A stretch of DNA of 64,000 nucleotides from a virus. The notes under the pieces were generated by a model, which saw nothing but the letters and a program-made list of their open reading frames with translations, ran no database searches and was not told the DNA's origin. The stretch spans positions 44,943 to 108,942 of IMG/VR virus record IMGVR_UViG_3300020439_000004, one strand, 5' to 3'. The translations under genes and the position numbers were made by a program. Shown piece after piece: positions 1-64,000 of the stretch; within the stretch, counting starts at the first letter, position 1, and each line of letters begins with the position of its first letter.

Positions 1-135
1 GGATCACCTTCAGAGTTGCAAGTTCTCGTTGATGACCAGTTCTCAGTTCGCCAGAACAAGATTGGTTACTACGGTAAAGTTGAAGAGGGTCGCATCTGCA
101 TTGATGACCGCGCTCTTATCGGACTTGCTGTTTAA
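1..135 (+). CDS. Probable major capsid protein, C-terminal end (partial)
   Basis: The first 45 codons in frame 1 are open and end in TAA at 133-135. The fragment ends DDRALIGLAV, the kind of C-terminus seen in HK97-fold major capsid proteins, and head-to-tail connector genes follow. Codon use differs from the rest of the window: CGC, GTC, CTC and ATC are common here, whereas neighbours favour A/T-ending codons. That is expected of a very highly expressed gene. A strong terminator follows directly. The gene begins outside the window, so the family assignment rests on context, codon bias and the short tail. Another abundant head protein is possible. Confidence 0.6.
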   Translation, partial: GSPSELQVLVDDQFSVRQNKIGYYGKVEEGRICIDDRALIGLAV

Positions 136-161
136 TCGACAGACACAATCTGACATTATTA

Positions 162-194
162 AGAGTCGCCTCGAAAGGGGCGGCTCTTTTTTTT
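162..194 (+). terminator. Rho-independent terminator after the capsid gene
   Basis: A 9-bp stem (162-170 with 179-187, one G-U pair) closes an 8-nt loop and runs into eight T residues. It separates the probable capsid gene from the connector genes and fits a strongly expressed upstream transcript. Confidence 0.9.
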
Positions 195-220
195 GATATT
201 TTAATTAAAATTGATATTAT
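193..220 (+). promoter_or_regulatory. Sigma70-like promoter TTGATA-N16-TATTAT
   Basis: A -35-like TTGATA at 193-198 and a -10-like TATTAT at 215-220 are 16 nt apart. The gene start at 227 is only 6 nt past the -10 box, so the transcript would be leaderless or nearly so. No Shine-Dalgarno sequence is present. The region is very AT-rich, so chance matches are possible. Confidence 0.45.
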
Positions 221-226
221 ATATAT

Positions 227-649
227 ATGAGTAAGAAAAAGTCTCCAAAGAAAATGACGGTATCTAAAGGTGTAGAAAAGAAGAATTTAGAGGAGTTTGA
301 TGTAACAGATGGTAAAGAAAGAGATAAAAAAGAAAAAGCTCTAGAAGAAGTAAAAGAGCTTGAAGAGTTGCTTGGAATGCCTCAAATGAATCCTTATGGA
401 ACCTTAAATAGAGACATCTTCAGACAAAGATTAGAGTCTTCATCCGCTTCAGATCTTACAGATTTAGCTGCCAGAGTAGGCGTTCCTAGAGAAAGAAATA
501 TGAATCTTTTGAGGAAATCATTACTTCAATCTTTTGATTTCTATGCTCAAAAGCATAACGTCACTGTACAAGGAAACGCTAAACCAATTATAGACCCAAG
601 TTCCCCAGACTATGAAAAAACTGTAAAGTTATTTAAAGATTTACTATAA
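227..649 (+). CDS. Hypothetical protein between capsid and connector genes
   Basis: A 140-residue protein with a very lysine-rich, charged N-terminus (residues 1-50) and a helical C-terminal part (about 60-140). I do not recognise the family. It lies directly after the capsid gene terminator and 4 nt before the connector genes, so a role in head assembly or head completion is likely from position alone. The charged, probably disordered N-terminus could contact DNA or the portal. The ATG at 227 is the only reasonable start and has no ribosome binding site. Confidence 0.75.
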   Translation: MSKKKSPKKMTVSKGVEKKNLEEFDVTDGKERDKKEKALEEVKELEELLGMPQMNPYGTLNRDIFRQRLESSSASDLTDLAARVGVPRERNMNLLRKSLLQSFDFYAQKHNVTVQGNAKPIIDPSSPDYEKTVKLFKDLL

Positions 650-653
650 CTTT

Positions 654-1151
654 ATGAATGACTTTGGGCAATTAGCGAGTGATATAATAACATACGACTT
701 TCCAAATGATACAGGTACTTATGGTACTGGGTATATTTCTGGCTGGTTGGAAGTTAATTTAGGCGAGCTAAATGGTCTAACTCATGAGGAATTTTCTGGA
801 AATGCTACAGGAGCTATAGAGTATACTTCTGGATCTGGTTTAATGCCTGTAGAGAAAAAGATTTTCAGAAGTTTATACGAAATTCATTACTATCAAAAAT
901 CAGCCAGAGAATCTCTTAGAGGGTTTACTTATGATTCTTCTGTTGATTGGATTACAATCAAAGAGGGTGATACAACTCTACAAAGACAAAATAAAAATTC
1001 TGTTGCTAAAACATATCGGGATTTAGAAGAAATGGCTGTTGAAAAACTAGATAATCTTTTATATCAATATAATTCTACAAAATCTTCTCCACTTCAAGTT
1101 GCTGGTACAGATGGAACTTCCTCTATACTAGTTCCAGATGAAACAGACTAA
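654..1151 (+). CDS. Putative head-tail connector (adaptor) protein
   Basis: A 165-residue protein placed directly after the head genes and overlapping the next gene by one base (TAATG). Residues 65-140 look alpha-helical, with regularly spaced charged residues. This suits the helical-bundle adaptor proteins that sit under the portal (lambda gpW / SPP1 gp15 / HK97 gp6 type). The assignment comes from gene order and secondary-structure impression, not from a diagnostic motif. It could be another neck protein. Confidence 0.5.
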   Translation: MNDFGQLASDIITYDFPNDTGTYGTGYISGWLEVNLGELNGLTHEEFSGNATGAIEYTSGSGLMPVEKKIFRSLYEIHYYQKSARESLRGFTYDSSVDWITIKEGDTTLQRQNKNSVAKTYRDLEEMAVEKLDNLLYQYNSTKSSPLQVAGTDGTSSILVPDETD

Positions 1152-1600
1152 TGGCATCTTTACTCACAGATGCAGAAAAGACTGCAATAAATAGCGCCCT
1201 ATCTGATGTCCATGATACATTTGCTAGAGATATTTATGTTTATGTTAAAGAGGCTTCTAGTGTTCCAGCGGAATTAAATTACAATCCTTTGTATGGTAGA
1301 ACGAAAAATACAGCAAGTTTGCCATCTAATGATAATATACTTACAAAATACACCTTTGCTGCGCGTATATTCTACAATAACAGGCAGCCAGAGGAAATTG
1401 TGGATGCGAACGCCCAAATGAACTTGCTAGCCTCTGACGGCAAAATACGGATCAAAGTCAAGTCAGATGCTTATGAGAAAATTAAAATATGCTCCAGAAT
1501 AGAAGTTGATGATGAGCTTTATGTTGTAGATGGTGATCCTAAAATTGTAGGCCCATTTGATTCTCAATTTTATTCTATATACTTAAAACGTGAAAACTAA
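1151..1600 (+). CDS. Putative head closure (stopper) protein
   Basis: A 149-residue protein in the slot usually held by the head closure protein in long-tailed phages (adaptor, closure, neck, tail terminator, tail tube). The C-terminal half (about residues 70-149) alternates short beta-strand-like segments, as expected for the small beta-barrel of SPP1 gp16-type stoppers; for example it contains RIEVDDELYVVDGDPKIVG. It overlaps both neighbours by one base. The function is inferred from synteny and fold impression. Confidence 0.5.
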   Translation: MASLLTDAEKTAINSALSDVHDTFARDIYVYVKEASSVPAELNYNPLYGRTKNTASLPSNDNILTKYTFAARIFYNNRQPEEIVDANAQMNLLASDGKIRIKVKSDAYEKIKICSRIEVDDELYVVDGDPKIVGPFDSQFYSIYLKREN

Positions 1601-2232
1601 TGCCAAGACAAGGTTTTTTATCAGCAGGTAAATTCCAAGTCACAGTTAACGCAAAAGAGTTATTAAAAGAGTTAACTGTCGATAACGACAGGGCAATGGG
1701 GACAACTATAAGAAACTATATCGCTCCTAAGTTACAACAAAAGCAGGAAAGACTAGTTAAAAACTTTAAAACAAACAAAATAACTGTAGAGTTAAAAGCT
1801 GGCCCAACAGCTTCAAATACTAGTGGTGTTTTAGGAGGTTATGGTAACTTATTTTCATTTATTGGTTTTGATGCTGGGACAGACCCGACTGATGTTATTG
1901 AAAAAATATTTGAGCAAAAATTTAGATTCAGGGTTAGAAGAATAAATAAAACAGGAAAATATAAAATAACTTTTTTTATTCCTAGCATAGAAGAGATTTA
2001 TGCCTTAACGCCTATGCCTTGGGCATCTGGATCTAGCTGGGTTGATGGTATAGAAAAAGGAATGAGTAATGTTGGTAGTTATTTGTATAGCTCTAGAGGT
2101 TTCGGACAATCTAGGGCTGGAACAGGTTTACAAGCCAAAAACAAGTCTTCTGGTGTAACTTTTAGAAACACACCATACATAACAAGACTTTTAAATAATT
2201 TTAAAAGAACTTTAGTCAATTTTACTAAATGA
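1600..2232 (+). CDS. Putative neck / tail completion protein
   Basis: A 210-residue basic protein. It follows the closure gene (TAATG overlap) and overlaps the next gene by ATGA. Position fits the HK97 gp10-type neck protein that joins head and tail. The N-terminal helix (residues 15-60) and the middle stretch containing FRFRVRRINKTGKYKITFF are compatible with such a protein but not diagnostic. A strongly basic C-terminus ends the protein. Confidence 0.45.
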   Translation: MPRQGFLSAGKFQVTVNAKELLKELTVDNDRAMGTTIRNYIAPKLQQKQERLVKNFKTNKITVELKAGPTASNTSGVLGGYGNLFSFIGFDAGTDPTDVIEKIFEQKFRFRVRRINKTGKYKITFFIPSIEEIYALTPMPWASGSSWVDGIEKGMSNVGSYLYSSRGFGQSRAGTGLQAKNKSSGVTFRNTPYITRLLNNFKRTLVNFTK

Positions 2233-3104
2233 AGGCACAATTTGATCAGACATTACTATCAAGTTTTTACTTGTGGTTTGAGAATTATTTATTAAAAGAT
2301 AATTCGAAGGCTTATTCTACAGGAGCTAGCAATACATTTAAATATGTAGATTTTGCTGATGTTCCGAGTAGTCATTATGGATATCAAGGGCAATTCAAAC
2401 AACTTGTAGGAGAACATAGTGTAGATGTCCCTAACTCTGGCTTTTTCTCAGATGGAGGTTTTGTTACTGGCGATTATGATAATAATGGCGGTGTATTTAC
2501 AGACTATGACAACGGAAGATTAATATTTCCCTCTGCCTCTGGTACTGGTCTAACTTTAACAGCTAATTCTACTGTAAAAGAAGTAAATACTTATATTTCC
2601 TATGATGGTGATTTAGAGACTATTTTACATTCAGATTTCAAAGAAGCTGGAGCTAGTTATCCTTATCAATACTCAAAAGATAGCGAGTTAGATGAGCAGA
2701 TATTCTTTCTGCCAGCTTGTTTTATTTCTTTAGCTTCTTCTGATAATACAGAGTTTTCTTTTGGGGGTGAAGAAAATACAGAGTCTAGAGTAAGGGTTAT
2801 GATTCTCAGTTCTGACAATTATATTATGGATTCTGTTATGTCGTTATTTAGAGATTCAGTTAGAAATGACTTTAAAAACGTACCTTACGAAAGTTTCCCA
2901 TATGGCCCATTTTATTCTATAAAAAGCTATCCTTATACTTATGATGGATTAATTTCAGGGTTATCAAACCCAGAAACTACTCATATTGACAATGTAACTG
3001 TATCTAAAGTTGTTTCAGAACAACTAAGAGAAAACTTAAATAAGGGCATTTCTATTGGTTTTATAGACTTTGATTTATGCACTTACCGTTTCCCTAGGCT
3101 ATAA
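2229..3104 (+). CDS. Virion protein near the tail terminator position
   Basis: A 291-residue acidic protein rich in Ser, Gly, Tyr and Asp, starting in an ATGA overlap with the preceding neck gene and lying immediately before the major tail tube gene. In siphovirus gene order this is the tail terminator position, but the protein is longer than usual for that role (about 130-180 residues). I recognise no domain. It is the last gene of the connector operon; a GTGTAA promoter candidate follows. Confidence 0.5.
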   Translation: MKAQFDQTLLSSFYLWFENYLLKDNSKAYSTGASNTFKYVDFADVPSSHYGYQGQFKQLVGEHSVDVPNSGFFSDGGFVTGDYDNNGGVFTDYDNGRLIFPSASGTGLTLTANSTVKEVNTYISYDGDLETILHSDFKEAGASYPYQYSKDSELDEQIFFLPACFISLASSDNTEFSFGGEENTESRVRVMILSSDNYIMDSVMSLFRDSVRNDFKNVPYESFPYGPFYSIKSYPYTYDGLISGLSNPETTHIDNVTVSKVVSEQLRENLNKGISIGFIDFDLCTYRFPRL

Positions 3105-3108
3105 AATA

Positions 3109-3114
3109 GTGTAA
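3109..3114 (+). promoter_or_regulatory. GTGTAA promoter-like motif before the tail tube gene
   Basis: GTGTAA lies in the short gap between the connector operon and the major tail tube gene, 31 nt before its ATG. The same hexamer recurs in many other gaps of this window. Unlike six other copies it is not 8-10 nt from the start codon, so a leader of about 25 nt is implied if it acts as a -10 element. Confidence 0.4.
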
Positions 3115-3145
3115 AGATGGTTAAACATTTTTATTCTTAAATTTT

Positions 3146-4348
3146 ATGGCAACTTCTAGAACACGAGTAATTTCACAATCAAAAGCTGTATTTGTAGGCC
3201 CAACAGGCATAGAGCATGATACAGACTCAGGGTACATCCCTGATCAACTACACCGTATCGACACTTTTTCCTTTGATATTGATATCGCTGGAGCAAGGCA
3301 AGATATTAGAGAATTTGGTCAATTAGCAAGAATTGACTCTTTAACAATGTCAGACATAAACCCAAGTATTTCTTTCGGGTATTATTTTACTGACGGAGAA
3401 AATGAAGCTAGACTTGGATTTAATGATGATGGTATTGATAACACTGGTCCGTTATCTCAGTTTATATCAGGAATCATCACTGAAGATCCTAAAAAGAGCG
3501 TTAAAAATCTTTATGTTCTTACTGCTAAGGAAGGTATTGATGCCTTTAATAGTGGGCAAATGATAACTCCAACAAACAGAGCGCTTTCTGATGTAGTTAG
3601 CTTCGGTAATGTTGTTATTAACAATTATTCTGCAAGTTTCGCAGTTGGAGATATTCCAAGAGTTGATATCGAGGCTGAAGCTTCAAATATTTTATTTACA
3701 ACTGGAACATATAGTGGTTTCGACAACCCATCTATAAATTCAGTAGGTGAGAAACAAGCTGGAAAAGTTGCTGTTATTGCTGATCCTGATGACGGAACTG
3801 TTCCAAAAGCTCCTTCTACTGGAGATTCTACAATATCAGTTTTAAGACCAGAAGATATTACAATTACATTTACTTCCCCTAGTTTTGATATGGGTGGAAC
3901 TAACTTTAGTGATATGCATGTACAAAGTGCATCTATTGATGTACCTTTAGCAAGAGGAAACATAGAAGCCCTTGGTAAAGCAAGAGCTGTTGCTAAACCT
4001 CTTGAGTTTCCAATTGATGTAACTATGTCATTTAGCTCATTATTAAAGAACTTTGATGATGGTGCTTTAGACTTAGTTCTTACTGGATCAGCAGGTGATC
4101 AAAAGACAGATATAACTCTTTCTATTACAAATAGAGAAGATTTAGAGATTAGTAGATTTACTCTAAAGAACGCTCAATTAGATAGTCAGGCGTTCAGTCA
4201 AGGGCTTGACGATAATGAGACTGTAGATCTTACATTCTCTGCACAGATCGGTGGACCTAATACAATAACTCAAGGGTTGTTTTACAGTGGTAAAGCTGAT
4301 CCAACTGTAGATGCTACAGGTGCTACCAACAGTTACGATATAGCTTAA
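3146..4348 (+). CDS. Major tail tube protein
   Basis: A 400-residue protein made of two related parts. Residues about 25-90 contain a beta-hairpin type segment (DIREFGQLARIDSL) and residues about 265-330 a similar one around IEALGKARAV; both resemble tail-tube folds that stack into rings. It has its own promoter-like motif upstream and a strong terminator downstream, so it would be made as a separate abundant transcript. It precedes the tail assembly and tape measure genes, as expected for the tube subunit. The next gene is a shorter relative. Family certainty is good from context and the repeated segment, but no sequence search was possible. Confidence 0.7.
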   Translation: MATSRTRVISQSKAVFVGPTGIEHDTDSGYIPDQLHRIDTFSFDIDIAGARQDIREFGQLARIDSLTMSDINPSISFGYYFTDGENEARLGFNDDGIDNTGPLSQFISGIITEDPKKSVKNLYVLTAKEGIDAFNSGQMITPTNRALSDVVSFGNVVINNYSASFAVGDIPRVDIEAEASNILFTTGTYSGFDNPSINSVGEKQAGKVAVIADPDDGTVPKAPSTGDSTISVLRPEDITITFTSPSFDMGGTNFSDMHVQSASIDVPLARGNIEALGKARAVAKPLEFPIDVTMSFSSLLKNFDDGALDLVLTGSAGDQKTDITLSITNREDLEISRFTLKNAQLDSQAFSQGLDDNETVDLTFSAQIGGPNTITQGLFYSGKADPTVDATGATNSYDIA

Positions 4349-4369
4349 CATTATAAATATATAAATAAA

Positions 4370-4398
4370 ACAGCCTCGCCTTCGGGCGGGGCTTTTTT
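4370..4398 (+). terminator. Rho-independent terminator with TTCG loop
   Basis: A 9-bp stem (4372-4380 with 4385-4393, one G-U pair) closes a stable TTCG tetraloop and is followed by a T-run. It isolates the tail tube gene as a single-gene transcript. A promoter-like GTGTAA begins 3 nt after it. Confidence 0.92.
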
Positions 4399-4400
4399 AT

Positions 4401-4414
4401 GTGTAATATACAGT
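4401..4414 (+). promoter_or_regulatory. GTGTAATATACAGT promoter-like element
   Basis: This element sits between a strong terminator and an ATG at 4415, so transcription of the next gene must restart here. GTGTAA ends 8 nt before the ATG. A closely similar element, GTGTATATACAGT, precedes the small gene at 31062. If GTGTAA acts as a -10 box the mRNA would be leaderless. Confidence 0.6.
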
Positions 4415-5278
4415 ATGGCATTAGATAGAGTTCATTCTAGCGAGACTCAGTTGTTTTATACTGGAGTTAGAGTACCTGCTATACAGTCTATTAATTTTTC
4501 TACAGAAAAGCAGACTACTGATATCAGGCATTTAGGTCATTTGTCTTATGGAGAAAGAATATTAAACTCTAACCAAACAGTTTCATTTAGTTACTCTAAT
4601 GTCATTACTACAGGGGCTAGTGGACAAGATCCGTTTTACAATTACCAGCTATCAGATAGTGGATTTATGAATACCACAAGTTATGGATTTAACATAAAGG
4701 ATTTTGCAGGTCAAAATACTATAACTGGAGCTTATCTAAGTTCATATTCACTGAGAGGCTCTGTAGGGTCTTTTGTTGAAGGTGAATCTTCTTATGTGGG
4801 AGAAGTAGTATCTTTTGACTCTTCAAATGCTATAGGATTTAGTGACATGTCTGATGACACTTTTGATGTATTCCAACCTAGAGATATATCAATTGTAACA
4901 TCAGGCTCTATGGGTAGTGCTGGCACAGGAGTTATAAGTACAGCTAATTTAAGTATACAAAGTTTTGACATTTCAGTAGCTACCTCAAGACAACCTATAA
5001 ATAGACTAGGTTCAAGAACTCCAGAGTTTAGATATCCAAGTTTGCCTATTGATGGCACTTTGAATGTAAGTTTTTTAAAGACTGCTGTTACTGGAATAGA
5101 CATGGGGCCGCTCATAATAGATACAGGAACTATAACAGTAGAATTGAAAGATGATGCCGACGACACTATAATGAGATTTATAAATAGTGGATGTAGTTTA
5201 AAGTCTGTCTCAGAATCAGTAGATCTAGATGGAAATAATCTTTTAAACTTTTCTTACGTTATTTGTATAAAAAAATGA
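4415..5278 (+). CDS. Second tail-tube-like protein
   Basis: A 287-residue protein related in style to the preceding tail tube protein. Its segment TTDIRHLGHLSYGERI (residues about 33-50) matches DIREFGQLARIDSL of the neighbour, and a second related piece occurs around INRLGSRTPEFRYPSLP (about 190-208). It may be a minor tube subunit, a tube initiator or tail terminator ring, or a decoration subunit. It lies between the terminator of the tube gene and the protease-domain gene, which it overlaps by ATGA. Confidence 0.6.
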   Translation: MALDRVHSSETQLFYTGVRVPAIQSINFSTEKQTTDIRHLGHLSYGERILNSNQTVSFSYSNVITTGASGQDPFYNYQLSDSGFMNTTSYGFNIKDFAGQNTITGAYLSSYSLRGSVGSFVEGESSYVGEVVSFDSSNAIGFSDMSDDTFDVFQPRDISIVTSGSMGSAGTGVISTANLSIQSFDISVATSRQPINRLGSRTPEFRYPSLPIDGTLNVSFLKTAVTGIDMGPLIIDTGTITVELKDDADDTIMRFINSGCSLKSVSESVDLDGNNLLNFSYVICIKK

Positions 5279-6537
5279 ATGTAACAGGAACTCTACCATC
5301 AGGATTTAAAAATTCAATTATAGATATTGAATTAATTGTGAATTCACCTCAAAGCGGATTTGAAGTATCTTTAATGGAAAGCGGGAAATTTCACTCCTCT
5401 AAATTAATTACTTTTTCAGGCTCTGAGGGCGCTATGTTTGATCAAAGCGGTAATTTTTTTGGTGGCTACAAAAGTGGTTCAGCACTAGATTTAAAAGTTC
5501 ACTATGATTATGCAAATTCTGGATTTTCTTATTATTTTGAAAATACTTTAATTGCTAACAACTTACAACCTACAGGAGTTAGCGAGGGAGCCACAGATGC
5601 GAGTGTTAATGCTGTAAGTTTTAAAAAGTATGGTAATTCCTCTGTATCTGTAGTTGCAAATGGAGATGCTAGAACAACTTTAGCTAAAGATGCTACAGAT
5701 CAAATAGAATCAGATATCACAGATTCCATGGATGTAGCCACTAATGGAAGCATGTTTATAGGTTATACAGATCCTGCTGGAACTTTAGAAGGGGGTGGTT
5801 TTAATGCTTTGCGCTCTGACAACTTCTGGGGTAAAGATATTGATTTTACAGCAGTAAGCGTTTGGAATAATGAAGGTGACGGAAGTGCTGGTAGTGAAGA
5901 TTTTAGGAAAAGAGCAGCAACCGCTATTACCAGAAGACACGTAGTAATGGCAAAACATTTCCCAATAGCAGCATCTCAAGTAGTTTATTTTTCAGATTCT
6001 AATGGAACTTGGATCTCTAGAACAATTGAAGCTGTAGCAAACCACGCGAGCGCTGATATTACAGTTGGCGTATTAGATGAGGATCTTCCTGAAACTGTAA
6101 CCCCTGTTAAGGTTGTGCCTTCTAATATTAATACATACTTTAGAAGAAATACCTCAACTCAGCTAATAAGTGATTTTTTTAGGCCAATAGTTGTTGGGTT
6201 TGATTTTGAGAAAAAAGGTTTATTGATGGAATTGAATAATGCAAATGATGCTTCAAACTTGTTCCGATTCCTTGCAGCAGGTTCAATTCCCAGCCCTTTT
6301 AGTAATTTATCTGAAGCTTTGGGTTCTGGAGATTCAGGAAACCCATGTTTTTTAATAATTGATGGTGAAGCAATATTAATTGGCACTTTCCACACTACAG
6401 CGTATGGGCCAGCTTTTGCTAATTATATTTCAGATATAAATACACTTATTGCCTCCGCTGATTCTTCTGCAAGTATTACTACAAATCTAGTAGTAACAGA
6501 GGCTAAGTTGCCGTTAACTACTTATTTCAGTTATTAA
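5275..6537 (+). CDS. Tail-associated protein with trypsin-like serine protease domain
   Basis: A 420-residue two-part protein. Residues about 1-120 look like a beta-sandwich of LamG/lectin type, with repeated SGS and GxxYYFENTL-like strands. Residues about 195-400 carry a complete trypsin-like (PA clan) signature: His228 in HVVMAKH (compare TAAHC), Asp261 in ADITVGVL (compare DIAL), and Ser354 in GDSGNP (compare GDSGGP), followed by LIGTFHTTAYGP, which fits the substrate-pocket strands. The Asp to Ser spacing, 93 residues, equals that of trypsin. The ATG at 5275 overlaps the upstream stop as ATGA and is preferred to a TTG at 5263. No signal peptide is seen. Position among tail genes suggests a virion protein that cleaves a tail protein or host surface protein. 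Confidence 0.75.
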   Translation: MNVTGTLPSGFKNSIIDIELIVNSPQSGFEVSLMESGKFHSSKLITFSGSEGAMFDQSGNFFGGYKSGSALDLKVHYDYANSGFSYYFENTLIANNLQPTGVSEGATDASVNAVSFKKYGNSSVSVVANGDARTTLAKDATDQIESDITDSMDVATNGSMFIGYTDPAGTLEGGGFNALRSDNFWGKDIDFTAVSVWNNEGDGSAGSEDFRKRAATAITRRHVVMAKHFPIAASQVVYFSDSNGTWISRTIEAVANHASADITVGVLDEDLPETVTPVKVVPSNINTYFRRNTSTQLISDFFRPIVVGFDFEKKGLLMELNNANDASNLFRFLAAGSIPSPFSNLSEALGSGDSGNPCFLIIDGEAILIGTFHTTAYGPAFANYISDINTLIASADSSASITTNLVVTEAKLPLTTYFSY

Positions 6538-6544
6538 TATTTTT

Positions 6545-6573
6545 TTGATAAAAGCTTAGTTATTTTTTATAAT
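6545..6573 (+). promoter_or_regulatory. Sigma70 promoter TTGATA-N17-TATAAT
   Basis: TTGATA at 6545-6550 and a perfect TATAAT at 6568-6573 are separated by 17 nt. The start codon of the next gene is 9 nt past the -10 box, so the transcript would be nearly leaderless. An all-AT inverted repeat (9-bp arms, 3-nt loop, about 6561-6581) overlaps the -10 box. Confidence 0.7.
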
Positions 6574-6582
6574 AAAAAATAT

Positions 6583-7326
6583 ATGAGTGATTTATATACT
6601 TTTGATATCAAGAGGAAAGCTGGCGGAAAATCAAAAAAAACCATAAAAACTAAAGTTATTATTAAAAGACCAACTTTAGCACAAACTGAAGATGGTGAAT
6701 TTTTCTATGGTCAAAAATTTAATGAGTTTATTAATGCTGGCTTTCTAACTAAAGCCATGCTATCCAAGAAAATGGAAGACATAGGTGAAGGAGTCTTTTC
6801 TAAGAAAGAAAGCGCTCAAATGCAAGAAATAATGAAGCAGAATGTAGAGGCGAGTAGAATTATTGAGTTTTATGGAGAAGCAAAAGATTTAGATGAAGAG
6901 CAAGAACAAAAACTAGAGAATGCCAAAGATGATTTTGTTGCTACCCAATCTGCTCTATACCAGTATCAGAGCCAACTTAGGGATCAGTATTCACAAACAG
7001 CGGATTCAAAAGCAGAGCAAAAGTTAATAGAATGGTTTGTTTTTAACTTTTCTTTTTATGAAGATAAAATAGATAATAAAAAAGAGTTATTTCCTATCTT
7101 TCAGGGAGAGAATTATGATGATAAAAGAAAATTTTATCTATACATCTCTGATGAAGCCACTGAAATTAAAGATGACGATCTTAAAAAGGCTAAAGATATA
7201 TTTCAAGAGTCTTACGATACTTTAATTAGAGTTATTAGCATTTGGTTTAATCAATTAGGTAGGGATCAAAAGTCTATTGATAAAGCTTTGAACGATTTGT
7301 TTACAGACGAAGAAGATGCAAAATGA
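6583..7326 (+). CDS. Putative tail assembly chaperone 1
   Basis: A 247-residue highly charged, mostly helical protein in the position before the tape measure gene, where siphoviruses encode tail assembly chaperones (lambda gpG/gpGT type). Residues about 60-140 are rich in Glu, Gln and Lys and probably form a coiled coil. It overlaps the next gene by 11 nt in another frame. In many phages such a pair is joined by a programmed frameshift; no classical slippery heptamer is visible at the junction here. The assignment is by position. Confidence 0.5.
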   Translation: MSDLYTFDIKRKAGGKSKKTIKTKVIIKRPTLAQTEDGEFFYGQKFNEFINAGFLTKAMLSKKMEDIGEGVFSKKESAQMQEIMKQNVEASRIIEFYGEAKDLDEEQEQKLENAKDDFVATQSALYQYQSQLRDQYSQTADSKAEQKLIEWFVFNFSFYEDKIDNKKELFPIFQGENYDDKRKFYLYISDEATEIKDDDLKKAKDIFQESYDTLIRVISIWFNQLGRDQKSIDKALNDLFTDEEDAK

Positions 7327-8182
7327 GATATCTCCATCTCAAATTTTATTAGAAATCTCCAGAGGTTATAGCGTTTTTGAAATAAACGAAAAAATATATT
7401 TCTTTAAGCATTTCTCTATAGAGGAAATGCTAACTCTAGATGAGTTTGAAAGAGATGAAGCTAAAAGGGCTAAAAAAATGGGCCTAAAAAATGAGGGTGA
7501 GCTTTTAAAAGATGCCATGAAATATGGCGCTTGGACTCAGCAAGAAGAAGATAAAATAAAATCTCTTGAATGGACAATTAATAACTCTTATAAGGTTTTA
7601 GAAAAATTCAGCGATCCTGTCACAAAAAGAAGCTTTGAGAATCAAATAAAAGATCAAGAAGAAGAATTAAAAATATTAAAAAATAAAAAATCTAAGATTA
7701 GTTCTTACAGCGCAGAAGCTTTAGCACAGCAAAAGAAGCTCTCGAAAATGATATTTAACTCCTTATTTTACGATAAGGAGTTTACTAAAATTGTAAAAGA
7801 TAAAGATGTTGAAGTTTTAGGTGCTTTAGTTTTTTCAAAATTTAGTGAATTGGCTAATAAGGAAAATACTTTAAAGGCATGTTATTTAACTTATTTTTTT
7901 GAAGTCTTTATGGCTACTTCTAATTGCTTAGACTTATTCAAAACAGATTTTATGAATTTAACAATATTCCAAAAGGGTCTAATTTCTTACAGTCGCGCCC
8001 TTATGAACAAGATACAAAATACTAGCATCCCTGAGAAAATATACGGAGATCCTGTAAAAATGTTTGATTACAAGGAACCAAAGAAAGAAGAAAAAGAGAA
8101 CACAACGCATGGTTTAGACGATTTAAAGAGAAGAATGTCTAGCAGAGGTGGAGAACTTAAAGCTGAGGACTTTTTAGGTTGA
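7316..8182 (+). CDS. Putative tail assembly chaperone 2
   Basis: A 288-residue charged helical protein between the first chaperone candidate and the tape measure gene. The N-terminal part (about 1-60) contains EISRGYSVFEINEKIYFF, and residues about 80-150 look like a coiled coil. The C-terminus is hydrophilic. It starts with ATG inside the end of the preceding gene. Such proteins coat the tape measure during tail assembly and are absent from the mature virion; that role is inferred from location only. Confidence 0.5.
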   Translation: MQNEISPSQILLEISRGYSVFEINEKIYFFKHFSIEEMLTLDEFERDEAKRAKKMGLKNEGELLKDAMKYGAWTQQEEDKIKSLEWTINNSYKVLEKFSDPVTKRSFENQIKDQEEELKILKNKKSKISSYSAEALAQQKKLSKMIFNSLFYDKEFTKIVKDKDVEVLGALVFSKFSELANKENTLKACYLTYFFEVFMATSNCLDLFKTDFMNLTIFQKGLISYSRALMNKIQNTSIPEKIYGDPVKMFDYKEPKKEEKENTTHGLDDLKRRMSSRGGELKAEDFLG

Positions 8183-8184
8183 TT

Positions 8185-8199
8185 AGTGTAATTTACACT
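8185..8199 (+). promoter_or_regulatory. Palindromic GTGTAA element before the tape measure gene
   Basis: The 15-nt sequence AGTGTAATTTACACT has 7-bp inverted arms around one central base. Its GTGTAA half (8186-8191) ends 10 nt before the ATG of the tape measure gene, the same spacing as other copies. It could be a promoter -10 region, an operator for a dimeric regulator, or both. Confidence 0.55.
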
Positions 8200-8201
8200 A
8201 T

Positions 8202-11200
8202 ATGCCATCTTCTTTTGACGTAACCGCTAATGTAAATCTTGATCCCAGAAGTTTAAACGCTTCTGCGAAGAAGATTGAGCTTGCTTTAGGCCGTATTACG
8301 GGGCAAGCATCAGAATTTCAAAAATCACTTGATGCCTCTACTGCTCGTGTTTTTGCGTTCGGAGCTACAACAGCGGTTCTAAATGGAGTCAATCAGGCAT
8401 TCAAAAAACTAGTAAGTACTACTATAGAAGTAGAAAAAAGATTAATAGAAATTAATTCTATATTCCAAGCTAATGAAAAAGTATTTAACCAGTTCAGAAA
8501 CTCTATATTTCAAGTAGCAAAAGATACAGGACAAGCATTTGGAACAGTTGCAGAAGGTGCTGCGGAATTAGCTAGACAAGGTCTTAGTGCAGAAGAAACA
8601 GCTAAAAGACTAAAAGCTTCTTTGGTTTTAACAAGAATATCAGGGCTTGATGCAGAAAAGTCTGTAAAAGCTCTTACTGCTGCTATAAATGGATTTGCTT
8701 CTGCTGGACTTAGTGCAAATCAGATTGTTAATAAGTTGGTTGCTGTTGATACCGCCTTTGCTGTATCTGCTCAAGACTTGGCTGAAGCATTTAGTCGTGC
8801 TGGATCTACAGCGGAGGACGCTGGTGTTAGCTTTGACCAGCTTTTGGGTTTAGTTACAGCAGTTGAGCAGAAGACTGCTAGAGGTGGTGCTGTTATTGGT
8901 AACGCCTTTAAATCTATTTTTACAAGACTTTCTAGAGGGGACACCATAGAATCTTTAAGAGAATTAGGAGTTCAGATTGATGCAACTCAAAACGGAATAC
9001 AAAAACTAAACGCACTTTCGGTTGCTTTAGAAAATATCTCAGACCCTACTGTCGCTTCTCAAATTAAAGAGCTAGCTGGTGGTGTTTTCCAGATAAACGT
9101 TGTTAGTGCAGCATTGAAAGATTTAAGCTCTGACACTTCTATATTTGCTGGAGCTGCCAAGACAGCATCTGAAGCTACTAATGAAGCTTTTGAAAAGAAC
9201 GCAGATTTAAATAGGAGTTTAGCCGCTCAAATAAATGCTCTTATAGCAGGACTAACATCTCTAGCAGAAAGAGTTGGTTCATTAACTTTTGGACCTCTTT
9301 TAGAAAACTTATTGGGTCTTACTACAAAATTTACAGAGTTTTTAGATAAAGCATTGGACCCAGAAAAAGGTAGTGCTTTTGTAAAAGGATTATTTAAAAC
9401 AATTGGTCAGTTTCTTGGTGGTCCTGCTGTAGTTATATTTACTGGTGCTTTTGTTAAGATATTCGCGCTTGTTGCTAAGTTTGCTAAAGATGGATTAATG
9501 TCTGTCTTTGCTATTGGTTCTGAGACATCTAAAATTAGAAACATAGAAGCTGGTATTGTTGGTTTATTGCAGAAGGATAGTCAGCTAAGACAGTTAATTA
9601 CAAGTTCTACTGCTTCACAAGCTCAAAAAGAGCAAGCAATTATAAGCGCTATAAAAGCTGAAAATGCTTTACTTGCACAACAGGCATCATTGATGAACTC
9701 TATAGCTTCTGCTGCTAGAGCTAGAGGTGTTGCATCTTTTAATGCCTCAACAGGTCAATTTAAAGGTAAGAAGGGCTTTGCATCTGGCTTCATGCAAGAA
9801 GAAGCGACGGCTAGAGGGTTGGGAGCTACTGGATCAGTTAAAGCTCATTTTGGTCAAGGCACAATAGGTGGCCGCAGATTCATAATGAACAACCAAGAAG
9901 TGGAGATTCCTAACTTTGCTGGTGGTAGAGATTCTGCGGTTATACCAATGTACGCAAAAGGAGGTCCGTACAGAACAAACAAATTTTCTTCAAAATCAAC
10001 AGGATCAGCCGTAGGAAGTGCGGCAGGAGGTGGCAAAACTTTATTTATGGATGGTTCTAAATTTGGATTACTTGCCGCCTTTTCAGGTAAAAGTATTCCA
10101 AGGGAATCAAAAACAAGCCTTGATAAGTTAAGCCCACCAAGCGTTCAAGGTCTTTCACAAAGTGGTTATTCTATACAAGGTCTAAAAAGACAAGGATTTA
10201 GTCATGTTGGTGTAAGAGGACTCAAAGTTACTGCTTTAGATGCTGGTAGGCCAAATTTTAGAAAAAAGTTTCAACCAAGAATACAAAAAGCATTTGCACA
10301 ACCGTTAGTTAACTTTGGCTCTCAAATTATTGGAGATACCTTCAAAGGTAACGATACCAAGTCAATAGGCCAAGGTTTAAAAAAGAGTTCAAAAGGTGTT
10401 AAGCTTTTCTCTGATGCCGCTGAAGGTGGTATAATAGAGTCTGCAATAAAAGCTGTTATTGCGGGATCAAGAGCTGCCAGTGTTTTCAGTACTCCAAATA
10501 ATGAAAGAGCGCCATTTGATTTTGAAGAAAATACAAATCTAAGACAAAAAGATAGCGTTGCTGGTACGTTTTTTAGAGGTCAAGGTGTCAAAAGGGCAGA
10601 TGCTAAAAGAACAGCAGATAAAGATTCTGCAAGGTCTTTTATAGCAAAGATATTACAAGATAGTTCAGCTAGGTCTATGGCGCTGCCAAGGGGAAGAGGC
10701 AAGGCTGCTGGACATATTCCTAGATTTGCAAAAGGTAAAGTGCCAAAAGGTGATGGTGGTATGGGTGAAGGTGGAATGTTCTTAGCTTTATCAGGAGCAT
10801 CAATGGCTTTGAATACCATGTCTGCATCTGGCGATGAGGCTGGAGGAGCGTTGAGTGGTTTAGCGGAAACTGCAAGTAAAGCTGTAAATGCTTTGCTGAC
10901 ATTTCAAACATTAAGTTTTATAACTGGTGGTAAATTGGGTGGTCTTGTAACAAAACCCATGTCTACTCTTGGAAGAGGTATGAGAGCAGGATTTGCAGGT
11001 AAAGGTGCTGGAGCTTTAGGTGCAGGAAAAATTGGAGGATTAGGAGGATTTGGCGCAAAAGCTGGTGCATTAGGGGCTACAAAACTAGGAGCTTTTAAAG
11101 GTGCTGCCGCAATGGGTCCAGTTGGGGCTGCAATTGGAGCAGCATTTGTTGGACATGTTATAGGTTCTAAGATTGGTAATGCAATAGGAGATCAAATTAT

Positions 11201-12704
11201 TCAAAAAGGAACGGCTAAAGCTGCCAAAGAAATGAATATTGCCAACATTGGAGGCATGAATGCGGAGAGGGTTAATCTTAAGCGTCAGTTGGCTGGAGTT
11301 GGAGGTAGAGAAGGTATTGATCTATTTAATCAAACATTTGCTGGAAATCAAGAAGAAGTAAATAAAGCTTTTAAATCATATGAGGCTGCGTTAAGAGCTT
11401 CTGCTGAAAAAACTAAACAAGGAATACCTACCGAAGAAGCTAGAACCCAAGCGACGGCGGATTTTAACAAAAGATTAAAAGAGCTTGGCGGCATCACCAA
11501 GGATACAATATTCCAACAGACAGATTTCAATAGAAGGCAACAGTTTTTAAATAACAAAATTGCAGAATTAACAAGCAGAATCAATAGGGTAAAAGGCAGC
11601 TCTCAGATGAGAGATATCCAAAACAGCGCAATGATTTCTTCTAGTATGAAGGATAGAGCTGATATAATGGGAGCCTTAAAGTTTTCAGGACCAATGTCAG
11701 CATCTGTTGGTGCAGCAGTAAATGTTACTCAAAGAACATCAGCGGCATCTGATGCTCTAATGCAAAAAAGAGCATTACAAGCTCAAATGCTTACAGAGGT
11801 TGACCCTAAAAAGAGAGAAGATTTAGAAAAAAGTATAGAAGCCGCAGGAAAGAATTTTGCTAATATAGTTAAAGAGAGTTCTATAAATTTTGCGAACAAT
11901 ATTGTTGCTTTGCAGGATCAAATGAAAGCGGCGGAAGAAAAGAGATTGCAATCTAGAACTGATGAGGTTGGTAGAGATATAGGTGCTTTACAAGCTTTAG
12001 CTGAAGGTGGTATTATGACACCCAAAGGTCAGAAAGATTTCCAAGAACAAGCTAGAAAGCAAAGAGAAAAATTTGAAAAAGCACAAGCAAAGTTAGAAGC
12101 TAAAAAACCAATATTTAGAGGTTTAGGTGAGAATGAAGATCAAATAAAAACTAGATTCCAATCTTTAGCAACGAGCGCAGCAGCATCAGCTCTTGAGTTA
12201 ATAAGATCACAAGGTATTGAGCAGCTTGCCAAACTTAGAGGTGTTTCTCTTGAAACTCAACTTGCAAGCATGGGAGGTGATGTTGCTGGTCTTCTCGGCA
12301 CAGTAAGGAAATCAGGATTTGAGGCTTATGGAGCTAAAGAAACTCAACGAAGTAAAGATATCAGTGAAGCGGTAATAAATGCTGATAAAGAATATGAGTC
12401 TTTAAGTGAGGCTCTTTTTAGAAACACAAAAGCTTTAGATGCATTTGCTGAGAACTTTAGCACTGATGAAGCAGAAGGAATTCCTCAAAATGTTAAAAAA
12501 TTAGCTGAAGGTGTGCAAGCGGCGGCTAAAGGTTTTGAAAATATAAAAAATATAACTGAACCTTTTGCAAAAGTTTCAGCCATGACGGTAACTGCTGCTG
12601 AAACTGCTCAACAAGTCATTGGAAAAACAGAAGCTTCACTAAAAAACATGTTAACAAGAGTAGAAGCTTTAGAAAGAGACTCAGCAGCACTTAGAGGTGA
12701 ATAA
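8202..12704 (+). CDS. Tail tape measure protein
   Basis: A 1500-residue protein, by far the longest complete gene in the window. Residues about 90-260 match the TP901-type tape measure core, with motifs such as AELARQGLSAEE, LTAAINGFASAGLS and AFKSIFTRLSRG. Hydrophobic segments follow at about 400-425 (VVIFTGAFVKIFALVAKFA) and a long Ala/Gly-rich stretch at about 920-1000 that could insert in membranes during DNA ejection. The C-terminal third is helical and coiled-coil-like. Using the usual rule of about 0.15 nm per residue, tail length would be roughly 200-225 nm. It has its own GTGTAA element. Confidence 0.93.
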   Translation: MPSSFDVTANVNLDPRSLNASAKKIELALGRITGQASEFQKSLDASTARVFAFGATTAVLNGVNQAFKKLVSTTIEVEKRLIEINSIFQANEKVFNQFRNSIFQVAKDTGQAFGTVAEGAAELARQGLSAEETAKRLKASLVLTRISGLDAEKSVKALTAAINGFASAGLSANQIVNKLVAVDTAFAVSAQDLAEAFSRAGSTAEDAGVSFDQLLGLVTAVEQKTARGGAVIGNAFKSIFTRLSRGDTIESLRELGVQIDATQNGIQKLNALSVALENISDPTVASQIKELAGGVFQINVVSAALKDLSSDTSIFAGAAKTASEATNEAFEKNADLNRSLAAQINALIAGLTSLAERVGSLTFGPLLENLLGLTTKFTEFLDKALDPEKGSAFVKGLFKTIGQFLGGPAVVIFTGAFVKIFALVAKFAKDGLMSVFAIGSETSKIRNIEAGIVGLLQKDSQLRQLITSSTASQAQKEQAIISAIKAENALLAQQASLMNSIASAARARGVASFNASTGQFKGKKGFASGFMQEEATARGLGATGSVKAHFGQGTIGGRRFIMNNQEVEIPNFAGGRDSAVIPMYAKGGPYRTNKFSSKSTGSAVGSAAGGGKTLFMDGSKFGLLAAFSGKSIPRESKTSLDKLSPPSVQGLSQSGYSIQGLKRQGFSHVGVRGLKVTALDAGRPNFRKKFQPRIQKAFAQPLVNFGSQIIGDTFKGNDTKSIGQGLKKSSKGVKLFSDAAEGGIIESAIKAVIAGSRAASVFSTPNNERAPFDFEENTNLRQKDSVAGTFFRGQGVKRADAKRTADKDSARSFIAKILQDSSARSMALPRGRGKAAGHIPRFAKGKVPKGDGGMGEGGMFLALSGASMALNTMSASGDEAGGALSGLAETASKAVNALLTFQTLSFITGGKLGGLVTKPMSTLGRGMRAGFAGKGAGALGAGKIGGLGGFGAKAGALGATKLGAFKGAAAMGPVGAAIGAAFVGHVIGSKIGNAIGDQIIQKGTAKAAKEMNIANIGGMNAERVNLKRQLAGVGGREGIDLFNQTFAGNQEEVNKAFKSYEAALRASAEKTKQGIPTEEARTQATADFNKRLKELGGITKDTIFQQTDFNRRQQFLNNKIAELTSRINRVKGSSQMRDIQNSAMISSSMKDRADIMGALKFSGPMSASVGAAVNVTQRTSAASDALMQKRALQAQMLTEVDPKKREDLEKSIEAAGKNFANIVKESSINFANNIVALQDQMKAAEEKRLQSRTDEVGRDIGALQALAEGGIMTPKGQKDFQEQARKQREKFEKAQAKLEAKKPIFRGLGENEDQIKTRFQSLATSAAASALELIRSQGIEQLAKLRGVSLETQLASMGGDVAGLLGTVRKSGFEAYGAKETQRSKDISEAVINADKEYESLSEALFRNTKALDAFAENFSTDEAEGIPQNVKKLAEGVQAAAKGFENIKNITEPFAKVSAMTVTAAETAQQVIGKTEASLKNMLTRVEALERDSAALRGE

Positions 12705-12709
12705 TTAAA

Positions 12710-14251
12710 ATGGCATCAATAATAGCAAACAATATAATAAGTTCCTCTTCCAATATTTCATATCAGTATAATGAAACGGAAGAAGTGTTTGGATATGTTA
12801 TATCCGCGACTTATAATTTAAATGTTGCTGATGTCGCTTTTGAAAATGGTGATGGTTTTTTAATTGCAGGTAGAGAGGCTGTAAGAGCAGCATACGCAAA
12901 GCCAGAAATTGTAGCTAGGATAGGTGGAGATGAATTTTTAAAAGGTCAAATTCAAAGTGTCTCTTTCTCAGATGGAACTTTAGTTGGTTCTGAAACTGCA
13001 AACATAACTATTCAAGAATCTAGAAGATTAGATGACTACTCTTCTACAAACTTTTGCAAATATATTCCCAATCCGCATTTAGTAAGTTCTTTTGCTGAGA
13101 CTTATAATTTTACTAGATCAGAGGATACATATAGCTATTCAAGAGATATAAATTTAACATACAAGCAAGGAGCTGGAGATAGGTTCTTAAATGACGCTAG
13201 AATTTTCCTTACTCAATATTATTTTGCTAACAGGCCATCATTCGGATTCCAATCAGATGGTATATCTGAAGACGCTACATTTAATAAAGACTACAGGGGT
13301 TTACTCACAGAGAAATACGACCTCATAGGTCTGACAGTTGGATTAACAGAAAATTTTAATTCTTCTTTTATAGATAATACTAATCATATTTCTAGAAAAG
13401 AAACCCAAACAACAACAGTTGATGAAAAGGGTTATCTTAAAAAGACATTTGCTTTTGAATTAACGTCACTAAGATTTGATTCGCAGAACATATTGCAAGA
13501 GGCTATGAAGACAATCATAGCTGAAGTCATGACAGCTCAAGGGTCAACTCTTGGAGATCCTTCATCAATATCTAAGGGTATTAAAAAAGATGGCAACTCT
13601 GCATCTTTAAGTATTAGTTTTTCTACAAACCCCACAGAAAGACAAGGCGACTTAGTAACCTACTCTGTTGAAGAGAGAAAAAATCAAAAATTTAAAGACT
13701 ATATATTATCCGCGACCTACAAGGCTAAAGGTAAAACCGATAGAGAAAAATTTAATAAAGCTAAAACTTTATGGATTTCAGACAAAGATAATAATATAAC
13801 TAAAGTACAAAGTGTATTTGCTGGATTGCCCACAATATTTGAGAAAGATAGAAACTCTAACTTTCAAAAGACTGAAGGGATTATAACAGAAACTATAACT
13901 TTTACAGACGACCCAGCTTATAAAAATCAATCAGATGGGTTACTTAAATTAAAGATAACATCTTCTAACACAAAAAAGATAAGAAGAAATGAATTGGTTT
14001 ATGATCTTGGAGATTTAAAAGAGAAGCTTGTTGTGAGTGATTTAGAAAGTGTAGGTCAAGCATCAGTAACTGCTACAACGACTATAGATCCAAATAGAGA
14101 TTTATTTGGAGGGAAAGATAAATTACTCAATAAGACTTCTGATATGCAAGAGTTTGTTACAGGCTCAAAAGTTTTTACCACTTCAGATGTTGTAAATGTA
14201 AACTTAGGAGAAGGAACCTCGACTAGAACAATAAATTATTTATATATTTAA
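12710..14251 (+). CDS. Distal tail protein (tail tip) candidate
   Basis: A 513-residue, beta-rich, Ser/Thr-rich protein directly after the tape measure gene, where distal tail (Dit-like) and tip proteins are encoded. It overlaps the next gene by one base (TAATG). No catalytic motif is visible. A repeated strand pattern (for example VISATYNLNV and YILSATYKAKG) suggests internal duplication. The exact role within the tip complex cannot be decided from sequence alone. Confidence 0.55.
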   Translation: MASIIANNIISSSSNISYQYNETEEVFGYVISATYNLNVADVAFENGDGFLIAGREAVRAAYAKPEIVARIGGDEFLKGQIQSVSFSDGTLVGSETANITIQESRRLDDYSSTNFCKYIPNPHLVSSFAETYNFTRSEDTYSYSRDINLTYKQGAGDRFLNDARIFLTQYYFANRPSFGFQSDGISEDATFNKDYRGLLTEKYDLIGLTVGLTENFNSSFIDNTNHISRKETQTTTVDEKGYLKKTFAFELTSLRFDSQNILQEAMKTIIAEVMTAQGSTLGDPSSISKGIKKDGNSASLSISFSTNPTERQGDLVTYSVEERKNQKFKDYILSATYKAKGKTDREKFNKAKTLWISDKDNNITKVQSVFAGLPTIFEKDRNSNFQKTEGIITETITFTDDPAYKNQSDGLLKLKITSSNTKKIRRNELVYDLGDLKEKLVVSDLESVGQASVTATTTIDPNRDLFGGKDKLLNKTSDMQEFVTGSKVFTTSDVVNVNLGEGTSTRTINYLYI

Positions 14252-15864
14252 TGGCTGATCCTACTATAACATACGGAAGTTACACATTTCCAACTCCAAG
14301 TCCTCTTGTAGCGGAAACATCAAATCCTATTGTTATAAGTGGACAATCTGATTTTTTCTTAGATGAAGTTAATTTAGTTGGAACTTTAACTGGCGCTAAC
14401 CTTAGTGGATTGCATGTCAGAAAAATGCAAATGATTAGTGGTTTGCTGTCAGAATTTCAGACTCTTACTGTTACAGGAGATAATAAAGGAAAGTTTTATA
14501 GTGGAGCAAAACCAACATCAATAAGTTTTTCTGAGTCAGACTTAACAACAATTCTACCTTACTCTGTAACATTTGAGGCTTACTCGTCTGGTACTTTTAG
14601 TAAGTTTTTTGGTGTTGTAGATCCACAAGATAATTGGACTTTCTCAGAACAAGATGGAAGAGTTTCTAATGCTTCGCATACCGTTTCTGCAAGAGGATTA
14701 AATCTGGGTAATAGCGTAAGCGCATTAACAAACGCAAAGAATTTTGTATCTGGTAGAATTACAGGAAGTAATGGAGGTTATAGAGATATTAGTTTATTCC
14801 AAACAGGCGCTAAAGCTTTCCTAAGATCAAGAACAGAAACTATAGATAATAAAGCAAGCTCATACACTATCACCGAGCAATATAATTATTCTACTAGCGA
14901 TACTACAATTAATAATAATCCAAGTGGTATACTAGAATCAAACTCTCAGATATCCTTAGACTCTCAAGGAAAAGTTTCTGTAACTATAAATGGCAGCTTG
15001 AAAGGTTCTATAGATGCAAACTCTACTGGCGCTCTTCTAACAACAGGAAACTTCACTCCTACTCAGGCTCAAGAGCTAGCTGTAAATGCAGTAGCTTCTT
15101 CTCTTTCTGATTTTGAATCAGGAGCATATACTTTTTCAAACGTTGGTCCAAGTTCTTATGAATACCAATTAAATACAGGAAGCAATACTTTAAATTTTTC
15201 TTTTACCTTCACCGATTCTTCTAACACCGAACAATCTGGGAATATATTGCATACCAAATCAGCTTCAGTGAGTTGCTCCAAAGATGATGCTAATACAAAA
15301 GTCTCTATTAATGGTGAATTAAAGTATCACTCAAATGCTTCTGTCATAAATTCCACAGGTGACCCTACATCAAGTCAACAATGGTTAGAGTTAAGAAGAG
15401 AATTTAGTGGTATAAACTTTTTTAATTTGGCTGTAGAAGCGTTACAGGACTTTACTGGATGTGCGACTGGTTACCAAATAAGCGGGTTAAATTTAAATGA
15501 AACACCAATAGAAAGTGGTGTTAATAAAAATCCATTTGAAGGAACTATATCTTATAATGTTTCTTTTGATAATAAGCTTGATTTAAGTAATGGTGAGTTG
15601 ACTGGTTTAAGAGTTTCTATAACTGATACTAGGCCAATACAGGTAAGTGGGATAAAGCCATCTATCGCGGGCTTCGCCACACAAAATGTTAAAGAAAGAC
15701 AAATGGGCTTGTATGCGGTGTCTGCCACTTGCGAAGGAGACACTGGAACTTTGCCAACTTTAGCAACCAACGTAAACAAATATATCACAGGTGTTTTTGA
15801 CCAAGCTAAAAGCGAAAGTGTTGGAGAAAATACTATATCTTTTAACTTAAGTAGATATTATTAA
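14251..15864 (+). CDS. Distal tail / tip structural protein
   Basis: A 537-residue beta-rich protein similar in size and composition to the preceding gene product; both end in a basic or aromatic tail and seem to have paired halves. It contains LELRREFSGINFFNLAVEAL (about residues 378-397), a helix-like segment in an otherwise beta protein. Position after the tape measure gene points to the tail tip complex. I do not recognise a named family. Confidence 0.5.
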   Translation: MADPTITYGSYTFPTPSPLVAETSNPIVISGQSDFFLDEVNLVGTLTGANLSGLHVRKMQMISGLLSEFQTLTVTGDNKGKFYSGAKPTSISFSESDLTTILPYSVTFEAYSSGTFSKFFGVVDPQDNWTFSEQDGRVSNASHTVSARGLNLGNSVSALTNAKNFVSGRITGSNGGYRDISLFQTGAKAFLRSRTETIDNKASSYTITEQYNYSTSDTTINNNPSGILESNSQISLDSQGKVSVTINGSLKGSIDANSTGALLTTGNFTPTQAQELAVNAVASSLSDFESGAYTFSNVGPSSYEYQLNTGSNTLNFSFTFTDSSNTEQSGNILHTKSASVSCSKDDANTKVSINGELKYHSNASVINSTGDPTSSQQWLELRREFSGINFFNLAVEALQDFTGCATGYQISGLNLNETPIESGVNKNPFEGTISYNVSFDNKLDLSNGELTGLRVSITDTRPIQVSGIKPSIAGFATQNVKERQMGLYAVSATCEGDTGTLPTLATNVNKYITGVFDQAKSESVGENTISFNLSRYY

Positions 15865-15866
15865 TT

Positions 15867-17243
15867 ATGTCAACGAGCGGAGTACAATATGCAATAAATC
15901 ATAATTTTACCAGCAATGACCCTTTGTTGATTTATTATGATTTTTCTAGTGGAACAGGAACAGCTCTTTCTTTTACAAGTGATGTAGACGCAAGAGTAGA
16001 CAACCAAGAGCCAGCAGTAAATACAACTCCATACGCTGGAGTTATAATAAATTCTAGAGCTGGAACAGAAACAGCCGCAAAGACATATGCAACTGGAGCA
16101 TTTTTAAGCGAAAATAAGGCTAGATTAAGTGCATCAAATATCAAAGTTGATGCATCTAATTTAAACTTTAATTCATTAACTGCTATATTTGATTTTGAGT
16201 TTGATACTGCACATCCCGTAACTGGTGGAGTTTTATTTGGAGCCTTAGAAAAAACTCTTGAGACTATTAATGGAGAAATTATAACAGGATCTAAAGGGTA
16301 TAATTTTGGAATAACTGATAGAGGTAAACTCTACTATCAAGGCTTTGATCGTCATGGAGATTTTATACATGTCGCATCAGAAATTGAGCTATCTAAAAGA
16401 AATTTAATATCTTTTTCTTTAGATTCTAATACTTTAGAAGTGGCTAGAGTTGATTATCTTAACGAAAAAATACATAGTCAAAACTATACTCTAGATACTT
16501 CTTTTATAGCTAACTCAGATAACTTTTACTTAGGAGGGTCAAATACCTTTTACAAAACATCAAGTCCAAGTGACACAACGTTTAGTGGTTTCATAAATGA
16601 GTTCGCTTTGATTTCAGGGTACATTTCTACTGATATTGTTAAAAGTATAGGCAGTGGAATGATAGGGGAGTACTTCTTCAGCTCAGGAGCTGCAACTACT
16701 AAAGAACAAATCACAGGTTATTCAGAAACAATAATTTATAAAACTGGCATCACTGGATACGACTTCAATCAAACTGGTCTTCTTACAATAACCACAGGAA
16801 GAGATATGCAAACAGGATCGTTTGCTTCAGATTCTACAAGCTCTATTAACGAAGGGGATAAATATTTTAAATTTTATACTTTAGATAATGGCGATGTAAA
16901 AACATTTTATAAAGAAGAGATTGGATTTTTAGATCCTGATTCTGGTTTTAATTATGCTCCAACAGGTTCTGGAGCGTTCGCTACTTTAGGTTTGAATAAT
17001 ATTACTGGAGTTATAAACACTTTTGCAGAAACAACTGGTGTTGATGATGCTGGCAATATTACAATTAAACTTTACGAGAGTATAGTTCAAACAGGAACAT
17101 TAAATGAAATAAGCGGTATAACTACAACAGCTCTAACAGAAACAATCAACGTGCCAGCTATTCCAGTATCAGGAATAACACTATCAGGAAACTCTGAAGA
17201 CTTAAAGAAAGATTACATCTACTATATGGGACAAAGGCTATGA
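15867..17243 (+). CDS. Tail protein with LamG/concanavalin-like lectin domain
   Basis: A 458-residue protein. Residues about 60-250 have the pattern of a LamG-type jelly-roll: a strand with FNSLTAIFDFEFD, later LISFSLDSNTLEVARV, then YLGGSNTFYK and FSGFINEFALISGY. This ordering (probe-like strand, ligand side strands, final GxIxEFALY-like strand) is typical of LamG domains in phage adhesion proteins. The C-terminal part is beta-rich and unknown. It overlaps the next gene by ATGA and belongs to the tail tip operon; a role in receptor or glycan binding is plausible. Confidence 0.6.
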   Translation: MSTSGVQYAINHNFTSNDPLLIYYDFSSGTGTALSFTSDVDARVDNQEPAVNTTPYAGVIINSRAGTETAAKTYATGAFLSENKARLSASNIKVDASNLNFNSLTAIFDFEFDTAHPVTGGVLFGALEKTLETINGEIITGSKGYNFGITDRGKLYYQGFDRHGDFIHVASEIELSKRNLISFSLDSNTLEVARVDYLNEKIHSQNYTLDTSFIANSDNFYLGGSNTFYKTSSPSDTTFSGFINEFALISGYISTDIVKSIGSGMIGEYFFSSGAATTKEQITGYSETIIYKTGITGYDFNQTGLLTITTGRDMQTGSFASDSTSSINEGDKYFKFYTLDNGDVKTFYKEEIGFLDPDSGFNYAPTGSGAFATLGLNNITGVINTFAETTGVDDAGNITIKLYESIVQTGTLNEISGITTTALTETINVPAIPVSGITLSGNSEDLKKDYIYYMGQRL

Positions 17244-18061
17244 TATACAATTACATATTTTCTACAGGTGATGCCACTATATCAGGATGCACTCTTTCTG
17301 GTTATAGCGGGCAGAAAGATAATTCATCAAGTTTTCAAGACAACTTCTATTATAACTCTGCACTAATAACAGGTTTAAAGAATATGAAGTTAGCCTCCAA
17401 TGGACAAACTTTATATGAAGAAGGACCGATTGAAACTGAGGCAACAAATGAAACTGTATATCAAATATTATCAGGAGATTTCTTTTTAAAGACTGGTGCT
17501 GTTGATCAGTTTGATAGGAATAAACTTTTTGGAGATTCTACAACTCCATTCAAGTCTACATATAATGTTTCATATGAAAAATACACTGGCAAATCAGCCG
17601 TAGGTCTAGGAAGCGCTGCTGCTGAGCTTGGGCCAGCACTTAAATCAGGTATAAGTGGAATTGAAACAGCTTTGAATTTTGAAGATTATGAATATTTCTT
17701 GAATGGTCAAAAAGTATACTCTGGAGTAGGTGTTGGGGTTTCTGCTGGAGTTGGAACTCAGTTTATGTTGAATTTTGATAGCTCTAGTTATGGAGGAATA
17801 ATTACAACAGCTAATAAATCAAATTTTAAAGGTTTTGCTTTTATAAAGCAGGGTAGAACAAATGACATAACAGGGGAGAATCCTGATGTGTATGGGACAG
17901 GATTTGTAGAAGATCAAACATCTTTTTACTTAAATGGAGTAAAAGAGTCTGATGATATGTATCTAGAAATGTATACAGGTGTAACTATTGTAAGAACAGG
18001 TGTGTCTGCTGGGGTTTTTGCCTTTGGAGTACCCACTGAAACAGCAAGTGTGAGCTTATGA
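17240..18061 (+). CDS. Tail tip structural protein, unknown family
   Basis: A 273-residue Gly/Ser/Thr-rich protein, translated from an ATGA overlap with the preceding gene and overlapping the next one in the same way. Such tight coupling points to stoichiometric assembly into the same structure. It contains Gly/Val-rich repeats (YSGVGVGVSAGVGTQF, about residues 156-171). No domain recognised. Confidence 0.5.
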   Translation: MIYNYIFSTGDATISGCTLSGYSGQKDNSSSFQDNFYYNSALITGLKNMKLASNGQTLYEEGPIETEATNETVYQILSGDFFLKTGAVDQFDRNKLFGDSTTPFKSTYNVSYEKYTGKSAVGLGSAAAELGPALKSGISGIETALNFEDYEYFLNGQKVYSGVGVGVSAGVGTQFMLNFDSSSYGGIITTANKSNFKGFAFIKQGRTNDITGENPDVYGTGFVEDQTSFYLNGVKESDDMYLEMYTGVTIVRTGVSAGVFAFGVPTETASVSL

Positions 18062-20748
18062 GTTTAGAAACTATAAATAGCGTAGATATAAATTTTTCTA
18101 ATGGTGCAGGTGGACACACTGCAACAGTAAACTCAACTGTTGATGTAAAAAACTCAGACGGATCTCCTTCTTTGGGAGTTGTTGATGGAGAGATAGGGTC
18201 TAAGAATTATTTTTCTAAAGATGAGATAAATAATATTATGTCTAGATTCATATGTACATCTCTTACTAAAAATCAAGGTCCAATAGGGTTAACCGTTTCT
18301 AGAAAATATTCAGACATAACATCTCTAACATTAAACTCTTACTTGGTAATGGTTCGAGGCGTGAATGCACCGCCAGATAACTCTGACTCTTTCGAGGGTA
18401 TGTTTCCATTTTTCTCAGAGGTAAAGGGAAGTCCTTTAAAATCTTACCCATCTACTAGCGTTAGAGAAATTGAAGGTAAAAGAATTTTAGTTGTTGGTAG
18501 AATATACAACTATGAAAGCGCAACTGTACTAAATGGCTTGAAAGTTTCTTTGGTTTATAATGATCAAGAATTGAAAAAAAATCTTTGCTTGAATCAAGAT
18601 ACTGTAACTCAACCGTATAAAGACTCGCCAAGTTTAGTTAATTACACTTTGAAGTTTGGATATACCTTGAATGAATATTTGGAGATGCTTGATCATGTAG
18701 GTATAGTTCATAAAGGTTTAGAAAATGTAGAAAACGGAGACACTATTTTATTTGAGAATAGTGGCACTTTAGCAGATGTAACTTCCGCTATAGCAGCTTA
18801 CTTTGGTTATTATTATTTTATTGATCCAAATACAGGGCATTTAAATTTCATTGATAGTAGAATAGCGTCTGATATAGAAATTACTGACTTCACGCAAACA
18901 ACTGACGAAAATATTGTTTCTGCTACTTTCACTGAAGACAAGTTTACTCCAGAAATAGTTAATGCTTATGTAGGAAGTGCAGATAAACCTAGCATCAATA
19001 CAGAACAAGGTAGATTTAAATTTGGTGATGGAGGAGATGGTAATGGACGTTCTACTAAATTAAATTTTTTCCAACTTACAAAAGAGGACACTACAGCATC
19101 AAATGGGGATATTGCTCTAACTTCAGATGTAATAAGTCTTTATTACATGTTTTTCGCTTTGGGTTTTGAAGGTAGCAAACATTTATTTGATATATATACA
19201 TATGCTTTGATGCTTAATAACTTTTTATATAGACCTAAATTTAGGATTCTTTTTCCACAAGGCGGTGATAACGGTGGCTTGCAGTTTAATAACCTTGAAA
19301 ACTTTCCAAAAAGATTAATAAAATTTGAAAGAAATTCTTTTTGTCGAGATGCAAAATCCCCCCAAAAACATGAATTAGGTATTATTGATACTTTTGCTAT
19401 AAGAGGAGCGCAACTATCTTTAGATGGCCAGACGATAACAAAGTATTCCATACACAATTCTCCTGAAGAATTTTTACAAAATAATGTTATAAAGGATGAT
19501 GCAAATGTAAAAAGATTAGCGAAGGTGGGAAAATTACCTAACGCTTTTGATAATATCAATGGGTTAACTGAAGCCGCTGCATACCCTATAAGTTATCAAG
19601 CAATAAAAGGAGCTGATGGAGAACCAATTCAAGTAGGAAAACCGTCAGAAAGCGACTTATTTAGTTTTTTACAGGGTTACTTTGAATTTGCAGGAGGTCT
19701 TTATATAACTTCTGGAATGTCTGAAGATAAAGCTAGTAGACTTGTTAATATAGAAGATAAAGGTTTTGAGCTTCTCGGACCCTTTGATAAAGATACAACA
19801 TTTGCAGACGCAGCAGACGAGCAAGGTGTACAGGCTGAAGTTTTTCAATGGCTTATAAACTATAGAGGTTTTACAAAAGCTTCAAAAATTAGAGAATTAA
19901 CTGGAGCAGCGCTTTTTGGACAAAAGGACGTTGGAGATTTTCATTATATAGCTGTTAAAAAGTGGGCTAGAGCCGCTACAATACCAAGAGTCAGGGGTGG
20001 CGATCAAGCTGGTTTTATTAAAGAACAAACTGACAAATATAGATTTCTTCTAAATATGGCTGATATTGAAGAAAGTGATGCGGGTTCAAATACAATTTTG
20101 ATAGAGTCACGGGATGAGGCCATTGGTAAAAAAGATTTATTTGATAGAGTTACTGAATTAGCAACAGTTTCAAGATTCGGTTATAGAAGAGCTGTTAAAG
20201 AAGCCGCCAATCTTGATCGTAGACAATTTCAAATGAACGCAGAAATTCTTAAAAAGAGAATACGTGCCAATGACGATCAGGAGCAAGAAGATAAAGAAGA
20301 AAATAATCAGCTTGTAGGAGATCCTGTCGATAATGAAAAACTAAAAGAGTTGTTGCAAAGATACGACTTAAAATCTTTCAATTTTGATGCACCTAAAACT
20401 GATCAATATACACCCTTAAGTTTAGTAGTAGCTAATGGTTCTACTGTCGAGGTCAACGCATTAAGGGAAGCAACTCAAAAGAGTTATTTAGAAACCCCTC
20501 CAAAAAATTTAAAATCATCTTCAAAAACAATTTATGGATTAGAGATACCTTCAGAGTTTAAAATAACTACAAGTTCTTTTCAAATAAGGGTTGGTTCTGA
20601 TGGTATAACAACAACTATTGGGGAATCAACACTTAAGCTAATACCGCCGACTAAAGAGTTTATTGTAAATCAAGCTATGGAAACTATAGGAACTCCTTCT
20701 ATAAATCCAAGACTAAGATCTACTCAGAGAAATTACTTAGGTTTATAA
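18058..20748 (+). CDS. Putative tail hub / central tip protein
   Basis: An 896-residue protein, last of the rightward tail operon. Residues about 200-300 include YTLNEYLEMLDHVGIVHKG and ADVTSAIAAYFGYYYFIDPN, resembling the hub domain of baseplate/tail-hub proteins, in which a helical segment is followed by a beta layer that reads 'Y-Y-FIDP..G.L.FIDSR'. The remainder is mixed alpha/beta with a charged segment at about 745-775. Hub proteins often carry receptor-binding or peptidoglycan-degrading modules, but I see no lysozyme or peptidase motif here. It ends 2 nt before the convergent leftward operon. Confidence 0.5.
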   Translation: MSLETINSVDINFSNGAGGHTATVNSTVDVKNSDGSPSLGVVDGEIGSKNYFSKDEINNIMSRFICTSLTKNQGPIGLTVSRKYSDITSLTLNSYLVMVRGVNAPPDNSDSFEGMFPFFSEVKGSPLKSYPSTSVREIEGKRILVVGRIYNYESATVLNGLKVSLVYNDQELKKNLCLNQDTVTQPYKDSPSLVNYTLKFGYTLNEYLEMLDHVGIVHKGLENVENGDTILFENSGTLADVTSAIAAYFGYYYFIDPNTGHLNFIDSRIASDIEITDFTQTTDENIVSATFTEDKFTPEIVNAYVGSADKPSINTEQGRFKFGDGGDGNGRSTKLNFFQLTKEDTTASNGDIALTSDVISLYYMFFALGFEGSKHLFDIYTYALMLNNFLYRPKFRILFPQGGDNGGLQFNNLENFPKRLIKFERNSFCRDAKSPQKHELGIIDTFAIRGAQLSLDGQTITKYSIHNSPEEFLQNNVIKDDANVKRLAKVGKLPNAFDNINGLTEAAAYPISYQAIKGADGEPIQVGKPSESDLFSFLQGYFEFAGGLYITSGMSEDKASRLVNIEDKGFELLGPFDKDTTFADAADEQGVQAEVFQWLINYRGFTKASKIRELTGAALFGQKDVGDFHYIAVKKWARAATIPRVRGGDQAGFIKEQTDKYRFLLNMADIEESDAGSNTILIESRDEAIGKKDLFDRVTELATVSRFGYRRAVKEAANLDRRQFQMNAEILKKRIRANDDQEQEDKEENNQLVGDPVDNEKLKELLQRYDLKSFNFDAPKTDQYTPLSLVVANGSTVEVNALREATQKSYLETPPKNLKSSSKTIYGLEIPSEFKITTSSFQIRVGSDGITTTIGESTLKLIPPTKEFIVNQAMETIGTPSINPRLRSTQRNYLGL

Positions 20749-20750
20749 TA

Positions 20751-21524
20751 TCAACCTTGAGCTTTTCTAATAAGAGCTATAAGTATTCTGCACTCTTTGG
20801 CGGGAACATCATTAAAGCTGTTCCAGTCTTTTATGTCTTCATTCTTGTAGGTTTCACTCTTCCACAAAGTTCTTAGATAATTTTTAAAGTCATCAAAGTC
20901 AGTGATATTTAAAACTTCTGCTAAAGTTTTTTGTAATGTTCCAGTAGGTGTGATTGCAAAAATTTGAGAAGCTTGTCCTGATTTCTTTTGTATTGGGGTC
21001 TTGTTTTCAGATTTATCTATCTCATCTGCTCCAACAATATGAACGCCTAGATAATTTCTAACGCATCTTACAAAAGCTCTATTGCAAGCAATAGTTTCTA
21101 GGAATTTAGCGCAGAAAGAATCCGTGTTATCTAAGGTTGCATTTGCTGTATCTGAGTAAATTACAGAATATTCAGAGACAGACTCATAGTTATTACACCA
21201 AGTTATAGTACATTTAGCTACAACATATTCTTCTGTAACATTAGTTACATCAAAGTTGACTGATGTATATCCTCTGAGTTTTGCTAATTCCTTTATACCT
21301 CCTAGCATTACTAAGAGTTGATTATCTTTCAATCCTTCAGTGCTAGTAGGAACATCCATTTTCCTAGCCTCAAACCAATCTTTATTAGCATAAAGATATT
21401 CAGGCTTGATCATAGCCCGCCAATTTACAGATCCATCATCATTAAACTTGTAATCTACATTTTCTAATAAACCATGAATATCCCTCTTGTAGATATCGGG
21501 ACCGTAAATCTTCTTTTTAGTCAT
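20751..21524 (-). CDS. Possible single-strand annealing / recombination protein
   Basis: A 257-residue protein whose middle (about residues 140-165) contains ETIACNRAFVRCVRNYLGV, a helix reminiscent of the conserved helix in Rad52/Sak/Erf-type annealing proteins (often A-x-x-R-A-x-x-R-A-x-R-x-x-L-G). A mixed alpha/beta region precedes it and a Lys/Gln-rich linker follows. It lies in the same leftward operon as an SSB-like gene, which supports a DNA-related role. The match is only motif-level. The ATG at 21524 is preferred over a TTG one codon upstream, and it overlaps the preceding gene's stop. Confidence 0.35.
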   Translation of the reverse strand: MTKKKIYGPDIYKRDIHGLLENVDYKFNDDGSVNWRAMIKPEYLYANKDWFEARKMDVPTSTEGLKDNQLLVMLGGIKELAKLRGYTSVNFDVTNVTEEYVVAKCTITWCNNYESVSEYSVIYSDTANATLDNTDSFCAKFLETIACNRAFVRCVRNYLGVHIVGADEIDKSENKTPIQKKSGQASQIFAITPTGTLQKTLAEVLNITDFDDFKNYLRTLWKSETYKNEDIKDWNSFNDVPAKECRILIALIRKAQG

Positions 21525-22641
21525 CAACGGTATTATAAATCATAAGCCAATCTAAGTCAACAAATAAATCATTCTCATTTTTTCTTTCATTCCTATCATA
21601 ATGACTTTCATAAATATTATTGCCGCAAATAATCTTTTTTCTGCTTTTTATTTTTAATGAATTTAAATTAACTCCTTCTAGTAATTTTTTATTGGTTTTT
21701 ATGATTTCGGGTTTTTTATTTTGATGTATGAGATAATCAAAGAATTTTACTCTTTCTTTATCTATGTTTTTACTGTCTGTACATACTAGGGTTGTTTCTA
21801 GCCCAGATTTCTTAAGAAGATCTACAAAGTCTTTATCAAAAGAATCAGCTTCATAGGTAATCCTCTGTATTCTTTTTGACATTAATATGCTAGCATCTAT
21901 TGGATTTTTTGTTGTAACTTCTGCGGGAGTAAATTGTAGAATTTTGCTTAGTGCATCCTCATTGTGAGCCAAGTCCATTCTTATTGAAACAGGGCCGCCT
22001 TGAAAATTAGTTGGCTGTGATGGAACAACTTCAATACAATTAAATATTGATCTTGGCCCCATATAAATAGTTTCTTCTTTTATATTTTTATCTATCTCTA
22101 AAACATCAAGAACTGCTTGAGCTATTTTTTCTGGTTTGATTAAATTAATTGTTTTTGGGTTTTCTTCTAAAGCAAAAGATGGCCTTCTACCATCTCTATC
22201 GGATTCTATTGTTATAGCTTTACTTTTTTTATTCCACAAAGGGTCGCAAGTATTTGCATAAGTGTGTGAGTATATCCCAACAACAGGCTTATCAAAAGCA
22301 GAAGCTAGGTGAACTGGAACGCTATCAATCCCTACATGACCTAGTGATTTTTGAATAATGTAGCTACTTTGTTTTAAAGAAAAAGTTGGAATATGTCTGT
22401 CTACACCTTCTATAGTTTCTTCTCCAAAAGCTCCTATTTGTATTATTTTTATATCTCCTAGATGCGGCTTTAATAGTTCAATAACTTCTGGCCAAAAATT
22501 ATATTCTTTAGCTTGAACTTTTTTGTCATTGTGGATTGTAATGTATTTATCAAAGGGTACAGGAAAGAAGTGAGGCTTTATTACAGGCTTTCCTATTCTA
22601 ACTCCGCAAGATTTTGCATATTCTTCTGCTAAATGACTCAT
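21517..22641 (-). CDS. Detached C-terminal domain of GT9 (heptosyltransferase-like) plus unknown domain
   Basis: A 374-residue protein. Residues about 35-190 read as the C-terminal nucleotide-sugar-binding half of a GT9 (ADP-heptose:LPS heptosyltransferase) fold: a KYITIHN strand, FWPEVIELLKPH helix, IIQIGAFGE, and the diagnostic GHVGIDSVPVHLASAFDKPVVGIYS (known family form D-S-G-x-x-H-L-A-x-A). The matching N-terminal half is absent here but occurs at the very end of the upstream gene, which overlaps by ATGA. Residues about 200-374 form an unknown domain. The protein probably acts together with the upstream product as a split GT9 enzyme. Confidence 0.7.
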   Translation of the reverse strand: MSHLAEEYAKSCGVRIGKPVIKPHFFPVPFDKYITIHNDKKVQAKEYNFWPEVIELLKPHLGDIKIIQIGAFGEETIEGVDRHIPTFSLKQSSYIIQKSLGHVGIDSVPVHLASAFDKPVVGIYSHTYANTCDPLWNKKSKAITIESDRDGRRPSFALEENPKTINLIKPEKIAQAVLDVLEIDKNIKEETIYMGPRSIFNCIEVVPSQPTNFQGGPVSIRMDLAHNEDALSKILQFTPAEVTTKNPIDASILMSKRIQRITYEADSFDKDFVDLLKKSGLETTLVCTDSKNIDKERVKFFDYLIHQNKKPEIIKTNKKLLEGVNLNSLKIKSRKKIICGNNIYESHYDRNERKNENDLFVDLDWLMIYNTVDD

Positions 22642-24359
22642 CTTAATTTAAATTGTGTTTTATCTTTTCCGTTGTGCGTATAGCTGTATGTTCTTTGAGT
22701 TGTTGCATGAGGAAAGAATGCTATATCAAAATATCCTTGATTATCCCCTCTGCCTTCAAGCACATAACAATTATCTATTTGTGGTTGATAGGGTAAAACC
22801 TTTTCTAAGTCAGGATTGTCATCAATCATGTGAAAATACTGAGGTTTAGTAAAGACATAAATCTTTTTATCTGGGTAAAGTTTTTTTACATTATGTATTA
22901 GTGAGTTTATCATTAACACATCCCCAGCAGAGTCAGGCATTACAATAGCTAGTCTGTCTTCTTGTTTTGTATCTCCCAGTACATCCTCTAAGCTTGGAGT
23001 TTTTTGTTCTTCTTTTTTAACCTCATCTATTGCTAAAGGTTTCTTTAAGGAAAATAAAATATGTTTTAGTTTGTTAGCTATAACTGGAATTGAGAATGTA
23101 TTTTGTACATACCTAATTCCATTGGTTGTAATTTTATATTTAATAGCTTCATCCATCATATAAACCTTTTTTAATTTTGCGGCTATATCAAAAGGACAAG
23201 TTGAAGCTTTTACAAATTGTGTTTGAGGTTCTCTATACTCATTCCATTTTAAAGGGAGTCCTCCTTGATCCTCGTAGCACGAATCAGTACCACAAGAATA
23301 TTCAGTGACTAATGTAATTAAACCCGCAGCCTTTGCTTCTTGAATCGGCAGTTCTTGGCCTCCACTTGTAAAAGGATGACAATATACATCCATGCAGTTG
23401 TATATTTCATTTAGTTGAATTTCAGTAACACCCTTTCCGCTAGTCTTTGTCTTTAATTGTTTTTCAGCTCCACAAGCTGGACATTTTAATTCCTCGCCCT
23501 GATATGGCTGAACATGGTAATGATCACATTTATGACAAAGATAGGTTGCTAAGACATCTTCCTTGTCTACATTTTTCTCTTTTAAGTATCTTGGAATATC
23601 CCAACCTTGACCTACTTCAGACCAGTCGGTGTGAAGTAATAGCTTTGGTTTAGATTGAGGATTTTTTTCTTTAAACTTTCTAAAACCATCAAGTAAATTT
23701 GGTACTGATTTTCTAAGTTGATTTTTAAAAACAAACCCAATGACATAATTATCAGAAAGATTAAATCTTTTTCTTATATCGTCTCTATTATCAAGAGGTT
23801 TAAAGTTTGTATAATCAACAGCGCCATGAAGAGTCTCAACATTTTTATGACCAAGCTTTTTCATTTCTTGCTCTGCAAACGATGCCCATACTAGCATTTT
23901 ATCGCAGTGAGGTTCCATTTGTAATGCTTGATCTAAAATTGGAACACTATCTAAAGTTGTCCAAAGAATTTTATTTATTTTATTCCACCAAGGTTTTTGT
24001 TCGTATTGAGGAAAAGCCCAGATATCTTCCACTCCAATATATACATCAGGCTTGCAGTCTTCTACAATTTCATCTATGGCATAACCTCCATAGGCATTGT
24101 ATCTATCTTTTAAAGGGTCTCCTTGTATCTGTTGTAATATATTTGGATCTTGATTTAGAGTTCCATAAGATTTCCAAGGTGTTAAAAGTTCGGTTCCATA
24201 TCTTATGCCGTTAGCAGCTTCAAAAACTTCTATCCTTGGATCTTCATGTAAGGCTAATAGTATATTTCTGGCATTTTTGCCAAAACCTGTAACCATCCTA
24301 GAATGGTTAGAATGAAATAAAACTTTTAGTTTTTTAGAAGGGGACTTCTTCGTCATCAT
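22638..24359 (-). CDS. GT4-like glycosyltransferase with zinc ribbon, fused to N-terminal half of GT9
   Basis: A 573-residue mosaic. Residues about 10-430 form a GT-B glycosyltransferase of GT4 type (start KVLFHSNHSRMVTGFGKN; VIGFVFKNQLRKSVPNLLDGF; late motif GGQELPIQEAKAAGL, equal to the family E-x7-E region). A zinc ribbon with two CxxC pairs (CHKC and CPAC, about 275-300) is inserted. Residues about 475-573 form the N-terminal domain of a GT9 enzyme (LAIVMPDSAGDVLMINSL), which ends exactly where the next gene supplies the C-terminal domain. The start lies inside the SSB-like gene. Substrates are unknown; the GT9 part suggests heptose. Confidence 0.75.
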   Translation of the reverse strand: MMTKKSPSKKLKVLFHSNHSRMVTGFGKNARNILLALHEDPRIEVFEAANGIRYGTELLTPWKSYGTLNQDPNILQQIQGDPLKDRYNAYGGYAIDEIVEDCKPDVYIGVEDIWAFPQYEQKPWWNKINKILWTTLDSVPILDQALQMEPHCDKMLVWASFAEQEMKKLGHKNVETLHGAVDYTNFKPLDNRDDIRKRFNLSDNYVIGFVFKNQLRKSVPNLLDGFRKFKEKNPQSKPKLLLHTDWSEVGQGWDIPRYLKEKNVDKEDVLATYLCHKCDHYHVQPYQGEELKCPACGAEKQLKTKTSGKGVTEIQLNEIYNCMDVYCHPFTSGGQELPIQEAKAAGLITLVTEYSCGTDSCYEDQGGLPLKWNEYREPQTQFVKASTCPFDIAAKLKKVYMMDEAIKYKITTNGIRYVQNTFSIPVIANKLKHILFSLKKPLAIDEVKKEEQKTPSLEDVLGDTKQEDRLAIVMPDSAGDVLMINSLIHNVKKLYPDKKIYVFTKPQYFHMIDDNPDLEKVLPYQPQIDNCYVLEGRGDNQGYFDIAFFPHATTQRTYSYTHNGKDKTQFKLR

Positions 24360-24897
24360 CTTCGTCTATTTGGGGTTCTTTTTGCGCTGGTTTTTTATAC
24401 TCTTTTTTAGGCACTGTGGAAGATTCAAATGACTGTTTTATAAATTCTTTTAGTAGTTGAGCTAAAACTTCAACTTCTCCAGCCTCAAGAGGTATCCTAA
24501 ATATTTGTGTAGAATTTCTAGTTATATTAATACCAAAGGCTGGTGTTTCATACCATTTGTCTCCATCTTTTTCTTTTACTTTTCGCTTTTTATCCCAAGG
24601 CGCGAATTTAATTATTGTTGTATCTTGATCTTTTTTATGGAATGCAACAAAAGGTATTCTATTTTTAAATGAAGATAAGATTTCACCTGCCTCTATAAGC
24701 GATAAAGCTGTAGTAGCAGATTTCTCAGGGTTTTTTGCATTCTCCTTGAAAGAGCCTGTTTTTCTGTCATCATTCCAGCTAAATTGCTGGATCATTGAAA
24801 CAAAAAGTACAGGTTTGCCATTATTGCCTTTGTTGATGGAAAAGCTGAAAGCTGCACCTTGATTTTTAGAGTTTGGCTTATAAAGAGTAAAATTCAT
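24334..24897 (-). CDS. Single-stranded DNA-binding protein (SSB-like, acidic tip)
   Basis: A 187-residue protein. The body (about 1-145) is beta-rich with FSFSINKGNNGKPVLFVSM, IIKFAPWDKKRK and FGINITRNSTQIFRIPL strands, compatible with a Whirly/PUR-like or OB-type ssDNA-binding fold. After a Lys/Pro-rich linker it ends EDDDEEVPF, which is the classic acidic tip with terminal Phe that replication SSBs use to recruit partners (E. coli SSB ends DDDIPF). The fold cannot be settled by eye. First gene of the leftward run, divergent from the fibre gene at 24936; its 3' end overlaps the glycosyltransferase start by 26 nt. Confidence 0.65.
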   Translation of the reverse strand: MNFTLYKPNSKNQGAAFSFSINKGNNGKPVLFVSMIQQFSWNDDRKTGSFKENAKNPEKSATTALSLIEAGEILSSFKNRIPFVAFHKKDQDTTIIKFAPWDKKRKVKEKDGDKWYETPAFGINITRNSTQIFRIPLEAGEVEVLAQLLKEFIKQSFESSTVPKKEYKKPAQKEPQIDEDDDEEVPF

Positions 24898-24925
24898 TGA
24901 ATTAGTGTAAAGTTATTTAGATAAT
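24897..24925 (+). promoter_or_regulatory. Promoter TTGAAT-N17-GATAAT with GTGTAA in the spacer
   Basis: TTGAAT at 24897-24902 and GATAAT at 24920-24925 are 17 nt apart and point at the fibre gene starting at 24936. A GTGTAA (24905-24910) lies just inside the spacer. The same combination (TTGAAA, GTGTAA, TATCAT) occurs before 58235. The 38-nt gap must also hold the divergent promoter of the SSB-like gene. Confidence 0.5.
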
Positions 24926-24935
24926 CTATTGTAGT

Positions 24936-25691
24936 ATGGCATTTAATAAAATTCAACCTGAACAGATACAATTAGCGACTTTTTTCAGTTCTTCTGGAGA
25001 TATTTCTATAGATCAAACTGACACTGGGGTTGGTTTAAATTTATCTAGAGAAATTACTGGGGATTTTTACTTAACTGGACATACTTCTAATCCTCTTGTT
25101 ATCAATAAGAGACCTGTATTTAGCATGCCTATAACTGGCACAAATACTATAGATGATTTTACTAGCGGCACTTTTGTTTTCAATGGGGCTGGCAATACTG
25201 TAAGTGGTACAAGAAATATGGTTATTAATGGTGCTAGTAATGTATTTACAGGAAATGGTGTTGATAATGTTGTTGTAAATGGAGCTTCTAGTGATTTTGG
25301 GTCAGGTACAAATAGTTGTACAAGTTTAGCTGGAGATGGGGCTGACTTTGCCAATCAAATTACAGGAGCTGTAATAATAACTGATGTTACAACTAGCACT
25401 CCTGCTGCAATATCAAATCATTCAATGTTGATAGATTTTGATTCTGGAACCTTTTTCGCTGGCGGGGATGTAAGGTTTTCTACAGATATAAATGTAGCTA
25501 GCGCCTCTTCTGGAATGTTCTCTGGAGACTTGAATGTTATTGGAGATACGTTATTGGGAGAAAATTTTAGAATGCCTCTTTTTTCAGGTCAAACAGTAGT
25601 GGCTGATTCTGGGCAAATGATGTTTTCTGGAGGTAGACCGATTTTCCATGACGGAACTTCTTGGGTCGGAATAACTACAGAACCTATTTAA
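24936..25691 (+). CDS. Fibre-like protein with beta-roll repeats
   Basis: A 251-residue rightward gene inside a leftward gene block. Residues about 75-125 carry short N-x-[VI]-x-G/N-G repeats (GAGNTVSGTRNMVINGASN, then NVFTGNGVDNVVVNGASS), resembling the left-handed beta-roll of YadA-type heads. The same repeat style occurs in the giant fibre at 58582. The C-terminus (SGGRPIFHDGTSWVGIT) resembles the ends of phage fibre and collar proteins. Its stop codon shares the four bases TTAA with the stop of the convergent gene. It has its own promoter-like sequence. Confidence 0.6.
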   Translation: MAFNKIQPEQIQLATFFSSSGDISIDQTDTGVGLNLSREITGDFYLTGHTSNPLVINKRPVFSMPITGTNTIDDFTSGTFVFNGAGNTVSGTRNMVINGASNVFTGNGVDNVVVNGASSDFGSGTNSCTSLAGDGADFANQITGAVIITDVTTSTPAAISNHSMLIDFDSGTFFAGGDVRFSTDINVASASSGMFSGDLNVIGDTLLGENFRMPLFSGQTVVADSGQMMFSGGRPIFHDGTSWVGITTEPI

Positions 25692-26077
25692 TCAAATTCA
25701 ACCTTAACGTCTTTAGTCTCAAAGGTTTTCTTTTGACCAAGTTCTGATGTGTGTTTTTTGCCACCTGTAGCTTTTGAATAATTTTCAAGCGCTTTTTGCT
25801 TTACTGGATCTACGCCTCCATTAATTTCTGCTCTCCGTTCACTAAGTTCTGCTGAATAGTCCAATAGATCGCCTACAGTACCTTTCATATTGGCCGTCTT
25901 TTCAACATAGTTATTTGCACTAAAAGGATCATCACTGGCTGATATGGCCATATTTGGAGCAAAAAAGACCCTTTCCCACTCAACACCATCTTTGGAGTAA
26001 GTATGAGGGTCATTCATAGATTGAACAACTTCCTCATACTCCTCCTCGGTAGGGTGTTTGTAGATGTAAATAGGCAT
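25688..26077 (-). CDS. FmdB-like small protein without zinc cysteines
   Basis: A 129-residue protein that begins MPIYIYKHPTEEEYEEVVQS and continues with SMNDPH and ERVFFAPN. This is the pattern of FmdB-family zinc-ribbon proteins (MPxYxYxCxxCxxxFE...CxxCxxx..RVFSAPN), but both cysteine pairs are gone. Many phages encode such proteins; their role is unknown. The C-terminal half is charged and helical. It overlaps the heat-shock gene stop by one base (TAATG) and is the convergent partner of the fibre gene. Confidence 0.6.
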   Translation of the reverse strand: MPIYIYKHPTEEEYEEVVQSMNDPHTYSKDGVEWERVFFAPNMAISASDDPFSANNYVEKTANMKGTVGDLLDYSAELSERRAEINGGVDPVKQKALENYSKATGGKKHTSELGQKKTFETKDVKVEFD

Positions 26078-26409
26078 TAATCAACAGAGATTTCTCTTCT
26101 CTCACTTACACATTTTTTAGGCAATGTGATTGTAAGTAGTCCGTCTTTTGTAGTTGATTTGATATGATCAACTGAGACAGCTCCATATAAATTTAATTTT
26201 AATTCCTTTTCACGGCTATCATTTTTAGCTTTAACTTCTAAAACTTCGTTTGTAGCAGTGATAGTGATGTCATCTTTTGAAAATCCAGCAAGCTCTGCTT
26301 CAGCTACATAGACATCTCCAGATTCTTTCATTGTTATATAATTCTTCGTCGTATTTCCAAATACATCAAAGAGTGAGTCGTATAAATGGGTGTTTAATTT
26401 GTAATTCAT
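26077..26409 (-). CDS. Small heat-shock protein (Hsp20/alpha-crystallin family)
   Basis: A 110-residue protein from ATG at 26409. The alpha-crystallin domain covers about residues 25-110: ESGDVYVAEAELAGFSKDDI, TNEVLEVKAKND, then DGLLTITLPKK, the family's A-x-x-x-n-G-V-L and I-T-x-P-K signature. Hsp20 proteins hold unfolding proteins and oligomerise; phages often carry one, probably to help assembly of virion proteins. An upstream TTG at 26448 overlaps the preceding gene, but the ATG has TTGAGT-N17-TAATAA before it and gives the usual family N-terminus, so I prefer it. Confidence 0.85.
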   Translation of the reverse strand: MNYKLNTHLYDSLFDVFGNTTKNYITMKESGDVYVAEAELAGFSKDDITITATNEVLEVKAKNDSREKELKLNLYGAVSVDHIKSTTKDGLLTITLPKKCVSERREISVD

Positions 26410-26444
26410 AATACTTATATTATTAACATAATTTGTGCCATAAC

Positions 26445-27533
26445 TCAAACACTGTATATACAGTCTAAGATAGAATCTATGGTCTTTTTATAGGTAAATT
26501 TGTCACGCAATTTTGTCCCTTCTGTGTTAATTTGTCCCACTTTTTCTTCTGCTTTTTCCATAGCAGAGAGTATAGCTTTACCATCTAATTTGTAATATTG
26601 TCCTTGATTGAATGGAGCGCCCTCTTTGAAAAACAAGTTATCATAACAAGGTTGCTTTCCTATGGGATCTACAAGTATGGCGTTGTCTTTTGTGGCCCAA
26701 TCTTTATGTGAACTACAGTTACTTACTAAAGACCATTTACCCAAAGCTGTAGCGTTAAATGCGGGTAAATTCCAACCTTCGCCATTTGATAAGCCAGATA
26801 AATCAATATCAATATTGTTCATTAATATATTCACCTCTTCGTTTGTTTTAAGATGAGGTAAAAAATTAATATTACTCCAATGTTGATTCATTGTAGAGCT
26901 ATTAATAGCCTGTTGCATTTGCTCTTGATTTAAAAAAGAATTATTTACCAAGCAACTCAACTGATATTTAGGATTATTGCCATATTTATTCAGCCATAAT
27001 TGTATCAAAGCTTGAGTATTTTTTCTTCTTTCAAACTTTCCAATCAACCCAAAATGAATAACTTCTTTATCAAATTCTTTTGGTATTTCTTTAAAGTCTG
27101 GGTCAAAACCAAGAGGTACTGCGGAGACGTTTGTGCAGCCTTTTTGCTTAAATGCATCGGCAGCTTCCGTTGAAGAAAAGAAAACGTGTTTCTGCATTTT
27201 AACAATGTTAACTTCCTCTGTTGTTGGAGAATCTAATTCATAAAAAGTATATAGATATTGATTTTGACCTAATGTTTTTTCTGATCCATTTAAGTGCCAA
27301 AGTTTTAAAGTGGGAGTATCTTTATCAAGTTTTGCTAGCCTTTGTGCCGCGATTGAGGATGTCCATTGTTTAAAATCATCATCAATAGTATTGAAAGCTG
27401 AAAAATCTCCTTGATCTCCTATAGGATGAAGACTGATATCAATATCTTGCTCCTTTAAAACTCTTAAAAAGTTTATAGAAACATTACCAAAGCTCAATGC
27501 ATTTATAGGAGCTTCAAAGTTTAATTTTTTCAT
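26445..27533 (-). CDS. GT-B glycosyltransferase
   Basis: A 362-residue protein of the family 1/4 GT-B type common in phages and host glycan clusters. The N-terminal domain starts ALSFGNVSINFLRVL; the hinge region has VAAVPLGFDP-like VSAVPLGFDPDF (about 137-148); the C-terminal domain has VIHFGLIGKFERRKNTQAL and the donor-site motif SNGEGWNLPAFNATALGKW (E-x7-E type position with one Glu replaced). Acceptor and donor are unknown. It lies between the sigma factor and hsp20 genes in the leftward block and overlaps the sigma factor gene by 20 nt. Confidence 0.8.
   Translation of the reverse strand: MKKLNFEAPINALSFGNVSINFLRVLKEQDIDISLHPIGDQGDFSAFNTIDDDFKQWTSSIAAQRLAKLDKDTPTLKLWHLNGSEKTLGQNQYLYTFYELDSPTTEEVNIVKMQKHVFFSSTEAADAFKQKGCTNVSAVPLGFDPDFKEIPKEFDKEVIHFGLIGKFERRKNTQALIQLWLNKYGNNPKYQLSCLVNNSFLNQEQMQQAINSSTMNQHWSNINFLPHLKTNEEVNILMNNIDIDLSGLSNGEGWNLPAFNATALGKWSLVSNCSSHKDWATKDNAILVDPIGKQPCYDNLFFKEGAPFNQGQYYKLDGKAILSAMEKAEEKVGQINTEGTKLRDKFTYKKTIDSILDCIYSV
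26451..26464. repeat. Perfect 14-bp palindrome ACTGTATATACAGT
   Basis: This exact palindrome spans the 3' end of the glycosyltransferase gene, just upstream of hsp20. Its TATACAGT half also occurs in the promoter-like elements at 4401-4414 and 31045-31057. It may be an operator for a dimeric regulator, or chance in AT-rich coding DNA. Confidence 0.4.
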
Positions 27534-28140
27534 TTTCTATTTTGTTTTTTAATTCTTTTATGGCTCTATCATGGATATTTATGCAACCTTGAGCTGAAAG
27601 ATTTACTTTTTCTGCCACTAGTTTCCAAGGTTTTAATTTACATCCTTTGCCGTTAAAATATCTTTCATTAAAGATTGTTTTAAGGCGTTCGTCTTTATGT
27701 TTAAAGATTAAGTTTAAAATTCTTTTAAATGAGTCGTTAAACAGACAACTTTCATCAGGGGTTTTGTGTTTATCTTTTTGGTTGTTCCTTTTTTGTTCTT
27801 CCCTTTCTTCAAAGCTGACTAGTCTTGAATTCTTTTTATTTTTAGTTTTTTGGGTTAAGCACATATACTTGGTTTTATTCGCCAAGTGTGTAGAAAATTT
27901 AGCTTTTTCAGGCTTATATTCTAAAGCAGCTTTATAAATAACATAATCTTTATCTTCCATAATATCATTTATTTGATTGAAAGATAAGCCGTTATAGCCA
28001 AACTTTTTAAGCATGTCCACATAAATACCAGAATGCCTAGAAATTAACTCTTGGAGAGCTAATTCATCGTTTTTTTCTTGTATTAAAACCGCTAAGTCGG
28101 TGTCTGTCAGAGATTTAGTCAATAAACTACTATATTTCAT
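27514..28140 (-). CDS. Phage-encoded sigma factor (sigma70 family)
   Basis: A 208-residue protein with the two essential parts of a sigma70-family factor. Region 2: residues about 25-100, including LQELISRHSGIYVDMLKKFG and YKPEKAKFSTHLANKTKYMC (family pattern Y-x-P-E-K-x-x-F-S-T). Region 4 helix-turn-helix: residues about 170-205, PWKLVAEKVNLSAQGCINIH followed by DRAIKELK. A Lys/Glu-rich linker joins them. Regions 1.1 and 3 are missing. It would direct host RNA polymerase to phage promoters, most likely middle or late ones. It is the first gene of the leftward block and faces the palindromic regulatory region. The GTGTAA motifs are candidate targets. Confidence 0.75.
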   Translation of the reverse strand: MKYSSLLTKSLTDTDLAVLIQEKNDELALQELISRHSGIYVDMLKKFGYNGLSFNQINDIMEDKDYVIYKAALEYKPEKAKFSTHLANKTKYMCLTQKTKNKKNSRLVSFEEREEQKRNNQKDKHKTPDESCLFNDSFKRILNLIFKHKDERLKTIFNERYFNGKGCKLKPWKLVAEKVNLSAQGCINIHDRAIKELKNKIENEKIKL

Positions 28141-28173
28141 AAATAAAAAAAATCAACTTTTTTTTGATTTTTG

Positions 28174-28201
28174 TTGACAGGGGTAAAAATTTTCCTATCA
28201 T
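28174..28201 (+). promoter_or_regulatory. Sigma70 promoter TTGACA-N16-TATCAT
   Basis: A consensus -35 box (28174-28179) and a one-mismatch -10 box (28196-28201) point at the ribonucleotide reductase genes. Transcription from here would give a leader of about 200 nt containing the palindrome cluster. Confidence 0.6.
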
Positions 28202-28294
28202 TACGTAATCCGTAAGGTTACGATATCCTTTACTTACCTTCACTGTAAGGTTACGATATAACTATTACGTCACCCTCTTAACGTAAACCTTACG
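28200..28294. repeat. Palindrome cluster (CGTAA / TTACG elements)
   Basis: A 15-bp direct repeat GTAAGGTTACGATAT occurs at 28212-28226 and 28245-28259, 33 bp apart (about three helix turns). Each copy contains a palindromic core, arms GTAA and TTAC around GG. A third palindrome CGTAAACCTTACG lies at 28282-28294 and a perfect palindrome ATTACGTAAT at 28200-28209. The arrangement looks like operators for a dimeric protein. In RNA, either direct repeat could pair with the third element. Confidence 0.8.
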
Positions 28295-28297
28295 AAA

Positions 28298-28330
28298 AAT
28301 ATTTATATTACTTCGTAATATATAAATATT
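28298..28330 (+). promoter_or_regulatory. AT-rich hairpin in the nrd leader
   Basis: A 14-bp stem (28298-28311 with 28315-28330, 2-nt bulge) closes a TTC loop. A short AAGC-TTC-GCTT hairpin plus T-run follows at 28333-28349. Together they resemble an attenuator, but the second stem is only 4 bp. Confidence 0.45.
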
Positions 28331-28391
28331 TTAAGCTTCGCTTTTTTTATAAAAATAATTAATTGACATACTTCTCTCGTCGTATAAGCTC

Positions 28392-28397
28392 GTGTAA
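28392..28397 (+). promoter_or_regulatory. GTGTAA motif before nrdB
   Basis: GTGTAA ends 9 nt before the nrdB ATG, the spacing seen in the close-set group. It is part of a small palindrome, GTAAATTTAC. No Shine-Dalgarno sequence is present. Confidence 0.5.
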
Positions 28398-28406
28398 ATT
28401 TACGCA

Positions 28407-29378
28407 ATGATTTTTGAAGAACAAGTATCCAGAAAGCCAGATCACTACCCATGGGCGCAAGAGTTCATTGAAGCTATGCACAATGGGTTTTGGACTGATA
28501 AAGAGTTTAGTTTCACAAGTGATGTTCAAGATTTTAAAGTAAATCTGAATGAGACTGAAAAAGAGATGGTGATTAGAACACTATCTGCAATAGGTCAAAT
28601 TGAGGTTGCTGTTAAAAAGTTCTGGAGCAAACTTGGAGACAATTTGCCACATCCTAGCTTAACAGACCTTGGCTATGTTATGGCAAACATAGAGGTCATT
28701 CACAACAATGCTTATGAGCGCTTGCTAAAAGTTTTAGGGCTTGAGGACATTTTTGAGCAGAACTTAAAATTAGATTTTATTGAGGGTCGTGTTAAATACT
28801 TAAGAAAGTACAATCACAAATTTTACAAAGATTCAAAGAAACAATATGTTTACTCAATTATTCTTTTCACGCTTTTTGTAGAAAATGTTTCTTTGTTTTC
28901 TCAGTTCTATATTATCAACTGGTTCAATCGTTACCGCAATGTGCTTAAAGACACTGGCCAACAGGTTAAGTACACTAGAAATGAAGAAAATATTCATGCT
29001 TTAGCTGGCATAAAGATTGTAAATACAATCAGAGAAGAGCATCCTGAATTATTTGATGAAGAGTTAGAAGAGAGAATTCTACAAGAAGCTGAAGCCGCCT
29101 TTAAAGCGGAATCAAAAATTGTAGATTGGATGATCAATGGCTTTAATGAAAAAGGTTTGAGCGCTCCAGTTTTAAAAGAGTTCATAAAAAGTAGAATTAA
29201 TGATTCTTTAGAACAAATTAACTTTAAAAAAGCTTTTGAGGTTGACAAGTCTTTGTTAGAAGATACAGTGTGGTTTGAAGAAGAATTATTAGGCAATAAC
29301 GCTACTGATTTTTTCCATACTAGACCTGTGGAATATTCAAAAAATTCTCAAACATTTGACGCTGACGATTTATTCTAA
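28407..29378 (+). CDS. nrdB: Ribonucleotide reductase class I, small subunit
   Basis: A 323-residue ferritin-like protein that generates the radical needed to reduce ribonucleotides to deoxyribonucleotides. Metal ligands are in place: first acidic ligand in AIGQIEVAVKKFW, E-x-x-H in NIEVIHNNAY, Glu in LFVENVSLF, and E-x-x-H in RNEENIHALAG. The Tyr of EVIHNNAY sits four residues after the His, like radical Tyr122 of E. coli, so a tyrosyl-radical enzyme is likely. The C-terminus DADDLF would bind the large subunit. It overlaps the large-subunit gene by one base (TAATG). Gene order small-large is inverted relative to E. coli. Confidence 0.95.
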   Translation: MIFEEQVSRKPDHYPWAQEFIEAMHNGFWTDKEFSFTSDVQDFKVNLNETEKEMVIRTLSAIGQIEVAVKKFWSKLGDNLPHPSLTDLGYVMANIEVIHNNAYERLLKVLGLEDIFEQNLKLDFIEGRVKYLRKYNHKFYKDSKKQYVYSIILFTLFVENVSLFSQFYIINWFNRYRNVLKDTGQQVKYTRNEENIHALAGIKIVNTIREEHPELFDEELEERILQEAEAAFKAESKIVDWMINGFNEKGLSAPVLKEFIKSRINDSLEQINFKKAFEVDKSLLEDTVWFEEELLGNNATDFFHTRPVEYSKNSQTFDADDLF

Positions 29379-31024
29379 TGAAAGACTACTACTGGTTAAA
29401 CGAAGATTCTATTAAGTTCCTTGAAAGAGGGTATCTCAAAGAAGGAGAAACCCCAGAGAAGAGGATAAGAGATATAGCAGAAGCTGCTGAAAAATACCTT
29501 AAACAAGGTGGATTTGCTGATAAATTTGAGGGGTATATAAAGCAAGGTTTTTATTCTCTTGCTAGCCCAGTTTGGTCAAATTTTGGAAGATCAAGAGGTT
29601 TGCCCATTTCTTGCAATGGTGTTTACATTGAAGACAAAATGCACTCTATTTTAGAGAAGCAAGCTGAAGTTGGCATGCAAACAAAACATGGGTCAGGCAC
29701 TTCTGGTTATTTCGGTTCTCTCAGAGGCAGAGGCGTTCCAATTAGTGTTGGTGGAGTTTCTGCTGGAGCTGTATACTTTATGGAACTATTTGACAAAGTT
29801 GCATCTATTGTATCTCAAGGTCATGTCAGAAGAGGATCTTTTGCGGCATATCTTCCTGTTGATCATCCAGACATAGAAGAGTTTCTTAGAATTAGAAGTG
29901 AAGGTAATCCAATACAAGAAATGTCTTTTGCGGTTTGTATAAATGACGAGTGGATGCAATCCATGGTTGATGGAGATAAAGATAAAAGAAAAGTTTGGGC
30001 TAACATTATAAAGAAAAGATTTGAAACTGGATATCCTTATATTTTCTTTACAGATAATGCGAACAATCAAGCTCCAGAATGTTATAAAGATAAAGACTTA
30101 AAAATTCATGCATCAAATTTATGCAGTGAGATAGCATTGCATTCTTCTGAAGATGAATCTTTTGTTTGTTGTCTATCTTCTCTTAACTTGTTGAGATGGG
30201 ATGAAATAAAAGAAACTGATGCAGTGGAAACATTAGTTAAATTTTTGGATGCCGTTATGGAGGAGTATATCTATAAAACAGAAAATATTCCCTTTATGAA
30301 ATCTTGTCATAACTTTGCTAAAAGACAAAGAGCTTTAGGTATGGGTGTGCTTGGATGGCATTCTTTGTTGCAATCAAAAATGATTTCCTTCGAAAGCATG
30401 GAGGCTAAGTTTCTAAATCTTGAGATACATAACATAATAAAAGAAAGAGCTGACAGAGCAACTCATGAATTAGCTGAAGAATTTGGAGAGCCAGAATACC
30501 TTAAAGGTTACGGCAGAAGAAATGTAACTACCATGGCAATAGCTCCAACAACTTCTAGCTCATTTATACTTGGTCAAGTTTCTCCATCAATAGAGCCTCT
30601 TAATAGTAATTATTTCACCAAAGATTTAGCTAAAGGTAAGTTTACTTTTAAAAATCAATTCTTAGAGCAACTCTTAGAAGAAAAAGGGAAAAATAATCAG
30701 ACTACTTGGAAATCTATTTTAGTTAAAGGTGGTTCTGTACAACACTTAGATTTTCTATCTGATGAAGAAAAAGCTGTATTTAAAACTTTTGGAGAAATTT
30801 CTCAAAAAGAAATAGTAATTCAAGCCGCACAAAGGCAAAGATATATTGACCAAGGGCAAAGTTTGAATGTTATGATTTCTCCGAAATGCCCGCCAAAGCA
30901 AGTCAGCGAGCTATTAATTTACGGTTGGGAGCAAGGCGTTAAGAGTTTTTACTATCAAAGAAGTGCTAATCCTAGCCAAGAATTAGCTAGATCTATACTT
31001 GATTGTAGTTCCTGCGAAGGATAA
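29378..31024 (+). CDS. nrdA: Ribonucleotide reductase class I, large subunit (compact)
   Basis: A 548-residue catalytic subunit, about 200 shorter than E. coli NrdA. The ATP-cone (overall activity site) is missing from the N-terminus, which would free the enzyme from dATP inhibition. Catalytic residues are present: Cys in LPISCNG, N-x-C-x-E in NLCSEIAL, Cys in FVCCLSSLNL, the radical-transfer Tyr pair in SFYYQRS, and a C-terminal redox pair in CSSCEG. Substrate-specificity loops are recognisable around GHVRRGSFAAYLP. Translation is coupled to nrdB. It supplies dNTPs for phage DNA synthesis. Confidence 0.95.
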   Translation: MKDYYWLNEDSIKFLERGYLKEGETPEKRIRDIAEAAEKYLKQGGFADKFEGYIKQGFYSLASPVWSNFGRSRGLPISCNGVYIEDKMHSILEKQAEVGMQTKHGSGTSGYFGSLRGRGVPISVGGVSAGAVYFMELFDKVASIVSQGHVRRGSFAAYLPVDHPDIEEFLRIRSEGNPIQEMSFAVCINDEWMQSMVDGDKDKRKVWANIIKKRFETGYPYIFFTDNANNQAPECYKDKDLKIHASNLCSEIALHSSEDESFVCCLSSLNLLRWDEIKETDAVETLVKFLDAVMEEYIYKTENIPFMKSCHNFAKRQRALGMGVLGWHSLLQSKMISFESMEAKFLNLEIHNIIKERADRATHELAEEFGEPEYLKGYGRRNVTTMAIAPTTSSSFILGQVSPSIEPLNSNYFTKDLAKGKFTFKNQFLEQLLEEKGKNNQTTWKSILVKGGSVQHLDFLSDEEKAVFKTFGEISQKEIVIQAAQRQRYIDQGQSLNVMISPKCPPKQVSELLIYGWEQGVKSFYYQRSANPSQELARSILDCSSCEG

Positions 31025-31039
31025 TTTCCCTTTCTAAAA

Positions 31040-31057
31040 GTGTAGTGTATATACAGT
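31040..31057 (+). promoter_or_regulatory. GTGTA / TATACAGT promoter-like element
   Basis: GTGTAGTGTATATACAGT lies between nrdA and the small gene at 31062. The part GTGTATATACAGT differs from the element before 4415 (GTGTAATATACAGT) by one missing A, and also shares TATACAGT with the palindrome at 26451. Confidence 0.5.
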
Positions 31058-31061
31058 CACT

Positions 31062-31181
31062 ATGGCTGAATTATACACAATACTAACAGAGGAGCAGGAT
31101 ACGCAAGATCCTGACTTTACGTCAGATGATACCTTAGCTTTTATTTTAGGTAAAATAGACGAAGAAATCTCTGAAGATTAG
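31062..31181 (+). CDS. Small acidic protein (39 residues)
   Basis: An open frame of 39 codons from ATG to TAG, encoding a very acidic peptide (MAELYTILTEEQDTQDPD... ending EISED). It is preceded by a close copy of the promoter-like element found at 4401, with the ATG 4 nt after it, which supports it as a real gene. No family recognised. Small acidic phage proteins often inhibit or mimic DNA-binding host proteins, but nothing here proves that. Confidence 0.6.
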   Translation: MAELYTILTEEQDTQDPDFTSDDTLAFILGKIDEEISED

Positions 31182-31209
31182 TTGAAAAAAACAAAATTAA
31201 TCTTAAAAT
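31182..31209 (+). promoter_or_regulatory. Promoter TTGAAA-N16-TAAAAT
   Basis: TTGAAA (31182-31187) and TAAAAT (31204-31209) are 16 nt apart and face the glycan operon. The leader would be about 65 nt and would contain the hairpin at 31249-31279. Confidence 0.5.
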
Positions 31210-31248
31210 AGAGAAGTCAGGGATTAAGCTCCTTGAGGTCATAGTATG

Positions 31249-31279
31249 CCTCTGGGTCAAATAATTTTTGGCTCAGAGG
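31249..31279 (+). promoter_or_regulatory. Hairpin immediately before the glycan operon start
   Basis: A 10-bp stem (31249-31258 with 31270-31279, two G-U pairs) with an 11-nt loop ends 3 nt before the ATG of the GT2 gene. Only three T residues follow, so a translation-controlling hairpin is as likely as a terminator. Its CCTCTGG...CAGAGG arms resemble those of the hairpin at 34460. Confidence 0.55.
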
Positions 31280-31282
31280 TTT

Positions 31283-31894
31283 ATGATTACTTTTGCTATA
31301 ACTGTCGCAGATGAACTTTTTGAATTTAAAAGGCTTATAAATTCTTTACAGCCTTACGTTTATCCACAAGAAGAGATTGTTGTACTTGCAGATAAAAATA
31401 AAGTTACAAAAGAAATAGAGGAACATTGTGATTTATGTGGATTAAAAATTAATTTTTTTAATTTTCAAAATGACTTTTCTGAGTTTAAGAACGAGCTTTT
31501 TAATCTATCTACAAAGGATTATCTATTCCAAATTGATGCTGACGAACAAATACCCCCATCTCTTATACATATATTAAGACAAGTAGCCTCTCAAAAGAAA
31601 GTTGATTTGCTTTGGATTCCTAGAATTAATATAGTTCAAGGCGCTACTGAAGAAGATATAAAAAATTTCAACTGGAACATAAATGAGCTGGGATGGGAGG
31701 GCTTTCCAGATTTTCAATCTAGGTTTGTTTCAACTAAAGGTGATATCAGATGGAAGAATAAAGTACATGAAATTTTAACTGGCGCTAAAAATCAAGCTAG
31801 GATAGAAGAAAAACCAATAGAACTTTATTCTATTCTTCATGTGAAGCATATAGATAAACAAAAGAAACAAAATAATTATTATGACACAATCTAA
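31283..31894 (+). CDS. GT2-family glycosyltransferase
   Basis: A 203-residue GT-A fold enzyme. It begins ITFAITVADELFEFKRLINS (the nucleotide-binding Rossmann-like start), then EEIVVLADKN, and the metal-binding DxD in FQIDADEQIPPSL (about residues 88-100), followed by WEGFPDFQSRFV and KVHEIL, typical of WaaE/KdtX-like GT2 enzymes. It transfers a sugar from a nucleotide donor; the acceptor is unknown. A TTG at 31268 would start inside the hairpin stem, so the ATG at 31283 is chosen. It overlaps the next gene by 14 nt. Confidence 0.8.
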   Translation: MITFAITVADELFEFKRLINSLQPYVYPQEEIVVLADKNKVTKEIEEHCDLCGLKINFFNFQNDFSEFKNELFNLSTKDYLFQIDADEQIPPSLIHILRQVASQKKVDLLWIPRINIVQGATEEDIKNFNWNINELGWEGFPDFQSRFVSTKGDIRWKNKVHEILTGAKNQARIEEKPIELYSILHVKHIDKQKKQNNYYDTI

Positions 31895-32699
31895 GATTTT
31901 AGTAAGGGCGGAAGGAGGATTAGGTGATTGTTTATTAGCAAATAGGTTTATACCTGCCATAAGAGAGAAGCATCCAAACTCTGAAGTCACCTTTGCGTTA
32001 GATAACGATAGAGGTGAAACATTTCAGTTAGATGTTCTTTACCATTTCTACAAAAGAATGAGTGATACTTACTCTTTTTTTGCTGATCATAATCCTGATG
32101 ACTTTGATTATTTTTATGATCTACATATAGATAAAATGCTTTGGACTACTTATGACTTTGATTGGTTAAGTAGATTTTATTATTTTCCAAAACCAAAAGT
32201 AAAAATAGAAAAGCAAGATTATGTTTGTTTGCATTTAACTCATAATAAATGGCCTCCTAAAAATTTGCCTAAATATTATTTAGATCAAGTAGTCAAATCA
32301 ATTAAACAGGTGGCCCCTTCGGTAAAAGCTATATGCACTGAATCTGAAATAGGTTCTTACTGCAATATTCTTACTGAGGATGAGATAGTTTGTGGAGATA
32401 TAGTTACGGCTTGTGAAACTGTTGCTGGCGCAAAGGCATTTGTAACAATAGACTCAGGATTTAAATATATAGCTTATGCGTATGGTGTCCCAACAATAGA
32501 AACAGCAGACTACTATACAGATGTAGGGCAAATTCACCCAATGATAAAAGCTAGGTGGTTGCCATTTAATGAAAGAGGATTGCCTTTATTATGTAATGTT
32601 GATTTTTTTAAAGTGGCTCTATATAATATCTTCAATAATAAAATTTCTACAATTTTTCCATTCTTTAGCAAAAACGAAAATATTTTTAAACTATCATGA
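31881..32699 (+). CDS. GT9-like (heptosyltransferase-related) protein
   Basis: A 272-residue protein. The N-terminus KILVRAEGGLGDCLLANRFI is the signature start of GT9 enzymes (I-R-x-x-x-L-G-D-x-x-x-x-x-P) and IREKHPNSEVTFALD the second strand. The C-terminal half has AFVTIDSGFKYIAYAYGVPT, equal to the family D-S-G-x-x-H-x-A-x-A-x-G-x-P, but the usual His is a Tyr. At 272 residues it is shorter than normal (about 330-350). Likely a sugar transferase acting with the GT2 neighbour. Overlaps the methyltransferase gene by ATGA. Confidence 0.65.
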   Translation: MTQSKILVRAEGGLGDCLLANRFIPAIREKHPNSEVTFALDNDRGETFQLDVLYHFYKRMSDTYSFFADHNPDDFDYFYDLHIDKMLWTTYDFDWLSRFYYFPKPKVKIEKQDYVCLHLTHNKWPPKNLPKYYLDQVVKSIKQVAPSVKAICTESEIGSYCNILTEDEIVCGDIVTACETVAGAKAFVTIDSGFKYIAYAYGVPTIETADYYTDVGQIHPMIKARWLPFNERGLPLLCNVDFFKVALYNIFNNKISTIFPFFSKNENIFKLS

Positions 32700-33382
32700 C
32701 AGAGTCACAAAACTTAAAACTCCAGCAAATTGAAATGAATATAGGAGGAGTCGGAATTAGCTGCTTTGACTTTCCAACAAGTATGACTCCCTATGGAACA
32801 AAAGAAGTGATATTGGGAAATAAATTTAAATTTGATGAAGTGGATATAGGAGAAGGTGACAATTATGTTGAAGTAGGCGCTCATAATGGACTGTTGGCTT
32901 TTTATGTAGCTAGAATTTTTCCTAAAGCGAATATACATATTTTTGAGTGTAACCCTGTTATGGTTACAGCAATCAACTATGGTATTGCAGTAAACGGGTT
33001 TAGTAATATCAGATGTTATCCATTTGGTTTAAGCAACTATAATGGAAATTGTGATTTTGGTGTCAACTTGGAGAATACAGGAGGGTCAAGTATGCTTATA
33101 CATGATGGGCATCATGTAAAAAATCAGAAAGTTAAAGTTTTAGATTTTGAAACCGTGCTATCAACTTTTGATAATATTAAATATTTAAAAATAGACATTG
33201 AAGGAGAGGAATTTAAAATATTTAGTAGTTTAATTTCTAAAGATTCTAAATTTTTTGATAGAGTTTCTACATTAAATTTAGAATTACATGATGAGATATA
33301 TCCAGATCTAAATTTAGACAGAAAAGGTATAAAAGAATATCTATCAACATATGATGATTTAAATATTATATATCAAGATTGA
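32696..33382 (+). CDS. FkbM-family SAM-dependent methyltransferase
   Basis: A 228-residue protein with the FkbM pattern: SAM-binding DNYVEVGAHNGLLAFYVA (about residues 58-75), acidic end of strand 2 in IHIFECNPVMV, and the C-terminal IKYLKIDIEGEEFKIFSSL (about 160-178), which is the most characteristic element. FkbM enzymes O-methylate sugars or small molecules; in glycan operons they usually cap or decorate sugars. Genes on both sides are glycan genes and overlap this one. Confidence 0.85.
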   Translation: MTESQNLKLQQIEMNIGGVGISCFDFPTSMTPYGTKEVILGNKFKFDEVDIGEGDNYVEVGAHNGLLAFYVARIFPKANIHIFECNPVMVTAINYGIAVNGFSNIRCYPFGLSNYNGNCDFGVNLENTGGSSMLIHDGHHVKNQKVKVLDFETVLSTFDNIKYLKIDIEGEEFKIFSSLISKDSKFFDRVSTLNLELHDEIYPDLNLDRKGIKEYLSTYDDLNIIYQD

Positions 33383-34449
33383 TGAAAAAAGTAATAGTTA
33401 CAGGTGTTACAGGCCAAGATGGTAGTAATATGGTTGATTATCTCTTGAGAGAGACTGATCACATTATAATTGGCGGAGTAAGAAGACTTAGTGTTAAAAA
33501 TCATCAGAATATTGAACACTTAGAAAATGAAGATAGATTTTTCTTAATTGACTTAGATGTAACTGATGCTCAAAACACTGATGAGGTAATAGCTGAACAT
33601 AAGCCAGATTATTTTATTAATTTTGCCGCTAATTCTTTTGTTGGAACAAGTTGGAAAATGCCAACTCAACACATGGAGACAAATGCTTTAGCTGTACTAC
33701 ATCAACTTGAAGCTATAAAAAGACATTGCCCTGATTGTAGATATTATAATGCAGGATCTTCTGAAGAGTTTGGAGATGTAATCTGCACACCTCAAAGTGA
33801 ACTGCATCCATTAAGACCTCGTAGTCCATATGGAGCTTCTAAATGTTCAGCTAGACATTTAGTAAAAGTTTACAGAGACTCTTATGACCTATACGCTGTT
33901 CAAGGTTGGCTTTTCAATCACGAAGGAACAAGGAGGGGTGAAGAATTTGTGACTCGAAAAATAACTAAAAATGTCGCTCGCATTTCTTTTGAGTACTCTA
34001 AAGAAAAAACCTTTAAACCTTTAGTTCTTGGAAATGTTGATTCAAAGCGAGATTGGAGTGATTCTGAAGATTTTATGGATGGTATATGGAGAATGTTAAA
34101 TCAAGATGATTTTGATTCTTATATAGACAACAATTATAAACCAAAGGAATATGTGCTTTCTTCTGATGAAACTCACACAATAAGAGAGTTCGTTGAAGAG
34201 GCTTTTCATATAGCTGGCTTTCATAGATCCATGTGTCGCTGGGAAGGCAAAGGAGTGCATGAAAAATATTATCATGGAGATGATCTACTAGTAGAAATTA
34301 GTGATAAATTTTACAGACCTGCTGAAGTTGACTTGCTTTATGGTGATTCTTCTAGAGCGAGAAAAGATTTAGAATGGCAGCCTAAAACAGATTTTACAGG
34401 TTTAGTGACTAAAATGGTAAAATATGATTTAGAGCTTGCAAAATCTTAA
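33382..34449 (+). CDS. gmd: GDP-mannose 4,6-dehydratase
   Basis: A 355-residue short-chain dehydrogenase of extended type that converts GDP-D-mannose to GDP-4-keto-6-deoxy-D-mannose, the precursor of fucose, rhamnose and perosamine. It has the NAD(P) motif VTGVTGQDGSN, the catalytic SSE in GSSEEFGD, and Y-x-x-x-K in SPYGASK, followed by LFNHEGTRRGEEFVTRKI, which is diagnostic of Gmd. Length is normal (about 350-370). The ATG at 33382 overlaps the upstream stop by one base (TGATG). No reductase for the next step is visible in the window. Confidence 0.93.
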   Translation: MKKVIVTGVTGQDGSNMVDYLLRETDHIIIGGVRRLSVKNHQNIEHLENEDRFFLIDLDVTDAQNTDEVIAEHKPDYFINFAANSFVGTSWKMPTQHMETNALAVLHQLEAIKRHCPDCRYYNAGSSEEFGDVICTPQSELHPLRPRSPYGASKCSARHLVKVYRDSYDLYAVQGWLFNHEGTRRGEEFVTRKITKNVARISFEYSKEKTFKPLVLGNVDSKRDWSDSEDFMDGIWRMLNQDDFDSYIDNNYKPKEYVLSSDETHTIREFVEEAFHIAGFHRSMCRWEGKGVHEKYYHGDDLLVEISDKFYRPAEVDLLYGDSSRARKDLEWQPKTDFTGLVTKMVKYDLELAKS

Positions 34450-34459
34450 AATCTATTCT

Positions 34460-34482
34460 AACCTCTGGCATGCCTAGAGGTT
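34460..34482 (+). promoter_or_regulatory. Hairpin with the start codon in its loop
   Basis: A stem of 9 bp (34460-34468 with 34473-34482, one bulged base) closes the 4-nt loop CATG that holds the ATG (34470-34472) of the zinc-ribbon gene. It would hide or present the start codon and so could gate translation of the replication operon. There is no T-run, so it is not a terminator. Confidence 0.6.
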
Positions 34483-34931
34483 ATAAACTTTGTTCAAAAT
34501 GTGGTGATAATATCCCTTCATTTTCAAAAAAATGTAAATGTGGAGAGGTTTTTTCTACCAAAAAGAGGGTAAAAAAACCTGCAAATGAAGGTCATAAAAG
34601 GTTGGTAGATTTTATCTCTAGAAATCTTCCAAATAAGTTATCTTCAAAAGAAATGTCTAGAGAAATTCACGTAGCAAAAATTATGCTAAAAACTTGCTAT
34701 GATGATTATGATTTCTTAGCTAAGTATAAAATACCTAGTTGGGTTAAAAAAAGAAATACTTTGCTTTGGTTTAAAACTAAAGATGGCAAAAAGTATTTAA
34801 ATTCTAAATATAATGAATATTTATTTCAACCTGAAGTAAAAGAAGATATTTTTGTTGACGAGGGGGAAATTAAGGGTGAGAATGTAGAATATAAGAAGAA
34901 AAAGAGTTTAAGAGAATTTTTAGATGAGTAA
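34470..34931 (+). CDS. Zinc-ribbon protein, first gene of the replication operon
   Basis: A 153-residue basic protein. A short zinc ribbon opens it: CSKC at residues 8-11 and CKC at 22-24, so four cysteines are arranged CxxC-x10-CxC. Residues about 45-105 look like a helical DNA-binding region (KRLVDFISRNLPNKLSSKEM), and the C-terminus is a mix of acidic and lysine-rich stretches. It overlaps the recombinase gene by 8 nt. A loader, transcription or DNA-binding role is plausible. Not recognised as a named family. Confidence 0.65.
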   Translation: MPRGYKLCSKCGDNIPSFSKKCKCGEVFSTKKRVKKPANEGHKRLVDFISRNLPNKLSSKEMSREIHVAKIMLKTCYDDYDFLAKYKIPSWVKKRNTLLWFKTKDGKKYLNSKYNEYLFQPEVKEDIFVDEGEIKGENVEYKKKKSLREFLDE

Positions 34932-36051
34932 GAAAAAAGATAAAGGTAAAAGTGCTAGTGATTTTTCTAGCGAGTATTTTAAGTCAAACAAAGACGATCA
35001 TTATAATTTTGCGAAAGCCGCAGAAGAGTATTTAGTTTCGAGTGGATCTATGTATATGGATCACGTTCTTGGTGGTGGATTTGGTGCAGGTCTACATAGA
35101 TTTACAGGAGCAAACGAAGGTGGTAAAACTAACGCCGCATTACATGTAATGTTTAACATGTTAAAAAGCGTAAATAAAGCTAAAGGTCTTTTTATAAAAG
35201 CAGAAGGTAGATTAAGTAAAGAAATAAAAGAGAGGTCTGGTCTTAAATTCGTCTATGATCCAGCAAAATGGGTGAGCGGAACATGTTTAGTTTTTGAATG
35301 TAATGTTTTTGATACTGTAATAGATTATCTAAGAGGTCTTCTTCAGAATAATAGTGAAGATGAAAGGTTTTGCATAATCATAGATAGTATGGATGGAATG
35401 ATAGCCAAAGATGACTTAGATAAAAGTACTCATGAAGCTAGAAAAGTCGCAGCAGGAGCTTTAATTACGTCAGACTTTTTAAAAAGAGTCAGCCTTGGAA
35501 TGTCAAAGTTTGGACATATGTGTATTATGATATCTCAAGTGAGATCAGCTATCAAAGCTAGTCAATATACAAAAAGCGATCCCAATAATCAAACTAACAG
35601 TAGTGGTGGTAATGCTATTCTACATTATCCAGATTGGATTTTAGAATTTAAAAAAAGAAAACAAGCTGATCTTTTCTTACAAGACTCAGGAGCAACATTA
35701 AGTCTTACAAATAAACCAATAGGTCATATAGCAACAGTTCAAATACTAAAATCTACAAATGAAACTACAGGTCAAACAGTTCAATATCCTATAAAGTACG
35801 GGAGAACAAACGGGCGGTCTATATGGGTAGAAAAAGAAGTTATAGATATGCTTCTCATGTGGTCTTATTTGCAAAAGAGAAGCTCTTGGATTACAGTTGA
35901 TTCAACGCTGCTTGAACACTGCAAATCTAATAAACTAGATATGCCTGAAAAATTCCAAGGTACAAATAAAATTTTAGAGAGCCTTGAGGAGAATCCTCAA
36001 ATTAAAGATATCTTAAAAGATTTTGTACAGAAAGAAATAATGGCCCAATGA
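34924..36051 (+). CDS. RecA/UvsX-like recombinase
   Basis: A 375-residue ATPase of the RecA superfamily. Walker A GANEGGKT (residues 62-69), Walker B FCIIIDSMDGM (about 148-158), a conserved Gln in IMISQVR at the end of the fifth strand (about 200-206), and the DNA-binding loop 2 region SSGGNAILHYPDW (about 228-240). These follow the UvsX/RecA order; the N-terminal helix segment is short. It forms filaments on ssDNA and promotes strand exchange in replication-linked recombination. It sits with nuclease, helicase and primase genes and overlaps the nuclease gene by ATGA. Confidence 0.88.
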   Translation: MSKKKDKGKSASDFSSEYFKSNKDDHYNFAKAAEEYLVSSGSMYMDHVLGGGFGAGLHRFTGANEGGKTNAALHVMFNMLKSVNKAKGLFIKAEGRLSKEIKERSGLKFVYDPAKWVSGTCLVFECNVFDTVIDYLRGLLQNNSEDERFCIIIDSMDGMIAKDDLDKSTHEARKVAAGALITSDFLKRVSLGMSKFGHMCIMISQVRSAIKASQYTKSDPNNQTNSSGGNAILHYPDWILEFKKRKQADLFLQDSGATLSLTNKPIGHIATVQILKSTNETTGQTVQYPIKYGRTNGRSIWVEKEVIDMLLMWSYLQKRSSWITVDSTLLEHCKSNKLDMPEKFQGTNKILESLEENPQIKDILKDFVQKEIMAQ

Positions 36052-36461
36052 TTTTCCTTTGCACAAATGGCAGAAAGAAAAAAATAGCAAACTCAGTAAA
36101 ATATCTAATAGACTGGGATGCTGACTGTAAAAGCGGTATTCAAAAAACAGTAAAAAATGTTTTATACGATAATTGGTTTGCTGATGTAGTCTTTGAAGAA
36201 TTTCCAGTTGCAGGTACTAGGTTGACTTTTGATTTTTTTAATGCTACAAGAAATATAGCAGTTGAAGTTGATGGAAATCAGCATTATAAGTATAACAAAT
36301 TTTTTCACTCTAATTCTAGACAAAACTTTTTGTCCCAACTCCAAAGAGATGAAAAAAAAGAATACTTTTGTGAAATTAATAACATAGAACTTATTAGGAT
36401 TTTAGAGTCTGAAATAGTTGAAGGCAAATTCCCTGATAAAATTTTTTTAAATAGTATATAA
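36048..36461 (+). CDS. PD-(D/E)XK-type endonuclease
   Basis: A 137-residue nuclease-like protein. Core: FEEFPVAGTRLTFDFF (Asp at the end of strand 2), then IAVEVDGNQHYKYNKFFH (E-x-D-G-x-Q-H-Y), then FLSQLQRDEKKEYFCEINNI and IELIRIL. This matches the Vsr/DUF559-like nuclease pattern of phage proteins: T-x-D-F..(I/V)-E-(V/I)-x-G-x-Q-H-x..R-D-x-x-K. A role in resolving recombination intermediates or nicking DNA is suggested by its place between the recombinase and helicase genes. Confidence 0.75.
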   Translation: MIFLCTNGRKKKIANSVKYLIDWDADCKSGIQKTVKNVLYDNWFADVVFEEFPVAGTRLTFDFFNATRNIAVEVDGNQHYKYNKFFHSNSRQNFLSQLQRDEKKEYFCEINNIELIRILESEIVEGKFPDKIFLNSI

Positions 36462-36462
36462 T

Positions 36463-36687
36463 ATGTCTCTTGTTGAAGAAGAAAGCGCGTTACCACAATC
36501 TCTACTACAAAAACTTTATGATTCAACAGGGTCATCTACAGGAGGTAATAAAGGCTTTTTGCTTGTTTATGTAAACTCTGAAGGTGAACCTGTTATAAGC
36601 GGTAAAACAGAAAATTCTTGTGTAGAAATGGCTTTGACAAAGCTGTTAGAATTAAGCCTTAAAAATGATGAAAGTTTAAGTAGATGA
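36463..36687 (+). CDS. Small hypothetical protein in the replication operon
   Basis: A 74-residue protein starting one base after the nuclease stop and overlapping the helicase gene by ATGA. The N-terminus is acidic; residues about 30-70 look like two beta-strands (FLLVYVNSEGEPVIS) followed by a helix (SCVEMALTKLLEL). No family recognised. The tight packing suggests a replication accessory, for example a helicase-loader-type partner, but this is inference. Confidence 0.65.
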   Translation: MSLVEEESALPQSLLQKLYDSTGSSTGGNKGFLLVYVNSEGEPVISGKTENSCVEMALTKLLELSLKNDESLSR

Positions 36688-38234
36688 TTAGCTCCCAAAG
36701 TTTAGAGAAAAATGTTTTAAGTTGCATACTCCAACACCAACATAAGTGGGAGGAGGTGGCCACTTATCTGAATGAAGATGATTTTTATAGTGAAGACTCT
36801 AAAGTTAATTGTTCTATATTTAAGTTGCTGAAACATTCTCTAGATAGTGCAGAAAGAATAGATGAGCATATTCTAATAGAAAGATTAAAATCTTTAGGTG
36901 TTTCTTTTCCTGATAGCATTGATGTAAGTGAATATATCAGACAAATGGCATTTATACCAATCTCTGAAGATTTGCTATTGCCTAATGTAAAAGAGTTAAA
37001 AAAATATTCGGCAAGAAGGCATATATATAATGCTTGTGTGAAAGTGAGCAAATATGTCAAAAATATAGACCCTAATTTTAAATACTCAGAGATTATAGAT
37101 CAGTGTGATAAAATTTATAATACTGAGCTTCAAAATTTTGAGGGTGGAGAAACTGAAACCCAAAACTTGTTTGAGTTAATGGTTCCTGTTATTGAAGAAC
37201 GTGGAGAAAACCCAAAGCAAGAGTTTGGAATGATGGGTCCACATAAAAGAATAAATGAGATATATGGGTCTTTGCTTCTAGCAGGAAATATTTCAGTGAT
37301 AGTGGCGAGATCAGGTGTTGGTAAAACTAATTTCTGCATGGATTTCACCACTAAAGTTTCCAAGCAATATAATGTTCCTGTAGTTCATTTTGACAATGGA
37401 GAGATGAGTGAAGAAGAGTTGATTTTTAGGCAAGCTTCAGCATTAACAGGATTACCTATTTGGCTTTTTCAAACTGGTGACTGGAGAAGTCATTCATACA
37501 ATGGTATACCTGCTGAAGAGATAACAAAAAAAGTCAGAGACACTCTTGATGAAGTTAAGAATATGAAATTCTACTATGAGAACGTTGCAGGAATGACCCC
37601 TGATGAAATGTGTTCTTTATTAAAGAGATTGTACTATACAAAAGTTGGAAGAGGCAACCCTATGATTTTCAGCTTTGATTACATTAAAAGTGATTTTTCT
37701 AAGATGGGAGATAGCCCATGGCAACAAGTTTCTTACATGGTACATAGGTTCAAGCAAGCGATACATAGAGAATTATGTTTTGAAGGCAATCCTTGTGTAT
37801 CTATGATTACTTCTGTTCAAGCAAATAGATTTGGAATTACAAATAACAGGGGTGCTGATACTATAGTTGATGATGAAAGTGTTGTATCTCTTTCTGATGG
37901 CATTACGCAATTTTGTTCTCACTTATTTCTTCTTCGCAAAAAAGTTGTAGAGGAAATGAATCAAGATGGAGCTGATAGAGGAACTCATAAATTAATAAAT
38001 TTAAAATCAAGACATTTAGGTAAAAATCCACTCAGAGCAATCAATGATGTTGAAATGCTTGATGGCTCTAAGCAAAGAAACTATATAAATTTAGAGTTTA
38101 GAAATTTTGCTGTTAAAGAGAAGGGTGATCTGCAAGACATTGTTGACGCACAATCAGGGGCTAATGTAAACGTCGTTACAAATAACGGAGAAGAAGTTCC
38201 AATGACATTAAGGGCTTCAAATCTTTTTGATTAA
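36684..38234 (+). CDS. Replicative DNA helicase (DnaB family)
   Basis: A 516-residue hexameric helicase. The N-terminal helical domain (about 1-150) starts SQSLEKNVLSCILQHQHKWE, as in DnaB. The RecA-like domain has Walker A ARSGVGKT (residues 208-215), VVHFDNGEMSEEELIFRQAS (DnaB motif H1a), Walker B-like MIFSFDYIKSD, and the arginine-containing SLSDGITQFCSHLFLLRKK near the end. It unwinds DNA at the fork and works with the primase encoded next, which overlaps by one base. Confidence 0.9.
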   Translation: MISSQSLEKNVLSCILQHQHKWEEVATYLNEDDFYSEDSKVNCSIFKLLKHSLDSAERIDEHILIERLKSLGVSFPDSIDVSEYIRQMAFIPISEDLLLPNVKELKKYSARRHIYNACVKVSKYVKNIDPNFKYSEIIDQCDKIYNTELQNFEGGETETQNLFELMVPVIEERGENPKQEFGMMGPHKRINEIYGSLLLAGNISVIVARSGVGKTNFCMDFTTKVSKQYNVPVVHFDNGEMSEEELIFRQASALTGLPIWLFQTGDWRSHSYNGIPAEEITKKVRDTLDEVKNMKFYYENVAGMTPDEMCSLLKRLYYTKVGRGNPMIFSFDYIKSDFSKMGDSPWQQVSYMVHRFKQAIHRELCFEGNPCVSMITSVQANRFGITNNRGADTIVDDESVVSLSDGITQFCSHLFLLRKKVVEEMNQDGADRGTHKLINLKSRHLGKNPLRAINDVEMLDGSKQRNYINLEFRNFAVKEKGDLQDIVDAQSGANVNVVTNNGEEVPMTLRASNLFD

Positions 38235-39271
38235 TGAGCTATAAAGATATCTTAGAAAACTTAGGCTACAAACTCAGTGACCATGGAAGTTACTGGAGGA
38301 CTAACGCTCTGTATAGATCTGGTGATAATTCTACAGCTTTGCAAATTTATAAGGATTCTGGAGTTTGGAAAGACTATGTTGAGGATAGTATGTTCCTACC
38401 ATTTGAAGTTCTTGTTCAAAAAACAACAAAAACGTCTAATGTAAAATCTATCTTAAAAGACTTAAAAACAACAAGCTTAAGTGTAAAAACTGAGAAAAAC
38501 CTATTGAAAGAAGAAAAAACATATGACCCTATCTGTCTTAAAAGGCTACTCCCTCATTATGATTTTTATTTAAATAAAAATATCTCAAAACAGACACTTT
38601 TAGATTTTAAATGCGGATTAGCTCATTCTGGACCTATGTACCAAAGAATGGTTTTTCCAATATTTAGAGATGATAAAAGAATTCATGGGTTCTCTGGCAG
38701 GAAAATAACCAATGACGATAGGCCAAAATGGTTACACAAGGGCAAAACTGCAAATTGGTTTTATCCTTATTTTACTATTGATGAAGTTGAGGAACAAATA
38801 AATCTAAAAAAACAAGTTCATATAGTAGAGTCTATAGGAGATTGCATGGCTCTTTATAATTGTGGGATAAAAAACGTTTTAGTTTCTTTTGGTTTGAATA
38901 TGTCTCCTAAATTTATTGCAAGATTGGCAGCTTTAAATTTACAAAACATTTATATCTCTTATAATAATGATAGTGATTCAGAAAGGAACAGAGGTTTTGA
39001 AGGTGCAGTTAAATCCATCTTTAAACTTTCAGATGCTGTAGATTTTGACAGGATTTATTTCTGTCCTCCTGACAGCAATGATTTTGGAGATATGACAAAA
39101 GAGCAAATATATTTTTACGAGGATAGGTGTTTTTCTGCCGATCATCAAACCTCTATGCATAAAGTTATATCAATCGCAGAAGAGATGGATAAGAAAGGGA
39201 TAAATAAATCTTTTTCTCAGTCTCTAAAGAAACTGAAGAAAAAATATAAATTTTATTATGGGCGACTATGA
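38234..39271 (+). CDS. DNA primase (DnaG-type TOPRIM), zinc site degenerate
   Basis: A 345-residue primase. The N-terminus (1-65) aligns in style with the CHC2 zinc domain (GSYWRTNALYRSG, WKDYVEDSMFLPFEVL) but lacks the Cys/His ligands. A linker follows, then the catalytic core: YQRMVFPIFRDDKRIHGFSG, and TOPRIM motifs VESIGDCMALYNCG (Glu, about 195) and ISYNNDSDSERNRG (acidic pair, about 243). It makes RNA primers for lagging-strand synthesis. Context (helicase before, nuclease after) supports this. It overlaps the following gene by 14 nt. Confidence 0.8.
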   Translation: MSYKDILENLGYKLSDHGSYWRTNALYRSGDNSTALQIYKDSGVWKDYVEDSMFLPFEVLVQKTTKTSNVKSILKDLKTTSLSVKTEKNLLKEEKTYDPICLKRLLPHYDFYLNKNISKQTLLDFKCGLAHSGPMYQRMVFPIFRDDKRIHGFSGRKITNDDRPKWLHKGKTANWFYPYFTIDEVEEQINLKKQVHIVESIGDCMALYNCGIKNVLVSFGLNMSPKFIARLAALNLQNIYISYNNDSDSERNRGFEGAVKSIFKLSDAVDFDRIYFCPPDSNDFGDMTKEQIYFYEDRCFSADHQTSMHKVISIAEEMDKKGINKSFSQSLKKLKKKYKFYYGRL

Positions 39272-40298
39272 AAACAAACCGTTATCAGCGTCTAGAATAA
39301 AAACATTACAAACTTGTTCTTGGCAATACTGGTGCAAATATCACTTAAAACTTCCTGATAGATCAAACGAAGGAAGTCTGCGAGGTACTATATGTCATGC
39401 CATTTTTGAAAATCTTGGCAACCCAAGACATAAAAAACACTATACAAGAATAATTAAAACTCAAAACACTTACGCTTCTCCACCTATCAAAAGGATGGTT
39501 GAAGCTTATGCTAAAAAACATGGCATAGACGATTTTGAAAATATGGATCTTATTAACAGAATGACTGTTGAAGGGTTGAATTGTGATTTTTTTGGAGCTA
39601 AAGATGGGAAACCTACAGAGTCTATAAGTGAAAAAGATTTTGATATTTCTATAACAGAAGATGGTAAAAATTACAGAATCCTAGGATTTATAGATAAGTT
39701 GTTTCTTTTCAAGCGGAAAAGTTTAGCAATAATTAGAGACTTTAAAACATCTAAGCAAATGTTTTCTGGCAAAGATTATACAGACAACATTCAAAACTTA
39801 ATGTACTGCTTGGCTGTTAAACACCTTTATCCAGACTTTCTTAAAAGACAGATGGAGTTTTTGTTTTTAAAGTTTGATTGCAATAACGAAGGTATGATGA
39901 GGATGGAAAACTTAAATGAGGAGGAGTTAGAAGGGTTTGAATATTTTCTTACAGAGGTTCAAGAAATTATTAATAATTTTAATTCAGATTCTGCGACTAA
40001 AAATTTAGCATACAATAAAGGTTATCTAGGTAGAGATGATGGCTTTGCTGGTAGAGTTGTCTGCGGCAGAGCAGATTATGCAGGTCAATTAAAAAGGGAT
40101 GGAACTTTAATGTGGCATTGCCCTTTTAAGTTTCCAAAGAAGTTTTATGTGCTTAAAGATAAAGATGGGGAGGTGATATCTTCATCTGAGGATAAAAATG
40201 TATTGCAAGAGAAAAAGACAGATGAGCAGGATATAGAAATGAGAAATTATGATGGTTGTCCTGCTTTTTCTTTTGACAACACTGATGACTTACTTTAA
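39258..40298 (+). CDS. RecB/Cas4-like PD-(D/E)XK exonuclease
   Basis: A 346-residue nuclease of the PDDEXK_1 type. Motifs: LSASRIKTLQTCSWQYWCKY (N-terminal conserved helix), GSLRGTICHAIFENL (the G-x-x-x-H motif), ILGFIDKLFLF (active-site Asp), IIRDFKTSKQ (D-x-K) and NIQNLMYCLAVKH (Q-x-x-x-Y). Cys residues at about 20 and 26 and three more near the C-terminus could bind an iron-sulfur cluster as in Cas4/AddB, but the spacing is not canonical. Probable 5'-3' resection nuclease for recombination or repair. Confidence 0.82.
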   Translation: MGDYENKPLSASRIKTLQTCSWQYWCKYHLKLPDRSNEGSLRGTICHAIFENLGNPRHKKHYTRIIKTQNTYASPPIKRMVEAYAKKHGIDDFENMDLINRMTVEGLNCDFFGAKDGKPTESISEKDFDISITEDGKNYRILGFIDKLFLFKRKSLAIIRDFKTSKQMFSGKDYTDNIQNLMYCLAVKHLYPDFLKRQMEFLFLKFDCNNEGMMRMENLNEEELEGFEYFLTEVQEIINNFNSDSATKNLAYNKGYLGRDDGFAGRVVCGRADYAGQLKRDGTLMWHCPFKFPKKFYVLKDKDGEVISSSEDKNVLQEKKTDEQDIEMRNYDGCPAFSFDNTDDLL

Positions 40299-40307
40299 GA
40301 TTTAAAA

Positions 40308-41009
40308 GTGATCATTCCACTTTTTAAAACTAGCTACAGCATAGGTAAATCTTTATTAAGAATTGAAGATATCATAACCATAGCTCAAGACAATAAACTA
40401 AAGAAAGTTACATTAGTTGAAGATAACTTCTATGGATTTAGAGCTGCTAATTCTGCCTTTCTTCATGCAGATATTCCTATGGTTTATGGAGTAAGAATCC
40501 CAGTCTTTCAAAGTGAATCAGAAAGATCAAGTAAACTTGTATTTTTTGCAAAAAACAATAGAGGTTTAAATAATCTTAGAAATTTATATAGTAAATCAAA
40601 ATTAAGTGCTTTAGAAGTTTTAAATATTTCTAATATAGAAGATTCAGAACTGGAAGATATAAAAATAGGAGTGCCTTTTTACGATTCCTATATTTATAAT
40701 AACATTTTTCATTTTGGTTTGTGTGATCTAAATTTAGACGGCTATGATCATTTTTACATGGAAGAGGATAATAATCATCCCTTTGATTTTCAAATTAAAG
40801 AAAAGCTTAAAAACTTAAATATCAAAACACAAAAAACAAAAACAATCTATTATAGAAATAGAGAAGACTTTGAAGCTTTCCAAATGTACAAAGCTGTATG
40901 TGCAAGAAAGCAAGGAAAAGTCCCAACTTATAGTAAGCCAAATCTGAATGACTTTTGCTCAGATGATTTTTGCTTTGAATCATATTTAGAAAATAATGCT
41001 TCCATATAA
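40308..41009 (+). CDS. DNA polymerase III alpha, detached PHP domain (inactive)
   Basis: A 233-residue protein equal to the N-terminal PHP domain of DnaE. It begins IIPLFKTSYSIGKSLLRIED, where DnaE has xHLHxHSxYSxxDG, then DIITIAQDNKLKKVTLVEDN, MVYGVRIPVFQ and KLVFFAKNNRGLNNLRNLYS; it ends AVCARKQGKVPTY, as at the PHP-palm boundary. The metal-binding His residues of the HxH motif are replaced, so PHP catalysis is probably lost. GTG is the only good start. It may remain as a structural subunit of a three-part polymerase with the next two gene products. Confidence 0.78.
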   Translation: MIIPLFKTSYSIGKSLLRIEDIITIAQDNKLKKVTLVEDNFYGFRAANSAFLHADIPMVYGVRIPVFQSESERSSKLVFFAKNNRGLNNLRNLYSKSKLSALEVLNISNIEDSELEDIKIGVPFYDSYIYNNIFHFGLCDLNLDGYDHFYMEEDNNHPFDFQIKEKLKNLNIKTQKTKTIYYRNREDFEAFQMYKAVCARKQGKVPTYSKPNLNDFCSDDFCFESYLENNASI

Positions 41010-41610
41010 TCAAAAATATTTAGTTGTAGACACTGAGACTGAAGGTCTTAATTTACATTCTTCTAAAGCTTGGCAACTCTCTTGGATTGTTTGTCAAGGC
41101 AATAAAATTTTAGAAGAACATGACGAGTTTATAGCACATAAAAATTTAAACATCCCAGAGGTTGTTAAAAAAATGACTGGATTTAATTGGGATAAGTATA
41201 ATCAAAAATCTAAATCTCTTTCGAAGGTTTGGTCTAAATTTGAAAGCTATTTATATGACCCAAAATATATTATAGTAGGTCAAAATTTATTGGGGTTTGA
41301 TGTTTATATGTTGGCTCTTTTACAAAAAATGTTAGGTCAACAACCTGACTACTCTTATTTACCTAGAATTTATGACACAAGAGCTTTGGCTAAAGCATAT
41401 AGAGAAAACCTTGATAAACCAAAAGATAATTTCCTAAGTTGGCAGTATAAAATCATTAACAATAGAAGCTTGAAAGCTAAAGTGTCTCAAGGCACTTTAT
41501 TAAAATTCTTTGACATTGACCACGATGAGTCTAAATTACATGACGCTCTTTATGACATAAAAAAATGTTTTGAAGTCTTTTGTGAGTTAAAAAGAAGAAT
41601 GGATTTATGA
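40996..41610 (+). CDS. DnaQ-like 3'-5' proofreading exonuclease
   Basis: A 204-residue DEDDh exonuclease. Exo I: YLVVDTETEGLNL (Asp12, Glu14). Exo II: IIVGQNLLGFDVYML (Asp about 101). Exo III: KLHDALYDIKKCFEVF (His and Asp, about 180-185). It would remove mismatched nucleotides. The gene sits exactly between the PHP and polymerase-core genes, overlapping the first by 14 nt and the second by ATGA. In PolC the same exonuclease is inserted within the PHP domain, so the gene order mirrors that architecture as separate polypeptides. Confidence 0.9.
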   Translation: MLPYNQKYLVVDTETEGLNLHSSKAWQLSWIVCQGNKILEEHDEFIAHKNLNIPEVVKKMTGFNWDKYNQKSKSLSKVWSKFESYLYDPKYIIVGQNLLGFDVYMLALLQKMLGQQPDYSYLPRIYDTRALAKAYRENLDKPKDNFLSWQYKIINNRSLKAKVSQGTLLKFFDIDHDESKLHDALYDIKKCFEVFCELKRRMDL

Positions 41611-44189
41611 TTTTTGATGACTGTACCATATACGATGACTGTGAACCAGCAGGAGTAGAGCTTCCAAAGACCATTGTTAAATCGAGCAAACTCAAAGAAA
41701 TAGGCTTAAATGCTGATAGCTCGACAAAAGAGATTTTATACGAACTTGCTCGAAAGGGTTTAAGAGAAAAGGGTATTACTAAGTATAAAAATAAAGATGT
41801 TTACTTTGAAAGAACTAAACAGGAATTAGAAACATTTGAAGAGTTAGGATTCACTGATTATATATTACTTAACTGGGATGTTTTAAATTTTTGCCACGAT
41901 AATAAAATACCGACTGGAGCGGGTCGAGGTTCTGCGGCAGGTTCCCTTGTATTATACTTACTAGGAGTAACTAATATTGACCCTATTCCTAATAGTTTAT
42001 TTTTTGAGAGATTTGTATCAAAATCTAGAGCTAAAAAAGTTACAGATAAAAAGGGTAAAGAATTTCTTGTGGGTAGTCTTTTGCCTGATGTTGACTCTGA
42101 TATTTCATATGACCAAAGACATAAAGTTATATCTTATATAGAAAAACAACACGAAGGAAGGACAGCTAAAATATTAACATTTAATACTTTTAGTTCAAAA
42201 CTTTGCATTAAAGAGGCGGCAAAATATTTTGATGAGGCTTCTGAGGAACGGGCGATGAGGATTTCAGATTCTATACCTAAACTTCATGGACAGGTCTTGC
42301 CTCTTGAAACTGCTTTTGTAGAAAGTGATAAATTTAGAGAGTGGGCGAGAGAGCATCATCATACTTATAAAAATGCGCTGAAGGTACAAGGATTACCGAA
42401 AAATACTGGGGTTCATCCCTCTGGTATTGCAATTTGTTCTCAAAAAATATCAGATGTAGTTCCTCTTCAAAAAACTAAAGATGGAGATCTTGTCACTGGC
42501 TACAATATGGATGATGTCGCAGACCTGATGGTTAAGTTTGATATCTTGGGATTGAGAACTTTAACAATCGCTCATAAATGCTGTGAAAAAGTTAATATAG
42601 ATATAGATGACATTGACCCTAATGATGATTTTATATATGAAAAGCTTCAAGATTTTAAACATCCAGCAGGTTTGTTTCAAATTTCTGCTGAGACAAACTA
42701 TAGAGTTTGCAAGGATGTAAAGCCTGAAAATTTAACAGAGTTATCTGACGTTATAGCTTTAGCTAGACCTGCGGCATTAGAGCATGTGCAGACATATATA
42801 CAGCAAAAAAGAGCTTTAACTGAGCTAAACTTACATCCAGAGCTAGATAAGATTCTTTCATGGTCTAAAAACGTAATCTTATTTCAAGAGCAGATTATGC
42901 AAATAGCTAATAAAGTTTTTGGGTTTACTTTAGAAGAAGCGGAAACGCTTAGAAGAATAGTTGGAAAGAAAAAAGTTGATCAAATGCCTCAATGGCGACA
43001 AAAGATTTTTGATGCCGCAGAAGAAAAAGGTTTAGATGAAAGAGTAGCAGAGTTTTATTGGGTGTCACTAGAAGCTTCTGCACACTATTCTTTTAATAAA
43101 TCTCATAGCTTTGCTTATGCTGATTTGGCAGCTAAAACTATCTACCTTAAATATAAATATCCGCAAGAATTCTTTTTGTCTATACTAGAGTGTTCTGAAT
43201 TTGAGCCAGATCCATTAGAAACCATTAGCTTAGTTAGCCAAGAATTAAAATCATTTAAAATAGATTTATTGCCACCATGTTTATATAAATCAGACTTTGA
43301 TTTTAAAATAGAAGGCAGAAATATTAGATATGGGTTGAAATCTATAAAAGGTGTTTCAGATAAAAACTTAAAAAGCTTAATTGATTTTAGAGGTTTTCAA
43401 TTTAATGACCGATATGAAATCTTTGTTGCCGCTAAAGAATGTGGTATTCCTATAAATGTTTTGTCTTCTTTGATACAAGCAGGATTAATGGACAATACGT
43501 CTGAGGACAATCCTATTTCAAGAAGCAAATTAGTTTTGCAAGCTCAGTCTTTTAATCTTTTAACTGACAGAGAAAAAAGAAACTTTTCTAGATTAGCGCC
43601 AAGATTGGGATTCAACATATTAAAAGCCATACAACAGGCTTTATTTAATAAAATTCTAGCTGATGACGGAAAAATATTAATAAAGGAAAGTAGATTCAAT
43701 ACCTTTCGCTCTAAATATGACAGGTATAGAGATATTTATTATAAAAATAAAGACCATGAAAAATTTGCGTCTTGGACTTTTGAGAATAGCCTTTTAGGGT
43801 TTTCATATTCATACGACTTAAAACAATGTTTTGAGGATGATGACGATGTAGATAATTTACATTACTTGTCTGACATTGAAGATTTAGGAGACAGAACAAG
43901 GTTTTGTTCTATATGTTTAGTAAAGGACTTCTTCACAAAGGAATCTCAAGCTGGCAATAAATATATGATCATGACTTTATCTGATAATACAGCCACAAAG
44001 AATATGATGTTTATAGATGGCAGAGATAATGAGAAGTTTAGTGACTTTATGAGTTCAAATAAACTAAAGAAAAATGACGTAGTCCACTTGACTGCGAGTA
44101 AATCCAATAATACTATTTTCATTGACGAATTAAAAATAAAAGGCCCAGAGATATACATGTATAAGAGGCAAGTTAAAAAGAAAAAATAG
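41607..44189 (+). CDS. DNA polymerase III alpha, catalytic core
   Basis: An 860-residue family C polymerase lacking the PHP domain. Motifs: GAGRGSAAGSLVLYLLGVTN (palm, about 107-126), catalytic LLPDVDSD (Asp161, Asp163), GVHPSGIAIC, VKFDILGLRTLT (third catalytic Asp), and ETLRRIVGKKK, SYNKSHS-like YSFNKSHSFAYADLA. C-terminal tandem helix-hairpin-helix-like region and an OB-fold (TRFCSICLVKDFF, about 765-860) follow. No clear beta-clamp-binding pentapeptide could be picked by eye. It is the replicative polymerase of the phage, presumably acting with the adjacent PHP and exonuclease proteins. Confidence 0.92.
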   Translation: MIFDDCTIYDDCEPAGVELPKTIVKSSKLKEIGLNADSSTKEILYELARKGLREKGITKYKNKDVYFERTKQELETFEELGFTDYILLNWDVLNFCHDNKIPTGAGRGSAAGSLVLYLLGVTNIDPIPNSLFFERFVSKSRAKKVTDKKGKEFLVGSLLPDVDSDISYDQRHKVISYIEKQHEGRTAKILTFNTFSSKLCIKEAAKYFDEASEERAMRISDSIPKLHGQVLPLETAFVESDKFREWAREHHHTYKNALKVQGLPKNTGVHPSGIAICSQKISDVVPLQKTKDGDLVTGYNMDDVADLMVKFDILGLRTLTIAHKCCEKVNIDIDDIDPNDDFIYEKLQDFKHPAGLFQISAETNYRVCKDVKPENLTELSDVIALARPAALEHVQTYIQQKRALTELNLHPELDKILSWSKNVILFQEQIMQIANKVFGFTLEEAETLRRIVGKKKVDQMPQWRQKIFDAAEEKGLDERVAEFYWVSLEASAHYSFNKSHSFAYADLAAKTIYLKYKYPQEFFLSILECSEFEPDPLETISLVSQELKSFKIDLLPPCLYKSDFDFKIEGRNIRYGLKSIKGVSDKNLKSLIDFRGFQFNDRYEIFVAAKECGIPINVLSSLIQAGLMDNTSEDNPISRSKLVLQAQSFNLLTDREKRNFSRLAPRLGFNILKAIQQALFNKILADDGKILIKESRFNTFRSKYDRYRDIYYKNKDHEKFASWTFENSLLGFSYSYDLKQCFEDDDDVDNLHYLSDIEDLGDRTRFCSICLVKDFFTKESQAGNKYMIMTLSDNTATKNMMFIDGRDNEKFSDFMSSNKLKKNDVVHLTASKSNNTIFIDELKIKGPEIYMYKRQVKKKK

Positions 44190-46511
44190 ATGGTTCAATT
44201 ACCCTTTACTCCACATATAGAAGGTGTTCTTCAGAAGTCTAAAGATTTATCTGTAATCTTAGAAAGAAACGGCGTTGATTTAGATATATTGTTTCACTGT
44301 TTTATTAGTGACTTGAGTTTATCTTGCATTTCTATATTTAAGAAAATTGGAGTGGATGGAGGTGAACTGATAAAAGACTCAAGAAATATTTTACATAAAA
44401 AGAGAAAAAACAAAAATATATCTGATAAGTTCAAAACAGATGCTAGAAAGTTTTTAAAGTTTTGCGAGAAGCTTTGTAAAGACACTTACTCTTTGGATTA
44501 TATTCCGCCAGAGGTAATGTTGATGAATTTTTTTGATGAACAATTCACCCCTAAAGTTCTAAAAGAGTCTTTTCCAGAAGGAGTAGAAGCTGCTGATAGC
44601 GTAAGGTTTGGCATAGTTGCAGAATGTGCTTTAGTTATAAAAGACTTTGAAGCAGAAAAGATAGAATCAAGACTAAAAGAGCTTGAGGAGACTCCTGACA
44701 ACTGGATAGACATGTTTGACAATAATGAAATATTGTCTCAGTTTGCAGAGAATCTTAATGCAAAAGCGGCGGCTGGTGAATTTGATAAGATTGTAGACTA
44801 TGATGGGAAGATTGATGAGCTTGCAACTATTTTGTGTCGCAAAAAGAAACCAAATGCGATATTGGTTGGCCCTGCTGGCACTGGCAAAACTTCATTAGTA
44901 GAAGGGTTAGCAACAAAAATAGCAGCAGGAGATGCTCCAGAGCTTATAGCTAATAAAGTAATTTATTCTGTTAGTTTATCTAGCATGGTTGCTGGTACTG
45001 AGTACAGAGGTCAATTTGAAAAGCGGCTAGAAGATTTTGTAAATGAAGCTAAAAAATATACAAACTTAATTTTATTTATAGATGAGATACACACTTTGAT
45101 TGGAGCAGGGGGAGCTAATAACAATTCTCTTGAAGCTTCTAATATTCTAAAGCCAGAATTGGCTAGAGGAACAATAAGTTGTATCGGTGCTACAACTATA
45201 AATGAGTATACAAACACAATAAAGAAAGATACTGCTCTTGATAGAAGATTTGAAAGGGTTGTAGTAAAAGAGCCTTCTAAGTTTCAGATGGAGGAGATTT
45301 TACCTACTATTGTTTCTTATTATGAAACATTTCATGGTGTGGAATATAGCGATGAATTTTTAAATAACATCATAAAATATTGTGAAAAATATACTCCAAA
45401 TAAATATTACCCAGATAAAGCTATTGATGTTATAGATCATTGTGGCGCTCAAGCAAAAGTTACATATTGGGATGTAAAACCATCTATCAAAGAAATGCAG
45501 ACAGAGATAGTTGAATCTGCACTTCATCCAGAAAAAGATCATTCTGCTTTAATAGAGAAGCTTAATAAAAGTTTGGAAAAATGGGTTGAGTCTGATGAAA
45601 CTGCAAATAAACCAGAGGTAACCCGTTTTCACTTAAAAGAATTTTTTGATAGAAAGGTCAATCCTTTAAATAAAAAAAATAAAATAAATAAAGTGTTTGA
45701 TTGTTTTTCTAAATCTTTTGTAGGTCAAGCAGATATCCTAGAAGAGTTAAAACATGAAATTATTTTAAGTAGTATTGGTGTTAGAACTACTAGAAAATTT
45801 TCTACTCCAGAATGTTACGTTATCAGCGGTGAAGAATCTAGTGGTAAATCGCTGTTTTGTGAGCTATTAGAAGACTCTCTACAAAAGCATGGAGTAAATG
45901 TTTTATCTTATAATGGTATTCATTTTTCAGATAATTTTTCTCCACATAAAATTGCATCCTCCCAAGGTAACAACACTTCAATATGCGAAAAGATTGTTAT
46001 AACTCCTAATAGTGTTTTAATTATAGATGACTTTCATAAGATAGATAAAACTGCTGTACCTATTTTTAATCAGATACTTAAAGAGGGTAAGATTCAGATG
46101 AATAATGGAGATGTTGCAGATTTTTCAAATTGTAAAATCTTTTTAACAAGCTGCTTATCTCACACTAGTCAACTTGGCTTCAATATAGAAAGATCCCGCA
46201 ATGATGACCCCCTCATACATAAAGATATTTATTCTTTGGTTAAGAACTCTTTTATTTTAAATGAATTAAAAACAAAAGATTTGCGTAGAATTTTATGGAA
46301 CAAACTTAGAAACATAAAGGCTAATTTAGAAGACAATGGGGTCTATTTAGATTTTACTGTTAAATATATTTCTAATAATGTAGAAAAGATAAAAGATGAA
46401 GCGTCTCCGATTAAAAGCTTGAATGAATTAGTAGCATCAAAGATTAAGCCATTCATCTCTGAATGTATCTCTAATGGTAATGATAAAATAAAACTTTTTG
46501 TTGAAAAATAA
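44190..46511 (+). CDS. ClpA/ClpB-like AAA+ ATPase
   Basis: A 773-residue protein directly abutting the polymerase stop codon. N-terminal helical part (about 1-190) is unique. First AAA+ domain: Walker A GPAGTGKTS (about 227-235), pore loop-like SMVAGTEYRGQFEKRLEDF, Walker B LILFIDEIHTLIGAG, sensor/Arg finger ALDRRFERVVV. Second domain is degenerate: SGEESSGKS (about 545-553) and VLIIDDFHKID. These match the Clp unfoldase family (ClpA/ClpB). The classical middle coiled-coil of ClpB is not seen, nor an IGF/L loop for ClpP. Whether it remodels replication proteins, degrades them with host ClpP, or serves assembly is unknown. Confidence 0.82.
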   Translation: MVQLPFTPHIEGVLQKSKDLSVILERNGVDLDILFHCFISDLSLSCISIFKKIGVDGGELIKDSRNILHKKRKNKNISDKFKTDARKFLKFCEKLCKDTYSLDYIPPEVMLMNFFDEQFTPKVLKESFPEGVEAADSVRFGIVAECALVIKDFEAEKIESRLKELEETPDNWIDMFDNNEILSQFAENLNAKAAAGEFDKIVDYDGKIDELATILCRKKKPNAILVGPAGTGKTSLVEGLATKIAAGDAPELIANKVIYSVSLSSMVAGTEYRGQFEKRLEDFVNEAKKYTNLILFIDEIHTLIGAGGANNNSLEASNILKPELARGTISCIGATTINEYTNTIKKDTALDRRFERVVVKEPSKFQMEEILPTIVSYYETFHGVEYSDEFLNNIIKYCEKYTPNKYYPDKAIDVIDHCGAQAKVTYWDVKPSIKEMQTEIVESALHPEKDHSALIEKLNKSLEKWVESDETANKPEVTRFHLKEFFDRKVNPLNKKNKINKVFDCFSKSFVGQADILEELKHEIILSSIGVRTTRKFSTPECYVISGEESSGKSLFCELLEDSLQKHGVNVLSYNGIHFSDNFSPHKIASSQGNNTSICEKIVITPNSVLIIDDFHKIDKTAVPIFNQILKEGKIQMNNGDVADFSNCKIFLTSCLSHTSQLGFNIERSRNDDPLIHKDIYSLVKNSFILNELKTKDLRRILWNKLRNIKANLEDNGVYLDFTVKYISNNVEKIKDEASPIKSLNELVASKIKPFISECISNGNDKIKLFVEK

Positions 46512-46533
46512 AATTATTAGTAGATCATAAAGT

Positions 46534-46704
46534 ATGAGCGGCTCAGTAGCTAAGAAAATAAGAAAATTAGTTGGGTATCATCCAAAAAATGAAAATCCAA
46601 TGATAAAAAAACTTTACAAGAAACTAAAAGGGCGTTATTATGCCCTTGGACCTTCTGCCTTTTGGAAAAGTGTTGAAGGTAAATTTAATTCTAATAACTC
46701 ATGA
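46534..46704 (+). CDS. Small basic protein (56 residues)
   Basis: An ATG-to-TGA frame of 56 codons filling the gap between the AAA+ gene and the next gene, whose ATG overlaps its stop (ATGA). The product is rich in Lys and Arg (KKIRKLVGYHPKNENP, KKLYKKLKGRYYALGPSAF). It could bind DNA or a replication protein. No family recognised. The coupled stop/start and the absence of competing frames support a real gene. Confidence 0.65.
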   Translation: MSGSVAKKIRKLVGYHPKNENPMIKKLYKKLKGRYYALGPSAFWKSVEGKFNSNNS

Positions 46705-46916
46705 GTGATACAAATACAAAAACTAACGACGAATGGAAAAAGCGCGAACTAGGCGCTCTTTGGCGAGTTGAAGGTAGAAACCAATCTTTCTATAGTGGAG
46801 AGATTGCTTTATCTGACGGTTCAAAGCAGAAAATCGTCATCTTTAAAAATAAATTCAAAGAGCAAGGCACTAAACAGCCTGATCTAAGAATTTATCAGAG
46901 CATGGATACTGAGTAA
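46701..46916 (+). CDS. DUF736-like small protein
   Basis: A 71-residue protein. The core, LGALWRVEGRNQSFYSGEIA followed by KIVIFKNKF and PDLRIYQS, follows the beta-strand order of small DUF736-type proteins that many phages and plasmids encode (G-x-L-W-x-x..Y-x-G-x-I...K-x-x-V-F-x-N...P-D-x-R-I). Their function is unknown; replication or single-strand DNA roles have been proposed by context only. It overlaps both neighbours. Confidence 0.6.
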   Translation: MSDTNTKTNDEWKKRELGALWRVEGRNQSFYSGEIALSDGSKQKIVIFKNKFKEQGTKQPDLRIYQSMDTE

Positions 46917-47137
46917 TGGATGCTGAAAAACAAGAAGAGTTAAAAGCTCTTTTAGTATCTGAAATGGTATCTAGAATCACGGTAGCGGAGGCTGTCAATA
47001 TAATGCACAACATCGCTATTTCGGAAGTCGATAAAAATATCGCAAAAATGTCTGATGAGGAGAAACTCTCAGCTTTGGAGGAACTTACAAAAAGAGTAAA
47101 TCCTTCTGAAGAAAATGAGTCAAATTTGGAAATTTAA
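46916..47137 (+). CDS. Small helical hypothetical protein
   Basis: A 73-residue acidic, helical protein (ELKALLVSEMVSRITVAEAV, then DEEKLSALEELTKRV). It starts in a TAATG overlap with the upstream gene. No family recognised. A GTGTAA element begins immediately after its stop codon, so it appears to be the last gene of its transcription unit. Confidence 0.65.
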   Translation: MDAEKQEELKALLVSEMVSRITVAEAVNIMHNIAISEVDKNIAKMSDEEKLSALEELTKRVNPSEENESNLEI

Positions 47138-47143
47138 GTGTAA
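47138..47143 (+). promoter_or_regulatory. GTGTAA motif that decides the start of the next gene
   Basis: GTGTAA directly follows the upstream stop and ends 10 nt before the ATG at 47154. This matches the spacing of other copies and argues for 47154 over an in-frame ATG at 47115 that would overlap the upstream gene by 23 nt. Confidence 0.5.
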
Positions 47144-47153
47144 GACACAGAGA

Positions 47154-47630
47154 ATGCCTTATACTCTTTCTTTTTTAGATCAAAAATTATATACCAGTTT
47201 ATCTTTTGATGCTGATATAAAATTTCCTGAGTCCAGTGACTTTGTTAAGAGGTTTTGGATTTTGAAGGAATATAAAAAAGTAAGTTCAGATTTGGAGCTT
47301 TCAGAGTCTAAAGATTCTGACAAACAAATGACAAGCTCTTCTTCTTATGAGATACACAAAAGGTTTCAAGGCGATGAACTTATCGTTGAGATAGTTCAAA
47401 GCCTTGCTTTTTGTGAAGAATTTGATTATTTTAGCAAGGCAGATTTTGATTTGCCTACAGGAGATGAAGAATTAGATAAAATGCTTACCGATATAAAAGA
47501 TTCTGATTTTGATGAATCAGTTATAAAAGCTTGTATCTTAGATAGTGTGCTTCAAGGCAACTATCCTCAAAATCCTGATGACGAACCAAAAGAGGAAGAA
47601 GAAGAGTCCTCTGAGGAACCAAGTGAATAG
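47154..47630 (+). CDS. Hypothetical acidic protein
   Basis: A 158-residue protein from ATG at 47154 (171 residues if the upstream ATG at 47115 is used). The N-terminal half includes strands and a helix (MPYTLSFLDQKLYTSLSF, FVKRFWILKEYKKVSSD); the C-terminus is an extreme acidic tail with Glu runs. Acidic tails of this kind are common in phage proteins that bind polymerase clamps or RNA polymerase. I recognise no family. It overlaps the epimerase gene by 8 nt. Confidence 0.6.
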   Translation: MPYTLSFLDQKLYTSLSFDADIKFPESSDFVKRFWILKEYKKVSSDLELSESKDSDKQMTSSSSYEIHKRFQGDELIVEIVQSLAFCEEFDYFSKADFDLPTGDEELDKMLTDIKDSDFDESVIKACILDSVLQGNYPQNPDDEPKEEEEESSEEPSE

Positions 47631-48459
47631 AGTTTTAATAACTGGAGCTGGCGGTTTTATAGGAGGTAACTTAGCCGCATATTTAGAAGCTTGTGGCTTT
47701 CAAGTTACAAGATTTGATATATCTTTAGGTAACACTGGTTATCCAGATATTTTTAATCAAGATTTTGTTATTCATCTTGGTGCAAATTCAAGCACTACAG
47801 AAACCGATCTAAAAAAAATATTAGATCAAAACTTTGAATACTCGGCCAACCTTTACAAGATGTGCGAGGCTTATGAGATAAAGTTTCAATATGCTAGTAG
47901 CGCATCTGTTTATGGCGCATCTAAAACTTTCAAAGAAGATGAGTTTTGTAAACCATTAAGTCCTTATGCTTTTAGCAAGTATATGTTTGACTGTTGGTTA
48001 ATGAATCAAGAATATCCATACCAAGGTTTTAGATATTTTAATGTGTACGGTTTGGGTGAAGATAAAAAAGGAAAGCAAGCTAGTCCTGTTTCAAAATTTA
48101 TAAAAGAAGCGCAGACAGGCGGTAAGATAAAAATCTTTGAGAAAAGCGAAAAATATAAAAGAGATTTTGTTTCTGTAGATGATGTGTGTGAAATGCACTA
48201 CAAGCTTTTGGCAAATGACGCTTCAGGAATATTTAACATAGGTACAGGTGAGCCTATCTCTTTCAGAGATGTAGCAGAGATAATAAAAGAAAATTCTAAC
48301 TCTGAGATAGAAGAAATACCAATGCCCAAAGAGCTAAAAGGGCAGTATCAAAAATTTACAAAAGCTGATATATCAAAGCTAAATGAAATAATTGGTGATT
48401 ATGAGTGGAAAAGTGTAAGTGAATATGTAGAAGAAAACATTGATGCTTTCCTTAATTAA
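47623..48459 (+). CDS. hldD: ADP-L-glycero-D-manno-heptose 6-epimerase
   Basis: A 278-residue extended short-chain dehydrogenase, last enzyme of ADP-heptose synthesis. NAD(P) motif ITGAGGFIGGNLA, then VIHLGANSSTTETDL (family A-x-S-S-T-T-E signature), ASSASVYGAS, Y-x-x-x-K in YAFSKYMFD, FRYFNVYG, KRDFVSVDDV, IFNIGTGEPISF and MPKELKGQYQKFTKADISKL, which follow E. coli HldD nearly motif for motif. The GTG at 47623 gives the usual N-terminus; longer frames up to 47545 add an unrelated lysine-rich extension. Substrate is made by the HldA/HldC genes near 54 kb. Confidence 0.85.
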   Translation: MNRVLITGAGGFIGGNLAAYLEACGFQVTRFDISLGNTGYPDIFNQDFVIHLGANSSTTETDLKKILDQNFEYSANLYKMCEAYEIKFQYASSASVYGASKTFKEDEFCKPLSPYAFSKYMFDCWLMNQEYPYQGFRYFNVYGLGEDKKGKQASPVSKFIKEAQTGGKIKIFEKSEKYKRDFVSVDDVCEMHYKLLANDASGIFNIGTGEPISFRDVAEIIKENSNSEIEEIPMPKELKGQYQKFTKADISKLNEIIGDYEWKSVSEYVEENIDAFLN

Positions 48460-48709
48460 AAGTGTTTTAAAATCAATTGAGCTATATTTATCTTTAAAAA
48501 ATAAGCTCTTCTACATAGAATTAAGACATAACCATGAAAAAACACGCAAAAGAATTATTCAAGAGCTTGAAGATATTAGGGCTAGTGGCGGTGATGCAGA
48601 CCGTGCTGATCTCTTGCGAGACGAACTCATCCGTGAAGACGCAAGTTTTAAATATTTATCAGCCTTCTACGCTGAGTCTAGAGAAGGGAAGTCCGATAAG
48701 GACAACTAA
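48443..48709 (+). CDS. Putative inner-membrane spanin partner or lysis-region helical protein
   Basis: An 88-residue protein with a hydrophobic N-terminus (MLSLIKSVLKSIELYLSLK) and a charged helical remainder (KTRKRIIQELEDIRASG, RADLLRDELIRED) likely to form a coiled coil. A lipoprotein gene lies embedded in another frame, overlapping by 176 nt. This nesting of an inner protein and an outer lipoprotein is the classic Rz/Rz1 layout, but the N-terminal segment is only weakly membrane-like. An ATG at 48443 is chosen over TTG at 48440. Confidence 0.5.
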   Translation: MLSLIKSVLKSIELYLSLKNKLFYIELRHNHEKTRKRIIQELEDIRASGGDADRADLLRDELIREDASFKYLSAFYAESREGKSDKDN

Positions 48710-48803
48710 AGGTATTTACACTCCTCAAGCCGATGAGGTTTGGCACTCTGATGCGAGGTTCCGCAAACTTGAGCGCCAGTTATATTTTCCCAGCAATAAG
48801 TGA
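48534..48803 (+). CDS. Lipoprotein, putative outer-membrane spanin (Rz1-like)
   Basis: An 89-residue protein with a signal peptide (basic start, hydrophobic ILGLVAVMQTVL) and lipobox LISC with the lipidated Cys at 28. The mature part is about 61 residues, with a Pro-containing middle. It lies largely inside the preceding gene in a different frame, as Rz1-type o-spanins do. Spanins fuse inner and outer membranes in the last step of lysis of Gram-negative hosts. Holin and endolysin genes lie a few kb downstream. Other lipoproteins (for example superinfection exclusion) remain possible. Confidence 0.62.
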   Translation: MKKHAKELFKSLKILGLVAVMQTVLISCETNSSVKTQVLNIYQPSTLSLEKGSPIRTTKGIYTPQADEVWHSDARFRKLERQLYFPSNK

Positions 48804-48810
48804 GCTTTTT

Positions 48811-48816
48811 GTGTAA
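48811..48816 (+). promoter_or_regulatory. GTGTAA motif before the fibre gene
   Basis: GTGTAA follows a T-run in the gap after the lipoprotein gene and ends 9 nt before the ATG at 48826. The spacing equals that at 28392 and 51712. Confidence 0.55.
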
Positions 48817-48825
48817 TTAAGACAA

Positions 48826-50376
48826 ATGGCTTTTATTACTGGAATTCCTATTAGAAATAGTATACACACCGAAGAATCCACAAGTGTGGCTGATTGGGGT
48901 AAATACAGGTCAGAATTAACTGGTCTTTATATTACTGGTGAGGGTACTGGAGCGATGTATGAACAATACGCGGCGCAAGATTTCAGAGAGTACAATAAAA
49001 AAATACATGATTTAGGTCTTAATGAATTTAACTCAGACCTTTATTTGAGGCCATTTGATGCTGGGTTTAGATATACGCATGATCCATTATTAGGCAAATA
49101 TAGCAACGCTGCTGGAGCTTATTCTACAAAAGATATAGGTTTTGGAGGTTATCTCATGAGCATCAGAACAAACGCTGATGCACTAAACAGGGAAGCTTAT
49201 GTTTTAGGAGATACTACTGGCAATATTTCATTAGAAGCTATGGTAGCACCAACAGGAACTGGATTTCCTAATTACACATATGAATTTGGTAATACTTTAG
49301 GAACAGGATCTCAAAACGGTCCGTATGAAGTTGAAACCTTTCAATCTAATATATCAGGAAGAGAATATGAACTAACTCGCGTCAAAACTGGTTGGTTTGA
49401 AGATTTAACTGGTTATATGAATACTTATGAGGCGTTTCCCGCTTATGAACTAAGCAGCGATGTTGAAGCGCAAAGTTTTGCTTTAAATATTCCAAAAGCT
49501 CCTGATGGAAGTGTATTAGTCTATCCGTATAGAGTTTTATATTTTGGCTTTTTAAATGTCTGGGTAGTAAATACTTGGAGACTTAAAGATGGGGATACTG
49601 AGGCAACTGAGGAAGCTTTCTATGTTTACAAAAGTGAAGCTGAAGCAGCAGGTGCAGGATTACAATTCGGACCGCAAAATTTTGTTGTAAGCGCGAAGCC
49701 TGTCTATTCCACTTTAGGAGCTTTTGTAGGCCAAGCTAACGCATATGTCACAGACTGGTACGATCAGTCTCATACAGGGTCAGAGCGGAACAACCTCATA
49801 CAAGAAACTGCGGCTGATCAACCTACTATTGTTAATGGCGGCTCTTTAGTGACAGATTCAAGTGGAAATACAGCTTTAGATTTTGACGGAAGCAATCATC
49901 ACATGACATTAAATACTGGGTTTTCTAGTACTTTGAATATAAGTGGTTTAGCTTCTTATACTGTTTTTGAAGCTGATACTACAGGGGCGAATCAAATGGT
50001 TGCCTGTTTAGGAAGTTTTGCTGATTCAACCAAGAGATGGTACTGTCCTTATTTATTTAACGGCACATTTAGTATGAATTATGGTGGAAGTGCTGCTTTT
50101 TCTACTACAGCTAACACAAATTTAAATTTAATTAGCATGACAGCCGATTCAACACAAGGTGCAATGAGAGGTTTCTTAAATGGATCTCAAGTAGGAGGAA
50201 ATGGCACTTTGGAAAATAAAAGTGGAGGAACCTCTCTTGTAGGAGTTGGAGGCTTGGGTGACAGTTTACATTTTAACGGGAAGATTGGAGAGTTTCTTAT
50301 TTATTCAGGCGAAGGCGTATCAACAAATAGAGAAGCTATAGAAGCTAATATAAACAAAAGGTTCGGTATTTATTAA
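48826..50376 (+). CDS. Tail fibre / receptor-binding protein with lectin-like domain
   Basis: A 516-residue structural protein. Residues about 1-280 are beta-rich and unknown. Residues about 305-516 form a concanavalin/LamG-type domain: VTDWYDQSHTGSERNNLIQE, NTALDFDGSNHHMTL, ASYTVFEADTT, GFLNGSQVGGNGTLE and FNGKIGEFLIYSGEGVS, the order found in phage fibres and glycan-binding modules. It probably binds a host surface sugar. It has its own GTGTAA element, standing apart from the main tail operon. Confidence 0.7.
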   Translation: MAFITGIPIRNSIHTEESTSVADWGKYRSELTGLYITGEGTGAMYEQYAAQDFREYNKKIHDLGLNEFNSDLYLRPFDAGFRYTHDPLLGKYSNAAGAYSTKDIGFGGYLMSIRTNADALNREAYVLGDTTGNISLEAMVAPTGTGFPNYTYEFGNTLGTGSQNGPYEVETFQSNISGREYELTRVKTGWFEDLTGYMNTYEAFPAYELSSDVEAQSFALNIPKAPDGSVLVYPYRVLYFGFLNVWVVNTWRLKDGDTEATEEAFYVYKSEAEAAGAGLQFGPQNFVVSAKPVYSTLGAFVGQANAYVTDWYDQSHTGSERNNLIQETAADQPTIVNGGSLVTDSSGNTALDFDGSNHHMTLNTGFSSTLNISGLASYTVFEADTTGANQMVACLGSFADSTKRWYCPYLFNGTFSMNYGGSAAFSTTANTNLNLISMTADSTQGAMRGFLNGSQVGGNGTLENKSGGTSLVGVGGLGDSLHFNGKIGEFLIYSGEGVSTNREAIEANINKRFGIY

Positions 50377-50379
50377 TAT

Positions 50380-50670
50380 ATGAAATATTTACTTTTTAAT
50401 ACAAAACAAGAAGCTCAAAACAGGAGCGCACAAGAAGCACAAGCAAGATGTTGTTCTGGCACTACAAAATATTGGTGGACAGTGAAACAAACTAAAGCGG
50501 GCAAATGGGCTTTATGTATTGATAATCCATATCCAAGGGTAACAGAAGAAACCATAGAATTTGATGGTGAAGAAATGACAGTGCCGACTAACTCTTTAGC
50601 AGGATTAACTCCAACAGAAATATCAAATTTAAAAAATTCTGTCGTCTGGCCTGATGTTCCAACTCTTTAA
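50380..50670 (+). CDS. Small protein downstream of the fibre gene
   Basis: A 96-residue protein 3 nt after the fibre gene. It begins MKYLLFNTKQEAQNRSAQEA and contains KYWWTVKQTKAGKWALCIDN. Small proteins with this kind of sequence commonly follow fibre genes and may be fibre assembly chaperones or baseplate accessory proteins. No named family is certain. Confidence 0.6.
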   Translation: MKYLLFNTKQEAQNRSAQEAQARCCSGTTKYWWTVKQTKAGKWALCIDNPYPRVTEETIEFDGEEMTVPTNSLAGLTPTEISNLKNSVVWPDVPTL

Positions 50671-50713
50671 AAAAAAGTTGATAAATATTATTTAGTGAAT
50701 AATATGTATATAT

Positions 50714-50920
50714 ATGAAAACTATTGAATTCACTGATCAGGAATTGCAGGTTCTCACACAACTTTTGGACATCGCAGTAAAAGCTGGCGGTCTCAATGTT
50801 GCTGAAGCTGCAAGCGTACTCGCAAGGAAAATTTCTCAAGAAATTGAGCAAACTCCTCAATTTGCAGAACCTTCAATCGCTCCCGTAGAGGATGACGAAG
50901 AAGAAAGCGGAGAGGAATAA
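50714..50920 (+). CDS. Small acidic protein with expressed-gene codon bias
   Basis: A 68-residue protein: a helical body (TDQELQVLTQLLDIAVKAGG, NVAEAASVLARKI) followed by a Glu/Asp-rich tail (DDEEESGEE). It uses more C- and G-ending codons (CTC, ATC, GGC) than neighbours, like the capsid gene end at 1-135, so high expression is likely. AT-rich upstream DNA (about 50671-50713) contains TAGTGAATAATATG, partly like the GTGTAA elements. Function unknown. Confidence 0.65.
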   Translation: MKTIEFTDQELQVLTQLLDIAVKAGGLNVAEAASVLARKISQEIEQTPQFAEPSIAPVEDDEEESGEE

Positions 50921-50930
50921 AATATTTCCC

Positions 50931-50957
50931 TTGACGATTACAAAATTGTAATATAAA
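50931..50957 (+). promoter_or_regulatory. Sigma70-like promoter TTGACG ... TATAAA
   Basis: TTGACG at 50931-50936 is followed by TATAAA at 50952-50957 (15-nt spacer) or TAAAGT at 50954-50959 (17-nt spacer). Either would give a nearly leaderless mRNA for the outer-membrane protein. TGTAATATA here also resembles the GTGTAATATACAGT element. Confidence 0.5.
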
Positions 50958-50966
50958 GTTAAGATT

Positions 50967-51644
50967 ATGAAGAAATTTATTCTTACACTACTATTGGGCG
51001 CTATTTTTGGTAGCGCAGCGCATGGGACAACTATTGCAGATTCTTCTGTAGGAGTTGGCTTTTCAGCTTATAACTTCGAAACAAGTAGAGGTTTAGCAGC
51101 TAGAGAAGATGCTCTTGGTTACTCCCTTGATTTAACAGCACCTCTTAACGGCGGAGACCTCTCATTTAATGTCGGTTTGTATGATGTTGATGGAGATTCT
51201 GAAGATTCAGATTATTCTATCACCTATACAAAAGGCATTGAACTATTTGGTCAAAAGCTAGGAGCTACAGCAAGTTTCTCTGGACTTGATTCCACTTTTG
51301 GGGACAGAGATGAAATTGCAGTTGGCTTATCTTACAAGTACTCTCTATTAGATACATCATGGGCAGTTTGGCATGATTTAGATAATGAGTGGTATGGTGT
51401 TGAGATCGGAGCTTCAAGCACTTTTGAGACTCCTATTTCAAGCCTATCAGTAACCCCATTTGTCACTGTTAACCTTGTAGATGAGTATACAGCAGTTGAG
51501 GCTGGTCTTAAAGCAGGTTGGTCTATCACTGATCAATTATCCGTACTCTCTAAGATTTCATATAACAATAATGATTTCGAAGGATCTTCTTTTGAAGTAG
51601 AAGATGAGTGGATTATTGGAGCAGGAATAGGCTTCAAATTCTAA
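50967..51644 (+). CDS. Phage-encoded outer-membrane beta-barrel protein
   Basis: A 225-residue protein with a clear signal peptide (MKKFILTLLLGAIFGSAAHG, cleavage probably after AHG). The rest consists of alternating amphipathic strands with Gly/Tyr turns and ends in IGAGIGFKF: a terminal Phe is the outer-membrane assembly signal. Eight to ten strands would fit. Its own promoter and terminator make it a single-gene unit. Known phage-encoded porins and Omp-like proteins alter host surface receptors and block superinfection; that role is inferred. It also indicates a Gram-negative host. Host-derived origin is possible. Confidence 0.8.
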   Translation: MKKFILTLLLGAIFGSAAHGTTIADSSVGVGFSAYNFETSRGLAAREDALGYSLDLTAPLNGGDLSFNVGLYDVDGDSEDSDYSITYTKGIELFGQKLGATASFSGLDSTFGDRDEIAVGLSYKYSLLDTSWAVWHDLDNEWYGVEIGASSTFETPISSLSVTPFVTVNLVDEYTAVEAGLKAGWSITDQLSVLSKISYNNNDFEGSSFEVEDEWIIGAGIGFKF

Positions 51645-51681
51645 TTTAAATTAATTTTTAATTAGTTTTAATAACAAAATT

Positions 51682-51711
51682 AAAAAGCTCTCCGCAAGGA
51701 GGGCTTTTTTT
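51682..51711 (+). terminator. Rho-independent terminator after the outer-membrane protein gene
   Basis: A 12-bp stem (51682-51693 with 51698-51709, one G-U pair and A/T-rich base) closes a GCAA tetraloop and runs into a T-run. The next GTGTAA element begins directly after it. Confidence 0.93.
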
Positions 51712-51717
51712 GTGTAA
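51712..51717 (+). promoter_or_regulatory. GTGTAA motif before the holin gene
   Basis: GTGTAA starts one base after the terminator T-run and ends 9 nt before the ATG at 51727. Because transcription must restart after the terminator, this is one of the best cases for the motif being a promoter element. Confidence 0.6.
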
Positions 51718-51726
51718 GTACTTTCA

Positions 51727-52044
51727 ATGGAACCAGAAAAATCCTTGTTAAAAGAATTCCTTCAGGGTGGATGGCTAGTCCCTTTGATTGGAGCCGCCGC
51801 CATGTTTGCTAGACTTTTGTCTGCAAATAACGAGTTAAGCTTAAAACAACAATTTAAAAGAATCCTTACAGCCGCTATCGCTTCAGGTATTGCTTGGTTT
51901 GTTCTAGAGCAAACGGATGTATCTTCTCTTACTAAAGCTATAACTTATGGAATAATAGGTGTTGTTAGTCCTGAAGTTATAGGAGGTATAGTTAGATTGG
52001 GTCAGAAGTTTGAGACTAGTCCTTGGAAATTTTTTAAAAAATGA
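51727..52044 (+). CDS. Holin
   Basis: A 105-residue membrane protein with three likely membrane segments: GWLVPLIGAAAMFARLL (about 15-31), ILTAAIASGIAWFVLEQ (about 46-62) and AITYGIIGVVSPEVIGGIV (about 71-89), and a basic C-terminus (KFETSPWKFFKK). Size, topology and its place two genes before the endolysin fit a phage holin that opens the inner membrane at lysis time. It overlaps the next small membrane gene by ATGA. Confidence 0.75.
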   Translation: MEPEKSLLKEFLQGGWLVPLIGAAAMFARLLSANNELSLKQQFKRILTAAIASGIAWFVLEQTDVSSLTKAITYGIIGVVSPEVIGGIVRLGQKFETSPWKFFKK

Positions 52045-52286
52045 AATCTAAGTATATAATATTTTGCATATTAGGTATAGTAGCAGCATTTGCTGCTCAA
52101 TTTCTTTCTATCTACAATGAATTACATGGCTTATTATTACATGGATATAAAACAGAATTATCTGTTGATGATATGAAACATTTGCTTGATGAAAACATGT
52201 ATAATTTTAAATCTTCTATAACAAAAATGTTGGCGTTGCTTTTTGTTATAGGTATTTGCGCGTCGTTTAAGAAAAAATGTTACTAA
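52041..52286 (+). CDS. Small membrane protein in the lysis cassette
   Basis: An 81-residue protein with two membrane segments, YIIFCILGIVAAFAAQFL (about 5-22) and MLALLFVIGICASF (about 62-75), separated by a hydrophilic loop of about 35 residues. It lies between the holin and endolysin genes, so an antiholin, second holin or membrane anchor is likely. No family recognised. It is coupled by ATGA and ends one base before the endolysin ATG. Confidence 0.6.
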   Translation: MKSKYIIFCILGIVAAFAAQFLSIYNELHGLLLHGYKTELSVDDMKHLLDENMYNFKSSITKMLALLFVIGICASFKKKCY

Positions 52287-52287
52287 A

Positions 52288-52908
52288 ATGAATTTTAAAG
52301 GTAAAAAAGAAGTAGTTAAAGCTGTACAAAAACTATTGGGCGTTTCTGCTGATGGGGCTGATGGTCCTGTAACTTGGAATGCTATTTTAGCAAAGTTATC
52401 CACAAAGAATGCTCCAGTGCCAGATGGTGATATACCTCAAAAAATGGTTTCATTAGCTAGAGAAGAAATAGGAGTTTCTGAAGTTGATGGGAGTAACTGC
52501 GGGCCAAGGGTGGATGAATACAAAGCGGCTACTTGGCTTGATCCAGATAAAGGTTGGCCATGGTGTGCTGCTTTTATTTGTTGGCTAGTCAGAGAGGCAA
52601 TTGAAGGTGAGGATGTAAAGTTTAAAAGACCAAGAACTGCTGGTGCTTGGGATTTTGAGAATTGGGCTAAACAGCAAGTTTCAAATGGTATAGATCTTCG
52701 CAAACCAACAAATGGAAACATTAAAGCTGGAGATATAGTTGTATTTACTTTTTCTCATATAGGTATAGCTGTCAAAGATATAGACTCAAGTGGTTATGTA
52801 GTAACTATAGAGGGAAATACAAATGGCGCTGGAAGCAGAGAAGGTGGATCTGTCTTAGAGAAGAAGCGCCATGTTTCTAAAATAAGAAGCAGAATAAGAA
52901 TTCTTTAA
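52288..52908 (+). CDS. Endolysin: peptidoglycan-binding plus CHAP amidase/peptidase
   Basis: A 206-residue lysin. Residues 1-45 form a short peptidoglycan-binding-like helix domain (KKEVVKAVQKLLGVSADGAD, GPVTWNAI). Residues about 50-205 form a CHAP (cysteine, histidine-dependent amidohydrolase/peptidase) domain: catalytic Cys in GWPWCAAFICWLVREA, His in TFSHIGIAV, and Glu/Asn in IEGNTNGA. No signal peptide is present, so export depends on the holin. It cuts the cell wall to release progeny. Confidence 0.88.
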   Translation: MNFKGKKEVVKAVQKLLGVSADGADGPVTWNAILAKLSTKNAPVPDGDIPQKMVSLAREEIGVSEVDGSNCGPRVDEYKAATWLDPDKGWPWCAAFICWLVREAIEGEDVKFKRPRTAGAWDFENWAKQQVSNGIDLRKPTNGNIKAGDIVVFTFSHIGIAVKDIDSSGYVVTIEGNTNGAGSREGGSVLEKKRHVSKIRSRIRIL

Positions 52909-52951
52909 TATTTTGTTGCTTTATTTTCTTTTTACGTTATTTCTTTTTTAA

Positions 52952-53248
52952 ATGAAAGATGTACCTATAAAAGTTGATAGAAATGAAATATTTAATTTTG
53001 TAGTTGGTAAGTCTATTTTTGACCCTATAGAAAAATGCATAGACCCTACTAGGTATGAAGTCTTTGATACTTTCATCTATGATAATGAAACTGACAGAAA
53101 GTATGTACAAGGGCCAGTTTACAATAGATTTTGCTGGGAAGTGACTAAACTAAAAAACTTATCAGAAAATATGACAGGTGCAGAAATTATAAGAATTTGC
53201 GAAGAATTAGAGGAAATAGCCCCCAAACTTGTCAATCTTGAGAAATAA
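52952..53248 (+). CDS. Hypothetical protein after the endolysin
   Basis: A 98-residue acidic protein (MKDVPIKVDRNEIFNFVVGK, with CIDPTRYEVFDTFIYD and a helical C-terminus EIIRICEELEEIAPK). No signal peptide or membrane segment. No recognised family. It may belong to the lysis transcript or to a separate unit; no promoter was recognised in the 43-nt gap before it. Confidence 0.6.
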   Translation: MKDVPIKVDRNEIFNFVVGKSIFDPIEKCIDPTRYEVFDTFIYDNETDRKYVQGPVYNRFCWEVTKLKNLSENMTGAEIIRICEELEEIAPKLVNLEK

Positions 53249-53265
53249 TTCCCCGTTGTGGTTCT

Positions 53266-53293
53266 TTGTGTAATATATTGTATAACCTATAAT
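53266..53293 (+). promoter_or_regulatory. Promoter with GTGTAA and TATAAT
   Basis: TTGTGT (53266-53271) overlaps GTGTAA (53268-53273) and lies 16 nt before a perfect TATAAT (53288-53293). The ATG is 5 nt past the -10 box. Both signal types therefore precede one gene, leaving open which one is used. Confidence 0.55.
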
Positions 53294-53298
53294 ATATT

Positions 53299-53487
53299 AT
53301 GGAAGTAATTCTCAAATTAATTGAAGACAATCCTTGGTTCGGTGTTCTTACCGCCGCAATCGCTTTAGCATCTGCAATTACAGCAGCAACTCCTACACCC
53401 AAAAAAGGTACTATTTGGGCTAAAATCTACGCTCTTATTGATTGGGCTGCGATTAACATAGGAAAAGCTAAAGATAAAGGGGAATAA
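53299..53487 (+). CDS. Small holin-like membrane protein
   Basis: A 62-residue protein with one strong membrane segment, NPWFGVLTAAIALASAITAA (about 11-30), then TPTPKKGTIWAKIYALIDWA and a basic end. This closely resembles short phage proteins annotated as holins (hydrophobic helix, T-x-T-x-x-K-K, amphipathic second helix). It may be a second holin or control the one at 51727. It has its own promoter-like signals. Confidence 0.6.
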   Translation: MEVILKLIEDNPWFGVLTAAIALASAITAATPTPKKGTIWAKIYALIDWAAINIGKAKDKGE

Positions 53488-53490
53488 TCC

Positions 53491-53518
53491 TTGAATAATC
53501 TTTGTGATAGGCTATAAT
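53491..53518 (+). promoter_or_regulatory. Sigma70 promoter TTGAAT-N16-TATAAT
   Basis: TTGAAT at 53491-53496 and a perfect TATAAT at 53513-53518 are 16 nt apart. The next ATG (53526) is 7 nt past the -10 box, so the heptose operon mRNA would be leaderless. Confidence 0.65.
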
Positions 53519-53525
53519 ACTCTTA

Positions 53526-53900
53526 ATGAGTATGCAGCCTATTTTTAGCCGATTAGAAGTTCACCCCAAGGGTTGGGGAGAAGAGCTTTGGATTACCAAC
53601 AATTATAAATATTGTGGTAAAATTTTACGTTTTAAACAGGGGTCTTCCTTCTCAATGCATTATCACATTCAGAAGGAAGAAACTTGGTGTGTCACTAGAG
53701 GTAAACTAAAGTTAGAATATTTTAATTTAGAGACTTCTGAACGCCTTGAAAAAGAATTAGTAGAAGGCGACACTGTTCATTTAAAACCTTGCATCCCGCA
53801 CAAGTTGACAGCATTAGAAGATTCAGATGTCTTTGAAGTCAGCACTCAACATTTCAATGAGGACTCTTATAGAGTAGAAAAAGGCTCATCGCAGAAATGA
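53526..53900 (+). CDS. Cupin-domain protein of the heptose operon
   Basis: A 124-residue single-domain cupin. Motifs: GWGEELWITNNYKYCGKILR, then FSMHYHIQKEETWCVTRG (G(X)5HXH(X)3-4E(X)6G pattern) and VHLKPCIPHKLTALED (second motif). Small cupins of this type resemble sugar-phosphate isomerases and often sit in nucleotide-sugar operons. Here it leads the HldA-HldC-HAD operon and overlaps HldA by ATGA, so a step in heptose supply (for example an isomerase activity) is possible. Substrate cannot be read from sequence. Confidence 0.7.
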   Translation: MSMQPIFSRLEVHPKGWGEELWITNNYKYCGKILRFKQGSSFSMHYHIQKEETWCVTRGKLKLEYFNLETSERLEKELVEGDTVHLKPCIPHKLTALEDSDVFEVSTQHFNEDSYRVEKGSSQK

Positions 53901-54643
53901 AGTTTTTAGTTATAGGTGAAACTTGCAAAGACGAGTTTTGCTATGGCAAAGCTAATCGTTTGTGTCCAGAAGCTCCTGTTCCTGTATTTATACCAGATCA
54001 TAATACAAGCAACTTAGGTATGGCGGCTAATGTTTATGAAAATATGCGGGCTATAGATAACGAGACTCATAAAGATATACCTTTTAAAAATGACATAGCA
54101 TTAAGTACTAATTACTGCGTTGGTTCTAAAACTAGATATATTGACATAGAATCAAATCAAATGTTTTTAAGGGTTGATACAGATAAGTATGAACCTTGTG
54201 ACAAACTGCCAGAAAACATAGAATCATTTGATGCTGTTATTGTTTCAGATTATAACAAAGGATATTTAACAGACTCGCAGTTAAGAGAGATTGCGAGTAG
54301 AAGCAAATTAAGTTTTTTAGATACTAAAAAACAATACAATCAAGAATGGGCTAATTTGTTTACTTTTATTAAGATAAACGATAAAGAGTACAAGGAGAAT
54401 GGTTGGACACATCAAGGAGAGAATTTAATAATCACAAAAGGTTCAAAGGGTTGTTGGTACAATAATAAAGATTATAAACTTAGCAAACCTTCAGAAGTTA
54501 GAGATGTTTCAGGCGCAGGAGATACATTTTTAGCTGCATTTGCTTATTCATATACAGCCACCAAAGATGTTGAATGCTCAATAATATATGCCCAAGATTG
54601 TTGTCAAAGAGTAATTAAAAAGAAAGGTGTTGCTACAATATGA
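53897..54643 (+). CDS. hldA: D-glycero-beta-D-manno-heptose 7-phosphate kinase (HldA type)
   Basis: A 248-residue PfkB-family kinase corresponding to the N-terminal half of HldE. It has RLCPEAPVPVFIP (family R-x-x-P-E-A-P-V-P), NLGMAANVYENM (family G-G-A-x-N-V), VIVSDYNKGYLT, and the catalytic/anion-hole DVSGAGDTFLAAFAY (about 207-221). The full kinase domain of E. coli HldE is about 310 residues; this one is compact, with the lid region shortened. It would phosphorylate heptose-7-phosphate at C1. Overlaps the adenylyltransferase gene by ATGA. Confidence 0.8.
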   Translation: MKFLVIGETCKDEFCYGKANRLCPEAPVPVFIPDHNTSNLGMAANVYENMRAIDNETHKDIPFKNDIALSTNYCVGSKTRYIDIESNQMFLRVDTDKYEPCDKLPENIESFDAVIVSDYNKGYLTDSQLREIASRSKLSFLDTKKQYNQEWANLFTFIKINDKEYKENGWTHQGENLIITKGSKGCWYNNKDYKLSKPSEVRDVSGAGDTFLAAFAYSYTATKDVECSIIYAQDCCQRVIKKKGVATI

Positions 54644-55134
54644 AACATAAAAAAATAATGTCTTTTGACGAGATTAAACAAGAGAGACTTTTTGCAAAGC
54701 AATTAGAAGATGCTGGTATAAAAAAGTTTTTTATATTTACTAATGGATGTTTTGATTTATTTCATGCTGGACATGCTAGCTTACTCAATGCTATGAAAAA
54801 TGCCTGTAGCTTAAATTCAAAGTTGGTTGTTGGCATAAATGGAGATGCGAGCGTTAAATCCATAAAAGGTAAGGATAGACCGATAATACCAGCAAAACAA
54901 AGAGCTTATACAGTAGCCTGTCATGAAGCTGTTGATTATGTTTTTATTTTCAATACTAAAACTGTATCAAAACAACTAAAAGAACTTCAGCCAGATTTTT
55001 GGTGCAAAGGCGGCGATTATGATGAAGATTCTTTAAATAAATCAGAGCTAAAAGCAAAAGGCAATGCTATATTAAAAGTTATACCATTTATAGAAAACAT
55101 AAGCACTAGTGATATTATTAAAAAAATAAAATGA
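54640..55134 (+). CDS. hldC: D-glycero-beta-D-manno-heptose 1-phosphate adenylyltransferase (HldC type)
   Basis: A 164-residue nucleotidyltransferase corresponding to the C-terminal half of HldE. Motifs: FTNGCFDLFHAGHASLL (HxGH), VVGINGDASVKSIKGKDRPI, PAKQRAYTVACHEAVDYV and KGGDYDED; the C-terminus VIPFIENISTSDIIKKI matches the family ISTSxII ending. It would attach AMP to heptose-1-phosphate. In E. coli kinase and transferase are one protein; here they are separate, coupled genes, as in some other bacteria. Confidence 0.85.
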   Translation: MKHKKIMSFDEIKQERLFAKQLEDAGIKKFFIFTNGCFDLFHAGHASLLNAMKNACSLNSKLVVGINGDASVKSIKGKDRPIIPAKQRAYTVACHEAVDYVFIFNTKTVSKQLKELQPDFWCKGGDYDEDSLNKSELKAKGNAILKVIPFIENISTSDIIKKIK

Positions 55135-55469
55135 AATATATTGTAGACATTGATGGCACAATTTGCACACATGACAGTCCAGATACCCCTTATGAGCAAG
55201 CAAGGCCAATAAAAGATAGAATACATTTTTTTAATCAATTATTTGATGCTGGTCATGAAATAGTTTATTGGACTGCTAGAGGGGGAAATAGCGGTAAAGA
55301 TCATTCAGCTTTAACTAAAAAACAGCTTGATGAATGGGGTGTTAAAAGAACAAAACTAATGATGGGGAAACCTCCATATGATTATTGGATTGATGATAAA
55401 GCTTATAATGTAAAAGATTTTTTTATGACTGATACAACAACAGGAAAAACAGAAACAATTACATTATGA
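55131..55469 (+). CDS. HAD-family phosphatase
   Basis: A 112-residue HAD-superfamily protein. Motif I VDIDGTICTH (D-x-D-G-T), motif II VYWTARGG (S/T), Lys region KRTKLMMGKPPYDY, and motif IV WIDDKAYN (D-D). It resembles small capsule/sugar-phosphate HAD phosphatases. Because it is coupled to HldA and HldC by overlap, it may replace GmhB (heptose-1,7-bisphosphate 7-phosphatase), the step between them; GmhB proper is larger and carries a zinc site. The match to the pathway is inference; the HAD fold is well supported. Confidence 0.8.
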   Translation: MKYIVDIDGTICTHDSPDTPYEQARPIKDRIHFFNQLFDAGHEIVYWTARGGNSGKDHSALTKKQLDEWGVKRTKLMMGKPPYDYWIDDKAYNVKDFFMTDTTTGKTETITL

Positions 55470-56002
55470 TATCTAATAAAGCTAAAAGCTTATCTTCAGC
55501 AGGTCACATAACTCAGTCTTTTAAAGCGGGTACGGAGGGTCAGCAAAGGTTCTATGACTCTTGTAGAGCTTTAAATAAAGATATAAAGAAAACCTCAAAA
55601 GCTGATGATATTGGTAATCACACGGACTTTGTTGTAGATGGTCAGACTTTTGATGTTAAAGGTTTAAAAAAGACGCAAAAAGAGGGCAAAATTATACTAG
55701 AGATAAAAAATGTCCAAGGTAAAATGGGCTGGTGCAATCACGAGCTAAAACCTGAGTGGATAGCTTTTGATTTTGGTGCGTTTTTCCTTTGTGTTCGAAA
55801 TACTCATCTGAGAGAGTTAGCAGAAAATAAATGCGATTGGACTGATGAAGTGTCTAAAATCAATAATGCTTTATATAAAGGTTATACTAGAAAAGATAGG
55901 AAAGATTTAATGACAGTTGTAACACTTTTTGATGTTTTAAATACATGCGAGCATTGGTTTTTACCTTATCAGGAATATCGTTCCCCAATGGAGCTTTTGT
56001 AG
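55466..56002 (+). CDS. Putative PD-(D/E)XK nuclease-like protein
   Basis: A 178-residue protein. Central part: HTDFVVDGQTFDVKGLKK (Asp, then D-x-K) and IILEIKNVQGKMGW (E-x-K), followed by AFDFGAFFLCV. These are the order and spacing of a restriction-endonuclease-like fold, but I cannot confirm the active site. The N-terminus GHITQSFKAGTEGQQRFYDS looks helical. It is coupled to the HAD gene by ATGA, so it is transcribed with the heptose genes though its function differs. Confidence 0.45.
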   Translation: MISNKAKSLSSAGHITQSFKAGTEGQQRFYDSCRALNKDIKKTSKADDIGNHTDFVVDGQTFDVKGLKKTQKEGKIILEIKNVQGKMGWCNHELKPEWIAFDFGAFFLCVRNTHLRELAENKCDWTDEVSKINNALYKGYTRKDRKDLMTVVTLFDVLNTCEHWFLPYQEYRSPMELL

Positions 56003-56007
56003 TGTAA
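56002..56007 (+). promoter_or_regulatory. GTGTAA motif before the large lysine-rich protein
   Basis: GTGTAA overlaps the last base of the upstream stop codon and ends 23 nt before the ATG at 56031. An AT-rich stretch with TATATA repeats lies between, which may provide a -10 box about 16-18 nt from the motif. Confidence 0.45.
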
Positions 56008-56030
56008 AAGCAATAAAATATATATATATT

Positions 56031-57608
56031 ATGCCGCTTCCAGTACCTAAGAACAATGAGAAAAAGAGCGACTTTATGAGTCGTTGTGTTACAAGCTTAA
56101 CAGAAAAAGAAGAATTCAACGACAATAAACAGAGAGTTGCTGTTTGTATGAACATTTTCAGCGATTCTGAGTCGAAAGCATCTGTTGTTACTGGAGAAGG
56201 AGAAGATAAAAAACTTTTCTTTTCTGAGGCTGCAAACGAAAATAAAACTTTAAACAAGCCCTTTAGAACTCCTAAAGGTCCAAAGAAGTTTTCAGTCTAT
56301 GTAAAAAATAAAAAAGGAAACGTCGTTAAAGTTAATTTTGGAGATCCAAACATGGAGATTAAAAGAGACGATCCTAAAAGAAGAAAAGCATTTAGAGATA
56401 GACATAGTTGCGATACAGCTAAAGATAAAACAACTCCTAGATATTGGTCATGTAAAATGTGGAGTGCTAGAAGCGTCACTAATATAACTAAGGGATCAGA
56501 GGAATATGAGTGGGATGGAGAAACACTATTTGACCATGACGAGCTTTTGTCTGCTTGTCCATCATTAGCTTATGTTGATGAAATAACAGAGGAATCAGAA
56601 GCAGCAAAACGTCGTGGTCCTAAAAGCGGAGCGCAGACACCAGCAGAGCCAAGTGAAAGAAGAAAAGGTTCTAAAAGAAATCCAAAAGGTAGTGCTAAAA
56701 AAGGTGGTGGCAAAATCACATTTAGTGAAAAGACAACTAATGCACTAAAAGAAAAAGTAAAGGCTCACAATGCTAAATATTCCAAGAAGGTGACTTTAGG
56801 TCAGTTGAAGCGTGTTTATAGGCGTGGTGCTGGAGCTTTCAGCACATCTCATAGACCAAATATGAGTAGACATGGCTGGGCTATGGCTAGAGTAAATACA
56901 TTTCTTAAAATGATGAGAGGTGGAAAGGTAAAAGAGTCATACAGAAAAGCTGATCAAGATATAGCTAAAGCAGCTTACAAAGATAAAAAAGTTTATGGCA
57001 TGGACATGGATGATAAAGAAAAGACCATGTTTAAATCCTATATGAGTCATTGTATGATGACTGATGGTGAGCTTGTCGATACAAAGGGCATGGACATGGA
57101 TAAAACAATGTCTACTTGTGCAGTTCAGTACAAGAAAGATAGAGCCATGCTTATGGAAGAGAACGAGGGCAAGCTAACCGAAAAACAAAAAAGTTTACCT
57201 AGCTGGCTTCAGAAAGAGATTCTAAAAAAACAAAAACAAAAAGAAAGTAAAGCTGCTCATCACGAAAAGAAGAAAAAATCTTATGGCGCTCCTGATGTTA
57301 TGAAGCATTACTTTGAGACTAAGGAAGAAGCTGAAAAAGATGCAGAGAAGATGGGTTTGAAAGGTATTCACACTCATAAAACTGATGATGGAAAGACTTT
57401 GTATATGGCAGGTCCAAATCATGAGGCGTTTATGAAGCGTCATAATGAGATTTTAAAAGAGAAAGAAAAGTCTGATAGTAGTCTTTGGGAGAATATCAGA
57501 AAGAAAAAAGAGCGTATTAAAAGCGGTTCTGGAGAAAAAATGAGAAAAAAAGGCGATAAGGGCGCTCCTACACCAGAGCAAATGAGGAGGGCTAAAGGTG
57601 ATGGCTGA
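56031..57608 (+). CDS. Large lysine-rich multi-domain protein, possibly virion-associated
   Basis: A 525-residue, very basic protein. N-terminal motif MPLPVPKNNEKKSDFMSRCV with QRVAVCMNIF (residues 1-42) recurs, as far as I recall, at the N-termini of marine phage virion or prohead proteins. A second domain (about 75-150) has FRTPKGPKKFSVYVKNKKGN and HSCDTAKDKTTPRYWSCKMW. A third (about 225-320) has LGQLKRVYRRGAGAFSTSHR and GWAMARVNTFLKMMRGGK. The rest is Lys-rich and helical. I cannot assign a function; DNA-binding or capsid-interior protein is plausible. Confidence 0.6.
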   Translation: MPLPVPKNNEKKSDFMSRCVTSLTEKEEFNDNKQRVAVCMNIFSDSESKASVVTGEGEDKKLFFSEAANENKTLNKPFRTPKGPKKFSVYVKNKKGNVVKVNFGDPNMEIKRDDPKRRKAFRDRHSCDTAKDKTTPRYWSCKMWSARSVTNITKGSEEYEWDGETLFDHDELLSACPSLAYVDEITEESEAAKRRGPKSGAQTPAEPSERRKGSKRNPKGSAKKGGGKITFSEKTTNALKEKVKAHNAKYSKKVTLGQLKRVYRRGAGAFSTSHRPNMSRHGWAMARVNTFLKMMRGGKVKESYRKADQDIAKAAYKDKKVYGMDMDDKEKTMFKSYMSHCMMTDGELVDTKGMDMDKTMSTCAVQYKKDRAMLMEENEGKLTEKQKSLPSWLQKEILKKQKQKESKAAHHEKKKKSYGAPDVMKHYFETKEEAEKDAEKMGLKGIHTHKTDDGKTLYMAGPNHEAFMKRHNEILKEKEKSDSSLWENIRKKKERIKSGSGEKMRKKGDKGAPTPEQMRRAKGDG

Positions 57609-57936
57609 TCAGCCTAGGCGGGGTGTAGATAGTAAATTTTTAATTTCTTTATTAACAGGCTTGGCTTTACAAGCGGCTGGAGTTATTTGGTGGGCAAGCA
57701 ATTTGCAGAGTGCTGTACAACATAATGATTTCCAAATTCAAATGATTGGCAAAGATGTTGAGAAACATGCTATTTTTGTTCGTGATTGGCCAGCAGGGAA
57801 GTGGGGTAGCGGATCTTTACCTGACGATGTTAAGCAAAATTTAAAAATTTCTATGCTTGAGCTTGATGTAGAGAAAATAATGGAAAAGCTCTATAATGGT
57901 ACTCCTCCAGCAAGAAGTAATAAATCTACTAATTAA
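57601..57936 (+). CDS. Single-pass membrane protein
   Basis: A 111-residue protein with one membrane segment near the N-terminus, FLISLLTGLALQAAGVIWWA (about 13-32), then a periplasmic or cytoplasmic domain with helical segments (QNLKISMLELDVEKIMEKL). The ATG at 57601 is chosen over a GTG one codon earlier; it overlaps the upstream stop by 8 nt. Possibly a holin-like, spanin-like or structural membrane protein; no family assigned. Confidence 0.65.
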   Translation: MADQPRRGVDSKFLISLLTGLALQAAGVIWWASNLQSAVQHNDFQIQMIGKDVEKHAIFVRDWPAGKWGSGSLPDDVKQNLKISMLELDVEKIMEKLYNGTPPARSNKSTN

Positions 57937-57948
57937 AATTAATTTTAA

Positions 57949-58113
57949 TTACCTGCAAGCCCCATAAATTAGTGCTGCCGCTATAATTAATAGCACTACT
58001 GTTGGCACATCATCCCAAGGGAATTTAAACTGCTTTTTAAAATCTTTGGCTTCTTTCTTTGTTCTAGGTCGCTCGCTCACTCTGCTTCTTGGGTAATCTT
58101 CGTCTATGGTCAT
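57949..58113 (-). CDS. Leftward small membrane protein (54 residues)
   Basis: A minus-strand frame of 54 codons: MTIDEDYPRSRVSERPRTKK, then a basic linker, DDVPTVVLLIIAAALIYGAC (a clear membrane helix) and a final Arg. On its own strand TGTAAG and GTGTAA stand just before the ATG (58115-58126), resembling the phage promoter motif. It is the only leftward gene in the right half. A phage inner-membrane accessory protein is likely. Start and frame are supported by the hydrophobic helix and by absence of any rightward gene here. Confidence 0.55.
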   Translation of the reverse strand: MTIDEDYPRSRVSERPRTKKEAKDFKKQFKFPWDDVPTVVLLIIAAALIYGACR

Positions 58114-58234
58114 TTTACACTACTTACATCCATAAGCAAGTTTGGTAAAAAAAAGTACGTGTCATTTCTGTAACATGCTTTCATTTTTCGAATAAAAATT
58201 GAAATAGGTGTAATTATTTTATATCATTATTAAA
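58114..58234. other. Intergenic region between divergent small genes
   Basis: This 121-nt gap holds the upstream signals of the leftward small gene and the rightward promoter at 58199-58227. No further gene or repeat was seen. Confidence 0.6.
58199..58227 (+). promoter_or_regulatory. Promoter TTGAAA-N17-TATCAT with GTGTAA in the spacer
   Basis: TTGAAA (58199-58204) and TATCAT (58222-58227) are 17 nt apart, with GTGTAA at 58208-58213 between them, the same layout as before 24936. The GTG start is 7 nt past the -10 box. Confidence 0.55.
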
Positions 58235-58582
58235 GTGAAAACCATCGTAAAAAAGACCATAAAGTTTGAAACAAAGCGGCACGACTTTGATAATGATTTT
58301 GCATATATTGAACATTGGCAGAATACAACGCTCAAAGATTGCTATTTTGCAGAAAAACAATATCTTTTTCCAGATGGATCGCTAAAAATAGGTGGTACTA
58401 AGTATTTTTATTCGCCTTTCTCTGGAGAAGATATAGAAAAAGAGATCAAACCCGTTAATTTTAATAAATTTAAATGGTTTGACAGATTATTTTATATAAA
58501 CAGAGAAGGTGAGATTTGTCCTATTAACCAAAAGTGTGAGTTAGACAACGGATTATCTTCTACAAAAAATGAAGATATTTAA
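58235..58582 (+). CDS. Hypothetical protein before the giant fibre gene
   Basis: A 115-residue protein starting with GTG. It contains many aromatic residues (YFAEKQYLFPDGSLKIGGTK, KWFDRLFYINREGEICPI) and looks beta-rich. It overlaps the fibre gene by one base (TAATG), so it is probably a structural or assembly partner of the fibre. No family recognised. Confidence 0.6.
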   Translation: MKTIVKKTIKFETKRHDFDNDFAYIEHWQNTTLKDCYFAEKQYLFPDGSLKIGGTKYFYSPFSGEDIEKEIKPVNFNKFKWFDRLFYINREGEICPINQKCELDNGLSSTKNEDI

Positions 58583-61500
58583 TGGCTAACATATTTGAAG
58601 ACGGATTTGTAGATACTTCTCAGCACGTTTATAGGGATTTTAGTGTTCCAAACACTGATCCTTTTGGTGTTAGCATATTTGCGAATACCAATTCAAATGG
58701 TGTACCAACTAGCTATAGCTATAGTTTCAACCAAGCTTATGCTTTTAATAGCGCTATAGGGTCTGGAGAGTTGAGTAGAGCTAGTGGAGTTATAGAAGGA
58801 ATGGATGATTCCTTCACTGTTCCAGTGGGTGAGGATATTGAGTTCAAAGTTGGCTTAAGGATAAACAAACAAAACTTAATAATAGAAAAAGCAACTTTCT
58901 ATACGGGAGAGCCTTCTCAAGAAGGACAAGATGAAAGTTCAGGTATTTACCCAGTTTTTGCTTATAAAACAGAAGATAATGATAAGTTTTATACTGGTGT
59001 TTATCAAATATGCACTGTTAGAGACGGAAGTGTTATCACTAGAACCATAAGGGATAATATTTATTTAGATAATATCCAAATCAAACAGCTTGGCGTAACG
59101 GGCGCTCCTTCAAATGGTGAAGGTGGGCAGGTTCACCTAATTCAAGAATCTGGTCAGTATGACAGTTCTGTACCAATTCTTTTTAGAGGTATTTCAGGAG
59201 GATCTGGAATACAAGTTACTTATGATTCTACTAATGCATCTGGTGGTAATTTTATCGTTATAGATACAACTGGCGCTGCTGGGGGCGGCTACGGGCCTGT
59301 TTGGACTGGAGCTAATACTGGTGATTATGGTGAACCTGTATATGTAGACGGAACAGGGCCAGTTGCCTTAGATAAAGCAGCTTTTAGAAAATTAAAATCA
59401 TCTGATGATTCTGTTGGGATAGGATCGGCAGATTCTAACACTACTATAGATTTTACTGTTGACCTTCAAAGCACGACAGATGGTGGCAACACTACCACTA
59501 ATGATATCAATATAAATGGGTCTAAACTTTATTTTGATGGCGATAGTAATAAATCACTAGAAGGAGATACCGATGATACTCTTTTATTAGGTATAGGTGT
59601 TACTAATCTAAAATCAAAACAAGCTGATGTAGTAAGCTTATTCCCTGATAACTCTGTAGCTATGGCTACAATGGATTACAGTATAAATGCTACCTCTCCA
59701 GCGACAGGTGCTGTAATTATTGGAGGTACAGGAAATAGAATAAGCGGTCATTACAATGTAATAACTGCGGGTGTTTTTAATAAAATTTCAGGTAAGGATT
59801 TTAACTTTATTGGGGGAGGTTCAGGCAATGACGTAAATTTTGCTCAATTTTCATCTTCTCTTGGGGGTAAAAACAACGATATAAGTGGTGCTAATTATTC
59901 TGTTTTATTAGGTGGAGATCAGAATTTAATTAAAACAGGACATGCACATTTTCTTGGTGGAGGTGTACAGAACAAAATTTCAGGTAGTGCTAGCATAATT
60001 TCCAATGCTTTAGTTGGAGGAACAGAAAACAAAATACTTGATGCTACTTACTCATTCATCGGTGCAGGAGCGACAAATACAATTTATGCTAATAACTCTG
60101 TAATTGGTGGAGGTACAAGCAATATAGCTTCTGGTGATTCCTCTGTAATCATGGGAGGTAGCAATAATAAAGTTTTAGCTGATTATGGATTAGCTGCTGG
60201 TAGATATTCTACAGTACAAGAAAACCATGATGGCGCTTTTGTTTTATCAGATAGCAACACAACAGAAACTTTATCTTCTGGCGCAAATACTTTAACACTA
60301 AATTTTAAAAGCGGTGTTTATGTTGACTCTGATAGTGGTATTTATATAAATGGTAATCCTGTACTAACAGGAGTTAGTGGATCTGAGGGAGATACTTTAC
60401 AGATTGTTACTGATAGAGGTGCTACTACAACAAATGCTATTTCACTTTATAACTTAAGTGATATTAATCCAAGATTATCTGTAGGTAGAGCGTCAAATCA
60501 ATCAATTGATATAAATGTAGTAGATCTTGATAACACTATTACAGCTAACCAAGATAGTGACGCTGACGGAGATCATAAATTTATTCTTGATAGAGAGTTT
60601 TCTGGTACAGGAAAAAACGACTTCCAAATTGCTAAATCTGGAGTTACACAGCTAACAGTAGATACTGATGGTAATGTAGGTATTGGCACAGATGTACCTT
60701 CAGGAAAATTAGATGTCAATGGAGCAATTCATGCAAGAGGAGGCACAGTTGCTGGCAATACAGGAGAATCTAACACTACTAATGCAGCTATAGTTCTTCA
60801 AGATAATAACTATATTTACGGACAGACTTCTAATAATTACTTAAGAAAGATTATCGGAAGAGACTCCGCTGGAGTAATTACTGTAGGACAAGGCGGAACT
60901 GCTATTGTAAAAGAAATTTCATTTGAAGCGGGTAATCATAGTGATGGAAAATACACCTTCCATTCAGGAACTACAGAATTAGCAAGAATACAAGCGGATG
61001 GTAACATGGGTATTGGCACAGATTCTCCAAGTGCTAGACTTCATGTCAACGGCCCTTCTGCGGGATTTGCAGAAGCTTTAAGGTTGCAAAGGGCAGGTGG
61101 TAATTATTATTCTGTTGGTTTAGATAATAGTAGAGTTAATTTTGCTTATAATAGTCAAACTACTGCAAACTCAACGCTTGTTATAGATGGTCCTAGTACT
61201 AGAGTTGGTATAGGTACACATGCTCCAAATCAAACTCTTCATGTTGATGGTAAAACTCAATTAGGAACAAATGGATTCACAGAAGGTGGATTGATTATAA
61301 ATTATGCCTCATTAAGTGAGACAAAAGGTGGAGCAAATACAATTCTAGGTAATGCGGTATATGCAGGAACCACAAATAATACATTCAGAAGAACAAAAGG
61401 CGATGCAGGTAATTATATTGCTTTAGGCTACAATAAAGGAATAACTTTCCATACTAATGTCACAGGAAATACCAGTGATGATTATGATATAAATAATCAT

Positions 61501-64000
61501 GAGCAGATGCGTATTACCACAGGAGGTTCAGTCGGTATAGGAACAACTAGTCCATCTGCTCATTTAACAATAGCTAAAACCGATCCAAAAATAACACTTT
61601 ATGATACTGCTGGAGCGAACTCAGATCCAAATGGAGAGATTACATTCAACGAGACTGCTACTTCAGAAAACTTTGCGATTAAATACAATGGAGCTAATGA
61701 TAGATTAGAATTTAATTCACCTCTTGATGGCAATACTGGTATAATGGTAATTACCAGATCTCAAAACGTTGGTATAGGATTAACTAATCCAGCTACAAAA
61801 TTAGAGGTCGCTGGAGAAACTATTATAGATGGTGGTGTAGGAGTAAATAGTTCAGCGACATTACACCTTAGACAAAAAGGAGATACAGCTAATGATGGTC
61901 TAGCAATAACAAGTTCACATGCGACTTCTCACAGAATATGGAAAGATGCTAATGGTAAATTAAATATCGGGCCATCGTCAGACACAGATGCTTTTGTTAT
62001 AGATTTAAATGGCAAGGTTGGTATAGGAACAAATAATCCAAATTTAGTTACCCATATTTACTTTACAGGCAACGATGGACTCAGAGTTCAATCTACTGAA
62101 AATCACTCAAACATAGATATAAGGTCACATGCTGATTATGGAGCTTATCTACGTTTCATGGATGCCGATAGTAGATATTGGCTGCAAGCAAGATCTGACG
62201 ATAAGTTACAATTTAGACCAAATGCTACTTCTCTAGAATCTGCTAGTATTTACTTTGATGAGACTGGTAAAGTTGGTATTGGGGTCAGCAACCCAACAGA
62301 GAAGTTAGAAATAAATCCAGATACTGATGTTTCTGCTGTTATTGGTAAAGCGCATGTTGGATACATAGGAACCTCTGATCATGCTGGATTCAGTCATGTT
62401 GATTTCGCCACCAGTAGTAATTATGCTTTAAGACAAAATTCTGTTGGAAATACATTTTTAAATTGTAAAACAGCAGGGACTATTGGGTTTAATATCAATA
62501 ATTCGACAATAGCAGCTTTTGATAACGGTGGAGATTTTCATGTTGATACAGATACTTTATTTGTAGATGCTTCTGCTGATAGAGTTGGTATTAATGATTC
62601 TACTCCTTCTTATGCTTTAGATGTTAATGGAACCATAAGAACACAATCAGGATTATTAGGAACTCAATTTGGGACTGGTCCATGCACAACAATAGATGGA
62701 TTTTTTGCTAGTACATCTACAGAAGACTATGGATTCCAGAATGCGTTATTAATGAACGACCTCGCTGGTTTCACAAAGTGGGCTGGTGTAACAATAGCAA
62801 CCTCTGGTTTATATAAAGCAAGATCAGGAAGTGCAGGATCATATACATATGGCGATGAAGCTGGCACTGGAGATTTTGCAAGAGCATTTCAAGCTAATAA
62901 TAATACTGTAGGAAGTTGGTATACAGATTCTGGTCCTGATGGAGACATAACAACTGGTGCTGCTAATAGTGGTTCTGTAGAATTGTATTTTAACGGTGTT
63001 AAATCTTTAAATTATAGCGCACAAGCGGCTGTAATATTTGGCTCTAATCCATTTAGAGCTACTCATGTTAAAATAGAAGCATTAAGAACGGGAGTATGGC
63101 AAACAATTGTTGATACAACTGGTAATGACAAAACTGCGGTTATAGCAAGAATTGCAGGTAATGGAGGAGGTGCAAATGCTACCACTGGACTCAGATATAC
63201 TTTTGCTAAAGCGGGAAGCTATTTTAGAATAAATAATTTTTATGCCGCCGATTACGATCTTGGCAATGACTTATCTTATGGTGGTCAATATTATATTGAT
63301 AAATATTATGATGGTCGCCATTACTCTACTCTTCGCCCTGTAACAGATGGTGAAGCAGACCTTGGAACATCTAGTGTTAGATATGGTAGTTCTTACATAG
63401 ATTATGGAAGGTTTACTAATGCTGTTGGCGTAGGAACAGATACTTTAACTTATCGTTTAAATGTATCAAGTTCTGATAATAATCTTGCTTCCTTTACATC
63501 AACAACTAATAAAGCCTCCATTATAATACAAGATGATACTACTCTTGGTTATTTCTCTGCCGAAAACGATATCATATCTATAGGAGCTTCAGCAGGAGCA
63601 ACTGCAACTAATTTATGTATAAATCAAAACAATAATCGTGTTGGTATTGGTACAAATGTACCGCAAACAATACTTCATACCCGCACTAGTGATAACGTAA
63701 CAGCTAGATTTCAAAGCACCACAGCTACATCAAAAATAGTTATAAAAGACGATGCTTTAGATGGAAGAATTGGAGTAGCAAGTGCTAGTGATAGCTTATC
63801 TCTTGGATTTGAAGCTGCCCATGACGATCAACCACTTCACATTTCTACTGGTGGAAATGTAGGTATAGGAACAAGTAATCCTTCAACAATGCTTCATGTT
63901 GAAGGCACTGGAACTTTCCATTCTGTAGACATTACAGGTACATCAACACTTACTGTTTCTGGTAAAGTTGGTATAGGAACAACTAATCCAGATCTTAAAT
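58582..64000 (+). CDS. Giant trimeric tail fibre protein (partial, runs off the window)
   Basis: Open for at least 1806 codons with no stop before the window end. N-terminal region (about 1-330) is beta-rich. Residues about 370-560 hold YadA-head-like beta-roll repeats (SVIGGGTSNIASGDSSVIMG, N-x-I-S-G). From about residue 700 on, roughly 12 copies of a VGIGT-x-x-P-x-x-x-L-x-V-x-G unit recur every 70-150 residues (for example KVGIGTTNPDLK at the window end), separated by variable beta-rich inserts. That unit is typical of long trimeric fibres that end in a self-cleaving S74 chaperone, which would lie beyond the window. It likely binds the host receptor. Confidence 0.88.
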   Translation, partial: MANIFEDGFVDTSQHVYRDFSVPNTDPFGVSIFANTNSNGVPTSYSYSFNQAYAFNSAIGSGELSRASGVIEGMDDSFTVPVGEDIEFKVGLRINKQNLIIEKATFYTGEPSQEGQDESSGIYPVFAYKTEDNDKFYTGVYQICTVRDGSVITRTIRDNIYLDNIQIKQLGVTGAPSNGEGGQVHLIQESGQYDSSVPILFRGISGGSGIQVTYDSTNASGGNFIVIDTTGAAGGGYGPVWTGANTGDYGEPVYVDGTGPVALDKAAFRKLKSSDDSVGIGSADSNTTIDFTVDLQSTTDGGNTTTNDININGSKLYFDGDSNKSLEGDTDDTLLLGIGVTNLKSKQADVVSLFPDNSVAMATMDYSINATSPATGAVIIGGTGNRISGHYNVITAGVFNKISGKDFNFIGGGSGNDVNFAQFSSSLGGKNNDISGANYSVLLGGDQNLIKTGHAHFLGGGVQNKISGSASIISNALVGGTENKILDATYSFIGAGATNTIYANNSVIGGGTSNIASGDSSVIMGGSNNKVLADYGLAAGRYSTVQENHDGAFVLSDSNTTETLSSGANTLTLNFKSGVYVDSDSGIYINGNPVLTGVSGSEGDTLQIVTDRGATTTNAISLYNLSDINPRLSVGRASNQSIDINVVDLDNTITANQDSDADGDHKFILDREFSGTGKNDFQIAKSGVTQLTVDTDGNVGIGTDVPSGKLDVNGAIHARGGTVAGNTGESNTTNAAIVLQDNNYIYGQTSNNYLRKIIGRDSAGVITVGQGGTAIVKEISFEAGNHSDGKYTFHSGTTELARIQADGNMGIGTDSPSARLHVNGPSAGFAEALRLQRAGGNYYSVGLDNSRVNFAYNSQTTANSTLVIDGPSTRVGIGTHAPNQTLHVDGKTQLGTNGFTEGGLIINYASLSETKGGANTILGNAVYAGTTNNTFRRTKGDAGNYIALGYNKGITFHTNVTGNTSDDYDINNHEQMRITTGGSVGIGTTSPSAHLTIAKTDPKITLYDTAGANSDPNGEITFNETATSENFAIKYNGANDRLEFNSPLDGNTGIMVITRSQNVGIGLTNPATKLEVAGETIIDGGVGVNSSATLHLRQKGDTANDGLAITSSHATSHRIWKDANGKLNIGPSSDTDAFVIDLNGKVGIGTNNPNLVTHIYFTGNDGLRVQSTENHSNIDIRSHADYGAYLRFMDADSRYWLQARSDDKLQFRPNATSLESASIYFDETGKVGIGVSNPTEKLEINPDTDVSAVIGKAHVGYIGTSDHAGFSHVDFATSSNYALRQNSVGNTFLNCKTAGTIGFNINNSTIAAFDNGGDFHVDTDTLFVDASADRVGINDSTPSYALDVNGTIRTQSGLLGTQFGTGPCTTIDGFFASTSTEDYGFQNALLMNDLAGFTKWAGVTIATSGLYKARSGSAGSYTYGDEAGTGDFARAFQANNNTVGSWYTDSGPDGDITTGAANSGSVELYFNGVKSLNYSAQAAVIFGSNPFRATHVKIEALRTGVWQTIVDTTGNDKTAVIARIAGNGGGANATTGLRYTFAKAGSYFRINNFYAADYDLGNDLSYGGQYYIDKYYDGRHYSTLRPVTDGEADLGTSSVRYGSSYIDYGRFTNAVGVGTDTLTYRLNVSSSDNNLASFTSTTNKASIIIQDDTTLGYFSAENDIISIGASAGATATNLCINQNNNRVGIGTNVPQTILHTRTSDNVTARFQSTTATSKIVIKDDALDGRIGVASASDSLSLGFEAAHDDQPLHISTGGNVGIGTSNPSTMLHVEGTGTFHSVDITGTSTLTVSGKVGIGTTNPDLK

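Follow-up and report, generated by a model that had tools for sequence, protein, structure and literature searches.

How could a virus make ADP-L-glycero-β-D-manno-heptose if its genome lacks the entry enzyme of the pathway? Sedoheptulose 7-phosphate is an ordinary host metabolite, and its isomerization is normally performed by the SIS-fold enzyme GmhA; in bacteria, the remaining steps are assigned to HldE (or HldA plus HldC), GmhB, and HldD. The window that we analyzed is a stretch of 64,000 nucleotides from the record of a marine bacteriophage (IMGVR_UViG_3300020439_000004) with a full length of 108,942 bp (108.9 kb). It contains five heptose-family genes at two loci, with HldD located ~5 kb upstream of a cupin-HldA-HldC-HAD block:

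47623..48459, + strand: HldD (TIGR02197, E = 1.6e-69; PDB 1eq2; YAFSK motif)
53526..53900, + strand: cupin, candidate sedoheptulose-7-phosphate isomerase in the place of GmhA (profiles, alignment, AlphaFold model, and gene context)
53897..54643, + strand: HldA-like D-glycero-β-D-manno-heptose 7-phosphate kinase (TIGR02198, E = 1.1e-31; PDB 4e84; motifs)
54640..55134, + strand: HldC-like heptose 1-phosphate adenylyltransferase (TIGR02199, 2.6e-39; PDB 5x9q, 5.1e-24; motifs)
55131..55469, + strand: small, cap-less HAD phosphatase (phrog_1238, 4.5e-24; nearest fold, 9iqw; motifs)

The initial annotation had placed these genes at the same coordinates, and they hold up by profile, motif, PDB match, and context; judged from their sequences, the heptose genes are real and match heptose families. 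Four consecutive ATGA overlaps, each of 4 nt, link the cupin to HldA, HldA to HldC, HldC to the HAD, and the HAD to the next ORF. HldA, HldC, and HldD score below the curated cut-offs of their models and are assigned by best family, motifs, PDB match, and context. HldD scores 234 bits against TIGR02197 (cut-off 274.6), and its match to the GalE profile is far weaker (4.5e-20); its best PDB match is ADP-L-glycero-D-mannoheptose 6-epimerase (1eq2, E = 1.8e-48), which places it with the 6-epimerases. HldA is a compact PfkB protein of 248 aa, whereas the TIGR02198 model spans 315 positions (a difference of ~70 residues), and it contains the PEAPVP and GAGDTF motifs; against the PDB, its family profile identifies D-β-D-heptose 7-phosphate kinase (4e84, 6.3e-28), with ribokinase as the runner-up (1.6e-10). 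HldC (164 aa) contains the GxFDxxHxGH and ISTS motifs and scores 134 bits with TIGR02199 (cut-off 181.5) vs 27 bits with TIGR01518 (glycerol-3-phosphate cytidylyltransferase). That each of the three matches its own heptose family best supports the earlier reading of the set as an ADP-heptose pathway.

The same gene set is found in relatives at 68–99% identity and also in unrelated cyanophages, which excludes chance; hundreds of viral contigs match the module, and its viral relatives number at least 555. The terminase of the window virus is at most ~25% identical to that of any named phage; by sequence, the virus is not a cyanophage. A nearly full set had been thought unusual in phages; however, by sequence the five-family heptose set itself is not new, that is, Kyanoviridae cyanophages (P-SSM2, S-SSM7, S-SM2, P-TIM68, S-CAM1, and S-CAM3) carry the same five families, usually adjacent, as T4-GC 304 (HldC), 305 (HldA), 306 (small HAD), 307 (cupin), and 308 (HldD). 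The co-occurrence of T4-GC 304, 305, 307, and 308 was noted previously (Sullivan et al. 2010, PMC3037559). Using blastp with the window proteins, we recovered all five families from the P-SSM2, S-SM2, S-SSM7, and P-TIM68 loci; the compact HldAs of the Kyanoviridae are 34–43% identical to that of the window. The window differs from the Kyanoviridae module in that its five genes are not contiguous: a gap of 5 kb separates HldD from the other four, which are arranged as cupin-HldA-HldC-HAD (in S-SM2, the heptose genes are scattered as well). In public records, the HAD is annotated as ‘phosphoheptose isomerase’ and the cupin as ‘cysteine dioxygenase’; both labels are misleading, a concrete warning for annotation, and the cupin had not previously been assigned a function. 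We rejected the HAD as the missing GmhA, given its HAD motifs and HAD fold.

GmhA, the one activity that the initial annotation could not find, is also without a match to the SIS_2 profile across the whole 108,942-bp record. The caveat attached to that observation, that the cupin might contribute, is probably the key point, as indicated by gene context and phylogenetic profiles. From the same evidence, we think it probable that the virus encodes a route to ADP-heptose in which the cupin replaces GmhA. This self-sufficient route would start from sedoheptulose 7-phosphate, which the cupin would convert to D-glycero-D-manno-heptose 7-phosphate; the compact HldA would then phosphorylate C1, the small HAD would remove the 7-phosphate, HldC would add AMP, and HldD, encoded by the second locus, would epimerize C6 to yield ADP-L-glycero-β-D-manno-heptose. 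The data show the family of each gene, the operon layout, the lack of GmhA, the close association of the cupin with heptose genes, and, in Planctomycetota, the mutual exclusion of the cupin and GmhA; what each protein catalyzes, the cupin most of all, and which acceptor finally receives the heptose are inferred. With slightly less assurance, we favor the broader view that a metal-dependent cupin sedoheptulose-7-phosphate isomerase replaces GmhA in both ADP- and GDP-heptose synthesis, occurs in hundreds of phages, was acquired more than once by bacterial lineages (Planctomycetota and Binatota-type deltaproteobacteria), and enables phages to produce activated heptose in hosts that lack GmhA.

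It is the role of the cupin in heptose synthesis that appears to be new: we know of no cupin sugar isomerase that acts on sedoheptulose 7-phosphate, and full-text searches found no paper that joins a cupin to GmhA or to sedoheptulose 7-phosphate isomerase. If the proposal is correct, the entry enzyme would be assigned for many bacteria and phages that encode HldE or HldA/HldC yet lack GmhA, filling a gap in the textbook pathway with a GmhA substitute unrelated to the SIS-fold enzyme; scattered, mislabelled cyanophage genes would together form a full route to heptose, and it would become possible to test whether the LPS gene clusters of phages are functional, a long-standing question. The SIS-fold GmhA was suggested earlier as a target for antibiotics (PMC5387315).

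The cupin (124 aa) matches Cupin_2 (1.4e-6) and, over part of the model, Lyx_isomer (1e-4), both above the Pfam cut-offs; the match to the C-terminal domain of PMI (0.0023) is below its cut-off. It is a full-length member of phrog_7851 (1e-38; residues 9–120 on 4–116 of 117). In an alignment of 55 sequences H45, H47, E52, H92, K32, K50, E104, and D113 are invariant, and the AlphaFold model has a pLDDT of 96. Its neighbors in Pfam and the PDB include D-lyxose/D-mannose isomerases and phosphomannose isomerases, with which it shares the barrel and the HxH...E...H metal site. These isomerases convert a ketose to a manno-type aldose, so the stereochemistry fits the reaction proposed for the cupin. 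The window cupin belongs to a distinct family (24% identity to the lyxose isomerase of Thermofilum when the folds are aligned). Dioxygenases and decarboxylases also rank high in both fold and sequence searches, and an isomerase is not singled out; we dropped the fold search as a means of deciding the chemistry of the cupin because its matches are not specific.

Gene context in viruses points to the proposed role. A search with the cupin yielded 78 viral loci, of which 63 contain HldA, 52 HldC, 42 HldD, and none GmhA; conversely, the 75 loci found by HldA include 40 with the cupin and, again, none with GmhA. In 63 of 76 viral loci, the cupin and a heptose gene are direct neighbors (vs 18% for other unlabelled ORFs in these loci). 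Six viral loci (L121–L124, L127, and L131) have the order HldE-HldD-cupin-GmhB, so in these operons just GmhA is missing and just the cupin lacks an assigned step; the cupin of L121 is 55% identical to that of the window. Of 50 viral records searched in full, 48 have no GmhA; the two records that contain it were included as positive controls.

The cupin is also found in sets for GDP-heptose, in which a GHMP kinase and a guanylyltransferase replace HldA and HldC. In Bellamy and SynMITS9220M01, it is located between HddA and HddC, in Bellamy together with the same HAD; a second HddA in SynMITS9220M01 is coupled instead to a true GmhA, as is the HddA of Caulobacter phage Cr30. These sets resemble the window in that a heptose kinase is paired with one (in the window, putative) isomerase gene.

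In Planctomycetota, the cupin and GmhA exclude each other. Among 98 HldC-containing genomes of this phylum, 11 have the cupin without GmhA, none has both, 80 have GmhA without the cupin, and seven have neither (Fisher p = 2.8e-10, a value that ignores kinship; the 11 genomes span about three independent lineages in an rpoA tree). The strict cupin was defined here by E ≤ 1e-25, where matches split into strong and weak, and in a second phylum by 1e-40, both cut-offs being chosen after viewing the matches. The second phylum taken alone supports the pattern weakly (Fisher p = 0.03 with two strict cupins and p = 0.07 when weaker ones are added); the weaker class is found in GmhA-containing genomes and forms a separate clade. 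GmhA proper is absent from six deltaproteobacterial/Binatota-type genomes with HldE and the cupin (G002, G005, G007, G011, G026, and G256). Six cellular bins contain both the cupin and GmhA (G004, G006, G012, G016, G017, and G024); in G006 the two are in separate operons, and in G012 the contig with the cupin looks viral. A recognizable GmhB is also absent from five of the 11 Planctomycetota with the cupin, so GmhA is not always the sole loss.

The strongest alternative, which we regard as possible though unlikely, is that the phage boosts the later steps only and uses the GmhA of its host, so that the cupin has another heptose-linked task (e.g., a later epimerization or isomerization of the nucleotide-heptose, or glycan tailoring). 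Cupins are chemically versatile and frequent in sugar clusters; the close PDB neighbors of this one include CapF, quercetinase, and oxalate decarboxylase, and in some bacteria it adjoins a Gmd-like dehydratase. Reliance on the host would also suit the 35 of 75 viral HldA loci that have neither the cupin nor GmhA within 8 kb. However, it leaves unexplained both the absence of GmhA from all 11 Planctomycetota that have the cupin and HldC and the operons that are complete save for GmhA; moreover, the cupin is common to the ADP- and GDP-heptose sets, which share only the GmhA and GmhB steps.

For the GmhB step, the HAD is our proposed candidate, that is, a heptose 1,7-bisphosphate 7-phosphatase. 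This protein (112 aa; DxDGT/TARG/DDK) has no match to the GmhB profile TIGR00213, the matches being instead to EcbF-BcbF (4.4e-4) and HAD_PNKP (4.7e-5). Its sequence, fold, and motifs place it with the phrog_1238/AfhF-like small HADs: the nearest protein in both sequence and fold (top rank; 33% identity in the fold alignment) is AfhF of phage HY126 (PDB 9iqw), a D-arabinose 1,5-diphosphate phosphatase, and GmhB structures first appear at rank 14. By profile, the HAD lies outside the HisB/GmhB family, yet it may work like GmhB; in the cupin loci, the HAD is found in 31, GmhB in seven, and both in none.

AfhF belongs to an analogous kinase-phosphatase-nucleotidyltransferase route. The HldA and HldC relatives might be repurposed for another nucleotide sugar (e.g., a pentose), as in DNA-arabinosylating phages, with the HAD as an AfhF-type arabinose 1,5-bisphosphate phosphatase. 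HAD relatives are frequent in Acinetobacter and Escherichia phages, and RB69 uses an arabinose 5-phosphate isomerase-like protein in making its arabinosyl-modified DNA (PMC6024577). We consider this improbable: heptose families are the best match for HldA, HldC, and HldD alike, HldD has no role in a pentose route, a true GmhB occupies the HAD position in sister operons, and the ORFs that we read include no gene resembling a cytosine hydroxymethylase. The arabinosylation systems also differ in using a pentose, probably for DNA modification, and the RB69 isomerase is of the SIS type. For cyanophage LPS clusters, it was once suggested that the DNA has no function other than to fill the head during headful packaging, a possibility left open by Sullivan et al. 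2010 (PMC3037559). For the heptose genes of the window, this is very improbable, given that relatives at 68–99% identity keep the ORFs, the catalytic motifs, and the ATGA coupling intact and that unrelated phages contain the same families.

If the virus does make ADP-heptose with the cupin in the place of GmhA, the likeliest user of the product would be the conserved two-piece GT9 transferase of the phage, acting on a host-envelope or virion glycan. Remodeling of host LPS, decoration of the virion, and a change in ADP-heptose signaling are possible roles raised by the initial annotation. The window contains these other glycan genes:

22638..24359, − strand: GT4-like domain fused to the N-terminal half of GT9, the heptosyltransferase family (phrog_2170; heptsyl_trn_III)
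21517..22641, − strand: C-terminal half of the split GT9 plus an uncharacterized C-terminal region (PF01075, 5.7e-8, profile positions 170–227)
31881..32699, + strand: possible GT9-like protein, marginal (PF01075, E = 0.033, below the Pfam cut-off)
33379..34449, + strand: GDP-mannose 4,6-dehydratase-like SDR of another glycan cluster (PF16363, 1.7e-95)

The initial annotation had proposed GT9-like proteins at 21517–24359 and 31881. The former is borne out as one GT9 spread over two ORFs, not as several proteins: the upstream ORF matches the N-terminus of heptsyl_trn_III at residues 477–521 (E = 8.2e-4), and the ORF coupled to it exceeds the PF01075 cut-off with the C-terminal half only, a match that places it in the GT9 family. 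The GT4-GT9 fusion is kept in related viral contigs. An assembly frameshift was rejected as the origin of the split, because contigs related at as little as ~30% identity retain the split, and in a related virus (L142) the split GT9 is located inside the heptose operon; this location strengthens the suggested link between the heptose genes and GT9, and the conserved two-piece GT9 may be the user of the heptose product. The protein at 31881 is a marginal candidate with three viral relatives. Close homologs of the dehydratase-like SDR follow HAD-cupin in two other viral loci (L154, E = 1e-192; L158, 2e-183).

The five heptose genes that the initial annotation proposed for this virus are real, and its reading of them as an ADP-heptose pathway is supported:

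47623-48459, HldD, ADP-heptose epimerase family (1.6e-69; PDB 1eq2, 1.8e-48)
53526-55469, the cupin, HldA, HldC and HAD genes, chained by 4-nt ATGA overlaps

Past the HAD gene the chain of overlaps takes in one more ORF, of 178 aa, which matches no family convincingly. HldA is a compact 248-aa kinase that retains PEAPVP and GAGDTF, and the heptose kinase 4e84 is the first match for the profile of its phage family; the GxFDxxHxGH motif is present in HldC, and the HAD protein is a cap-less phosphatase of 112 aa. Module and window differ little in G+C content (0.327 against 0.342). The window makes up bases 44943-108942 of the virus record, and the whole 108,942-bp record encodes no SIS-fold GmhA. 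In relatives, additional sequence separates HldC from HAD (L008:7234-7800, and the corresponding position of L013); the L008 insert is a Methyltransf_24 gene, and the HldC/HAD gap is a cargo slot.

The initial annotation took the nearly full set to be unusual in phages; this claim falls because Kyanoviridae cyanophages (P-SSM2, S-SSM7, S-SM2, P-TIM68, S-CAM1, S-CAM3 and others) carry the same set of five, and scans of viral contigs find at least 550 relatives of the cupin and of HldA. All five families, numbered T4-GC 304 (HldC), 305 (HldA), 306 (HAD), 307 (cupin) and 308 (HldD), are common to the cyanophages and this virus. Sullivan et al. (2010; PMC3037559) noted three phages in which T4-GC 304, 305, 307 and 308 are found together and deemed a functional link likelier, leaving the pathway unnamed. 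Public Kyanoviridae records widely give the HAD protein (phrog_1238) the label 'phosphoheptose isomerase' and call the cupin (phrog_7851) 'cysteine dioxygenase' or 'nucleotidyltransferase'; these labels are at odds with the sequences. The virus itself is distant from every described phage and is none of the known cyanophages, since even the best-matching terminases of named phages are only 24-26% identical to its own. With the five-family set already known, the new and testable point is that the cupin replaces GmhA, a reading that we consider somewhat favored.

In nearly every phage set examined, the GmhA step is without a gene and the cupin is without a step. The 78 viral loci around the cupin contain HldA (63), HldC (52), HldD (42), HAD (31) and true GmhB (7), and none contains GmhA; the cupin directly adjoins a heptose gene in 63/76 loci, as compared with 18% for the remaining unlabelled ORFs at these loci. 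HAD and GmhB look interchangeable because they never occur together in cupin loci. Six viral loci (L121-L124, L127 and L131) are arranged as HldE-HldD-cupin-GmhB, and in those tested HldE is a fusion, as it is in E. coli; here GmhA is the sole missing step and the cupin the sole gene without a step. The window and L121 cupins are 55% identical.

The ADP- and GDP-heptose routes share two chemical steps, isomerisation (GmhA) and dephosphorylation (GmhB). In the GDP-heptose sets of the cyanophages Bellamy and SynMITS9220M01, HddA and HddC flank the cupin; SynMITS9220M01 has a second HddA as well, whose coupled partner is a true GmhA rather than a cupin. Of 50 whole viral records, just two contain GmhA, SynMITS9220M01 and Cr30, which had been added as positive controls. 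At two loci (L154, L158) the gene directly after HAD-cupin is closely homologous (E about 1e-190) to the GDP-mannose dehydratase gene at 33379 of the window, an arrangement that may mark a GDP-6-deoxy-heptose variant. When viral loci were seeded with HldA, the cupin was present in 40/75 and GmhA in none; the other 35 (within L160-L234, e.g., L177, L178 and L180) have neither within 8 kb, and possibly use another isomerase or rely on the host.

In cellular genomes, a scan with the cupin profile found 51 loci. A strict cupin (E<=1e-25) is present in 11/118 Planctomycetota genomes, all with HldC/HldE and none with GmhA, as opposed to GmhA in 80/87 cupin-free, HldC-positive genomes (Fisher p=2.8e-10); recognisable GmhB is kept in 6/11. 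The rpoA tree requires three changes of cupin state (2-4 over bootstraps), so the pattern reflects about three independent events, not eleven, and the p value is tempered accordingly. Both strict-cupin genomes (2/2) sampled in a second phylum are without GmhA proper; the weaker cupins of its GmhA-positive genomes fall into a clade of their own, with long branches and full support. Several other cellular bins carry both cupin and GmhA; in one (G006) these are in different operons on one contig, the cupin in HldC-cupin-HldA-HldD (L034) and GmhA adjoining a second HldE-like frame.

In a 55-sequence alignment of the cupin, H45, H47, E52 and H92, a classical cupin metal site, are conserved with K32, K50, E104 and D113. 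AlphaFold models the protein with confidence (pLDDT 96). The neighbours of the cupin (Foldseek, HMMER) include D-lyxose/D-mannose and phosphomannose isomerases, which like GmhA yield a manno-type aldose from a ketose, but dioxygenases and decarboxylases too, so the predicted fold on its own would accommodate isomerase or other chemistry. The model of the HAD protein (pLDDT 84, with less confidence at the C-terminus) comes closest to 9iqw, the D-arabinose 1,5-diphosphate phosphatase AfhF of phage HY126, then to T4 polynucleotide kinase/phosphatase and GmhB; this supports a putative sugar-bisphosphate phosphatase with a pentose or heptose substrate.

The proposal that GT9-like proteins use the heptose gains support. 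The protein at 31881 is a marginal GT9 match, and 21517-24359 (-) encodes one enzyme split between its halves over two coupled ORFs, and a GT4-like domain is fused in front of the N-terminal half; related viral contigs (L278-L288) keep the split down to about 30% identity. In L142, a virus with the same neighbouring ribonucleotide reductase gene, the halves are stand-alone (2757-3690) within the heptose operon, which reads HldC-GT9N-GT9C-HldD-HAD-cupin; HldA follows at a distance of 3 kb. This layout is the best evidence for a phage transferase that uses heptose. The acceptor may belong to the envelope or to the virion. Cyanobacterial LPS is reported to be free of heptose (PMC4515613), so for cyanophages at least the product is unlikely to be an ordinary core heptose.

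By eye, 50967-51644, between the two heptose loci and near an endolysin-like gene at 52288, encodes a protein that resembles an outer-membrane beta-barrel and begins like a signal peptide. Fibre-like proteins of great length, with VGIGT(N)P repeats, occupy 58582-64000 of the window and L005:2-11287; since both contig ends are inside these repeats, it may be a repeat at which the record ends. Also by eye, a DNA polymerase III alpha-like protein (40308-44189) is apparently split into consecutive PHP-like, exonuclease-like and polymerase ORFs, and 26077-26448 (-) encodes a small heat-shock (Hsp20)-like protein.
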